In this document: in pieces, positions 1 to 64,000 of the stretch | Layout of the letters: each line of letters starts with the position of its first letter | Position numbering within the stretch: the stretch's first letter is position 1 | Origin: Eutreptiella sp. 'Long Island Sound 2002' | Taxonomy: Eukaryota; Euglenozoa; Euglenophyceae; Eutreptiales; Eutreptiaceae | DNA length: 64,000 nucleotides | NCBI GenBank assembly: GCA_964036045.1 | Contig: OZ038383.1 | Coordinates: forward strand, 6,402,430-6,466,429 | Direction: 5' to 3' | The notes under the pieces: model-generated | What the model was told of the DNA's origin: nothing | What the model saw: the letters and a program-made list of their open reading frames with translations, nothing else | The model's database searches: none | Position numbers and translations under genes: made by a program

Positions 1-2312
1 GTCCTGGCTGAGGCACAGTCATTTGATTTGTGATCAGCGCCCCTGTTTAGCTGGGGCAGAAAAATGGATAGCCGCCGAAGGCAGCTGCTGCGTGCACCAA
101 TCACCCTTAACCTCTCCCACCTGTACAACAGAGGCAAATGAAGGGGTGTTTGCGGCGGAGGAACCAAGCCACACTCCAGGTATTATACCCTTCTCAGTGT
201 GACCTATAATACACTGTCCGCAAACACGCTGACGGATCAGCTCCCCTGTCAAGCAAGCAAGAGTTAACACACTCCTCAGGTTCTCTTAAAGAACGTACCG
301 AGGAGCCTCTGGGTAACCTAAACAAGGTTTACCGTGCGCAATTCGCGTGGCCTACCCTTTAATGCATCATGTGCACGCAGGGAAGGGAGGCTTAACCGTG
401 TCCAGGTTGACTCAACCAGGAGGTGAGCTCCTCCTGGGCTAACCTACCTTACTCACCATACATCGTATGAATGCCGAATGACACGAACACAAAACAAGCC
501 TAAGCGTTTCAAGCAACCCTACTTTAACGCCACGGCCACACACGAACAAACGCTTTCTTTGCTCACCTGTGAAGAAGAAAACAAGAGTAAACTGGGGTAC
601 AGGTAAAGCGTCACAACGTGTGAATGCCTCGATTAGGCACATGCATCGCGAGCACAGCGCTTATTCTAACCCTACGTGCGCGCTGCGCGCTCCATTCGCA
701 TCGCATACCTTTCATTCCTGTTTTTACCTGTGCAGAGCACGAGTGAGGAACACCCGACCCCCCAAGGAACGCAGCGTTGACAACCCTAACGTTTTGACGA
801 AACAACCAACACGAACGCAATGCGTGAGTGTGAGATGACACTGACATACCTGAGAGGTGGGCTGTTGACATGCTCTGTGGTGTGGGTTGAATTTGAATAC
901 TTGTGTCTGAAGTTTATAAAAATTTTGCTGCAACTGTGCAAAAATTTCCTTTAGAACTTTAAAAACTACGGCTCATACCTTCTTTTTCAAAAGCCGTTTA
1001 CGCTTGCGCAACCCTTTTCTTGGAGTCCGCTTCCTTTGCGCTTGTCTGCGACTTTGAGTTATGTGTAAAAATGACGATTTCCCGCGTGGTTTCGTCGAAT
1101 TTTAACGATTTCACTTGCTAAATCGCAACCCCTTCCGCTAAACCGCAGGTATCACACCCTGTTGGTTGCATATTCTATTTTCTTCAGCTCCTGGAGATTT
1201 GTGTCCTCCATTGGGAGTATTGCTTCGCCCTGGCCCTTGGTCAGGACGTATACTAAAACGCTGTTTATACAGCGATAGCCGTCCGCATTAGAGCGTTCGA
1301 CTGTACCCTAGTGGGCAAGCATATGTGCTCTAGGGAGGGAGTCCTGGGTTCAAACCCCACTACCCCCAAACTTTTTCCAAAAGTCTTCGTCGCACGCCGG
1401 CGACTTTTGAGGAATGCCCCATCGAAGGGACATCATACACGGTACATTACACTGTTTTTCAAGGGTACCTACAGTGTGATAGGCTACTATGAAGTGATGA
1501 GGATGTTTTTGGTAAGTTCAATGCATTTTCTGAGGTAATTTTGGGAATATTTGAGCCTTTTTCCTTGGTCCTACTAGCTTAGCTAAATAGTACTCCAGGG
1601 GGGAGTAAGAAAAAGTCACTGCCATGTCCTTCTTGGAGGACTTGATCCAGGCCAAGCCCCCCTTAAAACCCTTTTGTTCATGCTAAGACAAACTCAAGTG
1701 TTTTTATCTCTCTTTTGTTGCCTAAAGTACACTCTCTCAAAGTAACTAGGGTTGTGACCCTAGCCCCCCATGAAGTTAACCCCTACCACTCAACTGAGCG
1801 GAGGTACCTTCCTTCATGGAGGATATACCGAAATAAAACAGGCATTTCATGCTTTAGGCCTTGGAGGTTAAGCCTAGTGGTCTCCCACCCCAAGACCCCT
1901 ATACTCAATTGTTTCTACCTCTTACTGTGGTCCTACTTTGTAACTGTTTCTGAATTCAGTTGCTTGGCCAAGTCATTTTCTGTGTGGTCCTGACATCTAT
2001 GCCCCACATTCCTAACCAGCACCATTTCACCCAAAGAGTGCACATGAAGTGCCTAATACAACCTCTGAGGCAAGAGTCAGACCAATTTTCATATAAAATC
2101 TTTTGTATTATCCATTTGTGATTGAATCTATGTGTACAAACCTGCTTTGTCTATCTGCAGCCCTTCTGTGTTACACTGGATTCCAAAACCAATCATTGAT
2201 TCGATCCACATCCTGTTCTTGCTCTACTTGCTGCTTTGGTTTGGGTTTTCAACTACAAAACCTGCAGGAATACATCAAAATATCTAGGGCATAATTCAAG
2301 GACATCTTTCTT
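1..2312. other. Intergenic DNA, no gene recognised
   Basis: I read both strands and found only short open frames without recognisable domains, biased composition or convincing splice sites. The AT content is clearly higher than in the retroelement that begins at 2313. The only structured item is a tRNA-like sequence near 1275-1369. The right edge at 2312/2313 is an abrupt switch to element A protease sequence, so this DNA flanks a deletion or recombination breakpoint, not an LTR end. Confidence 0.6.
1275..1369 (+). other. tRNA-like / SINE-head-like sequence
   Basis: An A-box-like stretch (TAGCCGTCCGCATTAGAGCG, about 1276-1295) runs into an anticodon-arm-like sequence. A good B-box match, GGTTCAAACCC, lies at 1347-1357 inside a TGGG/CCCA stem. 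A CCCTAG...CTAGGG hairpin lies between them. The boxes are about 70 bp apart, longer than in an ordinary tRNA. The 3' TACCCCC has no pairing partner upstream, so no acceptor stem forms. A tRNA relic or the head of a tRNA-derived SINE is more likely than a functional tRNA. Confidence 0.3.
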
Positions 2313-2989
2313 CCAGTCCATCTCGGCCTCGTAGACGCGACCTTGCAGGAGGATTTCCTTGCCGAGGTCTGGGCGGCTCAGCTCACGATGGTTCACGAAC
2401 TGCAGCCCGATGGCCGCTTCCTTCGTGCCTCCCACCATGTACTCGCCGTTCGCCACCTTCAGCCTGACAGGTTTCCGACTGTCGGTCAAACACTCTGGTG
2501 GAAGTAGGCCAGCCTTGACCAAGCTGACCTGTGCTCCCGTGTCGACCAACACGTCGAAGAACGTTTCCACTTCCCCGCATAAGGCACGGACCTTAAGGTG
2601 CAACTGCCGCTCACGCCCAACACGGCGCACGGCGTGCAAGCTCAGGATCTCCGGCCGTTCCAGAAGCTCAACAAGCGACTGGTGCAGGTCGTGGACAAAG
2701 GGCTCAGGCCGCCCATCTGCAGCATCCAGCTGCGGTCCGGGTGATCCCCGATACTCTCGGATAGATCTTGAAGTACATCAAACACATTCTTGGTCGCGAA
2801 GGATGGACGGGTGCAAGGGTTCGTGCCTTCACTTGCCCTCACCCCGCCACCGCGACTGGGTGCCGGACCGGGCCTTCCGCCCGCGGCTATCCTTTTGTGC
2901 TTACCGACTCCCGATTGGGATGGTGTGGCGCTTCCCACGACACCATCCTGCGACTGCCCTAGCTGGGGCCCTTGGCTGCAGGGGCTCCG
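2313..2989 (-). pseudogene. Element A aspartic protease fragment
   Basis: The product would be the retropepsin that cleaves the Gag-Pol polyprotein. The active-site sequence FDVLVDTGAQVSLV is encoded near 2535-2500 and the downstream KPVRLKVANGEYMVGG segment matches element B closely. A frameshift near 2755 splits the reading frame: the segment 2938-2760 is in one frame, and the DTG-containing part 2639-2313 in another. Homology to B ends abruptly after the GAGATGGACTGG bases at 2313. The following codons (KKDVLELCPRYFDVF) are unrelated flank. It lies directly downstream of gag after a TAG stop, as in B. Confidence 0.8.
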
Positions 2990-5900
2990 CTAGGGGGCGT
3001 CGGTTGTGGAAGTAGGGGTGTTCTCCTCCGCATCAACCTCGTTGACACCCTTCTTCCTCCTATTCCTAGGCTTCTTGTCCTTGTCCTTGTTCTGGTCGTT
3101 CCCGTTGTTCTCCTTGTTCTTGTTGTCCGACCTGGGGACCCGGTTCCTCTTGATCTCCTGGATCTCCTTTGCCAACTCGGTCCCCTGCGACGTCAGCTTG
3201 GAGAGCTCGTCCTTGTCCACCTCCACCTTGGCTTCCCGGATGTCCGCGGGCGCACGCTTCTTCGACCCGTGCGACTTCTTGTAAGCCTCCGTGTCGGCCT
3301 GGTGGGTGGGGCATGTTCGGTGGTCATGGTTGAAGCCTTTCTTCCTCCCATAACACACGAAACAGCCCTGCGGGTGAGCTCGTATGAACTCCCCAAAGGA
3401 CAGCGGAGGGTCGCCAATGCGGCGAGGGTCCCTCTTCTCCTTCTTCTTCCAACCCGGCTGCAGGGGCTTCCAGCTTCCCCGGTTGTTCCCCGCGCCGTTG
3501 TGGGCCACGAAGGCACAAACAGCCATCTCGGCGGGCTCATCGTCGTCGTCATCGTCGACGAGAGCTTCATCGCCTTCGGCTCCCGCTGGGTTAATGGCGG
3601 CTTCCCCGCCAGGCCCGTCGCCAACGTAGTTGACGTCGCGGTCGCCGGGCCTCAACCCGCGGGTGTGGTGGAGGTTCCGGTACTCCTTGAGTACTTCCTC
3701 TCCAACCCACTCCAGGATCTCGTCGCAGCTCGTCCGCGCCGGGATGGCCTGCAGACGGATGGTCTGGCCGCTCACGTCACACTCGTCAAGGCGCCACATC
3801 GCGGTCTTCTCGCGATCGCCCGAGACAGTGATGAGGGGAGCGTTCCGCAGGGAGTGCCGTTTGACATCCCGGGCCACGTTTTTCCTCGTCCAAGCCACCA
3901 CGTTCGTATGATACTCTTTGGGGAGCATCATCTTGACAGTGTGGTTGGACTTGGCCCTCTTGGCTTCCTCCTTGGTGACCCTCTTGATCCATGCTTCCGG
4001 CAGCATGGAGAGCAGGCGAGCCTGCTCGTCACCCTCGTTCCAGTCCTCCACGTTGCGGCGGAAGAGAGTGTATTGCCCTCGGAAGTCTCGCCAGTCCCGT
4101 AGGCGGTTCTCCCGTCCATCATGCTGAAGCTTGATGGACTTCCACCGCTTGGCAGCCACCTGCGGAGCGTCCACCCGCTCCTGCTCGTTGAGCCACTTCT
4201 TGGCTTCCTTGAGGGTCTTCATTTTCCCCTCCTTGGTCGCCACGAAGTATAGCTCTTGGAGGACTTCCGGCAGGCGGTACCTGAACCGTCTGAAGACATA
4301 TTTCTCCGCATCTGCGGGATCCATGTCCTCAGTGACGGTCACCCCCCAATCGTCCAGCTTCTCCAAGAAGCGGTCGAGGTTGAGGGGGTTGCCATCGTAC
4401 ATGGGGGGCTTGATGTCCTTCAAGTCCTCCCACACGGCGGCATCCGCGGCCTTAGAGACCATGAACGCCGGCCGCGAGGTCGACCGAGGTTCCCATCGGC
4501 CTCGCCCACGGACTCCGACGGCCGCCACGTCCATCTCCCCCACCGAATCCCTGTGGCTACGCCGCGGTTCCTCCATGTACGCTGAACCTAGATGTTCACG
4601 CCGTACACCTTCCATGTATGCCTTCGTACACCACGCGGCGGGCTGATGTCGAACTCCTCCAGGTCCAGATCCAGGTCCTCACCTCCACCGACATCCCACT
4701 CCACGTCTCCTCTGGGGACCTCATCCCTGAGTCCACCATAACGTCCACCAGCCATTGGGATCGGCTCCGGGGCTGGTGCGGGGCGTCGGGGGCGTACCGG
4801 TGTCCGCGCTGGAGCACGGCGGTTTTGGTACTCCGCGCTGAGCCACTCATCACGCCAATCCTCACTGCCACTGCCGGGCGGCACGCGCTCGTTGCGGCGG
4901 CCCGCGCTGTGGTGAGAGGGGGCGCTGAGAGAGGGGACACTGGCGCTGGGGCGACTCCTGGGGGCTCCGCCGGGGGCGTGGGGTCTGCCTGGACCTGGTT
5001 CCGGTCCCCAGCCGTCGTCCGACGAGCCAGAATCCAGGGGTGGGTGGTCGCTGCCAACGCTCCCACGGGCTTCCAGCGCGTCCAGCCTCTGCTGCAGGCC
5101 GCTGATGACCTTGTTCAGCGACCTGGTCTCGCCCCTGGCGATGTCCAGCAGCTTCTGGGTGGCGGTGGCAACCCCGGCGCTCTTGACCATTTCGATCTTG
5201 GCGATGTCCAGCTCTCTCTGCGCGCGCGCGGCGACCCTGGCGATGCGAGTCATCTCGCCCTTGCCCCTGTCCACCTCGCGCTCGAGGAACTGGACCCTCC
5301 TGCGGAGGTAGACAATCCACCGCCGGGTTGCATCCGGGTCGCCGTCCCCTGGTGGGTCGTCGGGGTCCCCAGGGGGTCCTCCAGGAGGGCCTCCGCCGGG
5401 TCCGCCCGGTCCAGGGGGTCCTCCCCCGCCCGGTGGTCCGCCTCCAGGGGGTCCACTTGGTGGGCGTCCTCCAGGGGGTCCTGATGGTCCCCCGCCAGGG
5501 GGTCCCGGTGGGTCTCCGCCAGGTCGCCTCGGTGGGTCCGAGGATGGGCGCTTCTTCGTGATGTCGAAGTCCATGTCGTCATCCTCATCCATGTCGCCCC
5601 ACCTGGGCGTCTCGGTCTCGGAAGACTCCGAGCTCCGGTAGAGAGGAGGGAGATCCTCATCCTCACCTTCTGGCTCCATGGGGACGTCTCCGCCCCCTCC
5701 ACCAGCCACTCCTCGGCGATGTAGGCGGCCTCGTTCATCCCCGTCGCTGGCGGTGAAGAAGGGGTTGCTGTCGTGGGGGTGTCTGCCCGCTGGCCTCCGT
5801 GGCCTCTCGGGGGTCTTCCCCTTACCCTTCCTCCGTCGGTGGGCGGTGGGGCCACTGCTCCCACTGCTGCCCGTGTCGACCTCGTCCAGCGTCATCTTGG

Positions 5901-7310
5901 AGGAGGCGTCCCCTTCGAAAAGCTTTCGAAGGGTCTCCACTCCTGATCCTCCCGGGGGAGTCTCGCGGCGGAGTTTGGCCTCTGCCTCCTCCATTGCGGC
6001 GGCGGTGGCTGCGGCAGCTCGCCTTTCGGCCTCCTCCCGGGCACGAGCCGCCTCGGCTTCCCGGGTCTGCTGCAGCCGAGCCTTCTCTGCCTCCAACGCC
6101 GCCAACTCCGCCTCCGTCTTGGCCCTCTCCTCAGCGACCTTCCGTCGCGCGGCCTCGATGGCGTCCTTCTTGGCGGCGTCCGCCTGGGCCTTAGCCGTAG
6201 CTTCGGCATGGGCCCTTTCCTCCGCCTCCTTCTTTGCCCTCTCTTGGGCAAGCGCCTCTTCCAGCGCCTTCACCTCGGCCTCCTTGCAGGCAATAACCTC
6301 CTGCGTCAGGCGGGTTTCCTCGTCGGCTGCCGCCACCTCACCCTTGACCTGGGCAATCGCTGCCTCATGGGCGGCTGCGGCCGTGAGTCCGGCCGCAATG
6401 GCTGCCACGGTCTGGGCGTGGATGGCCATGCAATGCTGCCACTCCGCAGCCTCCTGCTGGGCGATGCCGACGGCGCCCTCCATGGCAGCGTTCTGCTGCG
6501 TGGCCCGTTGCAGGGCAACCCGAAGGTTGCAGGGCACCCCACAGGCGCGCTCGCAGGCGCGCGCCACGTCCCTTTGGTCGGGAGCGACGCTGCCGCTGGA
6601 GCTGGCTTGGTCAGCCGGCATCCTCCCGTGGTGGGCCGATTCACGTCGCTGCTGGGGCCTGACTTCCTCAGGAGCAGCGGACGGGGCTTGGCCTTGGTCT
6701 GCTTGGCGACTTGGACGTAGTCCCCAAGGGTGGTGTGGCCGGGGTGGTGACCGCCACTGGCCCGTTGGGGGCTGGGGGCTGGGGTTCCGCCCCTGGCGCC
6801 TTGGGCGGCTTCGGCGGCCAGGGATTCCTGGTACTCCCGCCACTTCTGGTCCCGCTTCCTGTCCCCGGCGGACCGCTTCTCCTTCCCCGGAGACGCGCTG
6901 CTGCTGCTGCCCTGCAGCGTGCGCTCGCTCCCCGGTTCCGGGAAGTTCTTCTCGATCATGTCCCACATGGAGACATTGATCGTGGCGCCCGACGGGTACT
7001 CGTTGGGCTTCTCGTCCTCCTCAATCCTGTCGGGGCGCAGCCCTTCGCCGGGCCTGTCTGGCCGGGTCCAGACCCTCCAGCGCCTCTGCTGGAAGCGGAA
7101 GGCAAACCCTTCCACCCGCAGCCAGTCTTCGACTGCCTGCAGGCGGTCGGGACCCATGTCCTGGCGGAGCTCGAAGCTCCCGGGCATGCCGCCTTCGCAC
7201 TGGGGGTGGCTGTGGCGGTAGTGCTGGTCCCAAACCAACCCACGCAGTAGGCGCACTGCATGGGGGTGGGGCCGCGACCACGTCTTACCCGCTTCTTGCC
7301 AGTTTACCAT
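2990..7310 (-). pseudogene. gag: Element A gag (frameshifted)
   Basis: This is the structural capsid polyprotein gene of element A. The start is the ATG at 7310 (MVNWQEAGKTW), conserved in element B. The parts follow B: an N-terminal region, an Ala/Glu/Arg coiled coil (about 6470-5970), a Gly/Pro-rich stretch (about 5560-5350), a second coiled coil (about 5320-5080), the gag core (about 4410-3900) and a zinc-knuckle-like C-x2-C-x8-H-x4-C (about 3363-3310). Frame changes near 6650 and near 4615 break it; the latter coincides with loss of about 40 bp relative to B. Unlike B, this copy keeps all four zinc ligands and the 61 residues that follow NHDH. The stop is TAG, as in B. Confidence 0.85.
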
Positions 7311-7688
7311 GGCAGCGGGGGGCGTACGTGGTCTTGAGGTCCTTGGTGTGCACTCGTTCCGCTCAACGAACTGGTCCTGCTGGTGTTTGTTGAGGCGGGT
7401 GCTGCAGCACTGGACTGGGAGTGCGGCCGGTGCTGATCGGCCGGTGGTTGTGGAAGTGGTTGCTGTAGCTGGGAGTGCGGCCTTGCTGGTCGGCCGAGGG
7501 AACTCGTTGATGACAGAGTTCCGGTCCCTGCACTTCCTTCACGGTCTCGGCGCTGTCGCTGGGCGGCGCTGCGAGCCTTGCGCTGCGCTGCGGGCTGCGA
7601 GCTGCGAGCTGCTGCGCCGCGCTGCTCGGGGTTGGTGGCCCCGAGTGGCACGCGAGGGATGGGTAACCCCGCGGCGGTGACACGCTTT

Positions 7689-7943
7689 TGACGCGTTCCC
7701 GTGGGGGGCCTGGCCACTGGACGCTGCAGTGACACGCACAAGCAAGCAGGCAGGCAAAGCACTGCGCTCACAGGGGCATCAATGCGCTCATGTCATCTGA
7801 CAAAGGGTTTCAGGATCCTTGCCACTCTGAAACAAGGGAACAAAAGTATGTACAGCAACACATCAGGATATGTACACATGGGGTGAAGACTGGACTGGGG
7901 TAAGGGCATCACAGGACAATAGACACTCAGTCCCAACTCATAT
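7689..7943 (-). repeat. Element A 5' LTR, gag-proximal 255 bp
   Basis: This is the reverse complement of the last 255 bp of the element B LTR, ending (minus orientation) in CA at 7689-7690 before the leader. It is cut at 7943 by the insertion of element B and continues at 24961. Joined, the two pieces make an LTR of about 2,935 bp, close to the 2,986 bp of B. Confidence 0.9.
7940..7943. repeat. Target-site duplication of element B, left copy (ATAT)
   Basis: ATAT immediately precedes the TG that opens the 5' LTR of B. The same four bases follow the CA that closes its 3' LTR. Both are in the interrupted LTR of element A, whose sequence is collinear across the insertion once one copy is removed. 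Confidence 0.85.
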
Positions 7944-10929
7944 TGAAGCGGTACCAAGCACCCGATGGCTAGGTTACGGCATACAACCGGTCTCCGGTCC
8001 ACTAACCCCATGTACGGAAGGCGCCCGTTGACGCCCGGTGCGAGCCCGGCGGGAGCGTGTTCCGTGCCGTAAAGCCCCGCATCGGCAACCGATGCACCGC
8101 CAGCGGAGATTTATATATCGGAATATCAGGAATCAACGGGGTTTTATTTTCATATTGTTTCCGTCAATTTTTACGCTTCCGTTCTGATATTCACTGTTTT
8201 GACTGCTGGAGGTTGGATCGCGACTTTACCGTAACCGCCAGTTTACCTGTTTGTAATGGAAGTTTTAACGCTATCCGTGACGAAGGCTCTAAAGTCTTCA
8301 GGAATTGCGTTGATGCATCCGCCATTTTCACATTCTACACTCGCAACCTTAATCCGAATTTTTCAGGATGTCGAAATCAGATTTTCGACCTCGACATCCC
8401 CGCACTTGATTTGACCTCTTTCGAGTGGACCTACGTGCTACCCTATGCACGAATCAACTTTCCTTTTATCCTGCCCTCCATTTGTCTTAAAGATATGGGC
8501 AAAACAAAGTTGATTCGTGAGGCCACTTGTGAAGGTCATATCTCGTGTTGCTTGCGAGGAATGACAATAAGGAAACGTGGGATGTATTCACAATACTCCC
8601 GACGTAATTTAGAAAGCATCATATGCCTTGCGTCTCCACACGTGCGCGCTAGTGTAATGGATCATGGTCAAGAGGGTAGAGTTTGCGTTGTAACTCTATG
8701 GCCATGATATTGCGTGCGTTAGAATAACTTTCGAGTGTAGCGCGCGAGTGTTGGTGTTGCATAGGAACTCTCATTGAGTTCCTATGAGCGATTGACACAA
8801 AGTTATGCCCTTGGAGTGGCATGACATATCGTGGGGGGAGCTACCTTTTTGGGCAATATGGAGTATGTGCCTTGTGTTGTGTTGCGTGCCCATTTGGCGG
8901 GTCCATCGCTCCAAGCCAAACCCGCCAATGGACCTCATATTGTGCAAGCCCCTTTTCCACACTCCCTACGATCAATTACAAGCCTAACCTTCATGAAGGG
9001 AAGCTTGTGTGGTGATCCCGAAGCGATGCGTTGGGAGCAAGGTGTGTGTTTTGCAATTTTCCATAATTTCATGTGCCCACTTGGGAAGTAGCGCTCGTGA
9101 CCTTTCAAAGCGCCCCAAGTGGAGCACATACGTGGAATCGAAGGTCATTGGTGTCAAGTCATTGTGTTTAGAAGGATTAGTTGATTGCACGATCCAAGCC
9201 GAAGATATTATAATATAATTGTGCGCCTTTCAAGGCACTTTTGTGTGTCTTTGTGCCAAGTTTGCCGTTTTTGGCCCGTCATGATGTCAAGTGGCGACCT
9301 TGTATCTCAACGTTGCGCTCAATTGACATCATGATTCAAGTATGATATGAGGGTACATACTTCGGTGCCCAACATATCTTGAACCCAGCGAATAACTCCT
9401 CTTGGGCTTGGCACACCGTGGCCGCCATGTTGGCGATTTGGGACTATCCCAAATCATGGGCTCACTTGGCGACCCTACCATTCCAAAAACCGGAGGAGTT
9501 GGGCGACGCCCAAAAGATATGTTGGACACATATGACTTGAAACCAATCCTATGGCACACTCCGGTCCAAGTCGGGCATGTGCCTCATTTGCCCCAACCAT
9601 GAGTGTGCGCATATTTGGCCATTTTGAGCAGATTTTCCACGTTTGCCGCCCGCCGTGCACTATGTTCAGCCTACCCATGCACGCCGGACGCATGGACCAA
9701 TGGACCATATATGACATGGGTGTTATGTATAATGGTCCCCATGGTTCACACACCACGTGGGCGAAGCGGAGCAACCTTCGTTAGGGTGCTAGCCCAAGGT
9801 GAGTGTGGGCAATTTTGCCATTTTGGCATTTGTGGACCCAATTGGGATCATCACCACGCCAGGTGGCATGGAGATCTTTGGAAGCCAAGGGCATGGAAGT
9901 CTCCGTCAGGCTCCCGGTGAATCACGTATGGAATGGCGGATACGATCTCCAAGCCGGCGTGGAGATATACCATTGGGAGCACTCCTGATTTTGGCTCATT
10001 TCGAGCAGCCAAAATGACCCCATTTTGGGACCCCAATTTCCCCCTTCCGTGTGGTCAATTGGCGGCCCCATTCCTCTATGCCCACAGGGATCCCGGACCT
10101 AACTTCAAGTTGTACACTCAGATATAAGTCCTAGGTCCTGCCTCCTAACCTGTGGGCCATTGGCCTTGCCCTGGCCGGGCGAGCCGCGCGTGGAAATGAC
10201 GCCAATTTTGGTGATATTGGCATCATGACCCCACTTGACGAACAAGTGGTGCCCTGATGCCGGGATCTCAGAGGGAACCAGGTTGGGTGAGGGCTCCAGG
10301 GAGTTCGTACTCGAGGGGCATAGGGTCGGTTGCCTTGTCCCTACCTCTGGCGAGTCCAGACGAGGGGTCAATTTCGGACTTTTTCAAGCTAATATCAGTT
10401 TGGGCTGAAACAGCCCATTTTCAGCTACCAACTCCTGAGAGATAATGGCGGGGCCATCTCTCTCGGTCAGAGACAAGTTGGGACGAGCCGTTAAGGGAGC
10501 ATGGGGAGCCACCCTCCGGTCGCCTTGGAGCCCCTTGGTTTCCGGGAACTCGCCTGTGGCTGGGCGGGACACCCCCTCTATTGGCAGGGTTTCAGGGTCC
10601 GGACTGAGCAGGGCATGGGTTGTGTTTGAGCCCCCGCCCCCACCAGCCACTGAGAGGGTCGGACCTGGGATTGGGATATGAGTTGGGGCTGAGTGTCTTT
10701 TGTCCTGTGAGGTCCTTACCCCAGTTCAGTCTTCACCCCATGTGTACATATCCTGATGTGTTGCTGTACATACTTTTGTTCCCTTGTTGCAGAGTGGCAA
10801 GGATCCTGAAACGCTTTGTCACATGACACGAGCGTATTGATGCCCTTGTGAGCGTAGTGCTTTGCCTGCCTGCTCAGCTGTGCGTGTCACCGCAGCGTCC
10901 CGTGGCCGGCCCCCCACGAGAACGCGTCA
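7944..10929 (+). repeat. Element B 5' LTR (2,986 bp)
   Basis: It begins TGAAGCGGTACC and ends GCGTCA, so it has TG...CA termini. It matches 21975-24960 at a constant offset of 14,031 bp, with scattered substitutions (about 20 in the first 1.1 kb by eye) and small balancing indels. A TATA-like run (TTTATATAT) lies at 8110-8118. An open frame at 8057-8707 starts with GTG and differs at about nine residues between the two LTRs, so I do not call it a gene. The first ~940 bp are unlike the LTR of element A; the rest matches it. Confidence 0.95.
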
Positions 10930-11367
10930 AAAGCGATTCGCCGCCGCGGGGTTACCCAGCCCTCGCGTGCCACTCGGGGCCACCAACCCCAAGCAGCGCG
11001 GCGCAGCAGCTCGCAGCTCGCAGCTCGCAGCGCAGCGCAGCAGCTCGCAGCGCAGCGCAGCGGATCGTAGCGCCGCCCAGCGACAGCGCCGAGTTCGTCA
11101 CGGAGCCCGCAGCGCCGTCCAGAGCATCGCCCTGACCGCGCCGCGACGGTGAAGGAAGTGGACAGACCAGAACTCCTTAATCAGCGAGTCCCATCGGCCG
11201 ACCAGCAAGGCCGCGTCAACCACCTCCACAACCACCGGCTGACCAGCACCAGCCGCACACCCAGTCAAGTGCTGCATCATCCGCCTCAACAAACACCACC
11301 AGGACCAGTGCGTTGAGCGGAAGGAGTGATCACCAAGGACCTCAAGACCAAGCACGCCCCCGCTGCC
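10930..11367 (+). other. Element B untranslated leader
   Basis: These 438 bp lie between the LTR end and the gag ATG. No primer-binding site beginning TGG is visible next to the LTR; the first bases are AAGCGATTCGCCGCCGCG, and element A differs there. Short CGCAGCTCGCAG-type repeats occupy about 11005-11075. Minus-strand priming may therefore use a non-standard tRNA fragment or another mechanism. Confidence 0.6.
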
Positions 11368-14300
11368 ATGGTAAACTGGCAAGAAGCGGGTAAGACGTGG
11401 CCGCGGCCCCACCCCCATGCAGCGCACCTACTGCGTGGGTTGGTATGGGACCAGCACTACCGCCAGAGCCACCCCCAGTGTGAAGGCGGCATGCCCAGGA
11501 CCTTCGAGCTCCGCACGGACATCGCCCCCGACCGCCTGCAGGCCGTGGAGGACTGGCTGCGGGCGGAAGGGTTCGCCTTCCGCTTCCAGCAGAGGCGCTG
11601 GAGGACCTGGACCCGGCCGGACAGGCCCGGCGAAGGGCTGCGCTCCGACGGGATTGTGGAGGACGAGAAGCCCAACGAGTACCCGTCGGGCGCCACGATC
11701 AATGTCTCCATGTGGGACATGATCGAAAAGAACTTCCCGGAAACGGGGAGCGAGCGCAGGCTGCAGGGCAGCAGCAGCGCGTCTCCGGGGAAGGAGAAGC
11801 GGTCCGCCGGGGACAGGAAGCAGGACCCGAAGTGGCGGGAGTACCAGGAGTCCCTGGCCGCCGAAGCCGGCCAAGGCGCCAAGGGCGGAACCCCAGCCCC
11901 CAGTCCCCAACGGGCCAATGGTGGTCATCACCCCGGCCACGCCACCCTCGGCGACTTCATCCAAGTCGCCAAGCAGACCAAGGCCAAGCCCCGTCCGCTG
12001 CTCCTGAGGCCCCAGCAGGCCCCAGCAGGCCCAAGCAGCGACGTGGAGTCGGCCCACCGCGGGAGGATGCCGGCCGACCAGGCCAGCTCCAGCAGCAGCG
12101 TCGCTCCCGACCAAAGGGACGTGGCGCGCGCCTGTGAGCGCGCCTGTGGGGTGCCCTGCAACCTTCGGGTTGCCCGGCAACGGGCCAGGCAGCACAGCGC
12201 TGCCGTGGAGGGCGCCGTCGGCATCGCCCAGGAGGAGGCTGCGAAGTGGGCGCATGGCATGGCCATCCACGCCCAGACCGTGGCAGCCATTGCGGCCGGA
12301 CTCACGGCCGTAGCCGCCCATGGGGCAGCGACTGCCCAGGTCAACGGTGAATTGGCGGCAGCCGACGAGGAAGCCCGCCTGACGCAGGAGGCGGTCCCCT
12401 GCAAGGAGGCCGAGGTGAGGGCGCTGGAAGAGGCGCTTGCCCAAGAGAGGGCAAAGAAGGAGGCGGAGGAAAGGGCCCACGCCGAAGCGACGGCTAAGGC
12501 CCAGGCGGACGCCGCCAAGAAGGACGCCATCGAGGCCGCGCGACGGAAGGTCGCCGAGGACAGGGCCAAGACAGAGGCGGAACTGGCGGCGTTGGAAGCG
12601 GACAAAGCGCGGCTGCAGCAGACCCGGGAAGCCGAGGCGGCTCGTGCCCGGGAGGAGGCCGAAAGGCGAGCTGCTGCAGCCACCGCCGCCGCAATGGAGG
12701 AGGCAGAGGCCAAACTCCGCCGCGAGACTCCCCCGGGAGGATCACGAGTGGAGACCCTTCGAAAGCTTTTCGAAGGGGACGCCTCCTCCAAGATGACGCT
12801 GGACGAGGCCGACACGGGCAGCAGTGGGAGCAGTGGCCCTACTGCCCATCGACGGATGAAGGGCAAGGGGAAGACCCCCGAGAGGCCGCGGAGGCCAGCG
12901 GGCGGACACCCCCACGACAGTGACCCCTTCTTCACCGCCAGCGACGGGGATGAACGAGGCCGCCGACATCGCCAAGTGGTGGCTTGGACGGGCGGAGGAG
13001 GCGGAGACGTCCCCATGGAGCCGGAAGGTGAGGATGAGGATCTCCCTTCTCCCTACCGGAGCTCGGAGTCTTCTGAGACCGAGACGCCCAGGTGGGGCGA
13101 CATGGACGAGGATGACGACATGGACTTCGGCATCACGAGGAAGCGCCCATCCTCGGACCCACCGAGGCGACCTGGCGGAGACCCACCGGGACCCCCTGGC
13201 GGAGGAGCATCAGGACCCCCTGGAGGACGCCCACCAAGTGGACCCCCTGGAGGCGGACCACCGGGCGGGGGAGGACCCCCTGGACCGGGCGGACCCGGCA
13301 GAGGCCCTCCTGGAGGACCCCCTGGGGACCCCGACGACCAACCAGGGAACAGCGACCCGGATACCACTTGGCGGTGGATTGTCTACCTCCGCAGGAGGGT
13401 CCAGTTCCTCGAGCGCGAGGTAGACACGGGCAAGGGCGAGATGACTCGCATCTCCGAGGTTGCCGCGCGCGTGCGGAGAGAGCTGGACATTGCCAGGGCC
13501 GAGACCAGGCAGCTGAAACCGGTCATCAGCGGCCTGCAGCAGAGGCTGGACGCGCTGGAGGCCCGTGGGAGCGTCGGCAGCGACCACCCACCCCTGGAGT
13601 CTGGCTCGTCGGACGACAGCTGGGGACCCGGACCAGGTCCAGGCAGACCCCACGCCGCCGGCGGAGCCCCCAGGAGTCGCCCCAGCGCCAGTGCCCCCTC
13701 TCTCACCGCCCCCTCTCACCACAGCGCGGGCCGCCGCAACGAGCGCGTGCCGCCCGGCAGTGGCAGTGAGGATTGGCGTGATGAGTTGCTCAGCGCGGAG
13801 CACCGCAACCGCCGTGCTCCACCGCGGACACCGGTACGCCCCCGGCGCCCCGCACCAGCCCTGGAGCCAATCCCAATGGCTGGTGGACGTTATGGTGGAC
13901 TCAGGGATGAGGTCCCCAGAGGAGACGTGGAGTGGGATGTCGGTGGAGGTGAGGATCTGGACCTGGACCTGGAGGAGTTCGACATCAGCGCGCCGCGTGG
14001 TGTACGACGGGAGGCCGCTGAACGCAGCCGCCGGCGCTGTGATGAGGATGCGTACATGGAAGGAGTACGGCGTGAACATCTAGGTTCAGCGTACATGGAG
14101 GAACCGCGGCGTAGCCACAGGGATTCCATGGAGGAGATGGACGTGGCGGCCGTGGGAGTCCGTGGGCGAGGCCGATGGGAACCTCGGTCGACCTCGCGGC
14201 CGGCGTTCATGGTCTCTAAGGCCGCGGATGCCGCCGTGTGGGAAGACTTGAAGGACATCAAGCCCCCCATGTACGATGGCAACCCCCTCAACCTCGACCG

Positions 14301-15507
14301 CTTCTTGGAGAAGCTGGACGATTGGGGGCTGACCGTCACTGAAGACCTGCCTCCCGCGGATGCGGAGAGATATGTCTTCAGACGGTTCAGGTACCGCCTG
14401 CCGGAAGTGCTCGGAGAGCTATACTTCGTGGCGACCAAGGAGGGGAGAATCAAGACCCTCAAGGAAGCCAAGAAGTGGCTCAACGAGCAGGAGCGGGTGG
14501 ACGCTCCGCAGGTGGCTGCCAAGCGCTGGAAGTCCATCAAGCTTGAGCATGATGGACGGGAGAGCCGCCTACGGGACTGGCGTGACTTCCGAGGGAAATA
14601 CACCCTCTTCCGCCGCAACGTGGAGGATTGGAACGAGGGTGACGAGCAGGCTCGCCTGCTCTCCATGCTGCCGGAAGCATGGATCAAGAGGGTCACCAAG
14701 GAGGAGTCCAAGCGGGCCAAGTCCAACCACACGGTCAAGATGATGCTCCCCCAAGAGTATCATACGAACGTGGTGGCTTGGACGAGGAAGAACGTGGCCC
14801 GGGATGTCAGACGGCGCTCCCTGCGGAACGCTCTCCTCATCACCGTCTCGGGCGATCGCGAGAAGACCGCGATGTGGCGCCTTGACGAGTGTGAGTTGAG
14901 CGGCCAGACCATCCGTCTGCAGGCCATCCCGGCGCGGATGAGCTGCGACGAGATCCTGGAGTGGGTTGGCGAGGAAGTACTCAAGGAGTACCGAAACTTC
15001 CACCACACCCGCGGGTTGAGGCCCGGCGACCGCGACGTCAACTACGTTGGCGAGGGACTTGGCGGGGAAGCTGCCATGGACCCAGCGGGAACCGGCGGCG
15101 ATGAGACTCTCGTCGACGATGACGACGACGATGAGCCCGCCGAAGTGGCCGTTTGCGCCTTCGTGGCCAAAAACCTGAGCGGGGGGAGCAAACCGGGAAA
15201 CTGGAAGCCCCTGCAGCAGGGTTGGAGGAAGCAGGAGAAGAGGGACCCTCGCCGCATTGGCGACCCTCCGCTGTCCTTTGGGGAGTTCATACGTGCTCAC
15301 CCTCAGGGATGTTTCGTGTGTTATGGGAGGAAGAAAGGCTTCAACCATGACCACCCCAGGTCGGACAACAAGAACAAGGAGAACAACCAGAACGACCAGA
15401 ACAAGGACAAAGACAAGAAGCCTACTCGTAGAGAGAGGAGGAAGAAGGGCGTCAACGAGGTTGATGCGAAGGAGAACACCCCTACTTCCACAACCGACGC
15501 CCCCTAG
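11368..15507 (+). CDS. gag: Element B Gag polyprotein, 1,379 aa
   Basis: Gag builds the cytoplasmic virus-like particle that packages element RNA. The start is the ATG of MVNWQEAGKTW, shared with element A; a GTG further upstream is not needed. Domains by residue: N-terminal region 1-120; Ala/Glu/Arg coiled coil about 350-450; acidic and Ser-rich region; Gly/Pro-rich collagen-like stretch about 597-660; second coiled coil about 669-735; capsid-like gag core about 966-1130 (PPMYDGNP through TVKMMLPQEY); an Asp run near 1250; a zinc-knuckle-like CFVCYGRKKGFNHDH near 1314; a Lys/Asn-rich tail. Compared with A, 61 residues are missing in frame after NHDH, including the last zinc ligand Cys. Typical Ty3 Gags are a few hundred residues, so this one is several times longer. 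It ends in TAG, with pro following in the same frame. Confidence 0.88.
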   Translation: MVNWQEAGKTWPRPHPHAAHLLRGLVWDQHYRQSHPQCEGGMPRTFELRTDIAPDRLQAVEDWLRAEGFAFRFQQRRWRTWTRPDRPGEGLRSDGIVEDEKPNEYPSGATINVSMWDMIEKNFPETGSERRLQGSSSASPGKEKRSAGDRKQDPKWREYQESLAAEAGQGAKGGTPAPSPQRANGGHHPGHATLGDFIQVAKQTKAKPRPLLLRPQQAPAGPSSDVESAHRGRMPADQASSSSSVAPDQRDVARACERACGVPCNLRVARQRARQHSAAVEGAVGIAQEEAAKWAHGMAIHAQTVAAIAAGLTAVAAHGAATAQVNGELAAADEEARLTQEAVPCKEAEVRALEEALAQERAKKEAEERAHAEATAKAQADAAKKDAIEAARRKVAEDRAKTEAELAALEADKARLQQTREAEAARAREEAERRAAAATAAAMEEAEAKLRRETPPGGSRVETLRKLFEGDASSKMTLDEADTGSSGSSGPTAHRRMKGKGKTPERPRRPAGGHPHDSDPFFTASDGDERGRRHRQVVAWTGGGGGDVPMEPEGEDEDLPSPYRSSESSETETPRWGDMDEDDDMDFGITRKRPSSDPPRRPGGDPPGPPGGGASGPPGGRPPSGPPGGGPPGGGGPPGPGGPGRGPPGGPPGDPDDQPGNSDPDTTWRWIVYLRRRVQFLEREVDTGKGEMTRISEVAARVRRELDIARAETRQLKPVISGLQQRLDALEARGSVGSDHPPLESGSSDDSWGPGPGPGRPHAAGGAPRSRPSASAPSLTAPSHHSAGRRNERVPPGSGSEDWRDELLSAEHRNRRAPPRTPVRPRRPAPALEPIPMAGGRYGGLRDEVPRGDVEWDVGGGEDLDLDLEEFDISAPRGVRREAAERSRRRCDEDAYMEGVRREHLGSAYMEEPRRSHRDSMEEMDVAAVGVRGRGRWEPRSTSRPAFMVSKAADAAVWEDLKDIKPPMYDGNPLNLDRFLEKLDDWGLTVTEDLPPADAERYVFRRFRYRLPEVLGELYFVATKEGRIKTLKEAKKWLNEQERVDAPQVAAKRWKSIKLEHDGRESRLRDWRDFRGKYTLFRRNVEDWNEGDEQARLLSMLPEAWIKRVTKEESKRAKSNHTVKMMLPQEYHTNVVAWTRKNVARDVRRRSLRNALLITVSGDREKTAMWRLDECELSGQTIRLQAIPARMSCDEILEWVGEEVLKEYRNFHHTRGLRPGDRDVNYVGEGLGGEAAMDPAGTGGDETLVDDDDDDEPAEVAVCAFVAKNLSGGSKPGNWKPLQQGWRKQEKRDPRRIGDPPLSFGEFIRAHPQGCFVCYGRKKGFNHDHPRSDNKNKENNQNDQNKDKDKKPTRRERRKKGVNEVDAKENTPTSTTDAP
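15505..15507 (+). other. Candidate readthrough stop (TAG) between gag and pro
   Basis: The codons are CCC TAG CAG. The next frame stays open into the protease without any frame change. Element A has a TAG at the same place, followed by CGG. A conserved stop in two diverged copies, with pol in the same frame, is what programmed suppression would look like. Reading through an amber codon is known for gammaretroviral gag-pol. Here it is an inference. Confidence 0.5.
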
Positions 15508-16680
15508 CAGAGCCCCTGCAGCCAAGGGCCCCAGCTAGGGCGGTCGCAGGATGGTGTCGTGGGAAGCGCCGAACCATCCCAGTCGGGAGTCGATAAGCAC
15601 AAAGGGACTGCCGCGGGCGGAAGGCCCGGTCAGGCGCCCAGTCGCGGAGGCGGGGTGAGGGCAAGTGAAGGCACGAACCCTTGCACCCGTCCGTCCTTCG
15701 CGACCAAGAATGTGTTTGATGTACTACAAGATCTATCCGAGAGTATCGGAGGATCACCCAAACCGCAGCTGGATGCTGCAGATGGGCAGCCTGAGCCCAT
15801 TGTCCACGACCTGCACCAGTCGCTTGTTGAGCTTCTGGAACGGCCGGAGATCCTGAGTTTGCACGCCGTGCGCCGTGTCAGGCGTGAGCGGCAGTTGCAT
15901 CTTAAGGTCCGTGCCTTATGCGGGGAAGTGGAAAAGGTTTTCGACGTGTTGGTCGACACGGGAGCTCAAGTCAGCTTGGTCAAGGCTGGCCTACTTCCAC
16001 CAGAGTGTCTGACGGACAGTCGGAAACCTGTCAGGCTGAAGGTGGCGAACGGCCAGTACATGGTGGGAGGCACGAAGGAAGCGGCCATTGGGCTGCAGTT
16101 CGTGAACCATCGTGAGCTGAGCCGCCCAGACCTCGGCAAGGAAATCCTCCTGCACGGTCGCTTCTACGAGGCCGAGATGGACTGGGACATGATCGTCGGG
16201 TACGACTTCATGATGGACACGGACTCCGGCGTTCTCCCGGCCAAGGCTTCAATGACCCTGTACCAGGACGACCAGCTCTCGTGGCTTTCGTCACCTGAGC
16301 ACCATGTGGAATGCCAATGGATCCACCCCGAACGCAATCAGCTCGAAGTGGCCGCGCTGGACACTGAGCCAACTGGTCCTGCAAACCAGGAGTACGGCGT
16401 ACGGCCGGAAGTGGCGAGCCGAGTTTTCGCGGACTTGGGAGCTTCGGATCTGGCCCTGGATGCGTTCTCTTCAGGAACGTCCGCCCATCTTCGGGTGTGT
16501 GAGAAGTACTGGAGCGCACAGGACTCCGCGTGGAAGAAGCACTGGGGTCCGCATCAGGGATTGATGTGGATCCATTGCCCCCGTTGGGACATTCCAAGAG
16601 CGATAGCGAAGATTCGCAAGGACCGCTCCAAGGCAGTGCTGGTTGTTCCTATGGGATGCACCGGGGAGGAAAGTACCTGA
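15508..16680 (+). CDS. Element B protease plus an additional domain
   Basis: This is the first part of pol, entered through the TAG at 15505; an isolated ORF would start only at a GTG near 15559. The retropepsin has its catalytic DTGA at 15955-15966, with the following QVSLVKAGLLPP and a distal MIVGYDFMMDTDSG segment. It would process Gag and Pol inside the particle. Beyond it, about 16430-16670, is a second conserved-looking module (LALDAFSSGTSAHL ... WKKHWGPHQGLMWIHCP ... AVLVVPMGC). This resembles, in spacing, the W-x-x-P plus LVVP end of Dam-like methyltransferase domains reported in some retroelements; the catalytic NPP[FWY] motif is not intact, so the function is uncertain. The frame ends at TGA 16678, which could come from CGA. 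Confidence 0.75.
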   Translation, partial: QSPCSQGPQLGRSQDGVVGSAEPSQSGVDKHKGTAAGGRPGQAPSRGGGVRASEGTNPCTRPSFATKNVFDVLQDLSESIGGSPKPQLDAADGQPEPIVHDLHQSLVELLERPEILSLHAVRRVRRERQLHLKVRALCGEVEKVFDVLVDTGAQVSLVKAGLLPPECLTDSRKPVRLKVANGQYMVGGTKEAAIGLQFVNHRELSRPDLGKEILLHGRFYEAEMDWDMIVGYDFMMDTDSGVLPAKASMTLYQDDQLSWLSSPEHHVECQWIHPERNQLEVAALDTEPTGPANQEYGVRPEVASRVFADLGASDLALDAFSSGTSAHLRVCEKYWSAQDSAWKKHWGPHQGLMWIHCPRWDIPRAIAKIRKDRSKAVLVVPMGCTGEEST

Positions 16681-17163
16681 CATTGGGTAGCCTCATTGAC
16701 CAACATGACCTTAAACAAGGTCGTCCTACCGGCTGGAGAGAGTGTCTATCAGGACGCTAAGGGACAGCCCATGCCACCCCAGAGATGGCCAACGGAATTC
16801 CACTATGTGGATGGGGGCCTTGATCAGGCCGACGCCACGGACTTCGTGTGTGTCAACCGCATCATAGCGGAGCCATGGCGGCAATGCTTTGCGGTTCCCC
16901 CTGTTGACATCGAAGAATCGGATTCGGAAGACCCCCTCACTGAAGAGGAGTGGGATCTGGTTCAGGGGTATATGGATCAGCCCTTTCACGACTGGGGAAA
17001 CCAGCGTGAGGGCAAGGGCCAGGACAGAGCCTGGTAAGAAGTGGACTCGATCGTCTCTGGTTCCTATGACGGGAACACCTTCGTGCAGAGGGTGCTGGAC
17101 CACCTATCCAGCCAGGACGAGCCAATCGGGGGTAACCCACCCACCTACGGCGATCTATTCTGA
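16681..17163 (+). pseudogene. Element B pol linker with in-frame stops
   Basis: The gag-pol frame stays open here except for TAA at 17035-17037 and TGA at 17161-17163. The encoded text (VLPAGESVYQD, PPVDIEESDSEDPLTEEEW, FVQRVLDHLSSQDEPIGG) is acidic and protein-like, so I treat it as the spacer between the protease module and RT. No known domain is recognised. Both stops could have come from CAA and CGA by one C-to-T change. If functional, this copy would need three stop codons suppressed between protease and RT, which is improbable. Confidence 0.6.
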
Positions 17164-20100
17164 GGCAAGACCAGAGATGGCCCTTTGGGCTACCTGGGAA
17201 GACCACCTGAGCCGAAAGCGAGCGGAGTAGCTACCCCTCAAGTAAGTTCCGTGGTCCAAGTGCCCGGAAAAGCCAACGCGGAGTCCGATGATTGCCCCAA
17301 GATTCAGGCACTGAGGGCCAGGCTGAAGCAGAAGTATGGTGATACCTTCTTCAGCGGTAAGCCTGTGTTTCCCCCACCGGTGCGTGGACCGTATGGCGAG
17401 GCCAAGATGCGACTGAAGCAGGACCCCCGTGTGTACCGGCACCGGGAGTTTGCCCTGAGGGGCGAGAGGAAGGAGGCCATGGAGAAGATCCTCCGTGACT
17501 TCATCCAGAGGAGTTCGCTCGAGCCGTGCCACTCCGAATGGGCCTCTCCGTGCTTCGTCGTCCCCAAGAAGGTGGCCGGTGAGTGGCGGCTCGTGGTCGA
17601 CTACCGCGGCCTAAACGCCCAAACGCAGCACAACAGCTATACGCTGCCCCTCATTGAGGACATGCTGCAAAAACAACACCGGCGGAGGATCTTCACGGTG
17701 ATTGACCTGAAACATGGTTATCATCAGATGCTCCTTGCCGAGGAGTCCCGTGCCTGCACGGCCATGAGCACTTGAATTGGACCTCTCCAGTGGAAGGTGA
17801 TGCCCATGGGCGTTACCAACGGCAATGCGGCTTTTCAGCGGATGCTGGAGAACCTGCTTGAGCCGGTGCGCGACTGTGCGGACCCCTTCGTGGACGACGT
17901 GATCATCGCGTCCGGGGACCCCAGTATGAGCTACGAGGAGCTCCTCGAGGCACATGAAAGGGACGTCACTCGAGTGCTGGACCTTCTGGTTCGGCACAAG
18001 CTCACGGGCAGCAGTGACAAGGCCACCATTGCGGTAAGCGAGGTGGTCTTCGCTGGCCACGTAGTTGGGAACGGGCAGCGAAAGCCCATACCTGGCAAAG
18101 TTGCCGCGATTGAGCACTGGGAAAAGCCCAAGACGGTCTCTGAGCTACGGGCGTATCTGGGGTTCTGCAACTACTACTCGGGGTATATCAAAATGTATGC
18201 CGAGTACGCAGCCCCCATGACGAACATGCTCAAGGGCAACCGAGAGGAGACCAAGAAGGGGTCCAAGAAGGCTCTGGTCTGGACCGCTGAGTCCGACCGT
18301 GCCTTTGAGGGGATGAAGCAGGCGCTGCTATCTGCAGTGGGTCTGCACCTCGTGGATCCCGACCGAGGGTTCGTCCTGCGCACCGACGCTCCCGACTACG
18401 CCATTGGCGCTGTGTTGGAGCAAGTGCTTGACGACGGGAGGCACGTGCCCGTGGCCTTCCCGAGCCGAGTCCTGGCGGAAGGCCAGAGACGGACGTGGAC
18501 TCCCCGTGAAAAGGAGGCGTATGCCATCGTCATGGCTCTCAGGAAATGGGCTGGGTACATAGCCCTCAATCCCGTCACCGTCTGCACCGACCATCAGAGT
18601 CTGCAGTCGTGGCACAAGGAGCACGTGGACACCCCCTCAGGTCCCGCCTCCCAACGGGCAAGATGGCATGAGACCTTGGCCAAGTCGGACCTCACGGTTG
18701 TGTATATTCCTGGAAAGGATAAAACCGTGGCGGACTGTCTCAGTAGGTGGGCCTATCCCGCCAGCAAGGGCATGACGGATATCTCTGCCCATGGCGATGA
18801 GGCTGAAACCGCTGAAGCCAAGAGGATCATCGAAATGGAGCGCCTGATGGAGGAGGAGGGTGCTAAATGCTTCGTCGTCATGGCTGCAGATGCCCCCCTC
18901 GCGTCGACGGTGAGCAGAGCGGTCAGTGTACTCGCCCCGGAGGGAGCTGAGTCCGACCAGCACCTCTTCCCGGAGTCTTGCCTCCAGGACGACTGGACCG
19001 ACGATTACGCCAAGTCTGAGGCCTTTGCGGCCGAGTATAGGGCTTTGACCGACCCTGACGACGGGCAGAAGTGGCCAAAGGGGCTGACCGAGGAAGATGG
19101 CAAGCTCTACCGGAATGGTAAGCTGCTAGTGCCGGAGTCCTGGGTGCTCGAGCTTTGTGAAGCTTGGCACCACCACATGCTGCACCCAGGGGTCAAGAAG
19201 CAAGCCCTTGACATGCAGCGTCGGTTTGAGATCGACCATATCGTTCTCTACACCGCCATCAAGAAGGTCAGGAAGGGTTGTTCGGTCTGCCAGGCCTGCA
19301 ATCCCGATAACCGGAACGTCAAGGGGGAGCCCCAATGGACCCCGGTTCCTGACCAGCCCATGGAGAGCGTGGCCATGGACGTCTTCTCCATGCCCGAAGT
19401 GCACATTGGCAAGGAGACCTTTGACTGTGTGGTTCTTTGCGTGGATCGCCACAGTGGCTACGTTGTAGCCGTTCCGGCACGCAAAAAGGGGTTGCTTGCC
19501 AAGGAAGTGGCAGTCATGATGATTCGTCATTGGCTGACCGTCTTTGACATCCCCCGCACCATTTGCAGTGACCGAGGGCCCCAGTTTACTGGTGGCTGGT
19601 TCAAGGCTATGTGTTCCCTGATGGGGATACGTCATGCCAAGAGCGTCGCCTATCTCAGCCGGTCTAACGGCCGTGCTGAAGTGGCTGGACGGCAGCTGTT
19701 CGAGAAGCTGCGCAAGATCAACATCACCAATCCACGTCGGAACTGGTTTGAGGAGATGTGGCCTGCTCTGAAGGCCCATCATGACACCCCCACTCCGGGC
19801 GGTTTGTCCCCTCACCAGATTCTGTTCGGCAGGGACCCCCTGGGTAGGGGACTTCCCTTGTCTGGTGATGGCATGGCCATGGATGCCAAGGAATTCTTTG
19901 CGCGGCAAGAGCAAACGGCGCGGGACTTCCGCCAGCAGCTCGAGAAGGAGCATGCTGAGCGTCAGAAGTCCGCCTCGAGCTCAACAGCGCAGAAGTTCAG
20001 GGTGGGAGACCCGGTGTGGGTGATCAGACCCCGCCCCATGGGCACCCACCGCACCAAGACCTGGTTCACACCCGGCGAGGTGGTCTGCAGGATTGGTGAG

Positions 20101-20490
20101 GACACCTACCGCATCAAGGTGGGTCACGGACAGTTCCGGGAGCGCCACGAGAGTCAACTCCGCGTGCGGGAGCCCGACCTCCGTGGCCAACATGTGTCCC
20201 TGAACTATGCCGCACATGAGGCTGATTCGGACGACGACTATGCTGAGGAGGACGACTATACAGTCGAGAAGATCCTTGCTCAGCGTCCGAAAGCCTCGGC
20301 ACCAGGAGGCCTGGAGTTCAAGGTTCGTTGGCGAGGCTATGGGCCGTCCCACGACACCTGGGAACCCGTCTCCTCGTTTGTGCCGCGGGTCAATACTCCC
20401 TTCATGGAGTACATCCGCAAGCACAAGACCAAGATCCATGTCTCGGACTTGGCAGCACTCACCCGGGCGATTGCAGCCAGGGGTGCCTGA
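17164..20490 (+). pseudogene. pol: Element B reverse transcriptase, RNase H, integrase and chromodomain (one internal stop)
   Basis: This makes the cDNA and integrates it. The RT has VVDYRGLN (about 17593), FTVIDLKHGYHQM (about 17695) and the catalytic FVDD (about 17887). RNase H spans about 18360-18750, with Asp in LRTDAPDYA, Glu in REKEAYAI, Asp in VCTDHQSL and Asp in VADCLSRW. The integrase has an HHCC finger (about 19165-19300) and a DDE core: AMDVFS (19372), CSDRGPQFTGG (19568) and GRAEVAGR (about 19669). A GPY/F-like region near 20000 is followed by a C-terminal chromodomain (20251-20400, DDYTVEKIL ... FKVRWRGYG ... DTWEPVSSF), expected to read histone marks. The TGA at 17773 interrupts the RT between the TAMST and IGPLQWKVMPMG segments, and could be a mutated CGA. 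All other key residues are intact. Confidence 0.92.
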
Positions 20491-21962
20491 TCAGCGCCCT
20501 GAGCTCTCCCCTGATGTGTTTTCAGCGCTTGTGAGGTCGACGGATCGTCCCTTACTTGCTTGCTCTCTTCCATCTTTCGGTAACCTGCCATCAGAGTGGC
20601 CATATACCCCCCACTGCTTAATCCAGAGGAGGATGGCCCCTCTCTTTCACTTCTATTCGTCACTCCCCCCCTGCTGAGTCCTTGGGAAACCAGGTAGGGC
20701 AACTGACCTTCATATTTCTGAGCTCTTGGGGCCTTGAAGCCCATACGACGTTGCGCAACGGATGCCGCTGTCATCGGCATTGCGATTTTTCGGTGTGTGG
20801 TCTGGTTCCATGGCACTTGCGGAATCCAGACCAGTCGACGTGTGTCTCGAGACTATATATGGCCTGAACTCAGGCGTTTTCCTGTCCACCCTCCTGCATA
20901 CGCCTTATCCTGACCGTGGCGTGGTTTGGCGCTCTGTCCAGAGTGTGTTTACACGCCTATTTACCACGCTTATTGCTTGTCTTTCTGTTCCACAGGATAT
21001 GTGCATTGTATGTTGCGACTGTCAGCCCATCACCGACGGATGGACTGTCTTTTCCCCCTTGTGGGAATGCGAATCGGATTACAGGGGCGCCCTGAGTCGC
21101 CGTTTACATGTTCTTACATATGGTCCAGCCTTGACCAGTACCTCAGTACATATTCTTCTGTTTGCGTGCCCGTGATACCGTGTGCCCTATTCGCTGTGAT
21201 GTGTGGAGATCCTGATGGCGCCAGGCGGGAAGCCCAGTTGCCTGACTACACTCCCAGCGGTCCGCCACTGTCAGTCCCAGTGTGAGCCTACCGATTCGCA
21301 GACGCACTTGCAGTCGGATGGCGGCCTCCGGTGCTCCTGACCTCGGTCAGTCTGCCTGGGAAACTGGTGGTTTGAGGAGTCGACGCCTCCGCCCACACTG
21401 CATGAGGACTCCCTCATGTATGGCCTTCGTGGTAATAGGGCGAGGGAAAAGACGGCCCTGATGCCCGATCCCTTAAGGAGGAGCTCGTTCGGCTGTGGCA
21501 CTCTGGACTTGCGTCGTATGGATATGGACATGGTGCGCCCGAGGAAGGACCCGTGGGGACTCTCCCCAGTCGGCGGGCCTTGGGAAGCTTGGGGTAGCCT
21601 GATGGATCTTTGTGGTCGCTTTCGACCTGTGGGACCACCTCGGTCGTCGTGTGACGCCTATGTTGGCTGTGTATGCCACTGCCACTGTGGTGGTGACCGT
21701 AGCAGCCGGCACCCGGTGCGCCTGGTATGGGTTAACGGGTCCTTTGGATGCCGAACAATCGCCGCCAGGACCCGGGACTTGATACTTGATACTATACTTG
21801 AAGTTACAAGACCCTACAGCACTATACCTGTCTTACTGTGGTGTTTGGAGCCTAACCTGCCAATCAGCCTGAAGTGAGGATGTGACACCCCCCCTTCAGG
21901 ATATGGTCCTGGGTACCCGCTGCCATGCTTGGGTGTTATCGAGCCCCCCCCAGGGTTTGCTC
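20491..21962 (+). other. Element B 3' non-coding region
   Basis: Nearly 1.5 kb lie between the chromodomain stop and the polypurine tract. Open frames here are short and show no envelope-like signal peptide or membrane segments. I see no gene. The length is unusual for a Ty3/gypsy element and might hold packaging or regulatory sequence. Confidence 0.6.
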
Positions 21963-21974
21963 TAAGGAGGGGGG
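21963..21974 (+). other. Element B polypurine tract
   Basis: TAAGGAGGGGGG lies directly against the TG of the 3' LTR. This is the expected primer for plus-strand synthesis and it fixes the LTR start at 21975. Confidence 0.85.
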
Positions 21975-24960
21975 TGAAGCGGCACCCAGCACCCCATGGC
22001 TAGGTTACGGCATACAACCGGTCTCCGGTCCACTAACCCCATGTACGGAAGGCGCCCGTTGACGCCCGGTGCGGGCCCGGCGGGAGCGTGTTCCGTGCCG
22101 TAAAGCCCCGCATCGGCAACCGATGCACCGCCAGCGGAGATTTATATATCAGAATATCAGGAATCAACAGGGTTTTATTTTCATATTGTTTCCGTCAATT
22201 TTTACGCTTCCGTTCTGATATTCACTGTTTTGACTGCTGGCGGTTGGATCGCGACTTTACCGTAACCGCCAGTTTAACTGTTTATAATGGAAATTTTAAC
22301 GCTATCCGTGACGAAGGCTCTAAAGTCTTCAGGAATTGCGTTGATGCATCCGCAATTTTCACATTCTACACTCGCAACCTTAATCCGAATTTTTCAGGAT
22401 GTCGAAATCGGATTTTCAACTTCGACATCCCCGCACTTGATTTGACCTCTTTCGAGTGGACCTACGTGCTTCCCTATGCACGAATCAACTTTCCTTTTAT
22501 CCTGCCCTCCATTTGTCTTAAAGATATGGGCAAAACAAAGTTGATTCGTGAGGCCACTTGTGAAGGTCATATCTCGTGTTGCTTGCGAGGAATGACAATA
22601 AGGAAACGTGGGATGTATTCACAATACTCCCGACGTAATTTAGGAAGCATCATATGCCTTGCGTCTCCACACGTGCGTGCTAGTGTAATGGATCATGGTC
22701 AAGAGGGTAGAGTTTGCGTTGTAACTCTATGGCCATGATATTGCGTGCGTTAAGATAACTTTCGAGTGTAGCGCGCGAGTGTTGGTGTTGCATAGGAACT
22801 CTTCTTGAGTTCCTATGAGCGATTGACACAAAGTTATGCCCTTGGAGGGGCATGACATATCGTGGGGGGAGCTACCTTTTTGGGCAATATGGAGTATGTG
22901 CCTTGTGTTGTGTTGCGTGCCCATTTGGCGGGTCCATCGCTCCAAGCCAAACCCGCCAATGGACCTCACATTGTGCACGCCCCTCTTCCACACTCCCTAC
23001 GATCAATTACAAGCCTAACCTTCGTGAAGGGAAGCTTGTGTGGTGATCCCGAAGCGATGCGTTGGGAGCAAGGTGTGTGTTTTGCAATTTCTCCATAATT
23101 TCATGTGCCCACTTGGGAAGTAGCGCTCGTGACCTTTCAAAGCGCCCCAAGTGGAGCACATACGTGGAATCGAAGGTCATTGGTGTCAAGTCATTGTGTT
23201 TAGAAGGATTAGTTGATTGCACGATCCAAGCCGAAGATATTATAATATAACTGTGCGCCTTTCAAGGCACTTTTGTGTGTCTTTGTGCCAAGTTTGCCGT
23301 TTTTGGCCCGTCATGATGTCAAGTAGCGACCTTGTATCTCAACGTTGCGCTCAATTGACATCATGACCCAAGTATGTTTTGGGGGTACATACTTCGGTGC
23401 CCAACATATCTTGAACCCAGCGAATAACTCCTCTTGGGCTTGGCACACCGTGGCCGCCATGTTGGCAATTTGGGACTATCCCAAATCATGGGCTCACTTG
23501 GCGACCCTGCCATTCCCAAAACCGGAGGAGTTGGGCGACGCCGAAAAGATATGTTGGACACATATGACTTGATACCAATCCTATGGCACACTCCGGTCCA
23601 AGTCGGGCAGGTGCCTCATTTGCCCCAACCATGAGTGTGCGCATTTTTGGCCATTTTGAGCAATTTTCCACGTTTGCTGCCCGCCGTGCACTATGTTCAG
23701 CCTAGCCGTGCACGCCGGACGCATGGACCAATGGACCATATATGACATGGGTGTTATGTATAATGGTCGCCATGGTTCACACACCACGTGGGCGAAGCGG
23801 AGCAACCTTCGTTAAGGTGCTAGCCCAAGGTGAGTGTGGGCAATTTTGCCGTTTGGGCATTTGTGGACCCAATTGGGATCGTCACCACGCCAAGTGGCAT
23901 GGAGATCTTCTGGAGCCAAGGGCATGGAAGTCTTCGTTGGACTCCTGGTGGATCACGTATGGAATGGCGGATCCGATCTCCAAGCCGGCGTGGAGATATA
24001 CGATTGGGAGCACCCCTGATTTTGGCTCATTTCGAGCAGCCAAAATGACCCCATTTTGGGACCCCAATTTCCCCCTTCCGTGTGGTCAATTGGCGGCCCC
24101 ATATCTCTATGCCCACAAGGAGCCCTGACCTAACTTCAAGTTGTACACTCAGATAGAAGTCTCAGGTCCTGCCTCCTAACCTGTGAACCATTGGCCGTGC
24201 CATGGCCGGGCGAGCCGCGCGTGGGAATGACGCCAATTTTGGTGATATTGGCATCATGACCCCACTTGACGAACACGTGGTGCCCTGATGCCGGGACCTC
24301 AGAGGGAACCAGGTTGGGTGAGGGCTCCAGGGAGTTGGTACTCGGAGGGCATAGGGTCAGTTGCCTGGTCCCTACCTCTGGCGGGTCAGGACCAGGGGTC
24401 AATTTTGGAGTTTTTCAAGCTAATATCAGTTTGGGCTGAAACAGCCCATTTTCAGCGACCAACTTCTGAGGGATAATGGCGGGACCATATCTCTATGTCA
24501 GAGGTAAGTTGGGACCTGCCGTTGAGGGAGCATAGGGAGCTACTGTCGGTTGGCCTTGGAGCACCTTGGTCTCCAGGAACTCGCCTGTGGCTGGGCAGCA
24601 CACCCCCTCTATTGGCAGGGTTTCAGGGTCCGGACTGAGCAGGGCATGGGTTGTGTTTGAGTCCCCGCCCCCACCAGCCACTGAGAGGGTCGGACCTGGG
24701 ATTGGGATATGAGTTGGGACTGAGTGTCTATTGTCCTGTGATGCACTTACCTCAGTCCAGTCTCAACCCCATGTGTACATATCCTGATGTGTTGCTGTAC
24801 ATACTTTCGTTCCCTTGTTGCAGAGTGGCAAGGATCCTGAAACGCTTTGTCACATGACACGAGCGTATTGATGCCCTTGTGAGCGTAGTGCTTTGCCTGC
24901 CTGCTCACCTGTGCGTGTCACCGCAGCGTCCCCTGGCCGGCCCCCCACGGGAACGCGTCA
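21975..24960 (+). repeat. Element B 3' LTR (2,986 bp)
   Basis: TGAAGCGGCACC...GCGTCA, the partner of 7944-10929 and of the same length. It is followed at once by ATAT and the continuing, inverted LTR of element A. Substitutions relative to the 5' LTR are scattered. Confidence 0.95.
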
Positions 24961-24964
24961 ATAT
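24961..24964. repeat. Target-site duplication of element B, right copy (ATAT)
   Basis: It matches 7940-7943 and abuts the 3' LTR end. Four base pairs is within the range used by Ty3/gypsy integrases. Confidence 0.85.
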
Positions 24965-27640
24965 CCCAATCCCTGGTCCGACCCTCTCAGTGGCTCGTGG
25001 GGGCGGGGGCTCAAACACACCCCATGCCCTGCTCAGTCCGTACCCTGAAACCCTGCCAGTAGGGGCGGTGTTCCGCCCAGCCACAGGCGAGTTCCTGAGA
25101 AACCAAGATTCCTCAAGGCTAACCGACAATAGATTCCTATGCTCCCTTAATGGCAGGTTCCAACTCCTCTCTGAGCCAGAGATATGGCTCCGCCATTATC
25201 CCCTAGGAGTTGGTTGCTGAAAATGGGCTGTTTCAGCCCAAACTGATATTAGCTCAAAAATCTCCAAGATTTAACCCCTCGTTCGGACCCGCCAGAGGTA
25301 GGGACGAGGCAACTGACCCTATGCCCTTCGGGTACAAGCTCCCTGGAGCCCTCACCCAACCTGGTTCCCTCTGAGGTCCCGGCATCAGGGCACCACGGGT
25401 TCATCAAGTGGGGTCATGATGCCAAAATCACCAAAGTTGGCGGCATTCCCACGCGTGGCTCGCCCGGCCAGGGCAAGGCCAATAGGTCACAGGACAGGAG
25501 GCAGGACCTAGGACTTATATCTGAGTGTACATTTTGGAGTTAGGTCCGGGCTCCTTGTGGGCATAGAGATATGGGGCCACCAATTGACCACACGGGGGGG
25601 TGAAATTGGGGTCCCAAAAGGGGGTCATTTTGGCTGCTCGAAATGAGCCAAAATCAGGGGTGCTCCCAATAGTATATCTCCACGCCAGCTTGGAGATCGG
25701 ATCCGCCATTCCATACGCGATCCACCGAGAGTCCAACGAGGACTCCCATGCACTTGGCCCCAGAAGATCTCCATGCCACTCGGCGTGGTGACAGTCCCAA
25801 TTGGGTCCACAAATGCCAAAATGGCAAAATTGTCCACACTCACCTTGGGCTAGCACCCTAACGAAGGTTGCTCCGCTTTGCCCACGTGGTGTGTGAACCA
25901 TGGGGACCAATGTCCATAACACCCATGTCATATATGGTCCATTGGTCCATGTGTCCGGCGTGCACGAGGGTGCTGAACATGGGGCACGGCGGGCAGAAAA
26001 TGTGGAAAATTGCTCAAAATGGCCGAAAATGCGCACACTCATGGTTGGGGCAAATGAGGCACCTGCCCGACTTGGACCGGAGTGTGCCATAGGATTGGTA
26101 TCAAGTCATATGTGTCCAACATATCTTTTGGGCGTCGCCCAACTCCTCCGGTTTTGGGAATGGCAGGGTCGCCAAGTGAGCCCATGATTTGGGATAGTCC
26201 CAAATTGCCAACATGGCGGCCACGGTATGCCAAGCCCAAGAGGAGTTTTTCGCTGGGTTCAAGATATGTTGGGCACCGAAGTATGTACCCCCAAAACATA
26301 CTTGGGTCATGATGTCAATTGAGCGCAACGTCGAGATACACGGTCGCCACTTGACATCATGAGGGGCACGAAAAAACACTCAAAAGTGCCTTGAAAGGCG
26401 CACAAATATATTATAATATCTTCGGCTTGGATTGAGTAATTGACCAATCCTCTCAAACACAATGACTTGACACGAATGACCTCCGATTCGACATACGTGC
26501 TCCACTTGGGGCGCTTTGGAAGGTCGCGCGCGCTGCCTCCCAAGTGGGCACATGCAAAAATAATATATTGCAAAAAACACACCTTGCTCGCAACGCATCG
26601 CTTCGGGAGCGCTCCACAAGCATCCTTTCACGAAGGTTAGGCTTGCGAGTGTTGGTTGGGAGTACAATGAAGGGCCTCGTGCGATATGGGGTCCATTGGC
26701 GGGTTAGTCTTGGAATGGTGCACCCGCCAAATGGGCACACGATATGACACCAAATATGGCATATAACCCTACCCATGCCTTCTACACCCAAATTAGTGGC
26801 CTAGAATCAAAGTATGCCTATATTCTAATGTAACTTTGGTCCCTTGACACGCATGCAAGTGCTTTGGTCGAAAATCGACCTCCTTTCGGAAAGCCGAATT
26901 TTAGCATGCACGCAAAATATATTGCCAATATATATATGGAAATCATATATGCACTATCCGGGGAAGACAAGTGACATGCCCCGGATGTAGAGGCAAGCAA
27001 GGGTGGGACAAACGCCAACTCAACATACTTCTACACGTACTTGGACGCCAAGTACGTGAAAAAGTGCACTTCTTTGAGAGCACTCAAAATGAATAACCCT
27101 TTGGGCCTATTGAGTTGGGATTCTTTGGCCTCATCCTATCCTTATGGGGGGCAAAACCTCATACACAGTGCCTATGAGGCACGTTAGTTCGTCCTTGGGC
27201 GCTTGAACGCTCGTAACCCTTGTTATATCGCTTGGGGGTTCGAAGCTGCCCAGAGTTTCTGGGAAAAATCTTGGACGCGATCCGTTATATCAAGGAAAAA
27301 ATTGCGGATCACTCGAAGACTGTTTCAGTCTTAACTTCAAGAGAAATCGTGTGACAGAATAATCTAATGCACTTCCACGGAACAGGCGACGACAGGCGGC
27401 GCGACTGCGGCGTCTTTCCGACAATCAGAAATCGCGGTAGAAATCGGGTATTTCACCGATTTCCGACCGAAAATCGCCTAAGACAATAAAGTTATGGTAA
27501 ATCTACATTGATTCAATGGTTAGGGATCGGATTCCAGATCCCGCGGATTAGAGAACAGGGATATCCCGCTGACAGCCGGTGTCAACGGCTTCCGCACGGG
27601 TGTGACGGCTCACAGGCCTCCGGTTCTGGGTACCGCTTCA
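24961..27640 (-). repeat. Element A 5' LTR, distal 2,680 bp
   Basis: Inverted LTR sequence continues from 7943. In minus orientation it opens TGAAGCGGTACC at 27640. From 24961 to about 26745 it matches the LTR of element B, with more divergence than between the two B LTRs. From about 26745 to 27640 it shares only the first dozen or so bases and short patches with B, so the outer third is a different sequence. Host DNA starts at 27641. Confidence 0.9.
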
Positions 27641-28024
27641 GCACAAGTGGGGGGGGGGTAATGTGGGGTGGGGGGGGGGTCCACAACAGCACAGGGGGGG
27701 CATCCACAAGAGCACAGGGGGGGGATCCACAACAGCACAGGGGGTCCACAACAGCACAGGGCCCCCGAAAAACAAACAATGGCAACCCACAGCAGTTACC
27801 TCTCAACGATACCTGGACTGCAATACATTTCCGCCCTTGCATTTCCTGTGCCGTCAACCACCCAGCTTTCTCTTGCTCCCATTTGCGCTTCATTGCCTCC
27901 CAATCCTCCCTTTAGGAAACACGGGATATGTCTATCTTTTCCTTGTGAATTACTGGTACTTTGAAACCAACCAAACAGGCGCAGTCCCAAACACTGCCCC
28001 ACCACCACCCTGCCCCATTTGCAT
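27641..28024 (+). repeat. Duplicated host block, copy 1 (384 bp)
   Basis: It matches 30887-31225 nearly base for base from GGGCCCCCGAAAAAC onwards (about 27758-28024). It carries extra copies of a ~21-bp TCCACAACAGCACAGGGGG unit at its left end. The block starts exactly at the outer LTR edge of element A with GCACAAGTGGGG. The paralogue at 30887 has the same bases preceded by CTAAAGGA, and so shows what the unoccupied site looked like. No coding potential is evident. Confidence 0.85.
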
Positions 28025-30554
28025 TGTCTCTCCTTCCCCGGGATTTCGACAGTTTGCCTAGAGGCGACGGGTTCCGCTGCGGCCCACCCATCGCCCATCG
28101 GTGGCGGAGGGTGGGTGTCCACAACCGGGTTCGGCCGCCCCCACCGGGGCCTGGATGGTGCAACACAGGGAAGGTGCGTGTGGTGCTCGGATTGGGGAGC
28201 CCTGAAGATAAGCCGAAAAGAGGGTGGAAATGGGCACAGTTAATGGACGGTTGTCCCTGCACTGAGTTTATTTTCTGTTGTGCGATAACAGGGCAGGAAG
28301 CAACACAATGGGACGGATGGAACCATGACAGATGTAGTCACCATTGCAATCACATTGCAGTGTCAAAGCGCGATAAACAAGTTATCAACCTGTTCTGGCC
28401 AAACAAAATGTATGAGAAGGCACAGTCCACAGGTAATTTGTTGAAAGCGCAGGGGGGCGAGGGGTGTGACCTCATGAAGGTGAGCTTAGCGAAGGTGTTG
28501 ATGGAACTGCTCGTAGAGTTACCCTCTGTAATACAGCCACCTACCAAGAGCCACTGGATTGTACACCACTCACTCAGCAAGCACCCATAGCATCTCAGGC
28601 TGTGTACTTCGGTTGACTTGTGTTTGTGATGTGGTAGAGTACTGTCATTGTCAGCCAACGCCTGGGTGCATTCATTAGGGCGAATTGAATCACTCAACCA
28701 TTGCCCAGTACAACTGAGGGTCCGTCAGGTACCTTTCCTGTGGAACACCTTCCAAACCAGTTGCTGCTGACCCGACCCGACCAAGCGGGACTCGCCACAT
28801 CTGACACAACCACGGACGTCCCCCTTTCCGTCACGAGAAGCAGGGTAGGGGGGAGCCTCAGCGCAAGGTTGATGACCTGGAGGCAGAGTAGCAGCGCAGG
28901 GCCCATGCCCCTGCCCAGGAAAGAGCCGCGAAACTGGAGGTTGCAGTGTCCTTGCCTTCCTGGGGGCCTCGAGGGAGCCAATGCCCCTTTTTCAGCCAAC
29001 ACATGCCGCTCTGAACACGGTCAAGTCCTCACCGGGCTCCAGGAAGTCACGGCAACCCTCCAAGAATCAATAGCAACCCCTCGGACCCCCTGGCCACCCT
29101 CCTATCGACAAATAACGAAAGGGCAAGGATATAATTCAGGTCCAGCCTTGCCAAAGGTAGGCTCACAGCATGTGGATGCAAGATGTCCCACAGGAAGTAC
29201 AGAACTGCATGCAAAATCAGCCCGTGCCAAAACTTTCTCAACCAAAACAAGCCTGGTGCAAAATATGCCCCCTCCCTGTATTGTCTCGAAAGGTTGTATT
29301 TCACCCCGTGCATTCTGTAATCCATCAGTAGTAGGAACGTTTCGTTTTTTTGACAGAATGTGGTCCAGATTATGTTTGTATGTACATGTATGCTTCTGAG
29401 CTTCTGTGTGTGTGTGTGTGTGTGTGCATGTATGGGCCCTGTGTGTCTGCACTTGCGTGTGCGTCTGCGTGTGTCTATGAGCAATCTGTCTGATACCCGC
29501 TGACACTTGCTGACAAATTTCTTTGACACCTGCCGACACCTGCCGTAAATTTTTGTGACGCCTGCTGACACCTGCCTCGGCAGATGTTAGCAGCAAGTGT
29601 GGTACAAATGATTGCCCGCCTTCAAAAGCTGTGGGTGAAACCTTGGAGTGTTTGCAAACCACATGCAGGAGGTAGTGAAATGAGGTGCTGTTGGGAGGTC
29701 ACTGCCACTCACGCTTGCATTTTCTTCACTGGTTTGACAGTAACCAGTCAGCACTGTGTGGAGGGAGTGGGGGATGACCTGCTGGTATGGGCTGAGCTGG
29801 GCATGTAGGTTACCATGTTGGTTTCATCCCCATAGCGGAGCTCAGACCAAAACATGTGATTTGTTGCAATGCACAATTTGAGCATTGATTCAATTGGTTC
29901 AGGGTGCGACATTGAAATTTCACAAGAATTACACCCCAGGGATGGCAATAAGAACGGGGTTATTTTTGGGTGGGTGGGTGGGGGGGGGTCTGACTTTCTG
30001 TCACTCAGTCACAGATAGACAGTGACAGATGGAGATAATACCCACTGCCGGTGACAGTTACGTGTACAGTGACAATGGCATTTTGTTGCAAACCAGAATG
30101 TCCAATGTCTGTTTGAATCCTTTGTCTGCTGGGTCAGTTGAGTGATCCTGCTAGCGATTTTGGGTCTGATTCTTGCCCCTCATGCTCGTCATTGGGTACA
30201 GTGTCTGATACCAACAGTGACTCTGGGAGTGACAGTGACAGTGACAGTGACAGTGAATAGGTGCACAATACCAGAAGGCATTGAAGGGTGCAAGTGCATG
30301 CAAGGGATTGCAGGACACGGCTTGCAGGACATTGGCCCTTGGCACCCAGGACATTGGGACAGCAACAATGTGACAGTACTTTCCAGGATGACTGAATTTC
30401 ATGTGCAACACCCCTGACCTGTCAAGTATTGCATCTTCCAGGTGGAGCTATGCTTGATGGTATCTGTCACTTGTCACTTTGGACGGCTGGGGGGTCCAGG
30501 GGGTGGGGACCTCATTGCCATCCCTGTTACACCCTGCAAACCTGCATTTTACAG
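28025..30554. other. Host-like DNA with microsatellites, no confident gene
   Basis: It holds a (TG)n tract at about 29404-29427, CTGACACC-type repeats at about 29480-29583 and a (GTGACA)n tract at about 30229-30256. Around 28855-29060 one frame reads QRKVDDLEAE, stop, QRRAHAPAQERAAKLEVAVSL, which looks like a coiled-coil exon broken by one stop. It might belong with the exon at 30555, but I cannot define its ends. Confidence 0.45.
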
Positions 30555-30791
30555 ATCGACGTCAGCTTGCTGTCGCAAGCGCGCGCCCACTGGAACGAGG
30601 GGCTGAGGCGAGAGAAGGCGGAGGCGGAGGCTGCGCAAGCCCGACTGCGGGACTCACAGGCCCAGGCCAAGAAGGAGAAGGAGGCGTGGGACAGGGAGAA
30701 GGCGGCGTGGGATAAGGAGAAGGACGAGTTAGTGGCAGCACAGGCCAGCGAAAGGAAGTCCAGGGAGGAGTCAGAGCATGCTGCAGCGCAG
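30555..30791 (+). CDS. Candidate internal exon, coiled-coil protein
   Basis: A splice acceptor (TTTTACAG) precedes, and a donor (CAG|GTATGAGG) follows, a 237-bp block that is open for exactly 79 codons, phase 0 at both ends. The peptide is rich in Lys, Glu, Ala, Gln and Arg (LRREKAEAEAAQARL, EKEAWDREKAAWDKEKDE) with heptad-like spacing, a typical coiled coil. Similar composition exists in the gag of the nearby elements, but the sequence is not homologous, so a host gene is favoured. Partner exons are not established; 35174-35507 lies on the same strand downstream. The specific function is unknown. Confidence 0.5.
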
Positions 30792-30886
30792 GTATGAGGA
30801 CATACACGGGGGTAATTCGGGGGAAGGTTAGTCCAAAGAAGCAATGTTGGGGGGGGGGTTAGTCCGGGGGGCGTTGGTCTAAAGGA

Positions 30887-31225
30887 GCACAAGTGGGGGA
30901 GGGGGGTAATGTGGAGTGGGAGGGGATCCACAAGAGCACAGGGGGTCCACAACAGCACAGGGCCCCCGAAAAACAAACAATGGCAACCCACAGCAGTTAC
31001 CTCTCAACGATACCTGGACTGCAATACGTTTCCGCCCTTGCATTTCCTGTGCCGTCAACCACCCAGCTTTCTCTTGCTCCCATTTGCGCTTCATTGCCTC
31101 CCAATCCTCCCTTTAGGAAACACGGGATATGTCTATCTTTTCCTTGTGAATTACTAGTACTTTGAAACCAACCAAACAGGCGCAGTCCCAAACACTGCCT
31201 CACCACCACCCCGCCCCATTTGCAT
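30887..31225 (+). repeat. Duplicated host block, copy 2 (339 bp)
   Basis: It matches 27641-28024, beginning GCACAAGTGGGG and ending CCCCATTTGCAT. It differs by few substitutions and by fewer TCCACAACAGCACAGG units. It lies ~95 bp after the coiled-coil exon, apparently inside an intron. The ends are weakly inverted (GCACAAGTGGGGG and the complement of the end, GCAAATGGGGCGGGG), so a small non-autonomous transposon is possible. Confidence 0.8.
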
Positions 31226-31327
31226 CGTTGGGTGCGCATGTTATCCAATGCCTGACGTGTAGCCGAGGAAATCCCCTTCCCCTATGGGCCCTTGCTGGTG
31301 AGGACTTAGCCGTTTTCGCGTTGGATA

Positions 31328-31720
31328 GGCTGTTTTGTTACCTCTAAAACATTTCTAAATTCGACTTTTTCTGAAACCTTTTTGTCACCCCTAGGATGGT
31401 TCTGGGTGGTCATTACGTGACAATGCGGGTACTTGAGCACCCATGGTGACCCACGTAGGGGCCGCTAGGCCCATGTAGCTCGAGCCATGGGCCCCCCGAA
31501 AGCCCCGTGTAGGCTGTTTAGTGACACCAGAAATATTTTCAAAATCCGGCTTTTTCCAAAACCCTTTTGTCACCCCTAGGACGGGTTTGGGTGGTCATTT
31601 GGTGACAACACGGGTACTTAAGGTCCCATGGGGACCCACGTAGTGGCCGATAGGCCCATGGAACCTGACCCATGGGCACCCCAAAAGCCTCAAAATTGCT
31701 ATTTAGGTGGTTCAGTGGCA
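31328..31720. repeat. Two-copy tandem repeat, 184-bp period
   Basis: Units start GGCTGTTTTG (31328) and GGCTGTTTAG (31512). They share the segments TTTTTC...AAACC(C)TTTTTGTCACCCCTAGGA, GGTGGTCATT and CCCATGG.GACCCACGTAG. A degenerate third start follows near 31697. No coding signal is seen. Confidence 0.75.
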
Positions 31721-33520
31721 CCTGGTGTGCGCACAAACTGCATTCGCAGTTTTCCAACCTCCATAGCTCAAAAATGGAAGATTTTTCAATTTTTTTGATA
31801 TTCAGGCCATTCACAATCATCAAATATCCTATGTAAAGCATGTTGTAGACCCTGTCTTTGTGTTTTTTTACCCCAATTGGGAGTTTTGACGGGGGCAAGG
31901 GGTTGAGGCACAACTTGCTCATGCAGCTTTCGGCTCTCGGTAGCTCAAAACTGGAAATGACCTCGCAGAGGTTGTTAGATCAAAGCGAGGTAGGCCCGTA
32001 TATTTGGAAAAAACCCGACATACCCCCGCATTTTGGGCCTTGTTGGGCCTATTTGCGTACCCTGCCCCATGGGGTTGAATTGTTAGTTTAACCCCTTGTA
32101 AAATCATTATCTTGTTCAATAAACACCCCCCCGAATGAGTTTTCGGTCCGGACCCCCCTAGACCCACCCCCTCCACTTGAAACCCACTTTTTGAGGGGGG
32201 TTGGGGGGGGTGGGGGGCTGAGGGGTGGGTTAAAAATGTCGAAGAAAATCACCCCCCCCTTACTTTGGGTCGAAAATCATGAATCTTTTGGTTTTTTTCG
32301 ATTTTGAGCCGAAAAAGTGTTTTCGGGTACCGACTCCATGGGGTTTGTATGGGGCAGGGTCGAGCGAGCGCTTATCTAGTTTATGCACTTCTCAGCCATT
32401 TTTGCTATTTTGGCGTGGTTGGCGATCTCGGTGACCCCATGGTACCCACTCTGAGGGGTGCAAGTGGGGATGTTGTGATAGTATATGCCTACTAGGATAC
32501 GAAAGGCCTTTTTTTTTTGCAGTCTGCAGCCTTGCCGAGGGCCGGTCAAAACCTGTGCCAAAGACGCGAAATGACTGTTTCCAACAAAAATGGCTTTTAT
32601 GAATGAATGGGACGGTACAAAACCTTCTTATGCAGTTTTTCACCGTGGGCAGCTCAAAAATCGAAGTTTCCAAAATTCTTTTTTTAATTTGTGCCCACAG
32701 AAAATAACCATCCAAGGTATGTAGCGCATGCCTTATGCAGTATTTATGTGTTTTTCACTTCATTTGGGGGGTGGGTGCGGGGGGGGGGGGGTTCCCAAGG
32801 GATTGGTACACAAGCTGTCTTATGCAATTTGCCACGCTGGGCAGCTGAAAATTCGAAGTTTGCGAAACTGATTTTTTTGATATCGTGACCACACAAAATG
32901 GCCATCCAACCTAAGCAATGCATGTTTTAGGCAGTATTTTTGTGTTTTTCACCTCATTTGGGTATTGAGTGTGTGCCGGGGGTCGGGGGACCGGGGGGGT
33001 TCCCAAGGGATTGGTACACAACCTGCTTCCGATACCGACTTTCTTTTAATATTCTGACCGTTCACAATTATCAATTATCCTATGTAAAGCATGTTTTACA
33101 TCCTCTTTATGTGTTTTTCACCCTTTATGGGTGTTGGCGGCAGGGGGTTGGTCCCGCGGGGGCTGGGGCACAACCTGCTTAGTCTTGCACCCTGTACAGC
33201 TCAAAAATGGAAATTTTCCAAAACCGATTTTTTTGTTGATATTCTGACCATTTTTAATGATCAAATATCCTATGTAAAGCATGTTTTAGACCCTCTTTTA
33301 TTCGTATTTCACCCTATTTGAATGTTTGGACGGGGGCAAAGAACTGGGTTGCTTATACAGTTTTCCACCCTCGCCAGCTCAAAAATAAGATTTCTGAAAC
33401 CGATGTTTGTAATGTTCTGACCATTCAGAATGATCTAATATCCTAGCTAAAGCATGTTTTAGACCCTCTTTATGCGTTCTTCACCCTATTTGGGTGTTGG
33501 CGGGGTGGGGGCTCCTGAAT
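31720..33520. repeat. Degenerate tandem array, ~180-190 bp units
   Basis: Recurring landmarks are AGCTCAAAA at about 31763, 31942, 32651, 32841, 33198 and 33376, and CTATGTAAAGCATGTT or variants at about 31830, 33080, 33271 and 33445. Between them come TTTTTTGATATTCTGACCATT and TTTTTCACC.ATTTGGG. The spacing is close to nucleosome length. Units are diverged and some are truncated. Short open frames inside are shadows of the repeat. Confidence 0.75.
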
Positions 33521-35173
33521 GAATTGGTGAGTACTGGACTTATTGACTGATTGTGCTCCCTCCCTCTTTGAGGTGCCTTGCCGATAGGCCATATAATTTT
33601 GTTTGGTTCCTGAACAGGGAGGACTTAGGGCCAGCAAGAATTGAAAGTTGTTGTCCAACTCACCCCATGACCACCTCAGGACTGCCCCCCCCTGAGATTT
33701 CCGGTGCCCATTGCCTGGACACACCCACACCGATGCTTCCCTATCCTTGTCCCCCCCCTCCCCGAATTTTCGACAGACAGGTGGGGGGTTGGTTCGCAGC
33801 AGGATCGGTTCCAAGCCCCCCCCCCCCGTGCCTCCAGCCCTCGCCGTTTTGAGTAAGCCCTCTCTCCAGCCCCCCTGTGGCTGTGAAGACGCTGGCTGGT
33901 GGGTGCTCTTGCACAGCAGCAGAAGGAGGGGATGGGTGCAGGATGGAGGAGGCTCTGTTGCACGGGGGTCTGTAGACACAAAGCCTGCGCCTTAGCCGCG
34001 GTCCTCAGCAGTGCCTCCAGAGTTGTAAGTGGGTCAGCTCACTGGGACTTGGTGACCTCCCCACTTGTGTGCATCTCAACTGGGGAGATTGGGTTATCAA
34101 CTCCGGGGCGGGGGTACTAGGGCGGGCGGGGGGGGGGGGGGCTTCAAGGGCTCAATGGACAGGACCATTAATCAGTTATTATGAACTGTGTCGCCGAAGG
34201 CACCGAACATTTCTTGAAAACTCAAAATGGTCATTTTCCCCCCCACCAAATACATGTACTGTGCACGGCCATTCTAATGCTTCCCTGAGGGTGGGGGGGG
34301 GTGAAAGTTACAAACTCCAGTTGCGGAGGGTAGTGGTGCGGGTGGTGGGCACTGCCGGTTCAATGCCGGACCGGAGGGCAAGGGCCGTCCTGAGCCAAAC
34401 AGACAAATCCGGGGGCCCTGGCGGACAGCTCTGAGATGGTCTCGGCACGATAAAGGCACCGACAAGTGCCACGCCCCCGACGCCCGGGAGATCCGATCGC
34501 TGGCTGCCCCTTGACTCCAACACAGGTCTCTGACGCCCGCCGCTACCTGTTGGCCTGCCACCTGCGGTCGGTCGGCAACCCGCCGTCAGCTGAGCATTGG
34601 GGGCGGTCGATGCATCGCCAGCTGTCGTCACGTCACTGCCGACAACTGATTGCCCACTGTTCGAATTTTCTGCCAAATTTTCGAGACTACATTTTGAAAG
34701 TTTTTGCAAATTTCCAAAACTGTAGGAAAATTCGATGGTTTCTTTCGTTTTCTTTCCGGCACATTCGAATTCCGCACGGCATTCTGCACAGGGGTGGGCG
34801 GGCTTTCAATTTCGGGGGGACGGGGTTTGATACAGCCCTCTGGCTAGACCCCCCTCGCACAAAGAGGCCTCAATTGACCGCCCCCCCAAAATCCTACTGA
34901 GACTGACCCCAGAGACAGGCTGGTGCTGTTGGTCGCATATTGTCCCCTGAAGTGGACTTGAGGGAATCCGTGTGCTGTGGTGTACTGTGTGATTCGACGA
35001 ACCACATCTTCCACCCAGTGAACATCCACCCTGTTCCCCTTAATTGTAGCCCCCCAGTACCCTGCCCCTCTAACTTCAGTCCCTTTTCCACTGCCATTGT
35101 GCCTTTATCCTCAACCTTCACAACCACCTCCCTCTACCTTCTACGCACTTCTACCCCATGCTGGCTTTCCCAG
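33521..35173. other. Host-like DNA, no confident gene
   Basis: G- and C-runs are frequent (for example 33818-33828 and 34128-34141). One possible coding patch at about 34527-34650 follows an ACACAG acceptor and reads VSDARRYLLACHLRSVGN and onward, but I find no donor, so it is not called. Nothing else is recognisable. Confidence 0.4.
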
Positions 35174-35507
35174 GGCACTGCCGCCGACCGTCATGCAGCA
35201 GGCGTGCCAGTGCCGCCGCCATCAGGCGTGCCAGCGCCGCCGCCATCAGGCGTGCCAGCGTCGCCGCCAGGCGCGCCACTGCAATCGCCGCCAGGCGTGC
35301 CACTGCAATCGCCACCACCGGGCCTGCCACCAGCTGTGGCACTACGGCGTATGTTGCAGCACCTGCTGGGGCACTTGCGGGGCACCACGGACCCCCAGCT
35401 TTTCGAGGACATGCTGGCCGTGCTGTGGCATACGTTTTTCCGGCCCTTCAACCCGGTCCAGTGGCTGCGCATGTGTTCAGGGGCAAGGTTTTTGTTCGAG
35501 GCACTGG
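35174..35507 (+). CDS. Candidate internal exon, Pro-rich then conserved-looking helical segment
   Basis: The acceptor is TTTCCCAG at 35166-35173 and the donor GG|GTATGTGAG at 35508. The 334-bp open block encodes a proline-rich repeat (GVPVPPPSG, GVPAPPPSG, GVPASPPGAP, LQSPPGVP) of about 50 residues. This is followed by a compact hydrophobic segment (LRRMLQHLLGHL, FEDMLAVLWHTFF, WLRMCSGARFLFEAL). It reads better than any other frame here. The family is not recognised. It may belong to the same gene as the exon at 30555-30791. The underlying GGCGTGCCAG... units make a short 15-30 bp tandem repeat in the DNA. Confidence 0.45.
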
Positions 35508-36010
35508 GTATGTGAGTGAGTTGTGTCCATCTCCCATGACATAGGCCTCCATTGTCGCCAACCTACACCGGCTCCCAGTTAGTGCCCATGTGCACACGCC
35601 CTGCCGCCCTGTGGCATCAAAATGCACCCCTACTCCTAGAATTGCTGCATGCAGCCTGTGCATGTGGTGCATGTGCAGTTTGAGGGACTTTGAGGGAGTA
35701 TTGTAACAAGACCATTGTGTTTCAGAAGTGCTGTGCAATGTGAACACACGGTGCGCTCTTGTGATGCGTTGTGTAGTTTGCATTGTACATTGCTTTCCAT
35801 CCATCCTACACCACCAATAGAATAGCAACTTGAGCCCTTGCCAAACTGGGAACAACATGCACACCTTGGTGTTAGATGTTAGATGCCAGCCATAAGGCCG
35901 AGGTGAATTTCACCAAACCTTGCGCACCCACCCCGTAGCAACCCCCTGCCCCCCACCCACCTTGAAGGACGCCTGCAGCTGCGCATCCCACTGACTCCAG
36001 GCGGGGGAGT
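35508..36010. other. Non-coding DNA, nothing recognised
   Basis: Probably intron or intergenic sequence after the candidate exon. Both strands were read and there is no ORF with plausible composition. Confidence 0.4.
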
Positions 36011-36161
36011 TCAGTGTGCGTGAGTGTCAGGATTCACCGCACCTAGGTCGCCCAGGGTCAGGGTGTCCTGCAGCCCCAAGTCCAACACGGGGAGGCCTGC
36101 GATAGCCTCCGAGGTCAGCTGTAGTGGTAGAGGGGCCCAGCGCTCCGGTACAACGTCAATA
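36011..36161 (-). CDS. Candidate terminal exon on the minus strand
   Basis: In minus orientation an acceptor (CACACCCAG) ends at 36162 and is followed by an open block reading IDVVPERWAPLPLQLTSEAI and then VLDLGLQDTLTLGDLGAVNP, ending at a TGA (36011-36013). The balanced composition stands out from its surroundings. Upstream exons would lie to the right but are not identifiable, because that side is repeats. The function is unknown. Confidence 0.35.
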
Positions 36162-36289
36162 CTGGGTGTGGACACTATCCCATCCGATCCCATTCCCCAC
36201 CTTGAACCACCATCCAAGTGTAGCCCCCCTCCCTGACCCCCCGCCACCTTTCCCAAAGCCCCCCTCCCCCCTGCGCCACCTGAAACCCC

Positions 36290-36680
36290 AGGAATCGATA
36301 ACAAGTCTCTAGGAATAATGGCAAACCACACAGAAATAACAGCAAGCCACCAGAGGTAAATAGCAAGCCATCAAGAAATAGCAGCGAGCCAACGGGAATT
36401 CATGTTGGTCCAAGAATGAAGAGCTAACCACCAAGAATTAATGGTAAACCAACACGAAATAACCACAAGCCACCACCAATTAACAACAAGACTCCATGAA
36501 TTATCAGCAAGCCACAAATAAACTAACAACAAGTGACAAAAAATTAACAACAAGCCTCCAAGAACTAATAGCAAGCCTAGAGGAATAAACAGCCAACCTC
36601 CAAGCATTCACAGGAAGCCACCATGAACTGGCAGCACCACCATGCAATAACAGCAAGGCACGCAGGAATAGCCAACCACC
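36290..36680. repeat. Degenerate AC-rich tandem repeat, ~25-30 bp
   Basis: Loosely repeated units of the form AACAGCAAGCCACCAAGAA(TT)A follow each other with many substitutions. The array ends where the 53-bp minisatellite begins. Confidence 0.6.
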
Positions 36681-36682
36681 GG

Positions 36683-37582
36683 GATGCACGAACTTGATAG
36701 GCTACCCCTGACTTTTGATCTACATGGGGCCTCTGATGCACAAACTTGATAGGCTAACCCCTGATTATTGATTTACCAGGGGCCTCTGATGCACGAACTT
36801 GATAGGCTACCCCCTGACTATTGACTTACCAGGGGCGTCTGATGCACAAACTTGATAGGCTACCCCCTGACTGTTCAATTACTGGGGGCCTCTGATGCAG
36901 GAACTTGATAGGCCACCCCCTGACTATTGATTTACCCAGGGCCTCTGATGCACAAACTTGATGGGCTACCCTTTGACTATTGATTTACCACGGGCCTCTG
37001 ATGCACGAACTTGATAGGCTACCCCCTAATTATTGATTTACCGGGGGCCTCTGATGCACGAACTTGATAGGCTACCCCCTGATTATTGAGTCAACAAGGG
37101 CCTCTGATGCACGAACTTGATAGGCTACCCCCTGACTATTGATCTACCTGGGGCCTCTGATGCACGAACGTGATAGGCCACCCCCTGACTATTGACTTAC
37201 CAGGGGCCTCTGATGAACGAACTTGATAGGCTACCCCCTGACTGTTCATTTACCGGGGGCCTCTGATGCACGAACTTGATAGGCCACCCCCGGACTTCTG
37301 GTTTACCCAGGGCCTCTGATGCACGAACCTGATAGGCTACCCCCTGACTATTAATTTCTCGGGTGCCTCTGATGCACGAACTTGATAGGCTACCCCCTGA
37401 TTATTGATTTACCGGGGGCCTCTGATGCACGAACTTGATAGGCTACCCCCTGATTATTCAGTCAACAAGGGCCTCTGATGCACGAACTTGATAGGCTACC
37501 CCCTGACTATTGATTCGCCCGGGGCCTCTGATGCATGAACCTGATAGGCTACCGTCTGACTCATGTATGGCAAGACATTGCC
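36683..37582. repeat. 53-bp minisatellite, 17 copies
   Basis: Units begin GATGCACGAACTTGATAGGC at 36683, 36735, 36788, 36841, 36893, 36947, 37000, 37053, 37106, 37159, 37212, 37265, 37318, 37371, 37424, 37477 and 37530. The spacing is 53 bp with only a few one-base exceptions. There is no unique spacer between units, so it is not a CRISPR-type array. Units at 37053-37212 resemble those at 37424-37582, a 371-bp (seven-unit) higher-order period. Confidence 0.95.
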
Positions 37583-37589
37583 CTCCCCA

Positions 37590-37880
37590 GCCTTGAAGGA
37601 TGCGGGGGGATGAGGGGGGTGGAGGGGGATGTGAGGGCTGAGCTGGGGGGGACGGGAGGGAGGGGAGGGAGGAGGGTTGGGGGGCTTGGGGGGTTGAAGG
37701 GGGAATTGGGGGGGCCCCAGGATGGGCAGAGGGTGCGGGGGGGGGGTGGGGGAGGAGGATGTTGGAAAAGCTGGAGGGGCGTAGGGGGGAGAGGGGTGGG
37801 GGGGCTTGGGGGGGTTGGAGGGGAGGTTTGGGAGGGCCCGGGGGGGGGGAGTGTAGGGGGGAGATGCGATACAGGGGTAA
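37590..37880 (+). other. G-run tract with quadruplex potential
   Basis: Almost uninterrupted runs of three to nine G separated by one to four bases. Many four-run windows could form G-quadruplexes on the plus strand. Open frames here are glycine-rich artefacts. Confidence 0.7.
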
Positions 37881-37899
37881 AAGGGGGGATCACTGGGGC

Positions 37900-39319
37900 G
37901 TCTGATGTACGACGGGCATCAACTCAATTGGTGATTGAATCTTGAATCATTCACAGGCCCACGCACGACAGGCAAGGGAACGAAACAAATCAATAGCAGA
38001 AGGATTGAGCAAAAAAAATGTGCGAATCCAGTACATCATTTTCAAGGATCCACTAGCATTTGTTCACACTTGGGGTAAACGGGAGAAACATATGGGGAGT
38101 CAGAATCAGGCTGATGACGACAACGCTAACTGACACTTATGAGCACGTGGGGGTAAACTATAAAAACTGGCCGGTAACCTGGAAACAAAACTCGCTGGCT
38201 GGGATTCGGCCCAGAGGGTGCCGTAGCTTGGTTATCGCCCCCCTGTAGGGGGACCCTCTGGCACTCGAGGTTCCCGGGGTGTGACCACACAGGATCCGCA
38301 CATCTGTGGCGTCACGTACCTTCTCCTAGCCTCGGTAGCTGCCTTACCTGCACTAATTGGCCAGCGCCGTTTCCCAGGTCCCTTCTGACCTGTTTTTAAG
38401 GTCAGGAACAGGGTTCACGCCCACTTACAACGTGGGTTGGGTCTGTATAATTCTCTTGAACCCATTTGGGTTCAAAATTCGAGTTCCCTTAACCGCACCC
38501 ACGCAACTAAGAAGCAAACGACGCAAACGCACTGTAGCTGTGGTGTCTTTGTAGCCTGTATCAGCCATTACTCTCAAGGTTGGACAAAGGAAAAGGGTTC
38601 GGTCCGGTCAAACCAGTCAAATCAGACGAAATGGGGTAGATCTGAATAATACTCTTGAACCTAAAGAATAGCGTGTTGTAACAACTCCTGCCGTAACAGA
38701 AACCGGTACCTGTACCTGCAATCTGTCTCACCTGGTGAAACTAGATAGAAAGTAAGCAATAGGATCCGGTCAAGATCAGGTCAAATGAGACGAAATAGGG
38801 TGCCCTTTGGCTCCAAAAAATGAACAAACACCCCAATAGCGCCAAAGAGAAAGTCACAGGGCTAGACAAGCGCGTATCAGGTAGGAGGTCAGTAGGAGGT
38901 CAAACAGAATTCACCGCGCAGAGAAAGGAACAGAATGCAATGGAGCCTGGCCTTTCAATATTATATCTGGGTCCGGGAACCGGTATCAAGGGTAAAATTT
39001 GCCAAGCAAACAGCAGTCTGCTGACCCCCCCGCCGTAGAAGAAAATCGCGGAGCCTGCAATGCGTGGGTTCAGATCTCAGTCTTGGTCCGGCGATGCGCT
39101 CTGCCACTACACACGCCATCATCTCACTGCCCAAACCACTTCACAATGCAAGCACTAGAAAAACTTCTAGCGCTTCCAATTAGGGTTACCGGAACCCTTG
39201 CGCGAGCCCCCCCACTGATCCTCCAACCCAATGGCGGTCTCATCGGGGAGATAGACCACCCATGCAAAATTTGGGTGGTTCCCCCCTTTTCGGTTTCCCG
39301 CTCCACCTGCCGAAAGTTC
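37900..39319. other. Non-coding DNA, no gene recognised
   Basis: It includes an inverted pair AGAGGGT/ACCCTCT around a CCCCCCTGTAGGGGG palindrome at about 38211-38255. Two similar GGTCCGGTCAAA/GATCCGGTCAAGA passages lie near 38610 and 38765. No supported exon is seen. Confidence 0.4.
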
Positions 39320-40130
39320 CTACCCCCTGCAAGCCGCTTCTGAGTCAACCAGAGCGAGGGGGAGATAGGGGACGGCCTTTTCTGGTGGCAGGAGCCACTG
39401 CGTTGGATTGCCCTTGCTGAGCATCTCCTCCACCTCAGCCCTCGCCTTCTGAACGGGGACAGACCTCTTCATCTGCCATTTCCCCCCCCAAAGGACAAAC
39501 TTGGACAGAGTTGTCCAACAAAAACTTGGATCCCGAACGTCAAACTGCTGCCTCAAACCTGCTCCCTGCACCGGCAACGACCCCCTACGAATGAACTCTT
39601 TAAAAAAATTTGCCGTTGCAAACGTGCAACGGTACGGACCCCCATCGACACGAGCCCTCTTTGCCTTGGGCTCGTCAGGCTCAACGCCGCAGGGGGGGGC
39701 TGACGGTCGAGCTTATTCCCCAATGCTCGATCCGCGACTGCAGATCAGGCATCTTAGCCAGCGCCCTGTCCACCACCACCTGACAGATCCGCCTGATCCT
39801 CGGCGAATCCAAGCCTCCAGCTTCCCAGACCAGCAGAAACCAGCTGGACTTGCCCCTCAAATCCTTGCTGCACTCGGCAATGACCGAGATGCAGTGGCCC
39901 ATCCCTCCCCCAGTCCCTCCACCGCCGTCGACGGGCTTAATGGCATGACCATTAACCCTGCAAATGACATGCCCATACACCCTGTCCTTCACCCTCTCGT
40001 ACACGGACTTGTCCTGGGTCTTGCTGGTTTTTTTGCCAGGCGGAGCTACCAGGTGCTCCGCCCGCCACTCAGCCCAATCCAGCGTCGCCCCCCACATGGA
40101 GGCCCCACACACGTCGTAGGCGTCCCCCAT
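39320..40130 (-). pseudogene. Unknown protein-coding segment with one frameshift at a G8/C8 run
   Basis: On the minus strand, an ATG at 40130 opens MGDAYDVCGASMWGATLDW, then VYGHVICRVNGHAIKPVDGG, a GGGGTGGGMGHCISVIAE stretch and SRIEHWGISSTVSPP. The frame then stops after a run of eight C (39692-39699 on the plus strand). With a one-base shift it continues through VEPDEPKAKRARVDGGPYRC, FKEFIRRG and KSVP-type basic text to a stop at 39320. Both halves have balanced, protein-like composition. Just upstream of the ATG is an in-frame stop, and a possible acceptor (TTATCAG), so it may be an exon. I do not recognise the family. 39525-40219 is repeated at 63282-63976. Confidence 0.5.
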
Positions 40131-40219
40131 GCCCCAAGGAAGGGGTGAGGACACTGATAATCAGTGCCCTACGCCATATCCGATCTCCTCTTGATCTACA
40201 ACATGGACCAAGGGGATCA
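39525..40219. repeat. 695-bp direct repeat, left copy
   Basis: It is identical in length to 63282-63976 and differs by about six substitutions (roughly 99% identity by eye). It runs from CTTGGATCCCGAACG to CAAGGGGATCA. It covers most of the unknown minus-strand coding segment. The two copies bracket about 23 kb containing all the 66-bp minisatellite and the LINE. Confidence 0.95.
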
Positions 40220-40790
40220 TTCCCCAGTGCGTCGCGCTTCGCCTCGTCGCGCGATCACAGCAGAAGAACATAAAAAATCACGAAAAAGACGCACAACCAG
40301 CAAAAATAGGGCGCAAAATCGATTTTTCCGACCTCAGAAACTCCCAGAAACATTTTACGCCGCTGTTTGGCGAGGTCGAAAAATTTAGGACACTCACAGA
40401 AAAAGCAGAACAACAGAGTCGCGACGGCGACGAAGTTGAGCGTTGCATGCGCCAAAACACCTAGCAAAGTGCGTGCCCTAGGCGCTAGGGACTTGTGCGC
40501 GCTCCAACAACAAAGAAGAAGATTAGAGGCGAGAGTAGGGCCAAAACGATGGCCTTCGGCCAGGGGGTGGTTGTCATGGGGGGCTAACGGTCCTGTCCTG
40601 CGGTGCAAAGCGGGGCAACCATGACAACCGCTCTTACACACCAACCCCCCCTTTTTTTTGTAGCGCAAAAGAGACGCCAAGACGGGAAAGCGGAACGTTG
40701 CGTGCCCCAAATCACTTAGCAAAGTGCATGCAATAGGAGTAGGGGACTTGTGCGCGCCCCAACACCAACCAAAGAGTGAGTGGCATATGG
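40220..40790. other. Non-coding DNA with an ~80-bp internal repeat
   Basis: A block of the form GTTGC(A/G)TGC.CCAAA.CAC.TAGCAAAGTGC...GGGGACTTGTGCGCG occurs near 40440 and near 40697. Between them is an unremarkable GC-rich stretch with C and T runs. No gene is seen. Confidence 0.5.
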
Positions 40791-40794
40791 CGCC

Positions 40795-41575
40795 ATGCAT
40801 GCATTAAGACACGCTTACTAAAACAAAGAGTCCAAGACAAAGGGAATAAGTAGCGTGGGAGTCCCAAGGTACAACGAGTAAGTACCTTGTACCGCCTTAC
40901 ATGCATTAAGACACGCTTACTCTTGGGCGTCGCAAAAAACAAAGAGTCCACAAACCGTGCCTCCCACCCCCTAACACGGCGTATAGGTAAAGAAAAACGC
41001 GTCACGAGCGGCGCGTAAACACCGAAGAAAAGGATAACTAACACGCCACACCCTCCGACTTGCACGCTTCCTCTTCCTTTGTCCTTCTCCATGTACCTCC
41101 CCACCCACCTTTGAGCCCATTAAGACACGCTTACTCTTGGGCGTCGCAAAAAACAAAGAGTCCAAGACATAAAGAATAAGTAGCATAGCATGAATGCATT
41201 AAACGAACACGCCTACTCTTGGGCGTCGCAAAATACAAAGAGTCCGCAAGCCAACGGTTAAGTAGCATATGCCGCCATGCAAGCATTAAGACACGCTTAC
41301 TCTTGGGCGTCGCAAAAAACAAAGAGTCCAAGACATGAAGAATAAGTGGCATAGCATGAATGCATTAAACAAACACGCCTACTCTTGGGCGTCGCAAAAT
41401 GCAAAGAGTCCGCAAACCAACACGTAAATAGCATACACCGCCATGCATGCAATAAGACACGCTTACTCTTGGGCGTCGCCAAAATCAAAGAGTCCAAAAC
41501 GGGAAGAATACATCAGACGCCATAGGAAGCAATGTGTAAAGAAAAATGTTTCCGCAAAAACAAAGAGTCCGCAAC
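40795..41575. repeat. ~82-bp tandem repeat in alternating (dimer) form
   Basis: The core CTTGGGCGTCGCAAAA recurs at about 40925, 41135, 41219, 41302, 41383 and 41467, each followed by ACAAAGAGTCC or a close variant. From 41135 on, alternate units are most alike (ATTAAGACACGCTTAC type and ATTAAACAAACACGCCTAC type), giving a ~165-bp dimer. The array runs into the 66-bp minisatellite. Confidence 0.8.
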
Positions 41576-41639
41576 GACGCGGCCACGGTATGGCACACGC
41601 GAGCACGCACCCACACCCACACCGCACACACCACGCAAC

Positions 41640-43480
41640 ACACCGAGCACGCGCACCGGTGAACAGGGGCCGGGAGGCCCAGGACACCGCACACACAACA
41701 CCGCACACCGGACACCACACACACCGCAACACACCGCGACACCGGAGAACACGAACCAAGTGTCCCAGGACACCACACCCACAACACAACACGCACCACA
41801 CGAGCGCAAAAGGGCCAAACGGCACACGCAACACCACGCACAGAGCGTGCACACCGGTGAACAGGAGCCGGGAGGCCCAGGACACCAAACACACAACACC
41901 ACACACAGAGCGTGCACACCGGTGAACACGAGTCAAAAGGCCCAGGACACCGCACACGCACCACCACACACAGAGCGTGCACACCGGTGAACAGGAGCCG
42001 GGAGGCCCAGGACACCGTACACACAACACCACACACAGAGCGTGCACACCGGTGAACACGAGTCAAAAGGCCCAGGACGCCGTACACGCACCACGACACA
42101 CAAAGCGTGCACACCGGTGAACAGGAGCCGGGAGGACCAGGACACCGCACACGCACACAGAGCGTGCACACCGGTGAACAGGAGCCGGGAGGCCCAGGAC
42201 ACCGTACACGCAACACCACACGCAGGGCGTGCGCACCGGTGAACAGGAGCCCGGAGGCCCAGGACACCGTACACACAGCACCACACGCAGAGCGTGTACA
42301 CCGGTGAACAGGAGCCGGGAGGCCCAGGACACTGTACACGCAACACCACACGCAGAGCGTGCACACCGGTGAACAGGAGCCGGGGGGCCCAGGGCACCGT
42401 ACACGCAGAGCGTGCACACCGGTACACAGGAGCCGGGAGGCCCCGGACACCGTACACGCAACACCACACACAGAGCGTACACACCGGTGAACAGGAGCCG
42501 GGAGGCCCAGGACACCGTACACACAACACCACACGCAGGGCGTGCGCACCGGTGAACAGGAGCCAGGGAGCCCAGGACACCGTACACGCAACACCACACA
42601 CAGGGCGTGCACACCGGTGAACAGGAGCCGGGAGGCCCAGGACGCCGTACACACAACACCACACACAGAGCGTGCACACCGGTGAACAGGAACCAGGAGG
42701 CCCAGGACGCCGTACATGCAACACCACACGCGGAGCGTGCGCACTGGTGAACAGGAGCCGGGAGGCCCAGGACACCGTACACACAACACCACACACAGGG
42801 CGTGCGCACCGGTGAACAGGAGCCGGGAGGCCCAGGACACCGTACGCGCAACACCACACACAGGGCGTGCACACCGGTGAACAGGAGCCGGGAGGCCCAG
42901 GACACCGTACACACGACACCACACGCAGGGCGTGCGAAGCGGTGAACAGGAGCTGGGGAGCCCAGGACACCGTACACGCAACACCACACACAGGGCGTGC
43001 ACACCGGTGAACAGGAGCCGGGAGGCCCAGGACGCCGTACACGCAACACCACACACAGAGCGTGCACACCGGTGAACAGGAGCCGGGAGGCCCAGGACGC
43101 CATACACGCAACGCCACACGCAGAGCGTGCGCACCGGTGAACAGGAGCCGGGAGGCCCAGGACACCGTACACGCAACACCACGCACAGAGCGTGCACACC
43201 GGAGAACAGGACCCGGGGGGCCCAGGACACCGTACACGCAACACCACACACAGAACGTGCACACCGGTGAACAGGAGCCGGGAGGCCCAGGACGCCGTAC
43301 ACGCGACACCACACGCAGGGCGTGCACACCGGTGAACAGGAGCCGGGAGGCCCAGGACGCCGTACACGCGACACCACACGCAGGGCGTGCACACCGGTGA
43401 ACAGGAGCCGGGGGGCCCAGGACAACGTACACAGAACACCACACACGGAGCGTGCACACCGGTGAACAGGAGCCAAGCGG
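41640..43480. repeat. ~66-bp minisatellite, about 28 copies
   Basis: The unit reads approximately GCGTGCACACCGGTGAACAG, then GAGCCGGGAGGCCCAGGACA, then CCGTACACGCAACACCACAC, then ACAGA. Most spacings are 64-66 bp, with an occasional ~54-bp unit. Because 66 is divisible by three and no stop occurs in the unit, long frames stay open through it, mostly on the minus strand; these are not genes. Related units recur at 62530-62705. Confidence 0.92.
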
Positions 43481-43984
43481 CGCGGCACACCACACGAGCA
43501 ACCCGCCCCGAAAACGAACCTAGCCCACGCCGCCCTGCAGGAAAGAAACACCATGTCAGACCGCCAAGACCAACCGACCGGCCAAGGCCAACCCAGCAGG
43601 TACGAAGAGGGTGGGCAGGCAGGGCAGGCCGGCGAAGAGGGACAGAGGGACAAGGCGGGGAAAACGAGAGGAGGGGTCCGAACCCCCCCCCCGCAACGTG
43701 CACACACCCCACTGCCGCGCGCCGGGCCACAGCCGGGCACCAACAGGGCCCGCCATGGAGCCAAACGGGCCCGCGAGAGAGAGGGTGTGTCCCCGCGCCT
43801 GCGCAGCAGCACGCCCGGGCAAGGAGCGCGCGCCACACACAGGCCAAGCAGGGCACACACGCAGCACCGCACGCCAGCACGCACCACGGCACAAAAACAC
43901 GACACCACCACGGCAAACACCCACACCCGACGACGAACAAGCCGCCAAGAACAAGTCCAAGCCCCGCAGTCCCCACAGCGCGAC

Positions 43985-44335
43985 AGCCGCCGTCCGGATG
44001 GACGTGTGTGCGCCCGGCAGTGAACCCAGCCCCTGCCGGCTACGAACCAGCCGCCGTCCGGATGGACGTGTGTGCGCCCGGCAGTGAACCCAGCCCCTGC
44101 CGGCTACGAAACAGCCGCCGTCCGGATGGACGTGTGTGCGCCCGGCGGTGAACCCACCCCCTGCCGGCTACGAAACAGCCGCCGTCTGGACGGACGTGTG
44201 TGCGCCCGGCAGTGAACCCAGCCCCTGCCGGCTACGAAACAGCCGCCGTCCGGAGGGACGTGTGTGCGCCCGGCAGTGAACCCATCCCCTGCCGGCTACG
44301 GAGCAGCCGCCGTCCGGAGGGACGCGTGAGCACCC
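43985..44335 (+). repeat. ~64-65-bp tandem repeat, 6 copies
   Basis: CGCCGTCC(G)GGATGGACGTG-type units begin at about 43988, 44052, 44117, 44181, 44245 and 44308. Each ends GTGAACCCAGCCCCTGCCGG CTACGAA. They lie about 0.5 kb inside the presumed 5' end of the LINE. Tandem monomers in 5' regions act as promoters in some mammalian L1 families; here that role is only suggested by position. Confidence 0.85.
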
Positions 44336-44389
44336 GGTGCCACCTGCCGGACGGGCTACGGGACCACCGGGCCCGCGCCGCCCGGAGGA

Positions 44390-45969
44390 GTGAGTGCTCA
44401 GTTATCGCAAATCACACGCCCAATGGTACCACACCCAACACCACCCGCAAGGACACACCATCACCACCACCAAGCACGCCCACCCGCCACCACACACCCA
44501 GGGCCCGTCATCAGGGCCACCCGCCGACACCACAACCACCAAGCAGTCCAGCCACAACCACCACCACCACCCGCCACCGGCCGCCCACAACATCACCAAC
44601 AACACCCTCCCCCCCGGCAGCACTCGCGACGCCGTCGCCAAGCACACCACCATCCGCCCCACACCACACCTGCCACACCCCCACGCTCCACACCACCCAC
44701 ACCGGAAACCGCCAACACCGCCGTCCCACCCTTACCACCTGCAGCACCGTCACCATCGACGTGGCCAGCGGCACCACCATCACGCCCGACTGCACCGCGC
44801 GAACGACACGCCCACAACCAGCACCCAACCCCAAACACCCACACCGGCACCACCCACGCCGACCAGACCCCACAACACCCACGCAACGCACACACCGGCC
44901 ACGCTCCACCAGACAACACAAACCACCACACGCACGGCAACAGCGCACCCGACGCCCGCAGACCCCCCGCAACCCGCGCCACGTACACACCAACACGCAC
45001 ACCCGCACCCGACCACGCCCACCAAGCGCCCGGCGCACCGACCACCACGCGCACAGGCAACCGTCCAACGCCGGCACCGACTCCGCGGGCAGACAGGCAG
45101 ACAAACCACCCCGTCGGCATCACCAACAGCACCATCACCCAAGCCACCACCTGCGGCACCAACGCCACCATCGCCCGTTGCACCAACGGCAAACCCCCCT
45201 CCGGCCCCCCACCGCCCGTTCCCAACGCGTCACCTACGGCACACACCGGCCTCACCGTCACCCAGTGCATCGCCTACGTCACCCTCGCCATCGGCACCAC
45301 CGACGACACCACCGCCCACAGCACCCCCGGCAACACCCTACGTAGGGACAGTACCAGCGGCGCCATCAGCCGGCACACCACCTGCAACACCCACATCAAC
45401 ATCGCCACCACCCATGACATCACCCACAGCGCCCTCACCATCGACGTCACCGGCAGCACCCCCACCGCCGGCACCACCAGTCGCGCCACCACCCACTGCA
45501 CCACTTACAGCGACCACCGGAGCCGCAGGCCCCCCCAGCGCCCGCCCCGTCACCTATGACACCAACAGCGTCACCAACCCCGTCGCCGCCCGGCGCGTCA
45601 CCCGAAGCACCCAGTTCAACAACACAGACCCGTTTCGACGCCTACAGCACCCCCCCGTAGGCGTCACCAGCATCTCCTCCACCCATTGCATCGCCCACAG
45701 TGCCCCAGCCCAACCCACTGCGCCTTCGGCGCACACATACCCGACACCCACACAAACCAACCACGCCCACACTGCCCACCACCCCATCAGCCCACGCCAC
45801 GAACACACCCACACGCACGCCCACGCCCGGCCACGCCACCCAGACACTAACCAGGAGCCGCAGCCACCCACGCAAGCGCCACACCACCACTGCCGCCAAC
45901 CACCCGCCGTCAGCCCCCCCCGGACCGGCGCCCTCGGAACCGGGAGCCGACAGCGGCACAGACCCATAG
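44390..45969 (+). CDS. Low-complexity Pro/Thr/His-rich ORF, LINE 5' region
   Basis: All forward frames are largely open here because the DNA is C- and A-rich with few T. The most protein-like text changes frame: an N-terminal part near 44390-44800 (ATG in frame at 44423), a Pro/Ala/Ser-rich middle, and a C-terminal part ending RSRSHPRKRHTTTAANHPPS and GPAPSEPGADSGTDP before TAG at 45967. No known domain is present. It could be a disordered, basic, RNA-binding-type ORF or a non-coding, biased 5' region; I cannot decide from sequence alone. Confidence 0.3.
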
Positions 45970-46000
45970 CGCCGCACAGGACCCCAGCCAGCCCCCCCAG

Positions 46001-46021
46001 AAAAAACAAAAAAAAAAAAAA
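46001..46021 (+). other. Internal A-rich tract
   Basis: Twenty A in 21 bases follow a C-run. In LINE DNA, an internal A-tract can mark the 3' tail of an earlier insertion, so the sequence to the left (43481-46000) could be a separate element. Confidence 0.5.
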
Positions 46022-46330
46022 GCCAGACAGGCCAGCGAAAAGAGAGGAGTAAGGGACAGGCAGAGGAAGGGGCCACGGGGGGAGCAGACGGCAAACACGC
46101 AAGCCCACACACGCGCCCCCCCCCCCCCAGCCAACCCGACCCCGCATGTCCCGCACCCTCCCAGGAACCGCAAAGCCCAAGACCACCCCCCAGGCACCAC
46201 CACAACAGACCACCATGAGGAGCCGCCGAGGACGACACACGACACACCGCCGCCAAACACACGGTCGACACCGACACAAGCCCCACCCCCACAACCCGCC
46301 GCACCCACCGCTGCGGCGCCCCAACACACA

Positions 46331-47275
46331 ATGGTGCCCCCATGGATGCGGTACACCCCAAAAACCCCCTTCAGCCAGCCGACCAGAGGCCACCACGGGA
46401 CGCACCAAGGGGACGCCGCAGAATACCCACCCACAGTGCGGCCCCGACACCCGCTACCCACCGGCAACCTACCACGGGCCCACCCCACACCCGAGCAAAT
46501 AGCCCCCCCCCCACCGTGGAAACAATACACCCCAGCCACACACCGCCACTCACCACCCGCGGGCACCGCACCGGGGCCACAACACGCCCAAGCAGCCGCG
46601 ACCCACCGACCCGCGGACCCGGCAAACGCAATACCCCACACCACCGGGCCCACCCAACGGCGGGCCGACACCCCCAAGCACCACACGACCACACCCCCCT
46701 GGTTGCGACACTCCAGTCCCGCACACCCCGCCCCAGGGGACCCCAGGCCCCACGCCACACCGACCCCGCACAGGCCACGTACTGAAACACGCCAGGAGGA
46801 CGATCAAGAGACCACGCGGAGCTGCCCCACACCGCCAGGGGACAAACCACGGGCGACAGCCCACCCCACCAGACCTGGACACGGTGCCCCCCCCCCCCAA
46901 CGGGAAGGCCACCACACAGCACAACACCACCATACCGCACCGCACCCCCCTCCCCCACCCGGGGGCACGGGACACCACAGCCCACCAACACAGGAACAAA
47001 GCCGCGCCCCGCCGACTCCGCACCCCACCCCAACGGCACCACCCCTAGAAACCCCGCACACCTCGCGCCAGCTCAACACCCACCACCGGCCACAACCCGA
47101 ACCGCACACAGCGGCAACACCACCGGCCAGGACAGCCACAGCGTGCAGCCACACACCACAACCACGCCAAACGGGGCGCCTCCCCCGGCGCACGACCCCG
47201 CACCGGCCGCCGCACGTGCCCCGAACACCAGCATCACACGCCCACCGTGCCATGAAGCAGCACCCCAGCACGTGA
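46331..47275 (+). CDS. Pro/His/Thr-rich ORF upstream of ORF1, LINE
   Basis: The frame encodes about 315 residues. It starts at a GTG (MVPPWMRYTPKTPFSQPTRG if initiated there), and its first 200 residues contain aromatic and acidic positions (PPWKQYTPATHRH, RTETRQEDDQETTRSCP) not expected from pure low complexity. It ends at TGA 47273-47275, only 17 nt before the ATG of ORF1. No domain is recognised. The composition resembles the disordered parts of the other ORFs in this element. The true start is uncertain, as the frame is open further left. Confidence 0.4.
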   Translation: MVPPWMRYTPKTPFSQPTRGHHGTHQGDAAEYPPTVRPRHPLPTGNLPRAHPTPEQIAPPPPWKQYTPATHRHSPPAGTAPGPQHAQAAATHRPADPANAIPHTTGPTQRRADTPKHHTTTPPWLRHSSPAHPAPGDPRPHATPTPHRPRTETRQEDDQETTRSCPTPPGDKPRATAHPTRPGHGAPPPQREGHHTAQHHHTAPHPPPPPGGTGHHSPPTQEQSRAPPTPHPTPTAPPLETPHTSRQLNTHHRPQPEPHTAATPPARTATACSHTPQPRQTGRLPRRTTPHRPPHVPRTPASHAHRAMKQHPST

Positions 47276-47292
47276 ACACGCACGATGACCCC

Positions 47293-50080
47293 ATGGCCCT
47301 GGACATCGACAGCCTGCTAGAACTGGAACTCCAACACACGGAGGACACGGAGCATCAAATGGACCTCACCCCGCCGGAGCTCGAGCCCACAGCAAGCAGC
47401 CCCGCGGACCCCAACCCGCAAAATGCCCCCCCGCGCCCCCCCCCCCGCGAGAGGGCGCCCTGGACGCACCTGTCCAACGCCCTGCGGCGCCACCACCCCA
47501 CCCACGAAGCCAGCAACGGGCCCGCCGAGTACCGGGCGTCACTCGAGCACGACCTGCCCGACGTCACGGGGCCGGGACTCCACGGGTACACCACCGCCCC
47601 CCCCCCCTCCAGGCACCCCCACACAAGAATGGGAGGACGAGTACGCTGTCGACGTCACCGACATGACGGCATACATGGAAAGCGTGGAGGACCCGGAGCA
47701 AGACACCGTCCTCAGCCTCCTCGCCTACCACAGCTGGAGATGGGGCCACCAGGTCACCCTCCACCGACCGCAGGACGGGCCCCACCAGTGGTCTGCAGAG
47801 CAAACGGCGAAGTGGGACATCGTCCTCCAACTCACCCCCGAGGGCTTCTACACCCTCACGCACAGCGGAATACCCGACGCCGCACCCAATGCACAGGCGC
47901 TGCCGCTGGCCCAGCCCCAGGAGGACGACGCAGACGCAGCCCCACCGGAGGACTGTAATTGGGACCCCCCCACAGCCACCACCGAACGCATGCCGCACCG
48001 GCTCACCAAACGTCACCTCCCCCACGACTACCATGCCACCAACGACTCGCGGGGACGCCGCACACTGCCCCTGCAGTGGACATCACCCGAAGGCACCTTC
48101 ACGTGGGGGGAAATCCTCCCCGGCGCCGTGGCGCTCACGTACCTGTGGCTCCGGGACGCGGAGACGCACGCGCAGCCCCCCGGCACACACCTCCTCCTCA
48201 CCCTGGAGGGAGAGGCCGCCGTCGAAAACGTCCACACAGCGGAAGGAGAGGACTACGTGACTGCGAACGCAGACACCGCAGTATGGCTACACGCTCACAA
48301 GCACACCACACCCCCCACCGTAGTACCGGGGTCACACCCCTGGCACGTGGTCATTGTGCGACTGCCCACAGGAGCAGACACAGAAAGCGCCCAACAGGGA
48401 TGGGCGGACAGGTGGGCACACGTGTGCGCCTCCCTGCACGAAGGGCTGCACAGACCCTCCCTCACCAGTCACACCCTTGAGCCGGCCCCCACCACGGCCG
48501 AATCCCACACCGGGGCGGCCCCCCCCACCGGAGTCTGGGCCTACACGCGCATCCTCCACCGCGAGGCAGCGGAAGCCCTCAAGACCGCCATCTCCAACCA
48601 CCAGGGCCTCGTGCACACCCCCCACGATAACACACAAAAGGGCTACACCCTATGGTGGCACCACCCCGCACCAGAAGGGGGCGTGCAACCACCGGCAGAC
48701 CAGCCTGGCATCGGCCCAGACCTCACGGCGATCGCCCGCGCCGTCGCCGCCATGGCCCAGCAAGTTGGGGCGCCACCCCAGTGGGCACCGTCCATCATCA
48801 AGGAAACGGCGGCACGCCACAAGCCAGCTTTCGCACACTTCCGGGGACGCCCCATTCATCCCACCCTACCGGACCTCGACCCCCCCGCCCACGATGCGTG
48901 GGCAGTCCACATCCTCGTGCCCCACGACACCGCGCCCAAAACAGGGGACGCGACGGCACGCATCACCAAACAACTCCCCAATACCGCACTCCACTACGAC
49001 ATACCAACGCCCAACGTCATCGTCACCCACAACACGGGTCGCGACCACTACTACCTCCAGGCCACTCATGAGCGCTCCCCCATCACCGTATACACCTTCA
49101 CCACCTACCCTGGCCTCCAGCCACCGCAACACCACCCGCGCCCGGCATGGAAGCATCCCCTACACGTCGCCCCGACCCCACGCAAAAGGCCAACCCACCA
49201 CGCGCCCCCTCCCGCCGACAGCACCGCCCTCCACACCGCCCGCAGACGGGCCGCGGCACACCACCAAAGCCACCTGCTCCCACGCATTAACGCCAGACCC
49301 GGCACCGTCACCGAGGCCACCCACAAAGGCACCTTGAACCTACTGGCCCGCAAGCTACGCCCCAAATTGGCACTGGAGGACACGTTCTGGATATACTATG
49401 GCGAAGGCCGCACGGCACGGGTGGCGGACCTCCGCAACATCATCCCCCGCCACATCCAGCGAGCGGTAGGGCCCTTCACCGTGTACGCGGTACCGCACCC
49501 CATAACAGACCCATGCACCCACTGCAACCCTCGGTGCGCGCTACCATGCGCAGGCGCTCTGCAGCAACCCCTGCCCACCCCTACCTACAGGGGGGGCATA
49601 TACCTCGGCACGGTACCCGGGGACCCACACCCCTACCTCCTGCCCGCAGCGGACCGCCACCACGCCATACCACTACACCTTGTCGAGCACCTGGCGGTGG
49701 GACCATCCCCCTTCCAGAAGCGCCCCCCCCACACCCCATCCGACGGACGCCCGCCAGATGAGCCGACACACGCCACACCTGGACCCAAACGCGCCATCGC
49801 ACTCCTCACCCTAAAGGCGGAAGCCGCCATCCCCCGAGACCTGGAGGGGGAAAACCACCTCATGGTGGAAGGGCTGACGGAACACGTCCTGATCGCAGCC
49901 ATGTACGCCACGGCGTCCGCATCCCGCCTCTGGGAGGACCGCCCCTCCCCACCTCTAGCCCAAGCAGCGCAGGACGCCCCCGACACGGGCCCCACCGCCG
50001 AGGACATCCACCAAATCCTCAACATGCGAGCACCCCCGAAGACCCACCCTGCGGTCCGCCCCATCCAGCTCGTCAGCTGA
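47293..50080 (+). pseudogene. LINE ORF1-like protein, ~930 codons, one frameshift
   Basis: The ATG at 47293 opens MALDIDSLLELELQHTEDTE and reads naturally to GLHGYTTAPPP. Then an 11-C run (47597-47607) shifts the frame, and the rest continues from TQEWEDEYAVDVTDMTAYME to a TGA at 50078-50080. The long C-terminal part is a balanced, globular-looking protein (TWGEILPGAVALTYLWLRDA; LNLLARKLRPKLALEDTFWI) with a Cys cluster CTHCNPRCALPC near 49510. It occupies the ORF1 position, where LINEs encode an RNA-binding nucleoprotein. No RRM or CCHC knuckle is recognisable, so the role is inferred from position. The run length may be a sequencing error, in which case the gene is intact. Confidence 0.55.
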
Positions 50081-50086
50081 GACGCC

Positions 50087-51126
50087 ATGGACGCCCCCTG
50101 ACCACCACGGAGGTCCACATCCTCAAACACCGGGACACCTGGTGGACGGTGGAATGGAACGACCACGGCAAGGTCAGACGGGCAACGGCACACGCCCCCG
50201 ACGGCGAAGTCCCGCCCCCACCACGCGGAGGAGACCGCTTGCGACTCGCCGCACGCATCCCCGACGCCCCAGAGGCAGCCTGGGAAGCGCTGCACTACGC
50301 CCTCTACTGGGCGCAGGGTACGCCAGAAGGCCCCCTCCCCCCGGAACGCACCCCAGCGTGGACACGCCACGCCACCCGCTACACGGCCCACATGCGCCGC
50401 CACGGGGCAGGCACCGGGCACCGGCTCCTCACCTGGCCCACAGACCCGCCCGATGCCCTGCAGGAGGCCGAGGAAGTGCTTGGCCTCATGACCAAGCAAG
50501 TGTTCCAGCTGACGGACCCCGTCCCCACTTCCAAGCCCGACGTCCCAGCCGCCCGCGAACACCCCGTGTTTGCACCGGGCCACGCACCCGTACAGCGGCC
50601 CCAGGGCGCACCTCCCCAACCGGGACAACCCGCTGCCCGGCGCCGCCAAGGTGCGCAGAAGCGCAAGGCCCCCACACAGGCCAAACCCGCGCCAAAGCCA
50701 AGGGCCAAGCCGAAGAGCTGGACCAAAGAGGAAGCCGCTGCCCTGTATCCCGAATACGCCATCAAAACCCGGGTGCAGCTGCCCTTCGAGTACCCCACGG
50801 CCGCGGGCCCCTCCAAGTGGATATGGGCCGCAGGGGAGGTCAAGCACCGGTACCTCGTCACCGAAGACCACCAGGGGTTCAAGATCCACGTCAAGTGGGA
50901 CCCGGCCACCCCGAACGACAAGAAGCTGGGGCGCACCATCGAACTCTGGCGAGACCAAGCCGGCCGTGAGATGGTCCCCATGCAGCTGTGCACCCCCGAC
51001 ACGGAGCACCTCACCGGCACCGAGTACACGCGCGAAGTCCACAATGCATGGGCCTTACCCCAGCCGCAGATGCGGAACCGCAGGGCACCCGCAGCTCAGG
51101 GCATCATCGACCTCCTCGACGCCTGA
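50087..51126 (+). pseudogene. LINE ORF, ~345 codons, N-terminal part of the ORF2 frame
   Basis: An ATG lies 6 nt after the ORF1 stop. Its frame closes at once (ATG GAC GCC CCC TGA), but one extra base at the C-run would join it to TTTEVHILKHRDTWWTVEWN and on to IIDLLDA and TGA at 51124. The protein has a small globular N-terminal part, a basic Pro/Lys hinge (QKRKAPTQAKPAPKPRAKPK) and a second globular part (WIWAAGEVKHRYLVTEDHQG). No family is recognised. The same frame runs on into the endonuclease region and RT, so this may be the N-terminal domain of ORF2, separated by a nonsense mutation (CGA to TGA). Confidence 0.5.
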
Positions 51127-52521
51127 CGGGGCCAGGGCCGGACACGGCCCGCCCCCCCAACTACCGGTCCCCAGAAACCGGCGCCTGCGGAAGCCCACGC
51201 CCGCATCAACATCCTCAAAGAGCCCGCGGTCACCTACGACCCCACCAAGGCCGCCACACTGCAAGCCATGCCCGGGCCGCACCCCCAAGGCGCAGACCTC
51301 CTGGGGTTCCTGGAGCAAGCCCTCCGCAGAGCGGACCAACCCGAACCAGCACCGATCCTGGACCCAGAGGGGAACAAATATCACGCCCACTGGGAACGGG
51401 GGGTACCCCTCTACCACAAGACGTCGGTCACGGTACATGCCCACCCCGACCTCGGAGTGGATGGTCGCCTCGGCACGTACGAGTGCGTGGGGCCCGGATG
51501 GCAGCTAAACGTGCTACTCACGCACGTCCCGTTCGGGGAGGAGACCAAGGACTTCCTGGACACCCTGAGCCTGGCGTACCGTCGACTCTCCCTCCTGGCA
51601 CCCACCATCATCATAGGCGACCTAAACGCCGCCCCCACCGACGACGACCGCACCGGCCCACCCACAGCCACCGACACAGCTGTCCGGGACGCCATGCACC
51701 AACCGGGCCTCACCGACCTCACGGCAAGACTCACCGGCACACCCTCCGAATACCCCCACCAAGCCGGCACCCACCCATCCCGCATCGACACGTGCTACGG
51801 GGACCCAACCACGGTGCGCGTCCACGAAGCAGCCTACGGGGACCTCCCGCCCACAGGCACGGGCCACCGGCCCCTCTACATCGACCTCATCATCCCCAAC
51901 CTACCCCCACCCGCGGCCACCCTGCCAGACGACACCCTCCCACCCACACTGCAGTTCCCGGCCGAGGACGACCACGGCGCCTGGCACAGATATAACAGGG
52001 CCCTACACGCCATCCTGCGCCCCCCGAGTGCACCGACACTCACCACCGCCATGCGCCGGGCGGCACAAGCATGCGGCATGGAGCGTGACACCAACCACAC
52101 GGGAGCACCGCCAGACCTCACCCTCCAGCAACTCGTCCATGACATCTGGACCACGAAAGGGGAACTCGCCACCCTGCTACGCCCCAGCACACCGGAGGCA
52201 CGAGACCAGGACGCCCACCTCCGTGCGCTCCTCAACACCCGCCGCCACCAACTCCAGGAATGGCACGCCCACCGCATAGCGGCCGCAGCCCAAGAACGCG
52301 AAAGATACGGCAGAAACGACACGCCGTACAAGTCCCTACGGTACGTCAGCCGCATCCTGGAGGACACGGGGCGCCGTACCATCCACGCGGTACGCACCCC
52401 CGAAGGAGGCCTCACCAATGACCCCGACGCCGTCCTCCAGGCAGTCCTGGACAGCTTCCAGGCACAACACGGGGACGCCCTCCCCGAGCTCGACCCCCAC
52501 ACCAGAAACACCATCCGCTAG
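51127..52521 (+). pseudogene. LINE AP-endonuclease-like domain
   Basis: In LINEs this domain nicks the target DNA to prime reverse transcription. Visible signatures are IIIGDLNAAP (about 51607; Asp and Asn of the catalytic site), HPSRIDTCYGDP (about 51775) and a final GTGHRPLYIDL (about 51858), where His replaces the usual SDH context. The first two catalytic motifs (an N-terminal Asn and the Glu of the QET-like motif) are not recognisable between 51127 and 51500, so the domain may be degraded or diverged. The frame is continuous with the ORF to its left (TGA 51124) and with the RT (TAG 52519). An isolated start would be the ATG at 51268. After the nuclease comes a helical linker. Confidence 0.7.
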
Positions 52522-55500
52522 CATGTGCCCAGGGTCTTCAACCGGGAACAGCGGCGCGCCATCGAACACGACCCTTTCAGCATCTCAGAACTGCAACGCG
52601 CCCTAGACCGCCTGAAGAAGGGGGTCGTGCCCGGCGTCGACGGTTTGCCGGCCGAAGCGTACCAACGTCTCACCCTGCCCATCAAACGCCGCCTGGCAGC
52701 CCGCCTGTGGGACATCGTCACGGGCGCCACGCCCATCCCCCCTGAGTGGGCCAACCTGGTCCACCCCCTCTACAAAAAGGGGGACTGGGCGCAGCCGGGG
52801 AACTGGCGGCCCATAGTCTGCGCCACCACCGAGGTCAAGCTGGTGTGGACGCTCATCCTAGGCCGCATCGCGCCAGCGGTCTTCGCCCACGTGCCCGCCA
52901 GCATGTGGGGAGCCATGGCCGGCAGGTCCCCCCACGAGGCCATCTTCCTCCAGGACACCGCACTGGACATGAACCCCTACGAGATGATCATCGCCTCCCT
53001 CGATGTCCAAAGCGCGTTCCCCCACGCCCCACACCGGCTCCTCAGGGAGGTATGGGATGCCATGGGCCTCCCATTCCTATCCTTCATGACCGGGTACATC
53101 CAGACCCGACTCTACGCCGTCATCACGGCCGCGGGCCTCACCCCCTGGACCGGCACAGACAGCGGGGTCCCCCAGGGAGGCGCCGAAGGCCCCTTCCTCT
53201 ACCTCCTCGTCACCCTGCCACTGGCATTCGAGCTAGCACGGGTATACCCGGGGTACGCCCCATACCCGCTACGGTCCCCCCTCATCAACTTCGCAGATGA
53301 CAACCTCCTCACTACGGCCACCCGCCACCGCGACCCTGAGAACGCAGGGCTACCAACGACCAACGAACAAGCGTCCGCCATTCTCCAACTCACCACAACC
53401 TACCTGGACGCCCACCAGCTCCTAGTGCACCCCCGCAAATCGGTCGGGCTGGCCGACGCCAAGACCCCCACCCCCCACATCCGGAAAGGCGAACCGCTAC
53501 ACCTGGAAGACACCACAGTCCACCTGGGAGTCACACAGGCCACGCGGCACCACCACATCACACTCCCAAGCAAGCTAGAAGAGCGCCTCGCCCGGCTACC
53601 CCAAATTGCCAGGGGGGACCTCCTGTCTACGCAGGGCCTGGCGTACTTCATGGAAGCAGTGCTCAACGCGGCCATCGGGTACCAAGCCCTGCACCTCCCG
53701 CGCCCCCAAGACACACTACGCCACGCTCGACAGCAAGTGACGAAGGCATGGGCGCAACACGGAGGCTGGCCCACGTCTTTCCCCAAGGAGGCCATGATGG
53801 CCCACTGGCGCTACTACGGAGACAATACGGGCGCCCTGGTTGACATGGCCTATGCCAAACACGCAGCACACCTCCTACACAGGGTAACACACAACCACCA
53901 ACCAGAAGTTCGCGAGGCGGCAGCCATACGCATAAAAGAAGCGCAAATGGCCCGCAACACCTGCCCCCGGTGGATACTGGCGCAACACGGCGTCTCCACC
54001 CCCGTGGGCACTGGCATCTGGGCCCAGCTACAACTCCTCCTACCGCACCACACACACGCCATCCTGACAAACCACCACTGCGATCAACAGGGGCCACTCG
54101 TGGCCACACACACCGACATCCACCGACGCCCGGCAGGCGAGGTGGACACCCTGCGCCTCGTAGGGGTCACCATCACCATAGTGTATATCACCCCAACACA
54201 GATGAAGATCATGGCCCAATGCGACGCCCACCACGCCCCGTTCCTTTCCGACCCACAATGGCCAGCACGCCGCGTCTTCCAAGCGTACCTCCGCGCGTGT
54301 GCTCCGAAGGCAGGGCGCGACATTCCGGGGCCCAAGGACATCGACACGGCGTACACAGCCTTCCAGCGCCAGCACCCCCGGCCCCGCCCGAGCGAGCACG
54401 AGACTCCCAACGACGGCGGCACGACGCAGGGGGAGCCCACCCCGTCAGCCGAAGGCTGGACACCACCCACGATCCTGCTACTAGCACCAAACGGCCACAA
54501 ACATGCTACCCGCACTGTCCAGCGACACCATGCCCCCTGGTCCATCCCCAAACACAATGCACCGGAGACCGATGTACCACCAGTCAGACACAGTGACCAG
54601 GGCATACCACGCACGTGCTGGCACTGCGGCCCGGCAGCCCTCGACACTCCGTGGCCCCTGCTGCACCTCATCTCCACCCACTACCGCACCCCCACCGCCG
54701 CCGCCACCGCCGACCAGCAGGCATGGCTCTCCCCCTGGTTTCACACGGTACCCCCAGACCACCCGGCGCACGTAGCCTGGACCCGAACACCCACGGCGAC
54801 AGGGACGTTCACCAACGAGCAGGCAGACCCAGACAGCGTAGCCATGGAGTACGACCGCTGCGACCCACACCGCGCAGGACCTCAGGAAGCACCCATGCGC
54901 CCCCTACAGCACAAATGCCCCACCCTCCGCGGCGACAAAGACGACAAGGAGCGGCGACAGACCATCACGTGCCAGAAGTTCCACCCCAATACGGGATACC
55001 TCTTCCACCTGATGTACGCGTATATCACCCAGGGACGCCCAGACAGGGGCCTCCTCCGCCTCACCCAACGAGCCCACACCATCATCACCCAGGGAATAGG
55101 CGTCTATGCAGCGCCACTACTGCAACCCACGCAAATCACCGCCAGAACCACCCAGGGGAAACCCATCTACGTCTATCACCCCACAGCAATCGCCCGCCTA
55201 CCCATACCCAGCGACACCGACATCATCTACTTCACTGACGCATCCGGCACCCAGCAACGCACCCCCACGGTCGGTTGCGCCTCCGTGCGCATCACCCGGC
55301 ACGCGGACGGCCTCCACGTGGAACACCACACCGGGACCACCATCTTTGGGGCGTCCTCCCACGGCGAACTGCGCACCATGGTAGACGCCGTCACCGCCAC
55401 ACCGCCACCCACGACGGTCCGGCCCCGCAACATCTGGGTACTCGTGGACGCCACCGTCGACATCCACCTCACCAGGCGCCTTGCGGACCTGCCCCTCCAC

Positions 55501-56451
55501 AAAGCACTCGAGTCCGGCCTCACCACACAAGCGTTGGGACTATGGATGGCCTTCAAGGGCATGCACCCCCAGGACGCCCTACACATCGTCAAGCAGGAGT
55601 CACACCGCTACGCATACGGCAATGGACGCGCAGACACGCAGGCCAAACACCAGAACACCAACCACACCCCAGGGCTCGAACGCGTGCGACTGGACACCCC
55701 ACACCACAGCCACCTGCAGCACCTGCCCCCGATACCCCTGGCCACACAGCCCCCCCAATGGATGCCCGAGGACACGCCGTACACTGATCTAGACAAGCAG
55801 TACCACTACCCCACACCCATCCAGCAACTGGCCACCACACTGGGCCACCCAGCGAACACCAAACTCCTCCGTTGCCTCGAAGACTCCGTCCACACCCCCC
55901 TCTACTACTCTGCCCTGCGCCCGGATAGCCTCCCAGCACACCTACAAAAGCCCCGACTCCAACTCGCCCTCGAACAACTTCCCCTCCTCACCCGATACCA
56001 CCGATGGTATACGCGCCGCTCGATCCACGTCCCCGCAGGACACACCAAATGCATCTGCAGCCACGCGGAAGAAGAAACATGGGACCACTTCAAGGCGTGC
56101 CCCCTGTACAGAGGACTGGACACCCTCACAGACTGGAACCCAACCCACACCATCGCACAGCACGCCGGATGGCTGGCGCAGTCCCCGGCGACCCAGCAAC
56201 TCACCACCGTCCTCAAGCAGACGGAGGTGCTCGAGGCAGTCCGCAGGGGACTCGTCCCCACTGCCGTCTACACCTTGCTACGCACCCACGCGGAGGACCC
56301 CCAGGCCACGGCGGCGCACATGCAGCGGACGGCCGTTGCCAAGACGGCGGAGCAGCTCACATACCGCACCCACAAATACCTGCAGCATGCGGCAACCCTG
56401 CCCCCAACAGACCAAGCCCACCTCCTCAAACTCCTGTTCTACCAACCATGA
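52522..56451 (+). CDS. LINE reverse transcriptase with RNase H and CCHC tail, 1,309 codons
   Basis: This performs target-primed reverse transcription. RT motifs in order are KKGVVPGVDGLPAEAY, GNWRPIVCATTEVKLVWTLI, SLDVQSAFPHAP (catalytic Asp about 53000), GVPQGGAEGPFLY and NFADDNLL (catalytic FADD about 53287). A long thumb/linker follows. An RNase HI domain spans about 55219-55650 (residues ~899-1040), with Asp in YFTDASG, Glu in SSHGELRT, Asp in VLVDATVD, His in ESHRYAYGNG and Asp in GRADTQAK. A C-terminal finger C-x-C-x8-H-x4-C (CICSHAEEETWDHFKAC) lies at about 56049-56100, as in many LINEs. It lacks an ATG next to the TAG at 52519, in line with one long ORF2 broken by that stop. It ends TGA, overlapping the ATG of the next ORF. 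Confidence 0.93.
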   Translation, partial: HVPRVFNREQRRAIEHDPFSISELQRALDRLKKGVVPGVDGLPAEAYQRLTLPIKRRLAARLWDIVTGATPIPPEWANLVHPLYKKGDWAQPGNWRPIVCATTEVKLVWTLILGRIAPAVFAHVPASMWGAMAGRSPHEAIFLQDTALDMNPYEMIIASLDVQSAFPHAPHRLLREVWDAMGLPFLSFMTGYIQTRLYAVITAAGLTPWTGTDSGVPQGGAEGPFLYLLVTLPLAFELARVYPGYAPYPLRSPLINFADDNLLTTATRHRDPENAGLPTTNEQASAILQLTTTYLDAHQLLVHPRKSVGLADAKTPTPHIRKGEPLHLEDTTVHLGVTQATRHHHITLPSKLEERLARLPQIARGDLLSTQGLAYFMEAVLNAAIGYQALHLPRPQDTLRHARQQVTKAWAQHGGWPTSFPKEAMMAHWRYYGDNTGALVDMAYAKHAAHLLHRVTHNHQPEVREAAAIRIKEAQMARNTCPRWILAQHGVSTPVGTGIWAQLQLLLPHHTHAILTNHHCDQQGPLVATHTDIHRRPAGEVDTLRLVGVTITIVYITPTQMKIMAQCDAHHAPFLSDPQWPARRVFQAYLRACAPKAGRDIPGPKDIDTAYTAFQRQHPRPRPSEHETPNDGGTTQGEPTPSAEGWTPPTILLLAPNGHKHATRTVQRHHAPWSIPKHNAPETDVPPVRHSDQGIPRTCWHCGPAALDTPWPLLHLISTHYRTPTAAATADQQAWLSPWFHTVPPDHPAHVAWTRTPTATGTFTNEQADPDSVAMEYDRCDPHRAGPQEAPMRPLQHKCPTLRGDKDDKERRQTITCQKFHPNTGYLFHLMYAYITQGRPDRGLLRLTQRAHTIITQGIGVYAAPLLQPTQITARTTQGKPIYVYHPTAIARLPIPSDTDIIYFTDASGTQQRTPTVGCASVRITRHADGLHVEHHTGTTIFGASSHGELRTMVDAVTATPPPTTVRPRNIWVLVDATVDIHLTRRLADLPLHKALESGLTTQALGLWMAFKGMHPQDALHIVKQESHRYAYGNGRADTQAKHQNTNHTPGLERVRLDTPHHSHLQHLPPIPLATQPPQWMPEDTPYTDLDKQYHYPTPIQQLATTLGHPANTKLLRCLEDSVHTPLYYSALRPDSLPAHLQKPRLQLALEQLPLLTRYHRWYTRRSIHVPAGHTKCICSHAEEETWDHFKACPLYRGLDTLTDWNPTHTIAQHAGWLAQSPATQQLTTVLKQTEVLEAVRRGLVPTAVYTLLRTHAEDPQATAAHMQRTAVAKTAEQLTYRTHKYLQHAATLPPTDQAHLLKLLFYQP

Positions 56452-59400
56452 GAACCTACCCCGTGACATACCAACACGGAACCCCCACCACGTCTACACA
56501 CCGTCCACCGAGCACAGCAATGGAACAGCACACACGGGCGCCACAGGCACCGCACACGCTCCCACCAGCATGCGCGCGCCACCAGCCCCCATCCCCCCAC
56601 GCCGCCGTCCGTCCACAGGTACCACCAACCACCAGCCACCTCATGTCCCTTCTGCGTTCGCCAGCGGCTACCACAGACAGCCCTGCCCTGCAACCCAGAC
56701 CACTGGGTCTGCCTGGGAGCCGCGCACCGCCCCACCCACTGCCCCCATTGCGGGGACCTCAACCCCCGCCACCGCGAACGGCCCGCGGCCCCAGCCGCAC
56801 CCCCCCCCCGCCAGCCACCCCAGCTTCTTCGGGTTCCTCACCGACACCCTCCGGGACCAACTGGGAGGGTACACGTGGCGGACGCGGCGGACCACGCATG
56901 GACCATAGCCGTGGCCTCGGGCAACACACCCCTGCCCCCCCACAGCCCACCCCTACGCCACAGCGGAGGCGGCTTGAACGTGGCGGCCCGCCACATCCTC
57001 CTCGCCCTGTACCTCCACCAACGAGACCTACACCTCCCAGACTCACAACTCCCGGCCCCCCAAGCAGCAGCCCTGACGCCGGAAGCGTGGGCCGACACGG
57101 CACCAGAGGAGATAGCAGCCTACCTCCGAATCACTTGCCGCCGGTTCAAACACGCCCTCGGCCGACGGCAAGGAACACCTTACCCACTCAGCGCACTCCT
57201 CTACCCGGCACACCACCCCCACCCCGCACAACAGAAGCCCCCGGAGGGCTGGCCGTCTTTTCGGGACGCCCACCTGGCCGCCCCCGACGAGGCCCCCGCC
57301 ACGCGGATGGGCCTCACGGACCAGGAAGCCTACGTCAGAGGCCTCAAGACGAGCCTCCAAGAGGCACACCGCTGGCACGCCCGCTCCCCGTCGCCCCCAC
57401 GGGGACAGGGGGGTTCACCCGCCCCCGACACCCACCAGGCCAAGAAGACCAAGACAGGTCAGGGGGCCCGCCAACGCGCCCGCCAGCAGGGCGCGACGCC
57501 CCAACCAAGGCTCGGGTCCAGCCACACCGCACCGCCCCACGCCCAGACCCCCGGGGCACACCAAAAACACCACCACCGCCAGCGCCCACCACCACCACCG
57601 TACCGTAGCACCCAAACCCTGCAGCCCAGTCAGCCACCACCGCCCACACACGTCCACACCATGCCAGGACCACCGTACGCGCAGAGCCAGGGGACATGGC
57701 ACCACCAACACCACCACCACGCCCCCGTCCCTCCCAACCCCTACCCCCTAATGCCCCCATGCTACAGCGACCCCCACCAGCTACATCCCCACCACGCCCC
57801 AGCACAACCAGGCCCCGCGAACCACCCACCCCACATAGCGCACATCACCGCACCACACCATCACGTATACCACCACCACCAGGCCCTGCCACCACACCCA
57901 CCAACGCCGGGGTACCACACACAACCGGCACACCCTCCACACCACCACCACGCGGTCCAGCACCACCCGCCGCCCCCGCTACACGGGCCCACGACATACG
58001 AGCCACGGTACACCCCCATGGACCCGCGAGGAACCGCGCACGCACACCAGCAACACCAGGGCCTAGTAGGAGCGCCCCACCACCACCAACAGCCCCCCCA
58101 CCCACACCCCATACCAGCGAGCACCATCCACCAGCAGCCACCCATCACATACGGACCACAGCCCCACCCGGGGGCTCATGTGGTCGCCTCCCACCCGCAG
58201 CCCGGCACCACAACCAGTCAAGAACCGCAAGGGCCACACGGCGCACACACGCAACACCCACACGATCCACAGGGACGCCCGGACCCCCAGCCAGCACAAC
58301 ACCCACCCCAGCCCCCCCCACCCCACCACCACCAGCAGCCCCCCCACCCACACCCCATACCAGCGAGCGCCATCCACCAGCAGCCACCCATTACATACGG
58401 ACCACAGCCCCGACCGGACGCCCATGCGGCCGCCTCCCACCCACACCCCGGCACCACAACCAGTCAAGAACCGCAAGGGCCGCACGGCGCACACACGCAA
58501 CACCCACACGACCCACAGGGACGCCCAGACCCCCAGCCAGCACAACACCCACCCCCGCCCCCCCCACCACCAACAGCGCCACCCCCACACCACCCCCCCC
58601 CGCCCCCCCCCCGAGACCAGGCCACGGACACAACACGCGGCAGCCAGCACCAGCCAATTGACGTCGATACCCCCGCCGACACACGCCACCGCGAATCCCC
58701 CCTCCCGCGACCGCCACAAGAGACCCCATCACCGGACCCCACGCGCGACAACGACGACCACCCCCCCCAACCCACACCACCCCCCCCATCACACCCCGCA
58801 CCACCAGTCGCCGCACCGGCCGAACCCTACGCCCTACACAACCCCGCAGCGGTACGGCAGCACCTCCGAGGACTCGGGGAACAGGATGTCGTGCTGTACC
58901 TCCGCACCTCCGGCACCAGCACCCCCATCCGGGCGGCCACCCTGGTCCAGGCGGCCACCCTGGGGGAAGGCGTCAGAGACTTCCTCTTCGACGCCTTCCT
59001 CCACGTCGCCCGACACGAGCGCCCCCAACGCGCCACCCCAGACGGCGAGAGCCCGCCCCCCACGGGGAGCCGGATCTGGGTGCCCCCCATCGACTGGGGG
59101 CGACACCTGGTCGGACACCCCGTGCCGGAGCGGGACAGCACCCAGGGCCGCACCCGCTACCGCGAGCCCAACATGGCCCGACCCCCACACGACGCCACCC
59201 CCGACAGCACCAAAGAGTGGGAGCGGGAAACATGGGTAGCCCGGATGGCCTCCCTAAGCAACTTCCGGCGCCACGTCCCGGGGGACATCCCCACCCCCGA
59301 CGAGCAGCAGCCAGCCCCCTCCACGTACATGACCCTCATGTACAATCTGCACTACACCCTCTCCACCACCACCTACGACGCACCCACAGACCACTGGGTG

Positions 59401-59916
59401 GTACACGGCACCGACTCCCTCCTCCCCGCCGGCTACACCCCCCCCCCACACAACCCAGGCCCCGACACGTACGCCAGGGGGGACGACCCGGACGACCCCC
59501 ACATCTGGGGCACGTGGGAACCCGAATCCCTGGACACGCTGCTCTCCATCCGCAGCGGCTACCAGGGCCTTGGTAGGGCGATGTATTGCCTCGCCAAGTG
59601 GACCCAACGGACCTGGGGGATCCCCAGGGACCGATGGGTGTGGGTGGTCACGCTGCGCCCCCAGCAGAGGGAAGCCCCCCCAAACCGCAGGGGACCCACC
59701 CCCCCACGCCCCATCACCCTACAACTATGCCCGTACATGGTGGCAGCCCGCCTCATGACGCTGCTATGGCCGGACCCCCACACCCCCACCCAAAACTACC
59801 CCCACCTCACAGAGGAGGACATGCCCGGCATCCAGCGATGCTTCTTCCGGACCCTCGACTACCTCCAGCAAACACACCCCCACGTCCTGGAGCAGATATG
59901 GCCACCCCCCGGGTAA
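56448..59916 (+). pseudogene. LINE ORF3, ~1,150 codons, RING-like finger and His/Pro repeats, frameshifted
   Basis: The ATG at 56448 overlaps the RT stop (ATGA). The frame must shift by one near 56590 to reach a Cys/His cluster at 56644-56751: C-x2-C-x11-C-x3-H-x2-C-x4-H-x4-C-x2-C (CPFC, LPCNPDHWVC, HCPHCG). This is RING-like in spacing except at the sixth ligand. After a C10 run (56800-56809) the text SFFGFLTDTLRDQLGG is one frame over; then it returns to the frame that stays open from about 56875 to 59916. That part holds a helical domain (VAARHILLALYLHQRD), a long His/Pro-rich region with a two-copy 82-aa repeat, and a globular C-terminal domain (LGRAMYCLAKWTQRTWGIPR). No function is known. 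A homologue after the RT is unusual for a LINE. Confidence 0.55.
58081..58572 (+). repeat. 246-bp tandem duplication inside LINE ORF3
   Basis: Two copies, offset 246 bp (82 codons), encode QQPPHPHPIPAS, IHQQPPITYGPQP, PGTTTSQEPQGPHGAHTQHP and DPQGRPDPQPAQHPP. Because the period is a multiple of three, the frame is kept. Confidence 0.85.
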
Positions 59917-61342
59917 CCCACGTGCCCGCGCAGCCGAGACAACGCCGCCACGCCAACACCAGCACGCACGGATCACCAGGGAAAACGCGCGCACACGCCC
60001 GATGCCCGAACCTGCACCCTCGTTCTCGCTACTTACAGGACCCAGCATCATACGCCCGCCCCCGAGGCCCGGGACCCTCCGCCGTCTCCCGCAGCCCTCT
60101 CCTCCGCCTCCCACTCCACAACCTCCACCACCACGACCACCTCATCCACCACCACCACCACGTCCTCATCCAGCACTCCACCCCCCAGGCCGCGCGGGAC
60201 ACCTCCCAAACGGGCCTCCAAACCCGCCCCCACCGCGAGCAGCCCCGCCGCCGCCAAGGCCCACGCCCCGACGAAGCCCACGCCCACGACCCAGCCGAAG
60301 CCCAAGACCGCCGCCAAACGGCAACCCGCAGCCAAGCCCAAACCCAAGCCCAAACCCGGCGCCACGACGGCAGCGCGAGCCCGGCCCCCCGAGGATGTCC
60401 TCTACGACATCCGGCCCCAGCCGTCCCAGGCCCGAAGGCAGCAGCGCCCAGCGCGGCGCCCCCCCACCGTCACCGACGCCACCGCCACCACCTTCATGGC
60501 GGAGCGCGCCGCGGCCGAAGCGCGACGCGCCTCGTCCCGCCACCTCCCAAAGCCCGCAACCCAGTCCCACGGACCGCTCCCGACCAAGCCAGAACAACGC
60601 CAGGGTCCACCAGCAGCGTCCCCGCCCCCCTACCGGCCCCCGATGACAGCCCACATGCAACGCATGCCCCACTACCGCCGCCGCCGCGAATCCCCGCCCA
60701 ACCCCGAGGCGGAGACCGTACGCGCACACCCGCGGGTCCACATCCGCGTGCACCCCCACTCCCCACGCACCCCCACGGAACAGGACTACGAAGAATCCCC
60801 CAGGCCCCCCACCGCCGCCGGTCCCCACAACCCCATCACACCCACCCACGCCCACTCCTCCGCCCAAAGACCGCAGGCCCGCCCAGGAACAGTGGTGGCA
60901 GCGCTGGACCCACACGCAGCTCTGGGAGCTGCGGAAATGGGCCCGGGGAGAGCCCTCCCTCGAGGGCCTGGTCCATCGGCCCCGCAAGGGGTCGGTGGAG
61001 AACTGCCGCCTCCGGCCGGCGGGGGGGTGGATGCCGCAGGCCGCATGGGAAGCCATGCTGGCCGATGCGCTCCACCCCCTGGGAGTCCACCCCCGCAACC
61101 TCCCCGCGCCCCAGGACCACCCGTATGTCCTCAGGCGCCTGCGGGAGACCCTCCAGGAAACGCGGCGAGACGGCATCCGCCTGTGGGACATCACCCAAAG
61201 CCCAGCCCCGCACGCACACACCCCCTCACCACCCCACAAGCGTCGGCGCACCGACACCGGCGACACCCACAGCACCCCAGGAGCCCTGCGCGCCACACAA
61301 CACGACGCGCCTGACCCCCCGGCCAGCGGCGCCGCCATCTAA
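59898..61342 (+). pseudogene. LINE ORF4, ~480 codons, basic Pro/Lys-rich protein, frameshifted
   Basis: The ATG at 59898 (MATPRVTHVPAQPRQRRHAN) overlaps the end of ORF3 by 19 nt. The natural text then moves one frame near 60100 into a Ser/Thr run and a strongly basic stretch (PTTQPKPKTAAKRQPAAKPK), followed by PPEDVLYDIRPQPSQARRQQ and MAERAAAEARRASS. Near the C-rich 60800 region it moves again to QEQWWQRWTHTQLWELRKWA and WEAMLADALHPLGVHP, ending at TAA 61340-61342. A Lys/Pro/Ala tail followed by a small Trp-rich domain suggests nucleic-acid binding, but no family is recognised. Frame changes make it either decayed or mis-sequenced. Confidence 0.45.
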
Positions 61343-61966
61343 CCCCGTTACCCAGCACACCAACACCACGGGGCGCCACGCCAGGCCCCGCCCAAAAGTC
61401 ACCAAACGAACCGGACGCCGAAGGAAGCCAACGCACACGACAACGAGCACCACTACGCCCAAAGGCGCCGAACCCAGGCCCGATACCGTGGGCTCCTCTC
61501 CACCCTCAGCACGACACACACGTCACTGACGTCACTCCTCCGCCGTGCCCCCTCCCACGCCACCGCCCCGCCCCCCCCCCTCCCGCCGCACGTCCCCACG
61601 CCGCCCAGCACCCAGCCCCACACACTGCGCCACAGCATCGCCCTAGTCCGGCTCCTCCACCATCGCGCCACTTGGCACCTCACAGTAGACCGCCGTCCTG
61701 TGGTCCCGCTCCCCCCAGCACTGCTCCCGGGGCCGCACCCGGCCCACGTGGTGTTCGCCCCCACGTCGAGGGCCGCGGACATCCTCCCGCTCCTCGCCGC
61801 CGGCCCTCCCGGGCATCGCATACTGCTTGCCGCCAACCCCTCGGTCCTCAGTGAGGTCCTCATCGGGCACGCCGACGCCCTGCACGTACGCCCGCTGCTG
61901 CCCAACCTGCACGCTGCGTACGCCCCCGGCACGCCCGTCGACCCCTCCCTGTGGGACTCCCAGTGA
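61343..61966 (+). CDS. LINE ORF5, 207 codons, no ATG, directly after the ORF4 stop
   Basis: The frame of the end of ORF4 stays open immediately after its TAA for 207 codons to TGA at 61964. It has no in-frame ATG, so it would be reached by readthrough or be the C-terminus of ORF4 behind a CAA-to-TAA mutation. The text is a Pro-rich linker followed by a compact segment (LRHSIALVRLLHHRATWHLT, VVFAPTSRAADILPLLAAG, ILLAANPSVLSEVLIGHADA) that looks like a small alpha/beta domain. It is not recognised. Confidence 0.45.
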   Translation, partial: PRYPAHQHHGAPRQAPPKSHQTNRTPKEANAHDNEHHYAQRRRTQARYRGLLSTLSTTHTSLTSLLRRAPSHATAPPPPLPPHVPTPPSTQPHTLRHSIALVRLLHHRATWHLTVDRRPVVPLPPALLPGPHPAHVVFAPTSRAADILPLLAAGPPGHRILLAANPSVLSEVLIGHADALHVRPLLPNLHAAYAPGTPVDPSLWDSQ

Positions 61967-62483
61967 GGCCACCGGCCAACGGCCGGCCCGCACGCACCAC
62001 CCCGCACTCGCCTCGGGCGCACAACCCCGTGGACGCCGCTACCCACACGCCCGGCCCCGCGCAACCGCCTAACCGAGCCAGAACTCAAGCGGAAATAAAA
62101 CCCGAGCCACACCCCGAAACCGCTAACCCTTGACTCCTAACCAAACCCGCCGAGGGAACAACGTAACCACAGCCCACACCCACAGCCCGCACAGCCGCCT
62201 AACCAGCCAGCTCCAGAAGCAAAGAGACACCTCACCAAACCCACCCTGACCCAAGCCCGTGTACATCAGGACGCACGAGCCGCACCCCTGGGGCGCGACT
62301 GCCGCCACAGCACCGACGACACACGCCAGAGGACACAACGCTATTGCACCGCCGCACCAGCTGCCCGTGCCTGTGCCTGCAGTGTACGCGCGCCCCTGTT
62401 TTTCTCTTTTTTGTTTTTCTTTGTTTCTTTCCAAAAAAAAAAAACACAAGTAAAATAAAAAAAAACAAAAAAAAACGAAAATT
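61967..62483 (+). other. LINE 3' region with T-rich/A-rich junction
   Basis: About 430 bp of GC-rich non-coding DNA are followed by a T-rich tract (62399-62430) and then an A-rich tract (62433-62483). The A-rich tract could be the 3' tail of the LINE. The back-to-back T-rich tract could be the tail of an opposite-strand insertion, or the two could pair as a hairpin. Confidence 0.55.
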
Positions 62484-62529
62484 AGGGGGGGAGGAAAAGG
62501 GACACAACCACCCATGGCACACGCGCACC

Positions 62530-62705
62530 GCACACAGCACACACACCGGTGAATAGGAGCCCAGTGGCCCAGGGGACCGCACATGCAACACAACACACCG
62601 AGCGAGCACACCGGTGAACAGGAGCCGGCTGGCCCAGGACACCGCAGACGCACCACAGCAAACCGCGCGGGCACACCGGTGAACAGGAGCCCAGGACACT
62701 GCACA
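62530..62705. repeat. 66-bp-type minisatellite, 3 diverged copies
   Basis: CACCGGTGAA(C/T)AGGAGCC recurs at 62544, 62609 and 62674 (65-bp spacing) with the GGCCCAGG-ACCGC continuation. It is clearly related to the 41640-43480 array, on the other side of the LINE. Confidence 0.85.
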
Positions 62706-63281
62706 CACGTAGGGCGGCCGAGGGACAGGAAAGAACCAATACCCCATGGGTCGGACGCACTGGGGCGACCCAGCTGACCCAGCGGGCCAGTGGCAGGAGC
62801 GGTACTCCAAGGCCACTGGCCCGAGCCCGGCCAGGCTGCACCGGAGACCATGGCAAACGTCACTCGGAGCCATGGAAGCAACCGGTGACAGGCGAGCCGG
62901 TACACAGTCCAGGAGGGGGTCACCTGCCAAGCAGAGTGGCCCCGCAACTCAAGCCACAAGGGTGAGGCGGTCGTACCGTAGACAAGCGGGAGCAATACCC
63001 CTTGTGGTGAGAGATACTCCACACGGCTGGGCAGCCCCCCAGAGCTGCCGCCCAAAGGAGGGGGCATGTGGCCCTACCCATGGACACATGTGGGGACATC
63101 CTCCCACCTGGGACACATGGACCGGGTGGCCGCGACAATGCCTTCCCAAGCACATGCGGGAGCGGCTCAAGAGGCACCTGACATAGGGCAGTGGGAGGGA
63201 CAGGACGTCCCCTTGGTAAGACCTTCTTCCTGCAATGTCAAAGGAGGCATCCCGAGCTCCCGAAGATACCTACCTACCTAC
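62706..63281. other. Unique DNA between minisatellite and right direct repeat
   Basis: No supported gene. It ends in a (TACC)4 microsatellite that abuts the 695-bp repeat. Read on the minus strand, that junction is CAAG|GTAGGTAGG and would serve as a splice donor for the coding segment to its right. Confidence 0.45.
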
Positions 63282-63911
63282 CTTGGATCCCGAACGTCAA
63301 ACTGCTGCCTCAAACCTGCTCCCTGCACCGGCAACGACCCCCTACGAATGAACTCTTTAAAAAAATTTGCCGTTGCAAACGTGCAACGGTACGGGCCCCC
63401 ATCGACACGAGCCCTCTTTGCCTTGGGCTCGTCAGGCTCAACGCCGCAGGGGGGGGCTGACGGTCGAGCTTATTCCCCAATGCTCGATCCGCGACTGCAG
63501 ATCAGGTATCTTAGCCAGCACCCTGTCCACCACCACCTGACAGATCCGCCTGATCCTCGGCGAATCCAAGCCTCCAGCTTCCCAGACCAGCAGAAACCAG
63601 CTGGACTTGCCCCTCAAATCCTTGCTGCACTCGGCAATGACCGAGATGCAGTGGCCCATCCCTCCCCCAGTCCCTCCACCGCCGTCGACGGGCTTAATGG
63701 CATGACCATTAACCCTGCAAATGACATGCCCATACACCCTGTCCTTCACCCTCTCGTACACGGACTTGTCCTGGGTCTTGCTGGTTTTTTTGCCAGGCGG
63801 AGCTACAAGGTGCTCCGCCCGCCACTCAGCCCAATCCAGCGTCGCCCCCCACATGGAGGCCCCACACACGTCGTAGGCGTCCCCCATGCCCCAAGGGAGG
63901 GGTGAGGACAC
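63282..63911 (-). pseudogene. Second copy of the unknown minus-strand coding segment, partial
   Basis: It repeats the coding segment described at 39320-40130, from MGDAYDVCG to FDVRDPS, including the same G8 run (63449-63456) and so the same frameshift. Only a few residues differ (for example VVDRVLAKIPD for VVDRALAKMPD). Coding sequence downstream of DVRDPS is absent; instead a GTAGGT donor-like sequence follows. It is therefore either an exon with an intron start, or a truncated copy. Confidence 0.5.
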
Positions 63912-63976
63912 TGATAATCAGTGCCCTACGCCATATCCGGTCTCCTCTTGATCTACAACATGGACCAAGGGGATCA
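63282..63976. repeat. 695-bp direct repeat, right copy
   Basis: Partner of 39525-40219 in the same orientation, about 99% identical by eye. It ends GGGGATCA, after which the flanks differ (AAGATAGAG here, TTCCCCAGTG at the left copy). Confidence 0.95.
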
Positions 63977-64000
63977 AAGATAGAGAAACGTCGTCGGTCG

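What the first reader, a model, noticed from the sequence alone, without database searches (positions are those of the whole stretch)
43481..62500. A ~19-kb non-LTR retrotransposon with several extra ORFs on both sides of the RT
The RT/RNase H ORF (52522-56451) is unmistakably LINE-type, yet the same strand carries a large ORF1, a basic two-part ORF before the nuclease, and three further ORFs after the RT (about 1,150, 480 and 208 codons). Known LINEs usually have one or two ORFs in 4-8 kb. Dense same-strand packing suggests the extra ORFs belong to the element and are not flanking genes. If so, this is an undescribed LINE architecture in which post-RT proteins travel with the element.
Basis: partly seen in the sequence, partly recalled or inferred. 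Interest (0 to 1): 0.88.

Follow-up and report, generated by a model that had tools for sequence, protein, structure and literature searches.

The report
Giant four-gene LINE retrotransposon
A self-copying DNA element of a known class (LINE) appears here in an oversized form of about 15,000 bases or more, with two extra genes after its copying enzyme and a stray piece of a second LINE in its tail, which suggests that such elements can carry more than their usual one or two genes.

Summary
47.1-62.1 kb is a degraded copy of a high-copy LINE. Proteins from other copies, apparently in one large assembly, indicate four ORFs. ORF2 (~1,775 aa: APE, RT, RNase H-like motifs) is split here by an in-frame stop. 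ORF3 (~1,150 aa) and ORF4 (~485 aa) follow the RT. The 208-codon ORF is not an element gene: 61.49-62.06 kb is a fragment of another LINE's ORF2 end and 3' UTR, present in two other copy types and absent from two, probably four. Each ORF junction is contiguous in at least one independent copy (ORF2-ORF3 in only one), and truncated copies begin inside ORF1, 2, 3 and 4, as expected of one RNA primed at its 3' end. The ORFs abut in ways that suggest coupled translation: UGA-CGG plus hairpin (ORF1/2), AUGA (ORF2/3), overlapping AUG and stop (ORF3/4). ORF1, ORF3 and ORF4 match no known domain. The own-genome search did not complete, so true copy counts, the 5' end (43.5-47.1 kb) and the host are untested.

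The parts
43475..47142 (+). presumed 5' untranslated region of the LINE (T-poor; contains the 64-bp repeats); membership untested
   Evidence: Lies between the end of the 65-bp array and ORF1; weak codon phase (52 of 1000 shuffles) and ORF lengths as in resampled sequence. It was not used as a query; in the tables printed no sense-strand match of a fetched protein starts upstream of 47,099.
43983..44337 (+). 5.5 tandem copies of a 64-bp unit in the presumed 5' UTR
   Evidence: TRF, 94% matches
47293..51126 (+).
   Evidence: In other copies these pieces are read in one frame (P0105 n=187, P0082 n=74, P0106 n=61, P0081 n=45); 12 rows (clusters standing for 146 sequences) end at the stop 51,124. 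No Pfam match; no PDB match below E 0.3.
51124..51155 (+). candidate readthrough or coupling signal: UGA-CGG followed directly by an 11-bp hairpin
   Evidence: -24.2 kcal/mol, z -3.0, 1 of 200 shuffles as stable; in a 150-nt stretch z is only -1.2, 26 of 200; off-frame readings of P0021 and P0159 keep the residues coded here
51127..56451 (+). ORF2: APE endonuclease, reverse transcriptase, RNase H-like motifs, C-terminal Cys/His knuckle (the last two by eye); broken here by an in-frame stop at 52,519
   Evidence: Pfam; P0001, 1,727 aa in one piece, 97% identical, cluster of 469
56448..59916 (+). ORF3 (~1,150 aa): Cys-rich N part, His/Pro-rich middle, conserved C part (58.8-59.9 kb); an AUG at 56,448 overlaps the ORF2 stop (AUGA) but lies in another frame than the 56,467-59,916 frame of this copy
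   Evidence: Codon phase for N and C parts; relatives at 57-95% identity in other copies; no Pfam match, no PDB match below E 0.7
59898..61342 (+). ORF4 (~485 aa), Lys/Pro-rich basic part and small conserved C part; its AUG overlaps the end of ORF3; frame-broken in this copy
   Evidence: P0125, P0144, P0150 start exactly at 59,898; 8 rows end at 61,336-61,339; no Pfam match
   Evidence: 84-89% identical to the C-termini of P0138 (n=8), P0143 (n=32), P0139, P0140, P0145, several of which carry RT, RNase H-like or APE sequence upstream; present in P0122, P0083; absent in P0130, P0135 and, judged from their last residues, P0142, P0161
62063..62432 (+). rest of the LINE's own 3' UTR
   Evidence: First 75 bases match the tails of P0130 and P0135, where they follow ORF4-end sequence directly
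62433..62481 (+). A-rich 3' tail
   Evidence: sequence; TRF
41612..43474 (+). 65-bp satellite array left of the LINE (probable target)
   Evidence: TRF and self-BLAST
62516..62708 (+). further 65-bp units right of the tail
   Evidence: mostly 74-83% identical to the left array
39525..40219 (+). left copy of a 695-bp direct repeat flanking the locus
   Evidence: 99.1% identical to 63,282-63,976
63282..63976 (+). right copy of the 695-bp direct repeat

Best explanation
A degraded copy of an oversized APE-type LINE. One long RNA carries ORF1, ORF2 (APE-RT-RNase H), ORF3 and ORF4 and ends in an A-rich tail; ORF2 nicks DNA and copies the RNA from its 3' end, so many copies are cut short at their 5' ends (inferred from truncation points). 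ORF2 has no in-frame AUG before its APE domain and is probably made by reading through the ORF1 stop (UGA-CGG plus hairpin) or by restarting there; ORF3 and ORF4 by stop-start coupling at overlapping codons (inferred). ORF1, ORF3 and ORF4 probably act as RNA-binding or particle proteins (weak inference: basic, Cys-rich, low-complexity parts). A subfamily took up ~570 bp of another LINE's 3' region into its tail.
For: APE and RT domains. High copy: 26 of 69 RT hits are 84-97% identical, clusters of 469, 425, 158. Contiguity in other copies: ORF1-ORF2 (P0021, P0030, P0095, P0159), ORF2-ORF3 (P0009: 53,797-56,034 then 56,030-56,974), ORF3-ORF4 (P0070, P0104, P0110, P0120, P0133, P0134, P0158), ORF4-tail (P0122, P0083, P0130, P0135). 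Element sequence begins after foreign sequence inside ORF1 (48,470; 49,118; 49,214; 49,304), ORF2 (53,596), ORF3 (57,243; 57,880; 58,927; 59,782), ORF4 (60,676). Codon phase. Hairpin at the ORF1 stop; type II readthrough as described in PMC11166343 (passages); SART1 stop-start coupling in PMC5972666 (passages).
Against: ORF2-ORF3 contiguity rests on one other copy (P0009). ORF3 rows are one-member clusters (one has two) while several ORF1 and ORF2 rows have dozens to hundreds; length limits of the search may explain it (calls starting at 58,891 would be 341 aa, below the floors of 376 and 632), but this was not shown. In-frame versus off-frame identity in the same protein: ORF1 6 of 7, ORF1 C part 3 of 7, ORF2 11 of 15, ORF3 C part 2 of 7, ORF4 C part 4 of 5 higher in frame: no sign of selection on ORF3. 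No target-site duplication found. The whole locus lies between 99.1% identical 695-bp direct repeats, unexplained. 10 of 117 rows end in foreign sequence (three of them LINE B) against 28 that begin with it (nine LINE B).
Confidence: 0.78

Rival explanations
1. Composite locus: an ordinary two-ORF LINE (ORF1, ORF2) with another mobile element or host genes (ORF3, ORF4) lying downstream by chance.
For: ORF3 relatives come in clusters of one or two members; only P0009 crosses the ORF2-ORF3 junction; a piece of another LINE is shown to be in the tail.
Against: P0009 continues 523 bases past the ORF2 stop at 90% identity; ORF2 stop and a start codon overlap; one continuous T-poor strand; copies that begin within ORF3 or ORF4 exist, and P0073, begun in ORF3, runs on into ORF4.
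Confidence: 0.13
2. The mobile unit is a 24.4-kb LTR-like element bounded by the 695-bp direct repeats, and the LINE merely lies inside it.
For: 695-bp repeats 99.1% identical flank 40,220-63,281; 65-bp units on both sides of the LINE; P0072 carries, in antisense, the 65-bp array and the sequence up to 63,089 next to a truncated ORF3 elsewhere.
Against: Repeats do not start TG or end CA; no protease, integrase or LTR-type RT found in the ORFs scanned between them; copies that begin at many points in the LINE are not explained by LTR exchange. It may still be right for the surrounding repeat, into which the LINE inserted.
Confidence: 0.05
3. ORF2 is made by reinitiation at a non-AUG codon or another route, not by stop-codon readthrough.
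For: Another family in the same search (P0027, P0050, P0057) has Met directly before the APE domain; SART1 uses stop-start coupling with downstream structure (PMC5972666, passages).
Against: No in-frame AUG between 51,127 and 51,268, though residues upstream of 51,268 align with the APE start of other families; stop context UGA-CGG with hairpin is the type II readthrough arrangement.
Confidence: 0.4
4. The downstream ORFs are only products of the T-poor strand and code for nothing.
For: Long ORFs also occur by chance at 43.5-47.1 kb; middle of ORF3 has weak phase; no selection signal for ORF3.
Against: ORF3 N and C parts and ORF4 parts b and c have codon phase not reached in 1000 shuffles; ORF4 start and stop are shared by divergent copies.
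Confidence: 0.05

Closest known systems
LINEs with RNase H (I group, plant L1, Proto1, Dualen/RandI; list from PMC4640811, passages)
   Same: RT with RNase H-like motifs, here with APE; A-rich tail; copies cut at the 5' side (general LINE traits from established knowledge)
   Different: two further ORFs after the RT and a length of 15-19 kb; ORF1 of ~1,280 aa without known domain; clade not determined here
Terminons (giant elements of rotifers; PMC6431247, passages and section 5)
   Same: giant retroelement with RT and accessory ORFs
   Different: Terminons belong to Penelope-like elements without endonuclease; this one has an APE and its RT matches LINE-1 ORF2p
SART1 and its stop-start translation (PMC5972666, passages)
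   Same: overlapping stop and start codons between consecutive ORFs, structure just downstream
   Different: here up to three successive junctions, one of them UGA-CGG without a nearby in-frame AUG
SINE-LINE shared tails (PMC3747384, passages)
   Same: 3' sequence taken from another LINE
   Different: here an autonomous LINE carries an internal piece of a second LINE's coding end, not its terminal tail

Membership tests
non-LTR retrotransposon (LINE), APE type | RT domain | tested here: met
   RVT_1 E 7.7e-16; best PDB matches are LINE-1 ORF2 protein, E 3e-4
non-LTR retrotransposon (LINE), APE type | APE endonuclease N-terminal to RT in one protein | tested here: met
   P0001: APE and RT in 1,727 aa
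non-LTR retrotransposon (LINE), APE type | RNase H domain (some clades) | tested here: inconclusive
   FTDAS, GEL, VVDATVD and GNG..D motifs kept in P0015 and largely in P0036 (by eye); no Pfam or credible PDB match
non-LTR retrotransposon (LINE), APE type | many dispersed copies, often 5'-truncated | tested here: met
   clusters of up to 469 members; ten rows taken as starting inside the element after foreign sequence (from 28 listed). Genomic positions were not seen.
non-LTR retrotransposon (LINE), APE type | A-rich or microsatellite 3' tail | tested here: met
   62,433-62,481; not checked in other copies
non-LTR retrotransposon (LINE), APE type | target-site duplication | tested here: inconclusive
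   no shared stretch of 9 or more bases near the left boundary; a 12-base match at 41,590 lies at the start of the 65-bp repeats
LTR retrotransposon | LTRs with protease, RT-RNase H, integrase | tested here: not met
   no protease, integrase or LTR-type RT in the ORFs scanned between the 695-bp repeats
Penelope-like / Terminon | PLE-type RT, no APE | tested here: not met
   APE present and RT matches LINE-1 ORF2p
Dualen/RandI | both APE and restriction-like endonuclease | tested here: inconclusive
   no second nuclease in Pfam scans of ORF1-ORF4 pieces; divergent ones could be missed; RT tree not built

The most novel reading that the evidence does not exclude
A LINE family of 15-19 kb with four ORFs on one RNA, in which ORF1-ORF2 is a gag-pol-like readthrough fusion (UGA-CGG plus hairpin) and two post-RT proteins are made by stop-start coupling, and which can rebuild its tail with pieces of unrelated LINEs: a virus-like gene order evolved in a non-LTR element.
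Probability: 0.45. Interest if true: 0.78.

Novelty: new variant of a known kind. Interest (0 to 1): 0.62.

Why it matters
LINEs are pictured as compact, with one or two ORFs (established knowledge). An element with two proteins encoded after the RT, still abundant, would show that target-primed reverse transcription can sustain RNAs of 15 kb or more, and would give a system for asking what extra LINE proteins do. It also shows LINE-to-LINE capture of coding sequence, and a possible case of stop-codon readthrough joining LINE ORF1 and ORF2. My searches (open-access papers, listings only) listed no such architecture by title or abstract start, which is not proof of absence.

Tried and rejected
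Own-genome search: not completed (see below). RT relatives in viral contigs and genome contigs: none confirmed. Rfam and tRNA scans of the window: nothing. Domain searches of ORF1, ORF3, ORF4: no Pfam family, and only chance-level PDB hits, E 0.3 and above. Structure models of the ORF3 C part and of ORF1: mean pLDDT 31 each, unusable, so no fold search was run. By eye the ORF3 C part recalled Ulp1/C48 cysteine proteases; hhalign against the SENP1 domain scored no better than shuffled SENP1 (48 of 100 as good): rejected. ORF3 C part or ORF4 as relatives of the C-terminal part of ORF1: no. TGA read as Trp: not adopted, since Trp is TGG (28 times) in the RT ORF and the TGA closing ORF1 lies where 12 other rows end. 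Classical twin-priming inversions: P0085 and P0121 carry inverted pieces, but in the wrong order, so not claimed. Selection on ORF3 from in-frame versus off-frame identity: no signal. From the 28 rows that begin with foreign sequence I dropped nine LINE B rows, four low-complexity starts near 60,350 (P0129, P0131, P0136, P0146) and five others (P0078, a chance match; P0085 and P0121, inverted element pieces; P0124 and P0162, unclear), which leaves the ten starts listed.
Full report
What is there. The RT ORF at 52,522-56,451 and the APE nuclease upstream are real LINE domains. The strand from about 42 to 62 kb is extremely poor in T, so long open frames occur by chance: in 43.5-47.15 kb the longest ORF is no longer than in resampled sequence (fraction 0.346 of 500), whereas the 1,309-aa and 1,149-aa ORFs exceed all 500. 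A codon-phase model trained on the RT ORF gives 0 of 1000 shuffles for ORF1 (two parts), APE, ORF3 N and C parts, ORF4 parts b and c and the 61.5-62.0-kb piece, 18 of 1000 for ORF4 part a, 27 for the ORF3 middle, 52 for the 5' region and 308 for the 3' UTR.

Other copies. Three protein searches (69, 8 and 87 hits, each with capped or length-limited candidates) return relatives from what looks like one assembly: several contig lengths recur between lists, e.g. 7,809,745 for P0003 (ORF2) and P0161 (ORF4). Of the 69 RT hits, 26 are 84-97% identical (this family) and 43 are 26-57% (among them P0015, 50%, 758 members; P0036, 42%, 210; P0066, 39%, 352). P0001 has APE plus RT in one ORF of 1,727 aa with 469 members, so the in-frame stop at 52,519 is not a family trait. 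Source 'ena' gives no organism; the host is unknown, though by its retroelements eukaryotic (inference).

ORF1. In other copies the piece 47.1-50.1 kb and the piece 50.1-51.1 kb are one frame (P0082 n=74, P0081 n=45, P0106 n=61, P0108 n=25), and 12 rows, clusters standing for 146 sequences, end at the stop 51,124. P0105 (n=187) reads the N-terminus from 47,143 in one frame.

ORF1-ORF2 junction. The frame after 51,124 has no AUG until 51,268, yet residues upstream of 51,268 align with the APE start of other families, some of which have Met there. The stop is UGA-CGG, followed directly by a hairpin of -24.2 kcal/mol (z -3.0; 1 of 200 shuffles; in a 150-nt stretch z is only -1.2). Its inner helix starts 8 nt after the stop. 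This is the type II readthrough arrangement described in PMC11166343 (passages). Off-frame readings of P0021 and P0159 keep the residues coded here. Readthrough is inferred, not shown.

ORF3 and ORF4. An AUG overlaps the ORF2 stop (AUGA, 56,448), though in another frame than the long ORF3 frame of this copy, and the ORF4 AUG (59,898) overlaps the end of ORF3 (stop 59,914). P0125, P0144 and P0150 begin exactly at 59,898, and 8 rows end at 61,336-61,339. P0009 runs from ORF2 to 56,974, the only copy seen across that junction. ORF3-ORF4 contiguity is seen in P0070, P0104, P0110, P0120, P0133, P0134 and P0158. ORF3 rows are one-member clusters, except P0104 with two; eight of them start at 58,891, from where an intact call would be 341 aa and thus below the length floors of both searches. 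That may explain the lack of large ORF3 clusters but is not proven.

Truncation. Of 117 rows at 60% identity or more (nine of them LINE B), 28 begin with over 40 residues that do not match the element and 10 end so. After dropping nine LINE B rows, four low-complexity starts and five unclear or inverted ones, ten starts remain: ORF1 (48,470; 49,118; 49,214; 49,304), ORF2 (53,596), ORF3 (57,243; 57,880; 58,927; 59,782) and ORF4 (60,676). This is what 5' truncation of one long RNA would give; that these copies reach the common 3' end was not seen.

The last ORF. 61,541-61,963 is 84-89% identical to the C-termini of P0138, P0139, P0140, P0143, P0145. P0138 has RT sequence (RVT_1 E 0.009, below cut-off) and RNase H-like and Cys/His motifs (by eye), and P0139 an APE part (E 4e-5, just below cut-off): a second LINE, B. 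P0130 and P0135 pass from ORF4-end sequence directly to sequence matching 62,063-62,137; P0142 and P0161 leave the window's sequence at about 61,490, which suggests the same; P0122 (n=13) and P0083 (n=5) carry the B piece. So about 570 bp of LINE B sit inside this subfamily's tail; the 208-codon ORF is mostly its remnant.

Boundaries. The left boundary is taken where the 65-bp array ends (43,474); upstream of 47,099 nothing was compared with other copies, so 15 kb is supported and 19 kb is likely. The 65-bp units on both sides, and P0072, where the array and its right neighbour sit in antisense next to a truncated ORF3, suggest insertion into that repeat. No target-site duplication was found. 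The 695-bp direct repeats (99.1%) outside are unexplained.

Function. ORF1, ORF3 and ORF4 have no Pfam match and no credible PDB match, and structure models failed for ORF1 and the ORF3 C part (pLDDT 31); ORF4 was not modelled. Basic, Cys-rich and low-complexity parts suggest RNA-binding or particle proteins; this is a weak inference. In-frame versus off-frame identity gave no sign of selection on ORF3 (2 of 7; ORF2 11 of 15).

Comparison. The element works like an APE LINE. PMC6431247 (section 5 and passages read) describes giant elements of other classes, among them Terminons, and in what I read no giant LINE. Paper searches listed no LINE with ORFs after the RT (titles and abstract starts only).

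Noticed in passing
7944-24961: Ty3/gypsy element with chromodomain (pol pieces 17,185-20,490) and ~3.0-kb LTRs 95.8% identical; an inverted partial copy lies at 2,313-7,943, and an inverted LTR piece at 24,961-26,738.
   Followed up: partly
39525-40219 and 63282-63976: 695-bp direct repeats, 99.1% identical, bracket the LINE and the 65-bp arrays; the right one is preceded by an (ACCT)n run. Could be a long target duplication, a terminal repeat or a rearrangement.
   Followed up: partly
36683-37561: 16.6 copies of a 53-bp satellite.
   Followed up: no
41118-41495: 4.6 copies of an 82-bp repeat shortly before the 65-bp array.
   Followed up: no
P0121, P0085 (database proteins): In a cluster of 29 members (P0121) a piece of ORF1 is inverted in front of ORF1 sequence; order does not fit simple twin priming.
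   Followed up: no
P0090: LINE sequence beginning at 49,304 follows directly on gypsy pol sequence 96% identical to window 18,043-18,540.
   Followed up: no
P0066, P0065: A related LINE family whose proteins are Lys/Arg/Glu/Gly-rich instead; P0066 stands for 352 sequences and shares a contig length with P0108.
   Followed up: no
31352-31689 and 32614-32962: Two tandem pairs of 185-bp and 194-bp units.
   Followed up: no
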